Shown in pieces: positions 1 through 37,479 of a stretch of 37,479 nt of DNA. Source of the DNA: Tannerella sp. (GTDB lineage: Bacteria; Bacteroidota; Bacteroidia; Bacteroidales; Tannerellaceae); assembly GCA_031276675.1 (NCBI GenBank), contig JAISMO010000141.1, forward strand, positions 1 to 37,479, in the 5' to 3' direction. Both the position numbers and the translations under genes were made by a program. How positions within the stretch are numbered: position 1 is the first letter of the stretch; each line of letters opens with the position of its first letter. The notes beneath the pieces are model-generated. The model was given only the letters and a program-made list of their open reading frames with translations. It was not told the origin of the DNA and made no database searches.

Positions 1-399
1 GTGGAATGTTACTACTACGAATTTAAAATCGGCTACTTCGTGGCTCGCATCATCGACGGCATGTTCGTCATCCTCACCTTCCTCCTGATAACGCACAGCA
101 GTACGCCCGAAGGCCGGAAACTGTCCCAGCTTACCGGCCTGAAACGCGACGACATAAAGTTCCTCGCTATCGACGACCTCAAAACGCTTATCAACTCGGA
201 TATTATATACGACGATCGCATCTCCAGAATATTCACCGAGGCCGGCTGCGAATCTATCCTCGAAATGAACTCCGAAGTGAGTATGGGCGACTTCTACTGG
301 CTGTGGGACGCATCAAAACAAAACTCCGAACTGTCGAAACTTATCGCCGAATATATCCAGCTCGGCGATAAAGACGAAGATTATTTCGAAAACGAATGA
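1..399 (+). CDS. Hypothetical protein, possibly truncated at the window edge (5' end uncertain)
   Basis: Open frame from base 1 (gtg) to the stop at 397-399. Acidic C-terminus. No family recognised. Confidence 0.5.
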   Translation: MECYYYEFKIGYFVARIIDGMFVILTFLLITHSSTPEGRKLSQLTGLKRDDIKFLAIDDLKTLINSDIIYDDRISRIFTEAGCESILEMNSEVSMGDFYWLWDASKQNSELSKLIAEYIQLGDKDEDYFENE

Positions 400-438
400 G
401 GCGGGAGGGAGGATTTGCCGTTGATTGCTGCGACGGTT

Positions 439-2307
439 TCATTTTTCCTCTTCGCAAATCATCCGCAGCACGTCCCGGCGGGTTGTGCGGCCGGGTTCGG
501 CGGCAGACAGTGTTCGTTTGCCCATCCGGCGCCAGTGGCTTAGCGTTTCGCTGTCGACGGGTTCGTCCAGGCGCGCTTCCCAGCCGGGGAGGTAGCCTTT
601 GAGACCCATCTGCTGCACCAGCGGAAAGTCCGCATCCGTATACGGTACATCCCGATAATAAATCAGTGTGGCCTGCTGTGCGACCAGGCTGTTCTGCAAC
701 TTGTCGATCGGGACGTTACGCACCTTCAGCCCTTCCTCTATTGCCAGGGCCGCGGCGATGCCCGCGGCCTGTCCGAGCGCCATCCAGCAGGGTTCCATAC
801 GCAGGGTGGAGAAACCGATGTGCGAACCGGAAACGGGTACGGGGAGCAGGAGGTTGTCTGTTTCGCACGGTGTTATCACGCCGTAGGGCACGGTGTACAC
901 GGCCGAAGGATAGCTGATAAATCCATCCAGATGGACGCGTCCGGCTTCACGTTTGCGCACGGCGTGGGAATCAAGCGCGTAGTGGCTGGCGGTAATACTG
1001 CTTTCATGCACGGGCGGGCGTCCGCCGGGTGTAACCGGCATGGCATCGCCGGCGGTAAAGAAGCAGGCACATTCAAAACGGCGGCCTTCGCGGACGTATA
1101 CCTGACGGGGGAAGTGGCCGTTGTCGACATATTCATCCGCAGCCCAGCCCCATTCCCGTGCGGCTTTGCGGAAGTGTGCGGGCAGGGCGGAGTCGTTCTG
1201 TGCAAACCATAAAAGGCCTTCGGTATATGTGCGCAGGCGCTGAGCGAAACGGTCGCGCCATTCCCATGAAGAGGTCGGCCAGGGCCAGTTTTCTTCCGGA
1301 AGGTCGGTCGAGACGAAGGCATCGTGCTGGTTGTTGGCGTCGGTTTTGGCATTGGGCACGTGCACGATGTTCGTAATGCGGTGGATTCCCCAGCGGTCGC
1401 CGGGCAACGCGGAGGGCTGTCCGGAAGCGATGCGGCGGCGGTTTTCTTCCCTCATCCCGTCCGTGATATCCAGCATGGCGACGTTGGTCGTACGTCCCGC
1501 CCAGACGTCGTCGGCGATGGAGGCATATTCTTCGCGACTGTAGCGGGCCGGCTTGCTGACGGGCACGCGGTTGGCGGGACGGTTGGTCAGGCAGAGGCGA
1601 TAGTTGTAGGACTGTACGGCGTTATCGGCCTGAAAGGTCGAACCGTCGGCTTCCGGGCCGTTCCAGTATTTGTAGACACGTCCGGCGCCGGGTTCGCCGA
1701 ACTCGTCGCGTCCTTCGCGTCCGATGCGGAAAGGCACGCCTGCCGCGGCGCCCAGATCGCCTTCGTAGGTGGCGTCGAGGAAGACGGCGCCTGCATAGAT
1801 TTCCGTTTCACCCGTCTCGCGGTTCCGTATGCGGATGCTTTCGATCCGGTTGTCGCGCAGGGTGACGTTCGCGTCTTCGGCATCAAACTGGCGCATCTTC
1901 CGTATGGTAATCCTGTCGCTGTGTTCGGCCAGCATCCCGTCGAAAACCCTGGCGCCGACCGACGGCTCGAAATGGTAGCCGTCGCTGCACAGTTTCACCT
2001 GTTCGGAGGCTTCGCCATAGGTATCCACATAATGTTGCCGTACCCTGTCCACAAATTCGCGAAACAGTCCGGTCGTGGCGTCGCGCGTGGCGATGTCCGT
2101 TGCGCCCAGCCCGTTGGCAGGCAGTCCGCCGATATAACCCGTCCGCTCCAGAATCACGGAATGTTTTCCCATCCGGGCCGCAGCAATAGCCGCCATGATA
2201 CCTCCCGGATTGCCTCCGACAATCACCAGATCATATTTTGTCTGCGCCAGGAGGCCTGCGCTTGCCACTAATAAGAGGGATAATCCCCATCCTTTTCTTC
2301 TTCTCAT
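439..2307 (-). CDS. FAD-dependent oxidoreductase (FAD_oxidored-like), exported
   Basis: N-terminal signal peptide (MRRRKGWGLSLLLVASAGLLAQ) followed by a Rossmann motif 'YDLVIVGGNPGGIMAAIAAARMGKHSVILER'. The likely start is the internal ATG at 2307 rather than 2394, which overlaps the upstream gene. Confidence 0.88.
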   Translation of the reverse strand: MRRRKGWGLSLLLVASAGLLAQTKYDLVIVGGNPGGIMAAIAAARMGKHSVILERTGYIGGLPANGLGATDIATRDATTGLFREFVDRVRQHYVDTYGEASEQVKLCSDGYHFEPSVGARVFDGMLAEHSDRITIRKMRQFDAEDANVTLRDNRIESIRIRNRETGETEIYAGAVFLDATYEGDLGAAAGVPFRIGREGRDEFGEPGAGRVYKYWNGPEADGSTFQADNAVQSYNYRLCLTNRPANRVPVSKPARYSREEYASIADDVWAGRTTNVAMLDITDGMREENRRRIASGQPSALPGDRWGIHRITNIVHVPNAKTDANNQHDAFVSTDLPEENWPWPTSSWEWRDRFAQRLRTYTEGLLWFAQNDSALPAHFRKAAREWGWAADEYVDNGHFPRQVYVREGRRFECACFFTAGDAMPVTPGGRPPVHESSITASHYALDSHAVRKREAGRVHLDGFISYPSAVYTVPYGVITPCETDNLLLPVPVSGSHIGFSTLRMEPCWMALGQAAGIAAALAIEEGLKVRNVPIDKLQNSLVAQQATLIYYRDVPYTDADFPLVQQMGLKGYLPGWEARLDEPVDSETLSHWRRMGKRTLSAAEPGRTTRRDVLRMICEEEK

Positions 2308-2332
2308 ACAAGATTGGTTTACTGTTTTATTT

Positions 2333-3022
2333 TCAAATTTCTTCTTTTTCCCGATCCGGTTGCTGCCGTCTGCGGACGGCGGCGCTGATGACATTCCGGG
2401 CGTTGAAATAAGCCTCGTAAAAGTCCGGCTCAGGCGCCTCGAACAGGCTCATCAACCGGTCCAGCCGGTCGTTCAGGAGCGTATCCGTGTCGGCAAAGAG
2501 ACGCACGAGACTCTCTGCGGCCGTTTTCGTTTCCGCAACGGACTGTGGCGCGGCCATCCGGTTTTCATGGCGGCTGACGGCCGTTTCCAGTTCGTAAATG
2601 GCGCCGACCGAAATGCCATATGCTGCAATAGTGTCGGCGTGTGCCAGCGCCTCGGTATGAATGCGGCGGGCTATACTCAACTGTTCGTTGCCGGACAACC
2701 AGTACAGCAGGCTTTTTGTCACGCTTATTCTGGACCGCATCGCTGTGTTGTTTGTGTCTGCCGCCAGTACGGACAGCACGTTTGCCATCGTTACGACCCG
2801 GTTTACAAGCGCCGTTTCCGATGCGTTTTTCTCATTGATAATTTCCTGCAACGCTGTTTTTGACTGTACTTCTCCCAGTCGTTCCATCTCCTTTGTTATA
2901 TGCTTCAAATCGTTCACGGTCTTTATAAAAGCCGGAATATCCGTATAGAGAACTTCATGCTCGTCCAGTACACGGATTACGGTCTGAAGCATATTCAGCT
3001 TTGCAATCTGTTTTTCCGTCAT
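2333..3022 (-). CDS. Hypothetical alpha-helical protein
   Basis: ORF of ~229 aa starting MTEKQIAKLNMLQTV. Helical, with no recognised domain. Same strand and directly upstream of the oxidoreductase. Confidence 0.7.
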   Translation of the reverse strand: MTEKQIAKLNMLQTVIRVLDEHEVLYTDIPAFIKTVNDLKHITKEMERLGEVQSKTALQEIINEKNASETALVNRVVTMANVLSVLAADTNNTAMRSRISVTKSLLYWLSGNEQLSIARRIHTEALAHADTIAAYGISVGAIYELETAVSRHENRMAAPQSVAETKTAAESLVRLFADTDTLLNDRLDRLMSLFEAPEPDFYEAYFNARNVISAAVRRRQQPDREKEEI

Positions 3023-3264
3023 GGTTTTTAATTTTAATTTTGAAACAAAAAATCCTTGATGCTGCAAATGTAACGGCAATAAACAAAATTCCCGTCAAAT
3101 CATCCAAATCTTTTTTTTGAAGCGCCCCGGAGAGGTTACCGGCTGTTGAAGCCTCATCCCTCCGGCAACGGCGAAACCGGACGGAAGCTCAAGCTGCCGC
3201 ACAGGCTTTAGCCCGGATTTTTTCACCGTCCCGGTTTCCACGGACGGAAGGGAAGCCATCCGCC

Positions 3265-3458
3265 ATGTGCATTTTTTCCGCCGCAGGCTACGGGAAAGGA
3301 ACCGACCATGTCATTTTTTTCGCCGCAGGTTGCGGGAGGAAAACCGACTATGTCATTTTTCTCGCCGCAGGCTGCGGGAAGAAAACCGACCATGTCATTT
3401 TTCCGCCGCAGGCTGCGGGAGGAAAACCGACCATGTCGGCAAGGTTGCGGGAAGAAAA
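3265..3458. repeat. 42-bp tandem repeat array, ~4.5 units, intergenic
   Basis: Units start at 3265 (43 bp), 3308 (42), 3350 (42), 3392 (41) and 3433 (degenerate). Unit: atgtcatttttctcgccgcaggctgcgggaagaaaaccgacc. Confidence 0.9.
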
Positions 3459-3579
3459 ATGCACTGTGCGGATTTCGGTCGGGCAAGTCCGGGCTATCCG
3501 GACGTCTGCGCCCTGTACACCTCCGGCGCCTCCGGAAAAGAAGGAGCCGTCAAATGCCGAAAACGGGTATGCGGATTCG

Positions 3580-4818
3580 TTATTTTCCGGCAAAGGATAT
3601 TTCGCTAAAGATTTTTTCAGCTGCGCCGCTGTTTCGCTGCACGTAGTCGCCGGCCATCCGGCCTGCGTTCCGGCAGGATTCCGGATGGAGATGCCATTCG
3701 CTGATCCGGGCCGCCAGCGCGGTATTGTCCGTCACGCAGAAACCTCCTCCGGCAGCGATCAGTTCTTTGGCTTCACGGAATTTCCGATAATTGGGACCGA
3801 ACAGCACCGGAATGCCGTACACGGCCGCCTCCAGTGTATTGTGGATGCCTTTCCCGAAGCCTCCGCCGATATAGGCAATCCAGCCGTAGCGGTAGATGGA
3901 CGAGAGCAGGCCGAAACTGTCGATAATCAGGCAGTCCTTGTCGGCAACGGACTGGTCGTTCGTTTCCGAAAGGCGGATGGAAGGGCGGCTGAGTCTGGAT
4001 TCGATGTCCATCAGGTGGGCGCGGTGAATCTCGTGAGGGGCAAGGATGAGTTTAAACTCCGGATGGGCATTGAAACAGGACAGGAGCAGTTCCTCGTCCT
4101 GCGGCCAGGTGCTGCCGGCCACCACTACCGGCCGTCCATCGCCGGCAAACTGTTCGACTGTCGGCAGCAAACGCGCCTGACGCTGTACGGCCAGCACGCG
4201 GTCGAAACGCGTATCGCCGCAGACGCTCACGTTCGTAATGCCGTGCGCGGCCAGCAGACGTTCCGAATCCCGGTTCTGCACAAACAGGCGGTCGAAACAG
4301 CACAGCGCTTGCAGATACCATCGGCCGTAGCATTTGAAGAAGATCTGTTCGGGGCGGAAAGCGGCGGAAATCAGGTAGGTCGGGATGCGGCGGCGTTTCA
4401 GTTCGGAGAGATAGTTCAGCCAGAATTCGTACTTGATGAAGATGGCCATGGCCGGGCGTGCCAGGTTGAGGAACTTCTTCACCTTGTAGGGCGTGTCGAA
4501 GGGCAGGTAGCAGATGACGTCCGCGCCGTCATAATTCTTGCGCACCTCGTAGCCGGAGGGCGAAAAGAAGGTCAGCAGGATTTTATATTCCGGACAGCGT
4601 GCTTTCAACAGCTCCATCACTGGACGCCCCTGCTCGAACTCGCCCAGCGAAGCGGCATGAAACCAGACGTAGCGGGCATTGCGGTCTATCCTTTCACGCA
4701 GAATGCCGTTCGTGTACCACTGTCCAAGGCGCGTCAGGCGCGCCTTGCGCATGAAAAAGGAAGCCACCTCCGTCGAGAAGGCGTACATGTGCAGTGCAAA
4801 GGTATAGAGGATATTCAT
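3580..4818 (-). CDS. waaA: 3-deoxy-D-manno-octulosonic acid (Kdo) transferase
   Basis: Glycosyltransferase with 'VWFHAASLGEFEQGRPVMELL...ILLTFFSPSGYEVRKNYDGADVICYLPFDTP' and 'AYIGGGFGKGIHNTLEAAVYGIPVLFGPNYRKF', typical of KdtA/WaaA. Confidence 0.95.
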   Translation of the reverse strand: MNILYTFALHMYAFSTEVASFFMRKARLTRLGQWYTNGILRERIDRNARYVWFHAASLGEFEQGRPVMELLKARCPEYKILLTFFSPSGYEVRKNYDGADVICYLPFDTPYKVKKFLNLARPAMAIFIKYEFWLNYLSELKRRRIPTYLISAAFRPEQIFFKCYGRWYLQALCCFDRLFVQNRDSERLLAAHGITNVSVCGDTRFDRVLAVQRQARLLPTVEQFAGDGRPVVVAGSTWPQDEELLLSCFNAHPEFKLILAPHEIHRAHLMDIESRLSRPSIRLSETNDQSVADKDCLIIDSFGLLSSIYRYGWIAYIGGGFGKGIHNTLEAAVYGIPVLFGPNYRKFREAKELIAAGGGFCVTDNTALAARISEWHLHPESCRNAGRMAGDYVQRNSGAAEKIFSEISFAGK

Positions 4819-4821
4819 GCC

Positions 4822-6330
4822 TTATTTCAAAACCTCGATGGCCCGCTGGATGCGCCGGATGGATTCCTCCTTGCCGAGGGCTTCGGTGATGTGGAAAATC
4901 TGCGGCCCGATGCCGGCGCCTGCCAGCGCCAGCCGGACGGCGTTCATGATATGGCCCAGGTAATATCCTTTGCGGGCAATCCACGCTTTCACCGTTTCTT
5001 CCGTCCCTTCCACGTCGAACGGTTCGCACCCCGACAGCACCTCGACCAGTTCCGACAGCTGAGTCGCACTGTCTTCTTTCCAGCGTTTGGCGCGTGTCTT
5101 TTCGTCGTACCGTTCCGGCGCAACAAAGAAATAGTACGTCTGCTCCCACAGGTCGGACACAAAACTGACACGCTCCTTCATCATCCCGACAATCTTCTCC
5201 GCGTATGCCGGGTCGACCTCAGTCACCCCGTGGCGTGCCAGCACCGGCATAAACAGCGTCGCAATGTCGCGGTTGTCGCGCTTCTGAATATACTGATGGT
5301 TGAACCACTTGATCTTTTCACAGTCAAACTTCGCACCGCTTCGGCTGCACCGGCTCAGGTCGAAACTATCAATCAGTTCCTGCAGGGTCATCACCTCCCG
5401 GTCGTCGCCCGGGTTCCAGCCCAGCAGCGCCAGAAAGTTCACAACCGCTTCAGGCAGGTAGCCGCTCTCACGATAGCCGGACGACACTTCTCCGCTTCCG
5501 GGGTCGCGCCATTCCAGGGGGAAGACGGGGAATCCCAGCCGGTCGCCGTCGCGCTTGCTGAGCTTGCCGCCGCCGTCGGGCTTCAGCAGGAGCGGCAGGT
5601 GCGCGAATGCCGGCATGGTATCCGCCCATCCCAGATAGCGATACAGCAACACGTGCAGCGGCGCGCTCGACAGCCATTCCTCGCCGCGGATGACGTGCGT
5701 GATCTTCATCAGCCGGTCGTCCACGATGTTGGCCAAATGGTAGGTCGGCAATCCGTCGGTCGACTTGAACAGCACCTTGTCGTCAAGAATGGAGGAATGA
5801 AAGACTACTTCGCCACGAATCAGGTCGTTGATGCGGATATCTTCGCCGGGGTCGACCCTGACGCGCACCACAAAGGGATGTCCGGCGTCCTTCAACGCGT
5901 TCACCTCGCCGGCCGGCAGGGTCAGCGAATTGCGCATCTGTCCGCGCGTGGAGGCGTCGTACTGGAAATTGGGTATTTCTTTGCGTTTGGCTTCCAGTTC
6001 CGCTGGCGTGTCGAACGCGAGGTAGGCCCGGCCGGCATCCAGCAGCCGGTCGACGTATTGCCTGTAAATCTCTTTCCGTTCGCTCTGGCGGTAGGGGCCA
6101 TACGCGCCGCCGTAGCCGACGCCCTCGTCAAAGGGAATCCCCAGCCACCGGAAGGCGGCAATGATATAAGCTTCGGCGCCGGGCACGAAACGCTGCGAAT
6201 CGGTGTCCTCTATCCGCAGAATCATCGCGCCTCCATGCTGTTTGGCAAACAGGTAATTGTACAGCGCCGTGCGGACGCCGCCGATATGCAGCGGGCCAGT
6301 CGGGCTGGGAGCAAAACGCACTCTCACCAT
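4822..6330 (-). CDS. gltX: Glutamate--tRNA ligase
   Basis: '[34 protein letters not shown]' (HIGH-type motif) and 'KLSKRDG' (KMSKS-type). The true start is at 6330; the upstream 42 codons are a non-coding extension. Confidence 0.97.
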
Positions 6331-6395
6331 ATACTGAGTCTTAAAATATAAAAAATCAACATACCAACGATTCAAAAATTTGCCGGAATCCGGCG

Positions 6396-6403
6396 CAAAA
6401 GTA
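6396..6403 (-). promoter_or_regulatory. Putative Bacteroidetes -7 box (TACTTTTG) upstream of gltX-waaA
   Basis: caaaagta on the plus strand is TACTTTTG on the minus strand, matching TAnnTTTG, ~65 bp upstream of the gltX ATG. Confidence 0.45.
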
Positions 6404-6507
6404 CGTTTTTTTCCTCTTCTGTGCTTTTTTTTGCGTACATTTCGCCCCGAAAACAAAAAGGAGGAGAATGTAGTTTTAATTATGCAACCGGTATATATCT
6501 GTTTTAT

Positions 6508-8547
6508 ATGAAATCAAAAAAATCAACCATTCAGGCCATTGTCTATTTCACTATAGCGGCACTGGTGATCGCTTATTTTTTTCCGCGCGAAGTGAAATTC
6601 CGCTATCAGTTTTATGAAGGAAAACCCTGGAAATATGATCTGCTCACGGCGCCCGGCGATTTTCCCATTTATAAAACCGACGACGAAGTCAGGGCGGAAA
6701 AAGACAGTATCCGGCACCGCTTCGGCCCGTATTACCGCATGAATCCGGACGAAAAGACGGAGCAGATCGAAAAACTGCGCGCCGGCTATGCGGGTTTGCT
6801 CAACAGGCAGACAAAGGAAACACCCTACCTGAGATACATCGAAAACCAGTTGAACCGGTTGTATGACAAGGGCATCCTGCCGGTGCAGCAGCTTGAGAAC
6901 CTGAAAAGGGAAAATTTCAGGCAGGTATATGTCGTGAAAAACAATGTGGCCGAACTGTGGAATACGGCCGATTTCCATACGGTCGAATCGGCCTGCGAAC
7001 GGATCGTGAGCGACTTGCCCGTATCGCTGGACGCAGACGTCCTGGCTTCCTTTCACGTGGCCGACTACCTGACCGAAAACCTGACCGAAGACAGGGACAT
7101 GTTCGAGAAAATGCTGAATGAGCAGTTGAAGCATGTCTCCCTTTCGAACGGGATGGTGCAGGCCGGCGAACGGATCGTGGACCGTGGGGAAGTGATCGAT
7201 CACAAAATCTACAACATGCTCCGTTCGCTCAAGACCGTTCACGAATCCAAATCCGCCGGTAATCGCCGGCTGATCTGGATCGGGCAACTCGTCCTGGTCT
7301 TCGGCATTCTTTTATGCTGCGGACTGTATATGGCTACTTTCTGTCCGGAAATATTCTTCCGTCGGCGCAACCTGCTTTTCACGCTGCTGTGCATGATTGC
7401 GTGCTGCCTCCTGTCCGAAATCTTCGCCAAGCATGACCTGTTCAACCTGTATATCCTGCCCTTTGCGATTGTACCCATTGTGGTACGGACGTTTTTCAAC
7501 TCGCACACCGCCCTGTTTACGCATCTGATTACGGTCCTGCTCTGTTCGCTGCTGGCGCCCTTCCCGCACGAGTTCCTGCTCCTGCAGATACTGGCCGGAG
7601 TGGTGGTTATTTTCAGTCTGAAGGAATTGACGCAGCGTTCACAACTGGTGCGGTGTTCGATATTCATCTTTGTGACCTATGCCCTGGTATATCTCAGTCT
7701 GTCGCTCTATCAGGAGGGCGACCTGGGCAAAATCCGCTGGATCATGTTTCTCTACTTTGGCATCAATCTGATTCTGCTGCTCTTCTCCTATACCCTGATT
7801 TACATTGTCGAAAAGCTGTTCGGATACACTTCGCCCATTACGCTGATCGAACTGTCGAACATCAATACGCCCATACTCAAAAAACTTTCGGAGACCTGTC
7901 CGGGCACGTTTCAACATTCCCTTCAGGTCTCGATCCTGGCCTCCGCTGCCGGTTCGGAAATCGGCGCCGATACGCAACTGATCCGTACCGGCGCCCTGTA
8001 TCACGACATCGGGAAGATGACTCATCCAGCCCTTTTCACCGAAAACCAGAAAGGCGGCATCAATCCGCATCGGGACATGCCTTTTGAAAAAAGCGCCCAG
8101 TTGATCATCCATCATGTAACGGAAGGCGTCAAAATCGCCGAAAAGGCGTCGCTGCCCAAGGCAGTCATTGACTTTATCCGGACACACCACGGTACGGGAA
8201 AAACAAAATATTTCTACAACTCCTTCCGGAATGCCTTTCCGGATGTGCCGGTAGACGAAAAACTGTTTACCTATCCCGGCCCGAATCCTTTTTCGAAGGA
8301 GACGGCTATCCTGATGATGGCCGACTCGGTGGAAGCGGCCTCGCGCAGCCTGAACGAATACACGGAAGAAAAACTCCGGGCACAGGTCGACAAACTCGTG
8401 GACGGCCAGCTGGCCGACGGCCTGCTGAAAAATGCGCCGCTGACTTTCCGCGAAATTGAGATGATCAAGAACTCGTTTGTAGAGAAACTGAAAACAATGT
8501 ATCACACACGCATCAGCTATCCCGATCTGGCGGTAACCAAACCGTGA
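6508..8547 (+). CDS. HD-domain 7TM protein, PgpH-like (putative cyclic-di-AMP phosphodiesterase)
   Basis: N-terminal TM and extracellular region, multiple TMs, then the HD motif '[21 protein letters not shown]...[38 protein letters not shown]' as in the 7TMR-HD/PgpH family. Confidence 0.92.
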
Positions 8548-8589
8548 AAACCGGGACTTTCCGGTGATCGGCTGGTGAAACCCTTCGAA

Positions 8590-8634
8590 TGGCGCCGGAT
8601 GCAGTGTAACAGGGGTGATTACAATGCAGCGCCA
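8590..8634. repeat. Imperfect inverted repeat downstream of the PgpH-like gene
   Basis: TGGCGC(CGGA)TGCAGTGTAA - CAGGGGTGA - TTACAATGCAGCGCCA. 16-bp arms with one mismatch and a 4-nt bulge. Confidence 0.6.
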
Positions 8635-8783
8635 TACGGGGGTTGCGCCGTCCGTAGCGGAATTTGCAGGAATGGCCCTGCCCGCGTATGCGTTTTCCTT
8701 GAATGAAAGAATGGTCGTTTTCGGAGAGTTGTAAAATATTTTTAAAAACGCGGACGAGCCTTTTCTATTCAAGAAAAAGTCGC

Positions 8784-8791
8784 TATATTTG
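8784..8791 (+). promoter_or_regulatory. Putative -7 box (TATATTTG) of ppdK
   Basis: TAnnTTTG match 38 bp upstream of the ppdK ATG, in an A/T-rich region. Confidence 0.55.
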
Positions 8792-8829
8792 CAACTTCGA
8801 GATAGCAAAATTACCAAAACATAAATTAA

Positions 8830-11550
8830 ATGGAAATCAAAAGGGTTTATACTTTCGGAAACGGAAAAGCGGAAGGCAAAGCAGACATGAAGAATCTGCT
8901 GGGAGGAAAAGGCGCCAATCTGGCGGAGATGAATTTGATCGGTGTGCCTGTACCTCCGGGATTTACGATCACAACGGACGTTTGTACCGAATACAATCAA
9001 ATCGGAAAGGATAATGTAGTCGCACGGTTACAGGACGAAGTAAGGAATGCGGTAACGCACGTCGAGACGCTGATGAACAGCAAATTCGGCGACGTGGCCA
9101 ATCCCTTGCTGGTCTCCGTCCGCAGCGGTGCGCGCGCCTCGATGCCGGGGATGATGGACACCATCCTGAACCTCGGACTGAACGATGACGTCGTGGAAGG
9201 GCTGGCACGCAAGACGGGAAATACACGTTTTGCATGGGATTCGTACCGCCGGTTTGTACAAATGTACGGCGACGTCGTACTGGGCATGAAACCGGTGAAC
9301 AAGAACGACATCGACCCCTTCGAGGAAATCATCGAGGAAGTAAAGGCGGACCGGGGCATCAAGTTAGACAATGAACTGGACGTCGACGACTTGAAGGAAC
9401 TCGTGAAGAAATTCAAGGCCGCCGTCAAGGGACGCACCGGGAAGGACTTTCCTGTATCCGTCTATGAACAGCTCTGGGGCGCCGTCTGCGCCGTTTTTGA
9501 TTCGTGGATGAACGAGCGAGCCATCCTCTACCGCAAGATGGAAAGCATCCCGGACGAATGGGGCACGGCCGTGACGGTACAGGCAATGGTCTTCGGCAAC
9601 ATGGGTGGTACCTCGGCCACGGGCGTCTGTTTCTCGCGCGATGCGGGCAACGGAGAAGACGTTTTCAACGGCGAATACCTGATCAACGCGCAGGGCGAAG
9701 ACGTGGTCGCCGGTATCCGTACCCCTCAGCAGATCACCAGGGCCGGTTCGCAAATATGGGCCGAACGGGCAGGCATCAGCGAAGAGGAGCGAATCGCCAA
9801 ATATCCCTCGATGGAAGAAGCCATGCCGGAGATTTTCAAGGAACTTGACGCCATTCAGACCAAGCTCGAAAACCATTACCGCGACATGCAGGACATGGAA
9901 TTTACCGTGCAGGAAGGCAAGCTGTGGTTCCTCCAGACGCGCAACGGCAAACGGACAGGCGCCGCCATGGTGAAAATCGCCATGGACCTGTTTCGCCAGG
10001 GCATGATCGACGAAAAGACCGTGCTCAAACGAATTGAACCCAACAAACTGGACGAACTGCTGCACCCCGTCTTCGACAAAAAAGAACTGAAAAAAGCAAC
10101 TGTACTGGTAAAAGGCCTGCCGGCATCGCCGGGCGCCGCAACCGGTCAGATTGTCTTTTTCGCCGACGAAGCCGCTGCATGGCATAAGGCCGGTAAAAAC
10201 GTCGTGCTGGTGCGCATCGAGACCTCGCCGGAAGACCTGGCCGGCATGGCTGCCGCCGAAGGCATCCTGACGGCGCGCGGCGGAATGACCTCACACGCGG
10301 CGGTAGTCGCCCGCGGAATGGGCAAGTGCTGCGTATCGGGCGCCGGCGTACTGAACATCGACTACAAACAGAAAAAAATAGAAGTAAACGGAAAAGTACT
10401 GAACGAAGGCGATTACATCTCTCTAAACGGAACAACCGGCGAAGTGTTTGAGGGAAAAATCCCCACGCAGGATCCGGAACTGACCGGCGACTTCAACGAA
10501 CTGATGCAGCTGGCCGACAAGTACACGAAAATGTCTGTCCGAACCAATGCCGACACACCGCAGGACGCCTTGCAGGCACGCCGCTTCGGCGCAGTGGGAA
10601 TTGGGCTTTGCCGTACCGAACACATGTTCTTTGAAGGCGAAAAGATCAAGGCCATGCGCGAAATGATTCTGGCCGAAGACACAGAAGCGCGCAAGAAAGC
10701 ATTGAGCAAACTGCTGCCCTATCAGCAGGCCGATTTCGAAGGCATCTTCCGCGCCATGGCCGGCTATCCGGTGACGGTCCGCCTGCTTGACCCGCCGCTG
10801 CACGAGTTCGTACCGCATGATGCCAGGGGACAACAGGAACTGGCCGATGCCATGGGAGTAGCGGTGGAGGTTGTCGCACGGCGCGTGGAAGCCCTGCACG
10901 AAAACAACCCCATGCTCGGACACCGCGGATGCCGTCTGGGCAATACCTATCCTGAAATCACGGAGATGCAGACCCGGGCAATCCTCGGCGCCGCGCTCGC
11001 GCTGAAGAAGGAAAACGTAACAACGTATCCCGAAATCATGGTGCCGCTGACCGGTATCCTGCACGAGTTCCTGGTCCAGGAAAAGATTATCCGTGCAACG
11101 GCAGCCCAGCTGTTTAACGAGGCCGGCGACACGATCGACTACAAGGTGGGTACGATGATTGAAATCCCGCGCGCGGCACTGACGGCCGACCGGATTGCAT
11201 CGGCCGCCGAGTTCTTCTCTTTCGGAACAAACGATTTGACGCAAATGACCTTCGGCTATTCGCGCGACGATATTGCCTCTTTCCTGCCCGTCTATCTGGA
11301 AAAGAAAATATTAAAATTCGACCCCTTCCAGGTGCTCGACCGGAAAGGGGTAGGACAGTTGGTGCGGATGGCTGCCGAAAAGGGACGCACCATCCGTCCG
11401 GATCTGAAGTGTGGCATTTGCGGCGAACATGGCGGCGAGCCTTCGTCGGTCAAGTTCTGTCACCAGGTAGGTTTAAACTACGTCAGCTGTTCGCCTTTCC
11501 GCGTGCCGATCGCCCGGATCGCAGCCGCACAGGCGGCAATCGAAGAATAA
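8830..11550 (+). CDS. ppdK: Pyruvate, phosphate dikinase
   Basis: Full-length PPDK (906 aa): 'GGKGANLAEMNLIGVPVPPGFTI', the phospho-His loop 'GGMTSHAAVVARGMGKCCVSG', C-terminal 'CGICGEHGGEPSSVKFCHQVGLNYVSCSPFRVPIARIAAAQA'. Confidence 0.98.
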   Translation: MEIKRVYTFGNGKAEGKADMKNLLGGKGANLAEMNLIGVPVPPGFTITTDVCTEYNQIGKDNVVARLQDEVRNAVTHVETLMNSKFGDVANPLLVSVRSGARASMPGMMDTILNLGLNDDVVEGLARKTGNTRFAWDSYRRFVQMYGDVVLGMKPVNKNDIDPFEEIIEEVKADRGIKLDNELDVDDLKELVKKFKAAVKGRTGKDFPVSVYEQLWGAVCAVFDSWMNERAILYRKMESIPDEWGTAVTVQAMVFGNMGGTSATGVCFSRDAGNGEDVFNGEYLINAQGEDVVAGIRTPQQITRAGSQIWAERAGISEEERIAKYPSMEEAMPEIFKELDAIQTKLENHYRDMQDMEFTVQEGKLWFLQTRNGKRTGAAMVKIAMDLFRQGMIDEKTVLKRIEPNKLDELLHPVFDKKELKKATVLVKGLPASPGAATGQIVFFADEAAAWHKAGKNVVLVRIETSPEDLAGMAAAEGILTARGGMTSHAAVVARGMGKCCVSGAGVLNIDYKQKKIEVNGKVLNEGDYISLNGTTGEVFEGKIPTQDPELTGDFNELMQLADKYTKMSVRTNADTPQDALQARRFGAVGIGLCRTEHMFFEGEKIKAMREMILAEDTEARKKALSKLLPYQQADFEGIFRAMAGYPVTVRLLDPPLHEFVPHDARGQQELADAMGVAVEVVARRVEALHENNPMLGHRGCRLGNTYPEITEMQTRAILGAALALKKENVTTYPEIMVPLTGILHEFLVQEKIIRATAAQLFNEAGDTIDYKVGTMIEIPRAALTADRIASAAEFFSFGTNDLTQMTFGYSRDDIASFLPVYLEKKILKFDPFQVLDRKGVGQLVRMAAEKGRTIRPDLKCGICGEHGGEPSSVKFCHQVGLNYVSCSPFRVPIARIAAAQAAIEE

Positions 11551-11696
11551 GCGCCTTGCGATGAGTGCATTTCAAATGCGCGCTTTCAAAGTTCATTCCT
11601 TCGCTGCCTGAAAGATAAAATTTGCATAACTGCATCGGACGTTGGCTAAAGCCCAATATCGTCAAGTGAAGCAAAAATGGGTGATATGGATTGAGT

Positions 11697-11755
11697 TAAG
11701 AGAAAGGGTCGCACGCTATACGCCTCCGGCGTACAGTGTGCGACCCTTTCTCTTA
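11697..11755. terminator. Very strong hairpin downstream of ppdK (terminator or REP-like element)
   Basis: Arms taagagaaagggtcgcacgctatacgcc / ggcgtacagtgtgcgaccctttctctta (28 bp, one G-T and one A-C mispair) with a 3-nt loop tcc. Confidence 0.7.
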
Positions 11756-11968
11756 GTTATCTCCGAAGACTTTCGGGATGCTCCCGAATGACTGCGCCGG
11801 AAGTCAGAGGGGCAAAAATCACGTTTGAAAGACGGAAACGTACACCGGCAGGCAGAACCGGCATTTGCATTCAAAGCATCATCGTTCTGATCATTAGCCG
11901 GTTGTTGATTTTGAATACAGGAAAGGTCGTTGCAGGAGGCCCGAAAACATGCTTGTGGAAAAAAAATC

Positions 11969-12200
11969 ACATCTGTAGAGATTTTGCATACGGATGTGAG
12001 CGTTTCATTTTCACATGAAAAAAAATTTTTACGTCTGTAAATTTTTTCGCGAACGCGATTTTTTTTCTTTTTTCATCTGTGATTTTTTTGTCTTCACGGG
12101 AAGATTTTTTTTTTCGCGCGTGCGAATTTTTTATCTCACGGGAAACCGTTTGTGGTACATGTGTGATTTTTTTTACCGCAGACCTGTTTTTTTCGCGTTT
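11969..12200. repeat. Degenerate ~21-bp array with phased T-tracts
   Basis: Repeated pattern like c(a/g)NgtgNgattttttttNcg. T-tracts begin at about 12042, 12059, 12083, 12105, 12127, 12167 and 12187. Confidence 0.7.
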
Positions 12201-12308
12201 TTCAACCCTGAAGATCGCGTGCAGGACGGTAGAAGGAAAACCGGATACGTTTTCACGGTTTCCATACGGAGAGACTGTTTTGTCGTTTTTCCGGCCGGTG
12301 AGCGTTTG

Positions 12309-13337
12309 CTACGGCACGTAAATGTCTGCCGGTGTGGTGGCGTAGGCCGAGAAATAGCCGACGCCGCCGTTCGTGATGTTGGTTGTGATGTTGGAGGCCG
12401 GTCCGCCGAAGAAGGGATTTTCGCCCCGCTTTTCTGCCTGGCACTGCCGGATGAATTCATAAAAGCCTTTTTCTATGCGGCTGATGCATACCGTGATTTT
12501 ATCGCCCGGGCGTACAAAGATTGCTCCGCTGTCTTCGCCAACCGGGTCGTTTCTGTTGGATACGTCGTCGAAATACATCAGGGGCATCCCGTTGAGGTAT
12601 CGCTCGTTGATGGCTCTGTCGGAAAAGACGGTGAAGTTGGACAGCTGATATTCCATCAGGGTGTCGTTGAGGATGTAGCGTATCATGTAAAAGTCTTCGG
12701 AAGGGGTTTCCGGGGCGTAGAGGCTGATGGCATAATGCTTGTATCCCATGAGGTTAACCGGCTCGACGGTGAGGGAATCCAGGCGGAAGGGGGGCGGCAT
12801 GGTGGTTGTGGCTTCGTGGGTTTCCGTCCGTCCGTCTCCGTCGAAATCTACTTCCACGCTCAGCCGGAAGGTCACGCCCGGCACGGCGGCCATCGGCCGG
12901 ACAGTCTGATAGGTTCCCGGATCCTTGGGCAACTCCTCCAGTTCAAAGGTTTGACCGTCCGATGTCCGTATCTCCGCAATCGCACCCGAAACGGGCCGGT
13001 TGCTCTTCCCTGCAAAATAGGGGGAGGAGGAGGATATCCGAATCGTTTGCCGTATCTCGTGCTCTGTCAGAGAGCCGTATATGACAATTACCGGCGCCGA
13101 ATCGTTTGTGTTCAATTCAATCGGCTCCGTGCACGAGATTAAGCATGTGAAAAGGATCGGAAGAGGGAGGTAATGGATGAGAAGGGACACAAGGGACAGG
13201 GGGAACGGGGAGGGGACGGGGGTATGCAGGCCCGACGCCGTCAAGCGGCGTATGCGGTTTGTGTCATGCTGCCCCGAAGGGATTTTTACTGAACGGCCGT
13301 CTTTGGGCCTGCGGTTATCTGACTTGCTGTTGTCCAT
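12309..13337 (-). CDS. DUF4249 domain-containing lipoprotein
   Basis: Lipobox-like 'LFTCLISC', then 'TEPIELNTNDSAPVIVIYGSLTEHEIRQTIRISSSSPYFAG...VSGAIAEIRTSDGQTFELEE'. Paired with a TonB receptor. The start codon is uncertain. Confidence 0.85.
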   Translation of the reverse strand: MDNSKSDNRRPKDGRSVKIPSGQHDTNRIRRLTASGLHTPVPSPFPLSLVSLLIHYLPLPILFTCLISCTEPIELNTNDSAPVIVIYGSLTEHEIRQTIRISSSSPYFAGKSNRPVSGAIAEIRTSDGQTFELEELPKDPGTYQTVRPMAAVPGVTFRLSVEVDFDGDGRTETHEATTTMPPPFRLDSLTVEPVNLMGYKHYAISLYAPETPSEDFYMIRYILNDTLMEYQLSNFTVFSDRAINERYLNGMPLMYFDDVSNRNDPVGEDSGAIFVRPGDKITVCISRIEKGFYEFIRQCQAEKRGENPFFGGPASNITTNITNGGVGYFSAYATTPADIYVP

Positions 13338-13395
13338 TTTGCTTTTCCTCCGATTTTTTTATTCGTTCTGTTTCGTCGGTTTTGTGTACTCGGGG

Positions 13396-15708
13396 TCAAA
13401 ACCTGAAATTATAGGTGATGGATGGTACGATTCCGAACAGGTACAGCATCTCGGCGTAAGGCAGACCCGAGTCGGCGTTTTGGTCGTAGGTGATCATCCA
13501 GGGGTTTTTCTTGCCGTAGGCATTGTAGATGGAAAGATTCCACTCGCTCTGTCGGCGGCGGCGGGCGGAACGGGGACGCGGAATGAAACTGAGCGACAAA
13601 TCCAGCCGGTGGTAGTCGGGAAGGCGGTATTCGTTGCGCCCGGAATAGATCGGGAAGTATTCGCCGTTGATTTCGAAACGTCCCGAGGGATAGGTTGTCG
13701 GATTGCCCGTGGCATATACCCAGGTGGCGGCAATGTTCCACTGTTTCGAGAGTTCGCAGTTGACTGCCAGGTTCAGGGCATGGGGTCTGTCGTAGGGCGC
13801 CGGGTAGGTTTTTCCTCCGTTGATTTCGGGGATGGTGCGAACGGAACGCGAGAGGGTATAATTGAGAAAACCGGTCAGCCTGCCCGTATTCCTGCGCAGC
13901 ATCCATTCCACTCCGCAGGCGCGGCCGGTACCGGTGCGCACTTCACCTTCCAGGTCGGGATTCATCAGCAGCGTGGCATGTTCGGCAAAATCAATCACAT
14001 GGGTGAGGTTCTTGTAATAGATTTCGACGGAGGTTTCCCAGGTATGGTTCTGCAGGTTGCGGAAATAACCGGCCGAATAGAGATCGACGTGCTGCGGTCG
14101 AATGTTCGGTCCGGCCGAAAACCAGATGTCCAGCGGCGATCCGGAGGCGGAGTTGTTGGCCAGTTGGATGAACTGCACGTTGTGTGCGTAATTCATCTTT
14201 ATCGACGAGTGTTCCGTCAGCTTCCACACCAGCCCCGCGCGCGGTTCCACGGCCGGACTGGTGTGATAGACCTGTCCGGCGGCATATACCGCCGTGTCGA
14301 CGATTTCGCGGTTTTCGTCATATCGCGGCACAGTGGCTTTTCCGACGTTTTGGAAGAGCGATCCGCGCAGGCCGTATTTGAGGGTGAGGCGTTCCGAAAG
14401 TTTCTGTTCGTTCGAGAGGTACAGGCTGTATTCCATTGCGGTACTGGCCTCTTTCTGCAAATCTCCGTAGTCTTCCATCGTGATGACGCCCGGCTGGAAG
14501 CGGTAGAGGGAGACCGAAGCGCCGTAGTTCAGGTTCCAGCGGTCGCCGATGGGCTGAGTGAAGTCGGAGCGCAGGCTCCAGTCTCTGATGCCGGAGTCCC
14601 AGCGTGCCTTTGCGTTGTCGAGTTTGGATTCCAGGCCGTAGTCGTAGCTGGCCAGGTGCAGGCTGGCCGCGGCGTAGAGCGTTTCGGAGAAGACATGCCC
14701 CCAGCTTAGCGAGGCGGCGCCGTTGCCGTAGCGAAACTCGCCCATGGTGGCCCCGAAATGGTCGATGCCGTAATAGCCGTTCAGTTCCAGCCGGTCGCTG
14801 TCGGTCAGTCGGTGGGTGACTTTGGCGTTCAGGTCGTAAAAATACACGGACGACTTGCGCAGGGCTTCTCTGTTCGAGAGTTTGAGAAACAGGTCGGCGT
14901 AGCTGCGCCGCCCGCCGATCATCCACGAGGTTTTTTCTCCCAGAGGCGCCTCCACCATCAAACGGCTTGCAATCAGCCCGACGCCCCCTGTGCCCTGCAG
15001 GCGTTCGGGCCGTTCGTTGCGAGTCTGTACGTCGAGCAGGGACGCAAGCCGTCCGCCGTGTTTGAGGGGCAGATCGCCCTTGTAGAGCGAGACGCCGCCC
15101 AGCACGTCGCTGTTGAAAACCGAAAAGAAACCCAGCAGATGCGAAGCGTTATAGACGGTGGTGTTGTCGATCAGGATCAGGTTCTGGTCGGGCGATCCGC
15201 CCCGTACGCTGAATCCCGATCCGCCTTCCGAAGCAGTCTGCACGCCGGGCAGCAGCCGAATGGCCTTGAGCACGTCCACCTCTCCCATCAGCGCCGGCAT
15301 CCGCCTGATTTCCGTTGCGCTCAGTTCTTCCCGCCCCATCTGCACGTCGGTGATGTTCCGGTCTCTCGCACGGGCCAGGATTTCCACTTCCTTCAATGTC
15401 GTGTTCATCTCCAGTTCAAAATCGACGATCGTGTCGCGGTCGGCCCGGAAGGTAATTTCCTTTTGGTCAAATCCGAGGTAGGAAGAAACCAGCGTATAGC
15501 TTCCCTGCTTCAGGGAAAACTCATACATGCCGCCCTCATCCGTCGCCGCATGGATTTGAGTTGAGCCTTTCGCAAATACAACCGCCTCAACAAGAGGCTC
15601 CCCTGTCGAACGGTCGGTCACTCTCCCCCAGACATGCACTTGCTGAGCGCCTGCCAGTCGGCACATCAGGAAGCATCCCCATAAAATGTAATATTTTTTA
15701 TAACTCAT
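13396..15708 (-). CDS. TonB-dependent receptor with N-terminal carboxypeptidase-regulatory-like domain
   Basis: Signal peptide, 'VWGRVTDRSTGEPLVEAVVFAKGSTQIHAATDEGGMYEFSLKQGSYTLVSSYLGFDQKEI', plug domain 'EVDVLKAIRLLPGVQTASEGGSGFSVRGGSPDQNLILID', C-terminal aromatic residue. Confidence 0.95.
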   Translation of the reverse strand: MSYKKYYILWGCFLMCRLAGAQQVHVWGRVTDRSTGEPLVEAVVFAKGSTQIHAATDEGGMYEFSLKQGSYTLVSSYLGFDQKEITFRADRDTIVDFELEMNTTLKEVEILARARDRNITDVQMGREELSATEIRRMPALMGEVDVLKAIRLLPGVQTASEGGSGFSVRGGSPDQNLILIDNTTVYNASHLLGFFSVFNSDVLGGVSLYKGDLPLKHGGRLASLLDVQTRNERPERLQGTGGVGLIASRLMVEAPLGEKTSWMIGGRRSYADLFLKLSNREALRKSSVYFYDLNAKVTHRLTDSDRLELNGYYGIDHFGATMGEFRYGNGAASLSWGHVFSETLYAAASLHLASYDYGLESKLDNAKARWDSGIRDWSLRSDFTQPIGDRWNLNYGASVSLYRFQPGVITMEDYGDLQKEASTAMEYSLYLSNEQKLSERLTLKYGLRGSLFQNVGKATVPRYDENREIVDTAVYAAGQVYHTSPAVEPRAGLVWKLTEHSSIKMNYAHNVQFIQLANNSASGSPLDIWFSAGPNIRPQHVDLYSAGYFRNLQNHTWETSVEIYYKNLTHVIDFAEHATLLMNPDLEGEVRTGTGRACGVEWMLRRNTGRLTGFLNYTLSRSVRTIPEINGGKTYPAPYDRPHALNLAVNCELSKQWNIAATWVYATGNPTTYPSGRFEINGEYFPIYSGRNEYRLPDYHRLDLSLSFIPRPRSARRRRQSEWNLSIYNAYGKKNPWMITYDQNADSGLPYAEMLYLFGIVPSITYNFRF

Positions 15709-15715
15709 CAGTGCA

Positions 15716-15723
15716 CAAAGGTA
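15716..15723 (-). promoter_or_regulatory. Putative -7 box (TACCTTTG) immediately upstream of the TonB receptor gene
   Basis: caaaggta on the plus strand, 7 bp upstream of the annotated ATG. Confidence 0.35.
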
Positions 15724-15950
15724 GATATAAATTCGATATTTTACACGGGCTGATTATTTGTTCAACGTGTGCCGTGCTTCTGTTTCGACGGGGATTTCTT
15801 TTTTTTTTTTTGAGGCGTCACGGACAGGCATCCGACGTTGCATCTTAGCTCCCGCCCGTGCCGGGAGAACCGTTTATTTTCCGTGTCAGGAAGAGAAAGA
15901 AAAAACAGACATGCACGCCATGAAAGGCCGGAGGATATTCCCTGCCCGGT

Positions 15951-16871
15951 TCATCCTTCACCGCCGGAACGGAGGATTTCCACAATGCGCTCCCCGTCCA
16001 GACCGGTAATCGCCCGTATCTGCTCCACCGACAGGCCGCTGCGCCTGCTGTTGCGGACAACGGCGGTTAAACTTTCTGTCCGGCCTTTGGCTTCGCCCTC
16101 CGCCAGGCCTTCCGCTCGGCCTTTGAGCAGCCCTTTGAGCAGGCCTTTGGCTTCACCCTCGGCCCGGCTTTCGGCCAGAAGGGATTTTTCGGTGCGTATG
16201 ATGTCCAGGTATTTGTCGTAAGCTTCCAGTTCGGCATCCGTGAACGCGCCCTCTTCGCATATCGCCAGCGCGCGGCGGATGTCGTCATTCGCCTTCAAAT
16301 CCTCGGACACTTCACTCCGGCTCCTCTCCGTTTCCTTCAGAAAACGAAGCCACAGTACCGCCATCCGGCGGTCTGCCCACTTCCCGGGAACAAACTTGGG
16401 CAGTTCTACCAGTACAAATTCCAGTCCCCTGATGATTTCCTCCGTGTTTTTGCAGTTGACGATGCGGTAGTGGTGATAAAACTCCGGCGTCTTGCGGTCG
16501 AAAACGTCGTTGAGGATGGCCAGACCGTAGACCGGCTGCAGCAGAGAGTAAAACTCGTTTTCGTCCAGCTGCCGCACGTAGGCCCTGGAGGCATTGAAGA
16601 GCATCCGGGCGGAAAAGGCGCTGTTCCACAGCATCTGCATCTCCACGATGAACTGACGCCCGAAGTTGTCCTTGCAGCGGACGTCCACAATGGAGTTTTT
16701 CCTTGCCGGATTCTCCGGAACCTGTTCCGCCGGGAGGTATTCCAGACTCTCTATCTGCTGATCTGCCTCCAGCGGCATCAGTGCATTGAGAAAACTCTTC
16801 AGCAGATCGGGATGTTCGCCGAATATCCGCTTGAAGGGTAAATCGTTTTTGGGGTCTAAATAGCGTGCCAT
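15951..16871 (-). CDS. Rpn family / PD-(D/E)XK nuclease family transposase-like protein
   Basis: 'MARYLDPKNDLPFKRIFGEHPDLLKSFLNALMPL...NSIVDVRCKDNFGRQFIVEMQM' is typical of the PDDEXK_2/Rpn family. C-terminal charged repeat tail 'EGEAKGLLKGLLKGRAEGLAEGEAKGR'. Confidence 0.93.
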   Translation of the reverse strand: MARYLDPKNDLPFKRIFGEHPDLLKSFLNALMPLEADQQIESLEYLPAEQVPENPARKNSIVDVRCKDNFGRQFIVEMQMLWNSAFSARMLFNASRAYVRQLDENEFYSLLQPVYGLAILNDVFDRKTPEFYHHYRIVNCKNTEEIIRGLEFVLVELPKFVPGKWADRRMAVLWLRFLKETERSRSEVSEDLKANDDIRRALAICEEGAFTDAELEAYDKYLDIIRTEKSLLAESRAEGEAKGLLKGLLKGRAEGLAEGEAKGRTESLTAVVRNSRRSGLSVEQIRAITGLDGERIVEILRSGGEG

Positions 16872-17184
16872 AAGTGTCTGCTGTAATTAATGTCCCACAA
16901 AGATAGACCTTTCCCGCATGACCGCCAAAATCAGTTCCTTCTTCTTCACGTATCCTTCGCACGGATTGCCGGAGTCGGTTTCGGACTTGGCAGTCTCCTG
17001 CGCCGTCCAAAACGATTGGTTCGGTATCGGGCGCGTTGCGTCATACCACCTGTTGGTAGAAAACCCCTCCGAATCCTACATTCAAGTAGTTTCCTGCCGG
17101 ACGGAAACGGTTTCAGGCCTTTATTTTTCAATCAAATAAAGAAATGGCACGTTTTATGCAGCAACCACCTAAAAAAGGCAAAGC

Positions 17185-17532
17185 ATGTATCAGCCATTTA
17201 AAATCGCGGCCGAACTGGAGATCAGGAAGCACGGGTTCTGTTTTCTCAATCCGAAGCGCGTCCGGCTGCTGAAACATATTCACGCGAGCGGTTCCATGCT
17301 GGCGGCGGCGAAAACATTGCGGATCTCGTATCAACAGGCCTGGACGGTTGTCCGGGATATCAATTCGACGGCGTCGCTGCCGGTGGTCATCCGGCAACGG
17401 GGCGGCGCCGGCGGGGGTGGCGCCGTGATTACGGCCTTTGGACTGAAACTGATTGAATGTTTCGATCTCATGCAGGCAAAACATAATGAATATCTTAACG
17501 GACTGGAGGATGAACTGGATTTCTGCGTATAA
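17185..17532 (+). CDS. Stand-alone ModE N-terminal-type winged-helix regulator
   Basis: 'LLKHIHASGSMLAAAKTLRISYQQAWTVVRDIN' and 'RQRGGAGGGGAVITAFGLKLIECF' match ModE/LysR-type molybdate regulator HTH features. No TOBE domain. Confidence 0.88.
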   Translation: MYQPFKIAAELEIRKHGFCFLNPKRVRLLKHIHASGSMLAAAKTLRISYQQAWTVVRDINSTASLPVVIRQRGGAGGGGAVITAFGLKLIECFDLMQAKHNEYLNGLEDELDFCV

Positions 17533-18565
17533 CCGCATGAAAGGCCGGATGCGGCCGGCGGGAGGCGCCCTGCTCGGGGGATGGGGCGGAGGAGTTGTCC
17601 TGCTGCTGCTATTGACGGTCATCTGCCTTTATTCCTTCACGGTGGGGCGCTATGCCATTTCCGTGACAGACCTGTTACACTATTTATGTACCGGCGAATG
17701 TGCCGACGGAAATCTTCCGATTGTGCTCTTTCAGGTTCGTATGCCGCGCATCCTGGGGGCGATGCTGGCCGGCGGCGCGTTGTCCGTCTCCGGCGCGGCA
17801 TATCAGGGACTGTTTCGTAACCCGATGGTCAGTCCCGACATGCTGGGAGTCAGTTCGGGCGCCGGATTCGGGGCTGCACTGGCCATTCTTTTTTCCATGA
17901 ACATGACGGGCATTCAGGTGATGGCCTTTTCCTGCGGTCTGCTGGCCGTTTGCCTCGCCCTGTTCGCCTGCAGGATGGTGTCCGGTCACGACCGGATGCT
18001 GCGGCTCGTACTTTCCGGCCTGATTACAGGCTCTCTGTTCGGCGCGCTCATTTCGCTGGTGAAATACCTGGCCGACAGCGAGTCGAAACTGCCCGATATT
18101 ACATTCTGGCTGATGGGAAGCCTCTCGGAGGTTTCGATGCGCGAGTTGAAAGCCGTTGCGCCGGCTGTTCTTCTTGCGCTGATTCCCCTGCTGCTCTCGT
18201 CGTGGAAGCTGAACGTCCTTGCCTGCGGTGAGGAAGAAGCCCGCACGCTGGGAGTGAATACGCGACACCTGCAGATGACGGTCATTGGCTGTGCATCGCT
18301 GCTGACGGCTTCCGTCGTTTCCGTGACCGGGCTGATCGGATGGGTCGGACTGATTATTCCTCACCTTGCACGCTTCCTTGTCGGCCCGGACAACCGGTTG
18401 CTCCTGCCGGCCTCGTTCCTGATCGGAGCGCCGTTTCTGTTACTGGTCGACGACCTGTCGCGTTCGCTGTCTTCGCAGGAGATACCTCTCGGCATTCTCA
18501 CCTCGCTGATTGGCGCCCCCGTGTTTTTCGGCCTGTTGCGGGTTTCTTCCAAACAGGCGAGATGA
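17510..18565 (+). CDS. FecCD/BtuC-type ABC transporter permease (possibly MolB-like)
   Basis: 'RMPRILGAMLAGGALSVSGAAYQGLFRNPMVSPDMLGVSSGAGFGAALAI' and 'GLIGWVGLIIPHLARFLVGPDNRLLLPASFLIGAPFLLLVDDLSR' are FecCD signatures. The start is ambiguous (17453, 17510 or 17537). Confidence 0.92.
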   Translation: MNWISAYNRMKGRMRPAGGALLGGWGGGVVLLLLLTVICLYSFTVGRYAISVTDLLHYLCTGECADGNLPIVLFQVRMPRILGAMLAGGALSVSGAAYQGLFRNPMVSPDMLGVSSGAGFGAALAILFSMNMTGIQVMAFSCGLLAVCLALFACRMVSGHDRMLRLVLSGLITGSLFGALISLVKYLADSESKLPDITFWLMGSLSEVSMRELKAVAPAVLLALIPLLLSSWKLNVLACGEEEARTLGVNTRHLQMTVIGCASLLTASVVSVTGLIGWVGLIIPHLARFLVGPDNRLLLPASFLIGAPFLLLVDDLSRSLSSQEIPLGILTSLIGAPVFFGLLRVSSKQAR

Positions 18566-18718
18566 ATGTATGGCTATACGGTCAATCATCCGAATAAAGA
18601 CACCGCCTGCTTTTTCGCCGGAGACGGCATATCGCCCTTCCGGGGAGCCGGACTGCCCTGAGTGAACGGAAATTTTTCGGAATATGATTCGGGCCAAATC
18701 GGGGAGGAAAACGGAAAA

Positions 18719-19003
18719 ATGGTTCTGCCGACCGGCAGCTCCGTGAAAACGGACGGATTCATGCTCCCGTCCATAGACAGAACCGTAAAAAAAGACGATT
18801 TCATGCTTCGTACCAGCGGCAGAAGTATAAAAACGACCATTTTCATGCTTCGTACCTGCGGCAGAACCATAAAAAAAGACGATTTCATGTTTCGTACCAG
18901 CGGCAGAAGCATAAAAACGACCATTTTCATGCTTCGTACCAGCGGCAGAACCATAAAAACACGCGGAAACACGATTCTGCCGCAAGTATGAAGCATAAAA
19001 ACA
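18719..19003. repeat. 42-bp tandem repeat array with 84-bp higher-order period
   Basis: Units start at 18719, 18761, 18803, 18845, 18887 and 18929, plus a partial at 18971. They encode alternating MLRT.GRTIKKDDF / MLRTSGRSIKTTIF. Confidence 0.92.
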
Positions 19004-19121
19004 AAAATAAACCCGCTTCCGCCTGTCCGCAGCATGAAGCGCCGGGAGTGAAGCATCAGGCGAAACGGCAGAAAGGCGCCCGGCATAAAAACGGGAGTGC
19101 GACCGTTTGAAACAAAAAAGT

Positions 19122-22100
19122 TCATTTCCGTTTGCGTCGCAGCGTGAACACGGGCAGATACAGATAGATGCCGGCGATGGACATCATCAGTCCGCCGATG
19201 GCGCCGGCGGCCAGCGGAAACCAGAAGGCTTCCCTGGTCTCGCCCGACAGGAAGGGGATGAAACCCAGTACGGTGGAGATGACCGTCAGGAAGATCGGCG
19301 TCACCTTCGCGTTCCAGGCCTTCAGATAGGCACGGAGCGGCGGCATCAGCGGTTTGCGGCGGCGGATGCGGTTGTATTCGTCCAGGATGTAGATGCCGGC
19401 GTTCACCGTGATGCCGCACAGCAGGACGAAGGAGGCAAAACCGCCCTGGTCGAAGTTCAGCCTGAACAGGTAGAACGTCAGGAACACGCCGATGTATGAA
19501 ACCGGTATCACGCCGATCACCGCCAGCGGCTGTTTCAGCGAATTGAAGAGGATGCCCGTCGTGAAAAAGATGATTACGACAATCAGCAGCAGCAGCGCAT
19601 ACGGTTTGCGTTCGTTCTCACCCCAGCGCCACAGGTTGTTTTCTGCCTTCGCGCTGTATCCCGTCGGCAGTCCGGCATTAAACTCCGTCAGGACGCGCTC
19701 CCGGATTTTCATGCCCTGGCGGGAGGCGCCGATGTATTCGTATTGCAGGCACAGGCGGTATTGCTGGTTGATTTTGGCTACCTGCTGCGGCGTCTGTCCC
19801 ATTTCGACCGTGGCCAGTCCGTCGAGTTTGAAGGACGTTGTGCGGACGGCCTGCGGGACGTGCCGCATGTTCCACAGATCATACTCCTTCGACTGCCGCG
19901 ACGCCAGTTTCAGCTGCTCCGTTCCGCTGCCTGCCGCCAGATATCCTGCCGGAATATTTCTCCCGAAGACGGGCGAGATTGCGGCAAACAGTTCGACGGG
20001 ACGCACGCCCGCCTGCGCCATGCGCTCCCGGTCGAGCTGGAAATAAAATTCCCGGTAATCGTCCTTCCACCACGAAAATTCCGAACCGATCAGCACCTCC
20101 CTGATGCGCGGGTAGACGAGGAGCGCATCGCGCAACTGCTGTGCCTGTTCATACAGTTCGTCATAGTTGTATCCGAACATCTCGATCCGGTAACTGCCGG
20201 CGTGCTCGCGCACGTCGTTGCTGAAGCCCTGATCCTGCAGGCCCCATACGCCCCAGCTGCCGCCGCCCAGTTCCAGCGCTTTGCTGATGACGCGGCTTTT
20301 GAGCGTGTAGGGGAAACCCGTATGTTCGCTCTGCCGGGTAAAAAAGAGGTCGATGCGCGCTTGCCGGGCGTTGTAGATGCTTGTCTGAAACTGCCGGATT
20401 TCCGGATACGTGCTCAGGTAAGCCTCCATGCGGCCGATGAGATGATTCATCTGATTCAGCGTGGAACCGTTCGGCAGGCTGGCCGTGACCGTCAGCACCG
20501 TCTCCTCGCGGTCGGTAAAATAGCTGCCTTCATACACCTTCTGCACAAACAGCCGCAGCGTGCCGCCCAGCGCTTTTTCAACAGCCGGCTTGAGTTTCTC
20601 CCTGTACGTCTCGCCGGCCATCCAGTCATTATACGTCCTTATCAGCAGCGAATCCGCAGGCGAATACGTTCTGCCGCTTTTCATCTCTATTTTGTCGGGC
20701 GCCAGGAACACCGGCAGCCCGAAGGCCAGGACGAGCAGGATACATGCCGTTGTGCGCCACCGGCACATCAGCTCGATTTGCCGTGCATAGAAGCGTGAAA
20801 TCCATACCGGCAGCCGCCGTACAAAGCGCCGCAGGGCGACCCGCCGTTTCGGGAAGCGGTGCGGCGAAGTCCCGGTTGACCGGCGGAAGACGCGCATCTT
20901 CTCCACCAGCGCCGGCACCAGAAACAGGGCGGTCAGCAGCGAAACAGCCAGGTTGATGATCACCACCGCCGCAAAGTCCTGCAGGCTGAGACGGATCTGC
21001 CCGTCCAGGAAGAAGATGACGGCCAGCGCGCCGACGGTCGTCAGCGTGGCCGCCAGGACAGGCAGGAAGGCGTTGCGGTTGTGATGCAGGCGGATGTGTC
21101 CGGCCATGACGATGGTGTTGTCGATGATCAGACTGAGCGAGACGGTGATTCCGGCCAGCGAGTAGAGCTGCATCTCCAGCCCCGACAAGTAATAGAAAAT
21201 CACGGCGACACAGAGATTGACGGTCAGGCTGACGGCAATCAGGAACAGGTAGCGCGGGTTCCGCGTCAGCAGCAGGACAAAGAGCAGCAGCACCAGCAGC
21301 GTCAGCGCCGTACGGAAATAGATTTTGTCCAGTTCCGCCCGGATATATTCCGTCGCGTCATAGCTTGTATGCATCTCATACCCGGCGGGCAGCCGGAGGC
21401 GAAGGGCGTCCATTTCCGCCTTCACCTTCGCGGCCAGCTGCAACTGGTTGGCCGATTCGTCCGCAAGGAAGGAAAGATAGATGGAATTGAGGCCGTTGAT
21501 GCGGTAGTAGCTGTGCGGCGCTTCCTCCTGCCGGCTGACGGTGAGCAGCTGATTCAGGCAGACCGGATGTCCTCCGGGGGTGGCGAGGGTAATCCGCGAG
21601 GGATCGAAGCCCCTGTCGCCGCCGGTTTCGGGAGCGAGCACCAGGCGTATCCGGCGGTCATCTTCCGTACGGACGATGCCGAGAAACTCGCGGGAATGGT
21701 GACGCGCGATGGCCTCGCGGATGTCGTCCACCGTAATCTCCAGCGTGGCCAGCTGCCGGCTGTCGTATTCGAGATGCCATTCCAGCGGCGTGGCGCCGGT
21801 GACGTCGAGGCGGTAGAGGCCGTCGATATGCGCCAGCCGCGGTTTGATATGGTCTTCGGCATAGCGCTGGATGAAAATGGGCGTGGCAGCCGCGTTGAGC
21901 GTATAAACAAGGAAGGGCCGCGCCCGGGTGTCGTCCGGCCGACTCATCTCCACCACCGGATAGCTCAGTCCGGCCGGCATCTCCGGCCATGCCTGCCGCA
22001 CGACAGCCGACGCCTCAAAGCGTGCGGCGTCCACGTCCGCATGTCGGTCCAGTTCCAGCGTAATGCGTCCCCCTCCATTGTCCGAATTCGAGTGCATTTC

Positions 22101-22316
22101 CCGTATGCCGCCGATACGGGCCAGCATGGCCTCCAGGCGAGAGGTCACCTGCATCTCGACCACCCGCGACGAATGACCGGGCATCGAGAAACTCACCGAC
22201 AGCCGGGGCAGCGTGTACGAGGGCGACAGTTTGACCGGCAGTTGCGGTATCAGCGCCACGCCTGCCAGCGACAGGCAGAGGAAAATCACGATGGCCGTAA
22301 AGGAAGAATACCTCAT
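19122..22316 (-). CDS. Efflux RND transporter permease, divergent
   Basis: ~1064 aa. RND topology with two TM bundles: 'LLVLLLFVLLLTRNPRYLFLIAVSLTVNLCVAVIFYYLSGLEMQLYSLAGITVSLSLIIDNTIVMAGHIR'. Confidence 0.92.
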   Translation of the reverse strand: MRYSSFTAIVIFLCLSLAGVALIPQLPVKLSPSYTLPRLSVSFSMPGHSSRVVEMQVTSRLEAMLARIGGIREMHSNSDNGGGRITLELDRHADVDAARFEASAVVRQAWPEMPAGLSYPVVEMSRPDDTRARPFLVYTLNAAATPIFIQRYAEDHIKPRLAHIDGLYRLDVTGATPLEWHLEYDSRQLATLEITVDDIREAIARHHSREFLGIVRTEDDRRIRLVLAPETGGDRGFDPSRITLATPGGHPVCLNQLLTVSRQEEAPHSYYRINGLNSIYLSFLADESANQLQLAAKVKAEMDALRLRLPAGYEMHTSYDATEYIRAELDKIYFRTALTLLVLLLFVLLLTRNPRYLFLIAVSLTVNLCVAVIFYYLSGLEMQLYSLAGITVSLSLIIDNTIVMAGHIRLHHNRNAFLPVLAATLTTVGALAVIFFLDGQIRLSLQDFAAVVIINLAVSLLTALFLVPALVEKMRVFRRSTGTSPHRFPKRRVALRRFVRRLPVWISRFYARQIELMCRWRTTACILLVLAFGLPVFLAPDKIEMKSGRTYSPADSLLIRTYNDWMAGETYREKLKPAVEKALGGTLRLFVQKVYEGSYFTDREETVLTVTASLPNGSTLNQMNHLIGRMEAYLSTYPEIRQFQTSIYNARQARIDLFFTRQSEHTGFPYTLKSRVISKALELGGGSWGVWGLQDQGFSNDVREHAGSYRIEMFGYNYDELYEQAQQLRDALLVYPRIREVLIGSEFSWWKDDYREFYFQLDRERMAQAGVRPVELFAAISPVFGRNIPAGYLAAGSGTEQLKLASRQSKEYDLWNMRHVPQAVRTTSFKLDGLATVEMGQTPQQVAKINQQYRLCLQYEYIGASRQGMKIRERVLTEFNAGLPTGYSAKAENNLWRWGENERKPYALLLLIVVIIFFTTGILFNSLKQPLAVIGVIPVSYIGVFLTFYLFRLNFDQGGFASFVLLCGITVNAGIYILDEYNRIRRRKPLMPPLRAYLKAWNAKVTPIFLTVISTVLGFIPFLSGETREAFWFPLAAGAIGGLMMSIAGIYLYLPVFTLRRKRK

Positions 22317-22373
22317 GTTTGAATCATTGACTGACTATACCGGTTTGGATATGGGAAAACGCCGCTTTTCTCC

Positions 22374-23897
22374 CTATTCGATTATGGATTTGTCCCGTCG
22401 CAGTATAAACGTTTGTCCGGCAAGATCGAACTGCGTGGAGAGAGGACGTCTCAGGGCAAAGTCGTAGAGGGTCAGTCGGCGGATTTTGAAATAACTGATC
22501 CAGTAATTCCTGAGTGCGGCGACGTAATTTCGCTGCGCTTCCTGCCGGCGTTGCAGCGAGAGTGTCAGGCTGCTGATGTCGGCCTTGCCGATCATGAAAC
22601 GCTGCACAGTTTCGGTATGGGCCGTGCGTGCAAGCGCGAGCGCTTCTTCGGCGCTGGCGATGAGGTTCTGCTGCACGTTGAAGTCGCCCACGGTCATGAT
22701 CACATCTTCCTCGATGCTGATTTCCGTCTGCCGGGCGGAGATTTGCGTCACGTTCAGTTCGTTTCTGGCAATGTTGTGCCGTCCTTTCCTGACGCCCCAG
22801 TCCACCAGCGGAACCGAGACCGAGACGGACAGCATGTCCTGCTGCAGCGGGTTGCGGTAGGCGTCGCGCAGCGTGGCAGCCGCCTGATTGAATCCGACGC
22901 TGGCGCTGATCGTCGCGTCGAAACGCGCCTCCTTGCCGGTCCGGTCAACCCGCTGTTCGGCTTCGAGCGTCTGCTGGCGCAGGGCAAGGAATTGCGGATT
23001 GTTTTCGCGGGCATGTCGCAAGGCTTCGTCTACGGAAACGGCCAGTTCGCCGGGCCGGTCGGGCAGGAGAAGGCGTATCTGCGTATGACGGTCGAAATGC
23101 AGGCAGGAAGCCAGGCTGAACATGGCGCGTCTGAGGGCGATTTCCGCATTTTGCAGGGTATTGCGGGCGTTCACAGCGTCGAGTTTGAGCGTCATCAGGT
23201 CGGCCCGGGTGATGGAAGCGATGCGGTAACGCTGTTCGCCAGTGCGGTAGAGCGTATCGGTAGAGGACACGTTGTCGCGCGCCATGTCATATTCGGTCTG
23301 CGCCATGGCCAGGTCAAAGAAAAAGCCCGTTACCGTTTCGCTGACGTTCTCCAGGTTGCCGATCAGTTCCTTTTTGGCCTTTTCGTATTTGAGCGGCTCG
23401 ATTTTCCGTTCCCACCTGAAGGGGTTATAACCCAGGAGGCTTTGCGAGTATCCGATGCGGACGGGAATGCTGGTGAACTGCGTATAGGCCGTGGCGCCAA
23501 AGTTGCGCATGTATCCCATGTCGGACTGAAGGAAAAACGTTCCGCCGAACAGGTCGAAATTCTGCGTCACCTCCAGTCCGCCGGAAGCGTAGAAAGACTG
23601 CTGGCGGCGGTAGACGTCGATGTCTTCCGCCGAATCGTAGCGGCGGGTGATGTCCCGGTAATACTGTGCGGGTGTAAGGCGCAGGGTCAGGCCGGGCAGG
23701 CGCGAGGCGCGATAGGTGCGGTACTGCCAGTAACCCGCAAGATAGAGATTTTTGGCGCGAAAGGCTTCGAGCGAACTGTCTGCCGCAATCTCGATGGCGT
23801 GTTCCAGCGTCAGCGTCAGTGCCCGAGTCTGTGCTCCGCCATGCATCTGAACGGCTGCAAGCAAAATGGCAGCCGGTATAAACCGTTCTTTTTTCAT
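22374..23897 (-). CDS. TolC family outer membrane efflux protein
   Basis: Signal peptide, long helical regions and paired OEP repeats. Located between two RND permease genes. Confidence 0.88.
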   Translation of the reverse strand: MKKERFIPAAILLAAVQMHGGAQTRALTLTLEHAIEIAADSSLEAFRAKNLYLAGYWQYRTYRASRLPGLTLRLTPAQYYRDITRRYDSAEDIDVYRRQQSFYASGGLEVTQNFDLFGGTFFLQSDMGYMRNFGATAYTQFTSIPVRIGYSQSLLGYNPFRWERKIEPLKYEKAKKELIGNLENVSETVTGFFFDLAMAQTEYDMARDNVSSTDTLYRTGEQRYRIASITRADLMTLKLDAVNARNTLQNAEIALRRAMFSLASCLHFDRHTQIRLLLPDRPGELAVSVDEALRHARENNPQFLALRQQTLEAEQRVDRTGKEARFDATISASVGFNQAAATLRDAYRNPLQQDMLSVSVSVPLVDWGVRKGRHNIARNELNVTQISARQTEISIEEDVIMTVGDFNVQQNLIASAEEALALARTAHTETVQRFMIGKADISSLTLSLQRRQEAQRNYVAALRNYWISYFKIRRLTLYDFALRRPLSTQFDLAGQTFILRRDKSIIE

Positions 23898-23930
23898 TGA
23901 ATAACCGAATCATTGAATCATCACTAATCA

Positions 23931-26900
23931 TTAACCACTGACCGGAATATCCCGTTCAGTCGAATTTCGTTCTTTTTTCCTGTACATAAGCCAGTAGACC
24001 GGCGGAATGATAAAGAGGCTGACAGGGGTGCCGACGGTCATGGCGGCAATCATCGCGACGGAAAGCGGCTTTTGCAGTTCGCTGCCCATGTCGGAGGAGA
24101 ACAGCAGCGGCACCATGGCAAAGACGGTCGTCAGCGAAGTCATGATGATGGGGCGCAGGCGGCGGCGGCCGGCTTCGTGAATCGCCTCCATCAGCGGTAT
24201 GCCCTCCCTGCGCAGTTCGTTGATGGCATCTATTTTCAGGATGGAATCGTTGATGATGATCCCGCAGGTGACCACAATGCCGATGGCCGACATCAGGTTG
24301 AGCGAATGGCCGCACAGCCACAGCACGCACAGCGCGGCCGCCGTGTCGACAGGTATTTCGAGCAGCACGATCAGCGGCTGCAGGAAACTCTCGAATTGTG
24401 CCGCCAGAATGAAATACATCAACCCGATGGAGACAAAAAGAATCACCACCAGTTCGTTCAGCATCCGGCGGCTGGAGAAGAAACCGCCTGTGAAATCCAC
24501 GTCCCACACCTCGCGTCCGGCTTCGCGGAGCATCGTTTCGCGCACACACTGCCGCACGTCCGCCATCAGCTGCGGCACGTCCTCCACGTCATGGAAGCGG
24601 AAGGGAATATACTCGCCGTTCTTCCCGGCCGTCAGGGTTTTCAGGTCTTCGCCCGGCGTTATTCGCACCAGCGCCTGCAGGGGGACGGTCTCCGTCCGTC
24701 CGTTTTCGTCGGGCAGCGTATGCACCAGCGTGTGGCGCATCATCTCTTCGACCGACTGTTCGTCGCCCGCCAGCACAATGGGCAGATACTGCTGATAGGA
24801 GCGCAGGACGGCCACTTCATTGTCGCGGAAAAGCGTCTTGAGCGTACGGTAGACCTCGTCCCAGTCCACGCGGTAGAGCAGGAGTTTCTGCCGGTCGACG
24901 GAGATGTTCAGCTGGCTGTCGAACGCAATGCCGCCGGACAGCCGTCCGGTACGGCTGCGCAGGGCGTCTTCCAGCACATGGAGGTGAGCGGGAAGGGGTA
25001 TTTCAGCCCTGTTGCGGGCATGGAGTTCGGCGACGATGTCGGCCTCGCCGGTCGCAAAGATTTTCTCGAAGACCGTTTCCGGCGGGGCAAACGAGAAGAC
25101 GGCTGCCGGATAGTGTTCACGCAGCCACGCGGTGATGTGGCGCTGCAGGACGGGGATACCGGCCGGCTGCACCGTGCGGAAATAGAGTTCGGATTCCGAC
25201 ACGGACAGCTCGCGGTCACGGTTCAGCAGAAACTGCTGCTGTCCGACGCCGGCCGTGTATTCGACGGCGCCGGCTGCAACGGCGCGAAACAGACTGTCGA
25301 TCCGTGCACGATTCTCATGGACGTGGATATTTTCGTTCCATTCAATGAAAGCGGACAGTTCGTTACGGCTGATATCGGGCATCCGGCTCTTGGGAATCCC
25401 GTAAAACAGCCATATGCAAAGCGGCAAAGTCAGCGCAACGGCCGAAAGGCAGAGGCGTCTGTGGCGGAACACGAAGTCGATGCCGCGGTCGTAGAAACGG
25501 TCCAGCGTGTGCGCCTTCACCGGGTTGCGAAACCGGAAGCGGCGGCGTTTGCGCGTCGGCAAACCGTAGACCAGTTTGTAAAGCACCGGCAGAAGCATAA
25601 TCCCGGTGAACCAGGAAACCAGCAGCCCGACGGTGACGGCAAAGGCCTGGTCAAAGAAAATCGCGCCCGCGATGCCGCTCATGAATACCAGCGGGACAAA
25701 AACGGCGATGGTGGTCAGCGTGGAACTGAGCATGGGCGTGATGACTTCCGTCGTTCCCCTGTCGCAGGCTTCGTCGAGCGTCAGCCCCGCCGCACGGTAC
25801 TGAGCTATGTTTTCGGTGACGATGATGGAACTGTCAATCATCATCCCCAGCGCCAGAATCAGTCCCGAAAGGGAAATAATATTCAGCGAAACATGGAAAA
25901 GGTAAAAGAACAGCAGGCTGATCACGAGACTGGCCGTCATGCTCAGGCCGATAACGGCGGGACTCCGGACGTCTCCGAGAAAAAGAATGGCGACAAGGCA
26001 GATAAAGAGAAAACCGAGTGCGAGGTTCTGTTTCAGGCTGGAGACGGTATAGTCGAGCAGTTCCGTCTGGTTGCGCGAGACGGAAAAGACGACGTCGGGA
26101 TAGACGGCGGTGAAATAATCCATTACCCCCTGCAGGGCTTTTTTCAGGCTGCTCATGTTTTCGTCGGACTGTTTGATGACGGCCAGCATGACGGCACGTT
26201 CGTTGCCGGCCAGCGAGAAGCCCGTTTCCCGAACCGGCGCAACGGATACTTTGGCCAGTTCCCCGAGCCGGAAAAGGCGTTCCCCGTCCGCCTTGCGGAG
26301 GTAGATGTTTTCGACGTCGGCAGGCGTGCGCAGCAGGGCCGAGAACCGGATGCCGTATTCATAATAGCCGTCACGCACGGTCATGCTGCCGACATCCATG
26401 TTGCTGGCGGCAAGCGCCTCCTCCAGGTCGCCAAGCGAAAAGCCGGCCAGTTCGAGCTGTCGCATGTCAGGCTCAATCCGGAGTTGCCGGTTGACCATGC
26501 CGGTGATGTCAACCATGGCCACTTCGGGCAGTTGTTCGATGTGTCGTTGGATGACGCTTCCGGCAAACTCGCAGAGTTCCGGGAAACGCGCGTCGCTCTC
26601 CACCTTCCGCTCCCGAAGGCCGTCGCCCGAAGGTTGCGGCCGTAAGGTCAGGTTAAGGTAGAAGACGGGAATGTCGGTGACGTTGGCCTTCACGACGCGC
26701 GGTCGTTCCGCGTCGCGGGGGAGGCTGTTCATCGCCGCGTCGATTTTTTCGTTAACCTCGATGAAGGTGAGGCCGGTATGGGTTCCGAAGTCGAACTGCA
26801 GGCGGATCAGCGCAGCACCGTCGCGCGTCTCGGTATGTATTTCGCGCAGGTGACTGACCTGTACCAACTGCTGCCGCAAGGGTTTGACGACCGTGTTTTC

Positions 26901-27071
26901 GAGTTCGCGCGCCGACGTGTTCCGGCCCGTTACCTGTACGGTAATTTCCGGAATGGCAATATCTGGCAGCAGCGACACCGGCAGCGTGAAATACGTTGCC
27001 CATCCGATGATGAAACAGGCCGTAAAGGCCATCAGTACGGCAACCGGACGATTCAGGAGGAATTTAATCAT
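23931..27071 (-). CDS. Efflux RND transporter permease (AcrB/CzcA superfamily)
   Basis: 'MIKFLLNRPVAVLMAFTACFIIGWATYFTLPVSLLPDIAIPEITVQV', 'LGMMIDSSIIVTENIAQYR', 'GIIINDSILKIDAINELRREG'. Confidence 0.96.
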   Translation of the reverse strand: MIKFLLNRPVAVLMAFTACFIIGWATYFTLPVSLLPDIAIPEITVQVTGRNTSARELENTVVKPLRQQLVQVSHLREIHTETRDGAALIRLQFDFGTHTGLTFIEVNEKIDAAMNSLPRDAERPRVVKANVTDIPVFYLNLTLRPQPSGDGLRERKVESDARFPELCEFAGSVIQRHIEQLPEVAMVDITGMVNRQLRIEPDMRQLELAGFSLGDLEEALAASNMDVGSMTVRDGYYEYGIRFSALLRTPADVENIYLRKADGERLFRLGELAKVSVAPVRETGFSLAGNERAVMLAVIKQSDENMSSLKKALQGVMDYFTAVYPDVVFSVSRNQTELLDYTVSSLKQNLALGFLFICLVAILFLGDVRSPAVIGLSMTASLVISLLFFYLFHVSLNIISLSGLILALGMMIDSSIIVTENIAQYRAAGLTLDEACDRGTTEVITPMLSSTLTTIAVFVPLVFMSGIAGAIFFDQAFAVTVGLLVSWFTGIMLLPVLYKLVYGLPTRKRRRFRFRNPVKAHTLDRFYDRGIDFVFRHRRLCLSAVALTLPLCIWLFYGIPKSRMPDISRNELSAFIEWNENIHVHENRARIDSLFRAVAAGAVEYTAGVGQQQFLLNRDRELSVSESELYFRTVQPAGIPVLQRHITAWLREHYPAAVFSFAPPETVFEKIFATGEADIVAELHARNRAEIPLPAHLHVLEDALRSRTGRLSGGIAFDSQLNISVDRQKLLLYRVDWDEVYRTLKTLFRDNEVAVLRSYQQYLPIVLAGDEQSVEEMMRHTLVHTLPDENGRTETVPLQALVRITPGEDLKTLTAGKNGEYIPFRFHDVEDVPQLMADVRQCVRETMLREAGREVWDVDFTGGFFSSRRMLNELVVILFVSIGLMYFILAAQFESFLQPLIVLLEIPVDTAAALCVLWLCGHSLNLMSAIGIVVTCGIIINDSILKIDAINELRREGIPLMEAIHEAGRRRLRPIIMTSLTTVFAMVPLLFSSDMGSELQKPLSVAMIAAMTVGTPVSLFIIPPVYWLMYRKKERNSTERDIPVSG

Positions 27072-27074
27072 GGT

Positions 27075-28166
27075 TTATTGGGAAATCATGGAATCTTTCA
27101 CGCTAACCGGACTTTCGTGGGCAAGGTTCACGTTTCCGGAGGTAATAATGAGGTCGCCTTCTTTCAGGTCACCGGCGGTATCGGAGCTAACGGCGTAGCT
27201 GCCGGAATTTTCCAGGTCGGTATGCACGTATACCCAGCGAGCCTTACCGTCTTTCAGGGCAAAGAGCACCTGCCTGCCCGAACGGATGACGACCGCCGAC
27301 TTGGGAACGACCCACCGTCCGCCCAGCAGGCGCTGGACAGTGACACGCACCTTCATGCCTTCAAACATCCGGCCCTTGGCGGCCACGGCGGCTTTCACCC
27401 GCACCAGCCCGCCGGCGTCGACAAACGGATTGATTTCGCGGATACGTCCTTCCGTCCCCTCGGAGGGCGTGGCATAGGGCGTCACCACGACCCGGTCGCC
27501 TGTTTTTATCAGCGGCAGTTCATTTTCCAGCACCGAGAAAACGGCCTCAAGGCTGTGCGGGTCGATGACCGTGCAAAAAGTTTCCGAGGTCGAAGCCCTG
27601 TTAAACGGTTTGGCGGAAAGGTTGGCAATCACGCCGTCGAACGGTGCCCGCAGGACGGCGTTCCGGACTTCATACAGCGCCAGTTCATACTGTGCCAGCG
27701 CCTGCCTGTAACCGCTTCGCGACTCTACCAGCGCCAGCGTCGCCGGAGGCACGTTCGCCGAATCTTCAGGCGCAAATCCCTGGCCGATCAGGACATCCTG
27801 CATATCCAGCTTCGCCTTGTCCAGCGCATCCCTTGCCTGCGCCGCCCGGTTCTCCAGACGGAATGCCGCCAGTTCGGCAATGGCCTGCCCGCGGCTGACG
27901 CGGTCGCCGTTTTTCACGTAGATGGCCGCCACCGGTTCGTCCGATCCGAAACGCAGATCGGCACAGCGGGCGGCCGCGAGTTTCCCGTTACTCACCAGTT
28001 CGTGCCGGAAATCAGTTGCCGTCAGCGTCATGACCGTTACCTCATTCGTCGCATCCGGCAACACCGTTTCGACCGTGCCTTCCTCCTCCGGCGTCCTTTT
28101 TTCACTCAGGCAGGCTGTCATGCAGATTAGCGCCGGAACAAGCAGCCAGTTTGTTTTCTTTCTCAT
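27075..28166 (-). CDS. Efflux RND transporter periplasmic adaptor (HlyD/MFP family)
   Basis: Lipoprotein-type N-terminus; 'AIYVKNGDRVSRGQAIAELA', 'NAVLRAPFDGVIANLSAKPFNRAS', 'GMKVRVTVQRLLGGRWVVPKSAVVIRSGRQVLFAL'. Confidence 0.94.
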   Translation of the reverse strand: MRKKTNWLLVPALICMTACLSEKRTPEEEGTVETVLPDATNEVTVMTLTATDFRHELVSNGKLAAARCADLRFGSDEPVAAIYVKNGDRVSRGQAIAELAAFRLENRAAQARDALDKAKLDMQDVLIGQGFAPEDSANVPPATLALVESRSGYRQALAQYELALYEVRNAVLRAPFDGVIANLSAKPFNRASTSETFCTVIDPHSLEAVFSVLENELPLIKTGDRVVVTPYATPSEGTEGRIREINPFVDAGGLVRVKAAVAAKGRMFEGMKVRVTVQRLLGGRWVVPKSAVVIRSGRQVLFALKDGKARWVYVHTDLENSGSYAVSSDTAGDLKEGDLIITSGNVNLAHESPVSVKDSMISQ

Positions 28167-28189
28167 GATTCGGTTCTTTTATCCGTTTA

Positions 28190-28197
28190 CAAATATA
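28190..28197 (-). promoter_or_regulatory. Putative -7 box (TATATTTG) of the RND efflux operon
   Basis: caaatata on the plus strand, ~24 bp upstream of the MFP ATG. Confidence 0.5.
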
Positions 28198-28475
28198 TTC
28201 TTTTTATTGCACTTTATTTTTCTTTCATCGCAATTTCTTTCCCGCATCTCCCTGATTGCGGCCGACTGCACATTCAGTTCTCCGGCAAGCACAGCGGCCG
28301 CCATTTTGCAGGCCCTGCCGTACAGCCCTGTTTCTTCGTATAGCCCGCTCCGGACAAAGCGAACCGATCGCTCCGATGGGAATGAACGCTAAAGACCGTC
28401 GCCGACGCTGCCCGGCAAGTCATCAAATGCGTGAAAGTCACTGAACGGTGTCCCTTTGAATACATGGTTTTTGCA

Positions 28476-29369
28476 TCATTGAATTGTCTTTAAAAACCGT
28501 TCCCGTCTCCATTTCCCCGTATGCAGGTCAACCGATTTCCATATAATCCACGCCTTCCCGACAATATATTCCTCCGGCAGCAACCCCCAATAACGCGAAT
28601 CCTGTGAATCTTCCGTATAATCACCCGACATAAAGTAATAATTCTTCCGGAAACAGTATGACACAAGTGGTTGTCCGTTCAGGTAAACCGTAGAATCGAC
28701 ACACGTCACTTCCGCTCGCTGTTCCCAGGCAATCAGCCTGCGGTACAGCAGATAATGCGTGCGGTTCATCGGCAGCACATCGCCTTTTTTCGGGATATAC
28801 AGCGGGCCGAAATCCCGGATATTCCATGCCAGCGTTGAATCGAACGGAAACGTATGATACACGGCCATTTCAAACGATGCACGGTCACGCGTCGACACGC
28901 GCCGCTGCGAAGCCACGTTGCCCAGCGGAGCATCCCATCCCCGCACACGCACAAAGCCATCCCGAATTTCCAGTGTATCGCCCGGCAGACCCGTACAGCG
29001 CTTGACGTAGTATTTCAGAATATGCATCTCCATTTTCTCGCCGCCACGCGGATACGGAATATGAAATACCGTTACATCATTATGCCGTATGCTGCGCCAT
29101 CCCGGCAGACGGTGTATTTCCACTCTTTCGCCGCGCAGAGAAGCGAACAGGTTGAACACTCGCGCTCCGACAGTCGGCTTGAATACCAGTAAATAATCAC
29201 CCGCCATCAGTTCCGGTTCCATCGAACTGCTCGGTATACGGAACGACGCCAGCAGGCACACCTGTATGCAGACATATGCTACGATCACGATGCTTAGCCA
29301 GAAAAGCAGGTCGACCGTCCGGTACACCAGCCGGCGTAACCCGCTTTTTATCTTTTCACTTACCGCCAT
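28476..29369 (-). CDS. lepB: Signal peptidase I (S26 family)
   Basis: 'RIPSSSMEPELMAGDYLLVFK' (catalytic Ser region) and 'LKYYVKRCTGLPGDTLEIRDGFV' (catalytic Lys region), with an N-terminal TM. Confidence 0.94.
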   Translation of the reverse strand: MAVSEKIKSGLRRLVYRTVDLLFWLSIVIVAYVCIQVCLLASFRIPSSSMEPELMAGDYLLVFKPTVGARVFNLFASLRGERVEIHRLPGWRSIRHNDVTVFHIPYPRGGEKMEMHILKYYVKRCTGLPGDTLEIRDGFVRVRGWDAPLGNVASQRRVSTRDRASFEMAVYHTFPFDSTLAWNIRDFGPLYIPKKGDVLPMNRTHYLLYRRLIAWEQRAEVTCVDSTVYLNGQPLVSYCFRKNYYFMSGDYTEDSQDSRYWGLLPEEYIVGKAWIIWKSVDLHTGKWRRERFLKTIQ

Positions 29370-29533
29370 GCCTGTTGTCTGTTTTCATCCCAGAAAGGGC
29401 ATTCTTCTTTTCCACGGGTGTGACTGTATAGCCGGTAAAGCACATCCCGGTATCCATTCATTTTAAAGGAAACCTGTTTCCCGAATCTTGCAGCGCCCTG
29501 AGCAATTATACCGTTTATTTCCACTTTACCGCT

Positions 29534-30703
29534 TTATTTTTTCACTAATTCAAAGCACTTAAAACTCAACACGTCTTCTTTAAAAGAAGGATTCATGATA
29601 TGATTGTCACAAATATAAAGTCCGTCCGGATGAACAAAAAGAAGTATCGGATTATAGATATATTCCGGAAATAACGTTTCTCCCATGATATTAAACTTTT
29701 CATCCAATACGATGATTGAAAATTTTTTGCGTCCCTGAGCGGTCATTGCCACATAATTTACGCCCTCTTCGAGCGCTGCTTTCGGATAAGCAAGCCGGTA
29801 GTATATGTTACGGTATTTATCATACAGCAGGTTTCCGTAACAGGGATCTTTATAATCATTTTTTGCAAACAGAAACATGTCTTCTTTTCTCTTTTTTACT
29901 ACTTTGACATGGTCAATATATTTACTTTTTACTACATATTTCCGTATTTCGCTATGATCAACAGGCGCCACATAAATTGCCTCATCATAATAAAATGAAT
30001 AAATGAACTTTTCCCCGTCAAACTCTCTGCTGAAAGACAGAGCGAATCCCCCTACATGACCGAATTCTTCGTCCTTAATCAAAGGCGGGAAGAAAAAAGG
30101 CAATTCTTTACACAAATGATTTTCCGGATTAATCACTACAGAAACCGGCGTAGAAGAAACCGGAACTGTCCAGCTTGGTTTTTGCGTAATATACAGTTCA
30201 TGATTGATAACGAAAAGCGGCGTATAAAAAAAGGAATTTGGATTGAAGGTCGGAATGACGGTGTAGCCGCTTTCCGTTTCGCCATAATTGATTCTTTGCA
30301 GAACCGTCCCGTTTTGATCGATGCTGTATAAAGTGGGAACAGACAGCGTGGTTACATAAATGGAATCCAAACTGATAACATAATATCCCGAAGGCCCTGT
30401 AATGCCGTCAGGCCCTTCCGGTTCTATTTTTGTTTTGAAAAGGAACTCACCGCTCGGCAAATCATAAAACAAAATTTCATGAATGCTGTTCATGAATGTC
30501 AAATACGTTTTCCCGTTCCTTTCTTCATAAGGAAACAATGATACAAATTGATATTTGGTATCCTCATCCAGTGAATAGGAGAGACCTTTTCCGTTCTCTG
30601 CCAGTTCGTAATCATACGATACCTTATTTTGTTCCAAAAAACCGGCATTTCTTTTACACGAAAAAGCAATTACCATGAATACCGTGCACAATATATATTT
30701 TTC
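29534..30703 (-). CDS. DUF4221-like / 6-bladed beta-propeller lipoprotein
   Basis: 'MEKYILCTVFMVIAFSC' lipoprotein signal, then 'GPDGITGPSGYYVISLDSIYVTTLSVPTLYSIDQNGTVLQRINYG' in the style of DUF4221/BF3164 beta-propellers. Confidence 0.8.
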   Translation of the reverse strand, partial: EKYILCTVFMVIAFSCKRNAGFLEQNKVSYDYELAENGKGLSYSLDEDTKYQFVSLFPYEERNGKTYLTFMNSIHEILFYDLPSGEFLFKTKIEPEGPDGITGPSGYYVISLDSIYVTTLSVPTLYSIDQNGTVLQRINYGETESGYTVIPTFNPNSFFYTPLFVINHELYITQKPSWTVPVSSTPVSVVINPENHLCKELPFFFPPLIKDEEFGHVGGFALSFSREFDGEKFIYSFYYDEAIYVAPVDHSEIRKYVVKSKYIDHVKVVKKRKEDMFLFAKNDYKDPCYGNLLYDKYRNIYYRLAYPKAALEEGVNYVAMTAQGRKKFSIIVLDEKFNIMGETLFPEYIYNPILLFVHPDGLYICDNHIMNPSFKEDVLSFKCFELVKK

Positions 30704-30731
30704 CATTCGGCAATACCATTTTGATAATACG

Positions 30732-30753
30732 GGGAAACTATGCACAGTTTCCC
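30732..30753. terminator. Hairpin between the decayed NVEALA gene and the DUF4221 gene
   Basis: GGGAAACT-ATGCAC-AGTTTCCC, perfect 8-bp stem. Confidence 0.5.
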
Positions 30754-30771
30754 TGTAACGTGTTCATAAAT

Positions 30772-30990
30772 CTAAAAACCGCAAGGGCAGTAAACTCCAC
30801 TGTCGTAAACATTACAATAAGCGATATATGGCGGAGCCGAATGACAATCGAATCCTCCTCCTTCCCTCCAGCCAATGCTTCAATATTCTCTAACGCAACG
30901 ACAGAAAGTGTATCCTGCCGTTTTCCCAAATTCACGTTCAATGCAGCAACAACTGCAATGCCGTATAAAATTCTCTTTTTTTTATTTCAT
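30772..30990 (-). pseudogene. Frameshifted NVEALA-family Cys-rich peptide gene (copy C)
   Basis: Removing one T at 30984 gives MKKKKRILYGIAVVAALNVNLGKRQDTLSVVALENIEALA. A second 1-nt indel in GGAGGGAAGGAGGAGGA joins it to ...FDCHSAPPYIAYCNVYDSGVYCPCGF*. Confidence 0.7.
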
Positions 30991-31000
30991 AAAAACTTTA

Positions 31001-31070
31001 ATTTATTTGTTTTGTGGCTGTCTCTATCCTTTCAACAACCGAAACCCGCTCGGATTTCAAATTAATTCCG
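31001..31070 (-). promoter_or_regulatory. Conserved leader element upstream of NVEALA copy C
   Basis: CGGAATTAATTTGAAATCCGAGCGGGTTTCGGTTGTTGAAAGGATAGA on the minus strand, shared with the two elements at 32481-32563 and 34170-34257. Confidence 0.75.
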
Positions 31071-31103
31071 TTGTTCGTAATCACCAGTGGCCTGTCGTAT
31101 TTG

Positions 31104-32177
31104 TCAATTCAAATCAAAATAGATAATGGATTTTTCAGGCTCTCGTATCGCGTAAATTTTTTTGTTGTTTTCATCTACATCGAATGATATGATTTGACAG
31201 TCCAATACGTACTTTGTCAACGGCTTGCCTTCCCAGTCAAACGTGAAAACTACATCTGAATTGGAATAATTGGAAACATCCTGTTTCTCTTTACCGGAAT
31301 ACAACGCATATATCCGTTCGTCCGTACTTTTCAAACACAAATAGGCTCTTCGGGTTTCGGGTGATTTTATCATTGCGCCACGGGCATAAGACCTTTGCCT
31401 GTCGTAGTTAAAGTTGAATCCTTTTTCGGGCCCTTTTGTTAAAGTCGATAAAATTCCACTGGAATGATACACTTCCAAACAGTCAAAATATCTTCCGCCC
31501 AGTACGATTTTGGATTTGTCAGGTTTTACATTCAACAGGATTGAAAACATCTCATTCAAGACAAAATCGGGAGCATTTTTTTTAAATGAAAACCGCGGAT
31601 TATACACAGGCTTATGTTTTAGTTGTCTGTCAAAAAAATAAAACCGTTCCTTGAAACTGTTCAAATTTACACAGACAAAAAGACTGTCCGAAATCCATAC
31701 GGGATCCTCGACCGTCATTGTTGCAAAAGTATCCTTTACAAACCGGATTTTTTCAGTCATCACAGATATTTTTCCCACATTCGCCTTGCCATATTTCACC
31801 CACTGCCTGCCGGTAATATCATATAACCACACGAATTGATTGTCCGGAGATGGATGTACATATCCGGAGGACAACAATTCATTCGGTCCTGTTCCCCGCC
31901 CAACCATCAAACCTCTGTACAAATTATTTTTTACATCGAACAAATGAACAACCGAATCTATCGAAGAGTCAACAATATACAAGAACGTATCTACCTTTGT
32001 CATTCGAACGGGATTTCCGATAAATTCGGTATCTATATCCGTATGTGAAAGCATTTTTACTTCTTTAAATGATTTGTCGTTGAATATAACCGCATCTTTT
32101 ATTTCTATATATTCATTGGAATCACAGCCTGCAAGGAGTATTGACACCATTATGCATATAATATGTTTTGAGTACAT
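31104..32177 (-). CDS. BF3164-like / 6-bladed beta-propeller lipoprotein
   Basis: Lipobox 'MYSKHIICIMVSILLAGC', then 'GNPVRMTKVDTFLYIVDSSIDSVVHLFDVKNNLYRGLMVGRGTGPNELLSSG'. The true start is probably 32177; the 66-codon upstream extension overlaps NVEALA-B. Confidence 0.85.
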   Translation of the reverse strand: MYSKHIICIMVSILLAGCDSNEYIEIKDAVIFNDKSFKEVKMLSHTDIDTEFIGNPVRMTKVDTFLYIVDSSIDSVVHLFDVKNNLYRGLMVGRGTGPNELLSSGYVHPSPDNQFVWLYDITGRQWVKYGKANVGKISVMTEKIRFVKDTFATMTVEDPVWISDSLFVCVNLNSFKERFYFFDRQLKHKPVYNPRFSFKKNAPDFVLNEMFSILLNVKPDKSKIVLGGRYFDCLEVYHSSGILSTLTKGPEKGFNFNYDRQRSYARGAMIKSPETRRAYLCLKSTDERIYALYSGKEKQDVSNYSNSDVVFTFDWEGKPLTKYVLDCQIISFDVDENNKKIYAIREPEKSIIYFDLN

Positions 32178-32212
32178 TTTCCTGTAATTAAAAGGTGTAA
32201 AACAAAAATTTG

Positions 32213-32240
32213 TTCCTCCCGGTAAAAATGCCGGGAGGAA
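32213..32240. terminator. Perfect hairpin between NVEALA-B and the beta-propeller gene (attenuator-like)
   Basis: TTCCTCCCGG-TAAAAATG-CCGGGAGGAA, 10-bp perfect stem. On the minus strand it is followed by CAAATTTTTGTTTT. Confidence 0.65.
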
Positions 32241-32250
32241 ACTGATAAAA

Positions 32251-32472
32251 TCAACATTCGTCAAAATCCCGCAATGTATCTCCACTCGAAAGTTTACAAG
32301 TATCTCCCGCGTCGGGACAACATGTAACACCACCTTCGCCGCCAGCCGAAGCCTCCACATTCTCCAGCGCCACATCCGTCAAAGCCATTTCACTTTTGCT
32401 TTGACTCACATTCCAGGCAGCAGCCACCGCAATGGCTGCTACAATCATCATATAAATTTTTTTTCTCTTCAT
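32251..32472 (-). CDS. NVEALA-family Cys-rich peptide precursor (copy B)
   Basis: MKRKKIYMMIVAAIAVAAAWNVSQSKSEMALTDVALENVEASAGGEGGVTCCPDAGDTCKLSSGDTLRDFDEC. Confidence 0.88.
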   Translation of the reverse strand: MKRKKIYMMIVAAIAVAAAWNVSQSKSEMALTDVALENVEASAGGEGGVTCCPDAGDTCKLSSGDTLRDFDEC

Positions 32473-32480
32473 AAGTTTCA

Positions 32481-32563
32481 AATTAAAAATGTTATAAAAT
32501 AAATCTGTTTGCCGGTTGTGTCTATCCTTTCAACAAATCCACTCGGATTTCAAATCAATTCCG
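32481..32563 (-). promoter_or_regulatory. Conserved leader element upstream of NVEALA copy B
   Basis: CGGAATTGATTTGAAATCCGAGTGGATTTGTTGAAAGGATAGACACAACCGGCAAACAGATTTATTTTATAAC on the minus strand, homologous to copies A and C. Confidence 0.8.
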
Positions 32564-32630
32564 CACTTTTCAATTCCTTGCTTTTTTGAGGGAAATCAGG
32601 GACGGAGAGTTTCTATTTTTGCCTTAATCC

Positions 32631-33803
32631 TCATTCGCTTTCAACTATCTCATTATTAAAACGAAAGAAAATCAATATTGGGGCATCATCTGAGATTTGG
32701 TTGTTTTTACATAATTCGATAAACGATTTTTCTTTATCACAAAAACGGTCTTTTTTCAAATCTTCAAAATTCATACATGAAATAAATGACGTTTCGTCCA
32801 CGCCATGAATATGATATAGAAAATTATGCTTGTCTTCCAACGAGTCAAATTTCATATTAAATGACTTTTTTGAAATTTTGTTGTAAATCCCAAGATGCTT
32901 AATTTCTCTGACAAAATAACTCATCAACAAAAAAGAATCATTTTCAAAAGGTTGAGCAAAAGATACATAATCTGATTTCACCAATCGATTCAAATAAGGG
33001 TTGCCTTCTCCTCCTTCCGATAAAAAATCCAGAGGAGGTACAGAATACCGGCCATATTCGATACTATAGTACGGCTGAAACCTGTTATTCGCATATTTAT
33101 AAATTACATTGTCGAATGGAGGAAATACGTATAAATCGAGGTTACAGGTATAAAACCGATATACAGGTGACATCAGGTAACCGCTTTCAAACGGGATGGG
33201 TATAGATTTCGATATAACGTTCATTTCGTTATCAGTAGTTATTATGTGAAATTTATATGATTCATTGCCGATTGATAGAACGGTGTAATTGAACCAAACG
33301 AATGTCTCGTCGGACAATGCAAAGACATTGATGCCTCCAACACCTTTTTTTTCATACAAATACTGGAATGAATCCAATTCATAACATATCAGTTTGTTAT
33401 CTACATCCACAAGGTAGATTTTATCATTTTCGAGACTCGCCGAAAATGACATGCTAAATGAATATTCTCCAGGACCTTGTCCTTTACGTTCCAATACTCT
33501 TTTAAACGTGCCGTTTTTATCAAATACGATTAACTTTCCCAATCGGATATCGAACAGAAATATTTCTTCTCCAATTATGTTTAACTGACTAACTTCCGAA
33601 AACATACTTTCGTCGGTAACTTCCAAAGGCACAAACCGTACTTCGTCCGTCAATTGCGATCTGTTCAAAACGCTCGTTTTATCAAAGGTTATTGTTTGAA
33701 CAGCTTCATTTGTTTCATCTTTTGAGTTTTTCGAGATATTATTACATGAAGCAACTGTTGTTAACAACAAACTAATCCGCATAACACATATATATTGTTT
33801 CAT
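32631..33803 (-). CDS. 6-bladed beta-propeller lipoprotein (DUF5128/BF3164-like)
   Basis: 'MKQYICVMRISLLLTTVASC' lipobox, then 'IFLFDIRLGKLIVFDKNGTFKRVLERKGQGPGEYSF', typical of this family. Confidence 0.88.
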   Translation of the reverse strand: MKQYICVMRISLLLTTVASCNNISKNSKDETNEAVQTITFDKTSVLNRSQLTDEVRFVPLEVTDESMFSEVSQLNIIGEEIFLFDIRLGKLIVFDKNGTFKRVLERKGQGPGEYSFSMSFSASLENDKIYLVDVDNKLICYELDSFQYLYEKKGVGGINVFALSDETFVWFNYTVLSIGNESYKFHIITTDNEMNVISKSIPIPFESGYLMSPVYRFYTCNLDLYVFPPFDNVIYKYANNRFQPYYSIEYGRYSVPPLDFLSEGGEGNPYLNRLVKSDYVSFAQPFENDSFLLMSYFVREIKHLGIYNKISKKSFNMKFDSLEDKHNFLYHIHGVDETSFISCMNFEDLKKDRFCDKEKSFIELCKNNQISDDAPILIFFRFNNEIVESE

Positions 33804-33927
33804 AATCGTGTATTTTAAAATAAAGGATGTATCAAGATACAATCATAAAACAGTAAAAATTATATCTGATTACTTACCTGCAAATTTGGTATTGTTATGA
33901 TGAAATTGATACAACCTTTAAAATTAA

Positions 33928-34161
33928 TCAACCACAGCAACTGAGAGACCCCGAACCACTGCAAAGACACGCGACACCAGATCCTGGCGTGCCAGGAAGG
34001 ACGTATTTGTATTTATCAGAACTCTCTTCGTCCGCCAGTGCCTCCACATTCTCCAGTGCCACATCCGTCAAAGCCATTTCACTTTTGCTTTGGCTCACAT
34101 TCCAGGCAGCTGCCACCACAATGGCGGCTACAATCATCATATAAAAAAAAATTCTCTTCAT
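33928..34161 (-). CDS. NVEALA-family Cys-rich peptide precursor (copy A)
   Basis: MKRIFFYMMIVAAIVVAAAWNVSQSKSEMALTDVALENVEALADEESSDKYKYVLPGTPGSGVACLCSGSGSLSCCG. Confidence 0.88.
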   Translation of the reverse strand: MKRIFFYMMIVAAIVVAAAWNVSQSKSEMALTDVALENVEALADEESSDKYKYVLPGTPGSGVACLCSGSGSLSCCG

Positions 34162-34169
34162 GATTTGCA

Positions 34170-34257
34170 AATTAAAAATGTTATAAAATAAATCTGTTTG
34201 CCGGTTGTGTCTATCCTTTCAACAACCGAAACCCGCTCGGATTTCAAATTAATACCG
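34170..34257 (-). promoter_or_regulatory. Conserved leader element upstream of NVEALA copy A
   Basis: CGGTATTAATTTGAAATCCGAGCGGGTTTCGGTTGTTGAAAGGATAGACACAACCGGCAAACAGATTTATTTTATAAC on the minus strand. Confidence 0.8.
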
Positions 34258-34323
34258 TACTTTTGCACACCTCCTTTCCGTTTATATATTCGACATTCGG
34301 GCAAGGTTTCCCTTCCCGCCCTT

Positions 34324-35196
34324 TTACAGAACATTCCCCCTGACAACCAGTTTAATCATACGTTCGCAATTACATTTTACCGTAATCACTTCTTCAAAAA
34401 CACCCGTCACTTCCGGATTTGCTTCCACCGTCACCGGCAAGGTTCCGCCGGGTGCAGCCGGATGTTTGTCACAGGTTGCCGAGATACATTCGCAGGAAAC
34501 AGCCGTGCCGGTAATTATCAGCGGTTCACTGCCCGTATTACGTATTGTAAATACAGCACGCCGTTTTTCTCCCTTGGGAAAGTCGCCCAAATCTGCGGCC
34601 TCCGGTTCCACTTCGGCCGAAGTATTTGCAGCAGCCGGCTTCTTTTCACCATTAAACTGTTTCAAATACAGTTCCTTCACCTCCGAATTGTGTACCGGAT
34701 TGCCGATCACAACCACCCTGTTTGCTCCGTCCAGTAAAAATGTCTGGAACGCAATATTCGACGGAAACCGGTTGTGACGGTTCAGCCGGTCGTCCAAATC
34801 CAGACAGACCGCTGCATCAAACCCGTCACGCTTTAACATATAATGCAGTTCTCTTGAGTCTTTAGGATGGAAGAAAAAGAGAAACGGTACCGTGTTTCCG
34901 GTCAGAGAATCCGTTTGGGCGATGAACTCCTTCCATTTGGATAATTGCAGCTTGCAGCCCGTGCAGCCGAGCGAATCAGTATAAGACAGCACCTTGTAGC
35001 CGGATGCGGGAAGCAGCGATGTGACCGTATCCTTTCCCAAACGAGTAAAAACCAGTCCGTCCGGAAATACAATCTCCCTGCCCTGCCATTCCGCTACGGT
35101 TTTGCAAATGTCATCCTTCCCTTTCTCCCGTTTACAGGAGAATAAAGCAATTCCCCACATCAGGATCGCAGATATCAGCACATATTTCTTTGACAT
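34324..35196 (-). CDS. Lipoprotein with N-terminal thioredoxin-like region (CTGC) and C-terminal DUF1573 domain
   Basis: 'MWGIALFSC' lipobox; 'GYKVLSYTDSLGCTGCKLQLSKWKEF' redox-like motif; 'DLGDFPKGEKRRAVFTIRNTGSEPLIITGTAVSCECISATCDKHPAAPGGTLPVTVEANPE' (DUF1573). Confidence 0.87.
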   Translation of the reverse strand: MSKKYVLISAILMWGIALFSCKREKGKDDICKTVAEWQGREIVFPDGLVFTRLGKDTVTSLLPASGYKVLSYTDSLGCTGCKLQLSKWKEFIAQTDSLTGNTVPFLFFFHPKDSRELHYMLKRDGFDAAVCLDLDDRLNRHNRFPSNIAFQTFLLDGANRVVVIGNPVHNSEVKELYLKQFNGEKKPAAANTSAEVEPEAADLGDFPKGEKRRAVFTIRNTGSEPLIITGTAVSCECISATCDKHPAAPGGTLPVTVEANPEVTGVFEEVITVKCNCERMIKLVVRGNVL

Positions 35197-35319
35197 GTTC
35201 ATAATTCCTGTTTCAGAGGGCAAAATTAGCGGGTGTAAATTATGAAACCAACTGTTTTAATATGTTTTACAGCATGTTTTCATGTTAATTGTGTACAAAA
35301 ACCATTTTTGCCGGTTTGT

Positions 35320-37299
35320 CTACCACCATACCTGTTCTCCATTTTCATAAGTGAATATCCGTTCTTCCTCTCCTCTGGTCAGGTTACGCAATAGAAACAG
35401 CGCATTCAGCGGCGCATTGCCGTAATACAGCACATAATCCGCTGCTGTCTGCTGTCCCAGCGACACCCAGCCGCCATACCCCCAGTAAAACAGTTCGTAA
35501 AGTTGTCCGGGGACGATAATATTGTCATCATTACGCGGAAGATAGCGAATTTTGGTAATCCGCGCGGGCCGGCCGAAATCCATACCGACCCACGCGGAAT
35601 CGGGATGCGCCGAATCGTAAAACGTAAGCACGTCTCCGTCAAATACTTTGTCTATGGTACGTGTCGGATGTTCTTTTTTTGCTCCTGTCATGCCAATCAT
35701 TTTCCCTCTCGCCCGGATCGTGTCCGTTCCTTCATAAAATTCCAGTTCTGCCAGATGACCGTTCCCACCGGGAGGTGATACATATCGATAATATCGACAA
35801 CTCGCCGCATTGTTTACGGGCACATTGCAATAATAAAAATCGGGGTCGCGTTTAACTGTATGCAAAATTATGGCATCGGAAAAATCCGACCGGTTTGCCG
35901 CCTGGAATTGTCCACCGGCCATTTTAACGTGCCAGTTGGCCAAAAAGGGATGTTTTCGTGTAAGTCGCAGTGACTGTTTATGGATGGTATCCGGCTTTAG
36001 CCACTGTAATTCAGCCCGATTCGTAAAAATAAAAGGCGCTCCGCAAGAGTATGCGGTTTGATTTTGGTAATACGCCGGCATGTATACAATATTTTTCCCC
36101 ATGTCTGCAAACACAATTGGATATTCCTTTTTCGCCCACTGGACAGGCACCCATGATTTATTGTCAAATACAGTTAAATAAATATAATCCTGTCGGGCAT
36201 CAAATATGTTATCTGGCTGAATGATAATGTTTGCAGCGGAAAACGTCAGGGATGACACATCACGCATATATACATTTCGAAAAATTATCGGTATGTCGGT
36301 TGATTTGGAAATACTCACAAGAGATTGTTGATTGGCTGAATAAGTGTGTCGAAACGCTTTTGCCATCCGATGATCCGGCTTGTGCGGTTCACCGGGCTTA
36401 AGTTCTGTAGGTATGAAAGGTACATATTTTCCGTCTTCTGTCCTGACCGAAGCCCAGGAATGTCCTAAACTGCGAAATGGCCATTGCGGCGTATAATCCC
36501 AGTTCGCGGGTATCCCAAAGGCGCGCATGACGTAAATACCGTATCTCACTCGCTCAACACATGGGCCTGTTCGTAATTTATGGATCATACTGTAACTGGT
36601 TGTGGGCAGTAAGGATGACATTTGGTTTATTCCATCCCATTGCTCTCCCATCGCTTCGTATATCTTAATACAAGCAGTAATTATGTTCGCATTGCCTGTA
36701 CGTAATGAATCGTATAGAGGGCGGTATTGTTCTAATATAATGTCACGCCAGTTTTCTAACGGTTCCGTTGCAGTACGGTAAGGCAAAATTTCTTCGCAAA
36801 AAACATCAAAAGGAATATCTTTTCCCCAGGGCATCGATTTCCATACTTCAAAGGAACAGTCAATATTACGTATTAAATAGGATGCCTTGATATGATGGAT
36901 ATCATACAACTTTTTTTGTTGAGATGTCAATTGGTGTGCAACTGTCAATTGGTGTGCAACTGTCAATGAATCTGATATTTCTGATTTGATAAAGAAATAT
37001 GCTGTTTTCATAGACAACCATTCATCAAACAAGGCTTCGAAATCCTTAAATGGTTTATCGCTTTTTGAATATTTTCCAGGCATGTTTTCTATCAAAAAAC
37101 AGGCAGCCCTGTATTTCAGATTGTCTGACGGGTTTCGGCGGTAATATTCCAGTACTTTTACCAATTCCGCTTGATTTTCTCCGGCCTGGGCCAATACCTG
37201 TGCCAAACGCGAAGGCGGAGCACACGAAATCAGCAACCCTGAAATCAACGCATTAACAATGACTTTTTTCATGCACAAATATATAATAGACGGTTTCAT
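35320..37299 (-). CDS. Transglutaminase-like lipoprotein with a C-terminal beta-sandwich/discoidin-like region
   Basis: Lipobox 'LISGLLISC'; core 'GPCVERVRYGIYVMRAFGIPANWDYTPQWPFRSLGHSWASVRTEDGKYVPF' keeps the Cys and His of the transglutaminase fold; C-terminal 'VFDGDVLTFYDSAHPDSAWVGMDFGRPARITKIRYLPRNDDN' is discoidin-like. Confidence 0.82.
   Translation of the reverse strand: MKPSIIYLCMKKVIVNALISGLLISCAPPSRLAQVLAQAGENQAELVKVLEYYRRNPSDNLKYRAACFLIENMPGKYSKSDKPFKDFEALFDEWLSMKTAYFFIKSEISDSLTVAHQLTVAHQLTSQQKKLYDIHHIKASYLIRNIDCSFEVWKSMPWGKDIPFDVFCEEILPYRTATEPLENWRDIILEQYRPLYDSLRTGNANIITACIKIYEAMGEQWDGINQMSSLLPTTSYSMIHKLRTGPCVERVRYGIYVMRAFGIPANWDYTPQWPFRSLGHSWASVRTEDGKYVPFIPTELKPGEPHKPDHRMAKAFRHTYSANQQSLVSISKSTDIPIIFRNVYMRDVSSLTFSAANIIIQPDNIFDARQDYIYLTVFDNKSWVPVQWAKKEYPIVFADMGKNIVYMPAYYQNQTAYSCGAPFIFTNRAELQWLKPDTIHKQSLRLTRKHPFLANWHVKMAGGQFQAANRSDFSDAIILHTVKRDPDFYYCNVPVNNAASCRYYRYVSPPGGNGHLAELEFYEGTDTIRARGKMIGMTGAKKEHPTRTIDKVFDGDVLTFYDSAHPDSAWVGMDFGRPARITKIRYLPRNDDNIIVPGQLYELFYWGYGGWVSLGQQTAADYVLYYGNAPLNALFLLRNLTRGEEERIFTYENGEQVWW
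36925..36966. repeat. 18-bp tandem duplication inside the transglutaminase-like gene
   Basis: tgtcaattggtgtgcaac x2 (36925-36942, 36943-36960) plus a partial tgtcaa. In-frame TVAHQL-TVAHQL duplication. Confidence 0.9.
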
Positions 37300-37338
37300 T
37301 TACTAACATTCAATGATATGTTTCTTGAACTGATTTTT

Positions 37339-37479
37339 TTACCGGGTTTTTAGAGGTGCCCTTATGTGATAGCATATCAATACGGGGTTGTCTTCTTCCG
37401 AGACTGACAATTTCGGAAGGCCCGGCAACAGGGCATATTCGAATGCCGGTATGAGTGTCACAAACTCGTTGTCTTCATT
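37339..37479 (-). CDS. 3' end of a CDS truncated by the window edge, unknown function
   Basis: Open minus-strand frame ...NEDNEFVTLIPAFEYALLPGLPKLSVSEEDNPVLICYHIRAPLKTR* entering from the right edge. Not in the supplied ORF list because no start codon is inside the window. Confidence 0.45.
   Translation of the reverse strand, partial: NEDNEFVTLIPAFEYALLPGLPKLSVSEEDNPVLICYHIRAPLKTR

Follow-up and report, generated by a model that had tools for sequence, protein, structure and literature searches.

NVEALA precursor peptides of a Tannerella contig and their pairing with downstream propeller lipoproteins

Two NVEALA precursors and their neighbourhood

The window analysed here is an entire contig of 37,479 bases from the 2.9 Mb draft genome of a Tannerella sp., and all of its genes named below lie on the minus strand. 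Two of these genes encode small precursors, A (33928..34161; 77 aa, ATG at 34161) and B (32251..32472; 73 aa, ATG at 32472), each with a 43-aa leader, an AxA motif and a short core of 34 aa in A and 30 aa in B. Both are members of the Pfam family NVEALA (PF14055), with E=2.2e-12 for A and E=8.6e-9 for B and scores of 46.9 and 35.4 bits against a gathering cut-off of 27. The motif N(V/I)EALA follows the hydrophobic N-terminus and takes the form NVEALA in A and NVEASA in B, so that the AxA sites read A-L-A and A-S-A. A third intact NVEALA gene of this genome lies on another contig (L002/L119).

The sequence-only reading had described near-identical leaders followed by unrelated cores of four cysteines each, with identity ending abruptly at AxA, and this description is accurate for A and B. 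Their leader DNA is identical at 114 of 129 bases (88%, over 43 codons) and their core DNA at 43 of 101 (43% of aligned bases), which is background level; protein identity is 0.88 for the leader and 0.13 for the core. The similarity extends upstream from -1 to -110, where 93 of 105 bases are identical (89%), and drops to a background of about 50% beyond that point. This upstream block, comprising promoter and 5' untranslated region, occupies 34162..34266 before A and 32473..32572 before B, and is common to a third copy, C, where it occupies 30991..31070. The element TTTGAAATCCGAG...GTTGTTGAAAGGATAGA precedes all three copies, at 31023-31061 (C), 32521-32554 (B) and 34210-34248 (A), and its three occurrences in the window compare with 0.01-0.09 expected; no further match of equal quality was found in the genome. 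Together with the two scores above the Pfam cut-off, this element indicates that the similarity of A and B is not due to chance.

Before A the element could form a short hairpin (CGGTTGT/ACAACCG), a putative regulator site or RNA element. When translated antisense, a near-match at the end of another contig (L060, G000:C124:13929-13945) resembles copy C; it is possibly a further degraded NVEALA copy. Elsewhere in the window, two intergenic stretches (3265-3650 and 18440-18990) consist of short imperfect repeats in which several reading frames stay open over long distances, for example MSFFSPQVAGGKPT... and ...MLRTSGRSIKTTIF....

Copy C (30772..30990) is broken. It carries a stop at codon 3, its leader and its Cys-bearing core lie in different frames, and its score of 21.6 bits falls under the family cut-off. 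It had been presented as a reconstructed copy with four cysteines; it is indeed a relative of A and B with a Cys-bearing core, but the stop and the split frames mean that the core given for it was a reconstruction and not an open reading frame. The gene downstream of C encodes a DUF4221 protein (29534..30706; PF13970, E=1.6e-48). A grouping of the C core with cores partnered by DUF4221 proteins was considered and found no support (Mann-Whitney p=0.52).

Large lipoproteins are encoded directly downstream of A and B. The partner of A is a DUF5128 six-bladed propeller (32631..33800; PF17170, E=3.4e-52) related to PDB 4raa, and that of B is a TolB_like propeller (31104..32177; PF15869, E=2.3e-30), for which an AlphaFold model (pLDDT 86), along with a fold search, gave a beta-propeller. 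The remainder of the neighbourhood includes a paralog of S26 signal peptidases (28476..29369), which is separate from a tandem pair of S26 genes in another part of the genome, and a lipoprotein (34324..35199) with a ResA-like thioredoxin domain and a C-terminal DUF1573 domain. Beyond the latter lies a lipoprotein with transglutaminase-like and F5/8 type C domains (35320..37299) that is conserved in NVEALA loci. Export genes lie on the other side: an RND membrane-fusion protein (27075..28166) and a first RND pump protein (23931..27071), respectively 60-65% and 69% identical to their counterparts in NVEALA loci of other genera, a TolC-type outer-membrane factor (22374..23897) and a second RND pump protein (19122..22316).

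Precursors, candidate processing genes and a regulator across relatives

Loci from about 40 related genomes in eight genera yielded a set of 159 distinct precursors, with a median leader of 43 residues and a median core of 35. The AxA motif forms part of a conserved ...LxxxNVEALAxxE segment: P1 and P3 are Ala in all 159 (the search for the site itself demanded Ala at P1), Asn stands at P6 in 99%, and Glu at P4 in 95% and at P3' in 96%. An ordinary type I signal peptide is cleaved about 5-7 residues after its hydrophobic region. The NVEALA precursors carry the Ala residues at -3 and -1 of such a signal, but AxA lies a median of 23 residues (range 17-27) beyond the hydrophobic stretch, a distance outside the usual type I range.

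The number of core cysteines is even in 149 of the 159 precursors (two in 70, four in 54, six in 22 and eight in 3) and odd in 10. This excess has p=6e-33 against an even chance, a value computed on related and hence not independent sequences. The even number is strong indirect evidence that NVEALA cores hold intramolecular disulfides. NVEALA genes occur in 64 of 125 Tannerellaceae genomes, with up to 24 in a single genome of that family, and are scattered in Bacteroidales beyond it. A search of the open-access literature, which omits most subscription journals, returned no function or paper for NVEALA/PF14055, and nothing relevant on DUF5128 or on propeller peptides in Bacteroides.

Several neighbours of A and B recur with the precursors. 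In 56 long NVEALA loci we found the ResA-like lipoprotein in 36, the transglutaminase-like protein in 30, the S26 paralog in 25, a Wzy_C/TPR protein in 22 and RND components in 13-14, these last figures being lower bounds because the loci stop at contig ends or at 20 kb. Copies of the S26 paralog in NVEALA loci are 45-60% identical and all retain the catalytic Ser49 and Lys123; the paralog is a candidate dedicated leader peptidase. Among the 125 family genomes it accompanies NVEALA genes in 47 and both are missing from 50 (Fisher 4e-10, with kinship ignored and many genomes incomplete). Two S26 paralogs of equal score in one genome (G049:C1:3899800-3900666 and 3988017-3988883) each contain an in-frame TAG; these are taken to be parallel copies of the locus with the candidate leader peptidase broken. 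In the ResA-like lipoprotein the CxxC (C79-T-G-C82) is kept in 38 of 38 relatives, and the N-terminal domain matches the fold of ResA thiol-disulfide oxidoreductases. The Wzy_C membrane protein, which has C-terminal TPRs (e.g. L040:3355-5172), was not seen in the window. In the two Wzy_C sequences that were read, the His normally present in the 'HN' motif of O-antigen ligases is apparently replaced (YxFNE).

One group of precursors stands apart. The type-1 peptide, with 48 precursors, has a well-conserved two-Cys core, CxGxG[SD][VI][DE]CxGxKV. Beside its gene, and divergent from it, lies the gene for a ToxR-like membrane regulator with a C-terminal winged-helix domain (PF00486) in 37 of 48 cases, as against 3 of 111 for the other types (p=8e-23). 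This arrangement suggests that the type-1 peptide and its regulator may form an autoregulated switch. Neither was found in the window's genome, which is 94% complete, with two distant regulator queries. The regulator was also not found in T. forsythia, where NVEALA loci are present, with a distant query that may be too insensitive.

Cores and their partner propellers

A conserved leader ahead of a hypervariable Cys-containing core had been read as the hallmark of ribosomally made precursor peptides. The leader, the Cys-bearing core and the precursor nature are supported by the 159 relatives; the hypervariability is not. Among paralogs within a genome the median identity is 0.67 for leaders and 0.21 for cores, compared with about 0.20 for random pairs. 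Between genera, leader and core identities are 0.58 and 0.57 for B and its relative in L085, 0.40 and 0.61 for A and its relative in L063, and 0.51 and 0.72 for the third copy and its relative in L052. The leader-versus-core comparison had been put forward together with the result that would speak against rapid core change, cores conserved like their leaders, and between genera this was the result: core relatives are conserved as well as the leaders or better, which rules out a core that is hypervariable between species. We conclude that NVEALA cores are discrete, old types that are tied to different partner genes.

A same-strand gene of at least 200 aa lies directly downstream of 136 of the 159 precursors (median 351 aa), and wherever Pfam identified the partner it was a DUF5128, TolB_like or DUF4221 propeller. 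For the propeller of A the best match, at 33%, is the protein paired with the A-like core in L063. The propeller of B shares 54% identity with the L085 partner of the B-like core and less than 30% with every other. Across genera, the similarity of cores correlates with that of their downstream partners, with r=0.45 for all peptides and 0.42 outside type-1, and when partners were shuffled within genomes r was 0.06-0.09 and none of 300 shuffles reached the observed value. For 39 of 132 peptides, the most similar core of another genus came with the most similar partner as well, where chance predicts 2; the most similar leader did so for 3 of 132. In a set of 65 for which both neighbours were compared, the upstream gene gave r=0.04 and no such agreement, and the downstream gene r=0.42 and 20 agreements.

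That the core tracks the downstream propeller and not the upstream gene points to core plus propeller as the evolving unit, which would lie behind a leader and promoter common to the paralogs of a genome. The co-variation shows a stable pairing of core and propeller; by itself it is no proof that the two bind, and it also fits the inheritance of two adjacent genes together. The pairing is not exclusive on the side of the propellers: DUF5128 genes are widespread, with 14-64 per genome outside NVEALA loci in seven other genomes, which rules out propellers restricted to these loci.

In one genome (G073), genes for another family of small, secreted proteins that contain cysteines are interspersed with DUF5128 propeller genes; these proteins have a different leader in common, ...NYGIxxNSLxVxVLAQ. 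Its members lie at L192:5060-5482, L192:8436-8858 and L193:3823-4293, with further ones at L191:7961-8377, L191:17517-17978 and L200:14118-14606, all on the minus strand. Nearby genes encode an S26 signal peptidase (L191:2761-3630) and PMT_2-like membrane proteins. The family has no convincing match in Pfam or NCBIfam.

Proposed roles and comparison with known systems

Based on these results, we propose that A and B are precursors of secreted, disulfide-bonded peptides, each made with its own partner, a six-bladed propeller lipoprotein encoded just downstream, a reading to which we give a probability of about 0.55. The hydrophobic N-terminus would lodge in the inner membrane and leave the remainder of the precursor in the periplasm. 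The S26 peptidase of the locus would then recognise the LTDVALENVEALA-xxE segment and cleave after AxA, about 23 residues past the hydrophobic stretch, and the ResA-like CxxC lipoprotein would pair the cysteines of the core. Release of the core by the RND/membrane-fusion/TolC exporter is the weakest of the proposed steps. Once released, the core may bind its cognate propeller lipoprotein, as the co-variation suggests. Cassettes of this kind would sit behind leaders and promoters that are alike within a genome, and cores would be acquired, or diverge, together with their partners and share a single processing line; this describes the pattern that we observe, not the process behind it.

As to purpose, our tentative first choice is competition between cells with self-protection, in which the propeller would act as an immunity or decoy protein. 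We rank it first since bacteriocin loci typically pass many parallel peptide-partner cassettes through one processing line. Furthermore, as for a bacteriocin with its immunity gene, the partner is co-inherited with its peptide, and this applies to the downstream gene only, not to the upstream one. Counting against the model are the partners of 350-400 aa, which are large for immunity proteins, the abundance of DUF5128 propellers outside NVEALA loci, the failure to find the ToxR-like regulator and type-1 peptide in the window's genome, and the 17 of the 125 family genomes, many of them incomplete, in which the search found NVEALA matches and no S26 paralog, along with 11 that have the reverse. 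Ranked next, and more doubtful, is peptide signalling through the propeller without any killing: the ToxR-like regulator would sense type-1 peptides as autoinducers, and propellers would serve as receptors or relays for the variable peptides, their ligands. The divergent regulator beside type-1 genes favours this, and conservation of cores between genera is as expected of ligands. Yet no path is known by which an outer-membrane propeller could reach the regulator, and the failure to find the regulator and type-1 peptide in the window's genome, or the regulator in T. forsythia, also weighs against signalling, unless the search was too insensitive.

Less probable again, the peptide may have a structural role: it would be a subunit or folding partner of a surface propeller that binds nutrients or host factors, and not a diffusible product. 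Strict adjacency to, and co-variation with, a large lipoprotein agree with such a role, as do the abundance of these propellers apart from NVEALA genes and, in one genome, their position beside another small-peptide family, but it leaves unexplained both the conserved RND exporter of many loci and the use of one leader for many unrelated cores. It is improbable that the leader recruits a tailoring enzyme to make a modified RiPP, although a conserved leader with differing cores would suit one. No tailoring enzyme was found among the neighbouring genes scanned, which cover part of the 37 kb, with radical SAM, LanC, YcaO, ATP-grasp and C39 genes all missing there; the Wzy_C or transglutaminase-like proteins of some loci might modify the peptide, and plain disulfides account for the even number of cysteines. 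Least credible is a recent tandem duplication with functionless, decaying cores. The broken copy C and the near-identical upstream and leader blocks are what decay after duplication would leave, but other genera have kept A-like and B-like cores, which have even cysteine numbers and cognate partners there.

Taken more broadly, NVEALA loci may represent modular cassettes found throughout the Bacteroidales, in which a leader and promoter common to a genome and one dedicated line of S26 leader peptidase, ResA-like lipoprotein and RND exporter serve many unrelated disulfide peptides, each recognised specifically by its own surface propeller, with a switch in many species in which a ToxR-like membrane regulator senses a two-Cys peptide; the VLAQ-leader family may follow the same plan. 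We consider this generalisation somewhat short of an even bet. If the peptides are antagonistic or signalling molecules, they would add an unexplored layer to the ways in which gut and oral Bacteroidales interact. The pairing of core and propeller turns NVEALA and the DUF5128, TolB_like and DUF4221 families, all of 'unknown function', into testable pairs of ligand and partner, and a likely leader peptidase and disulfide enzyme can now be named for NVEALA peptides.

Among known systems, bacteroidetocins (Coyne et al. 2019, PMC6671954) are similar in being Bacteroidetes peptides with four cysteines whose loci carry their own thiol oxidoreductase, Bacteroides being without general disulfide machinery. 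They have leaders of 15-16 aa that are cut at GG and a peptidase-ABC exporter (PMC6671954). In contrast, NVEALA leaders are about 43 aa long, contain a hydrophobic segment and end in AxA, and each peptide has a partner lipoprotein. The double-glycine leader of class II bacteriocins, ending in GG, is absent from A and B, and no C39 peptidase-ABC transporter occurs among the neighbours scanned, where S26 and RND genes are present instead. The pneumococcal blp locus encodes peptides with a common leader, a variable region of peptides and partners, shared processing genes and a regulator beside a distinct peptide. NVEALA loci resemble it in this organisation (PMC6422914 and others), and we claim no relation in sequence; they differ in that no double-Gly leader, ABC transporter or two-component system was seen and in that the partners are propeller lipoproteins. 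Substrates of type I signal peptidases share the AxA motif, and an S26 protease is encoded in the NVEALA locus, but the distance of AxA from the hydrophobic stretch and its place in a conserved segment set NVEALA precursors apart. The PF14055 entry itself, whose leader motif and size are those of A and B, gives a name only, without cognate partner, processing genes or regulator, and these appear in no paper of the open-access literature searched. Neither the pairing rule nor the processing set appears to have been described, but the kind of system to which they belong, with a leader, a core, a cognate partner and a dedicated protease, is known in outline.
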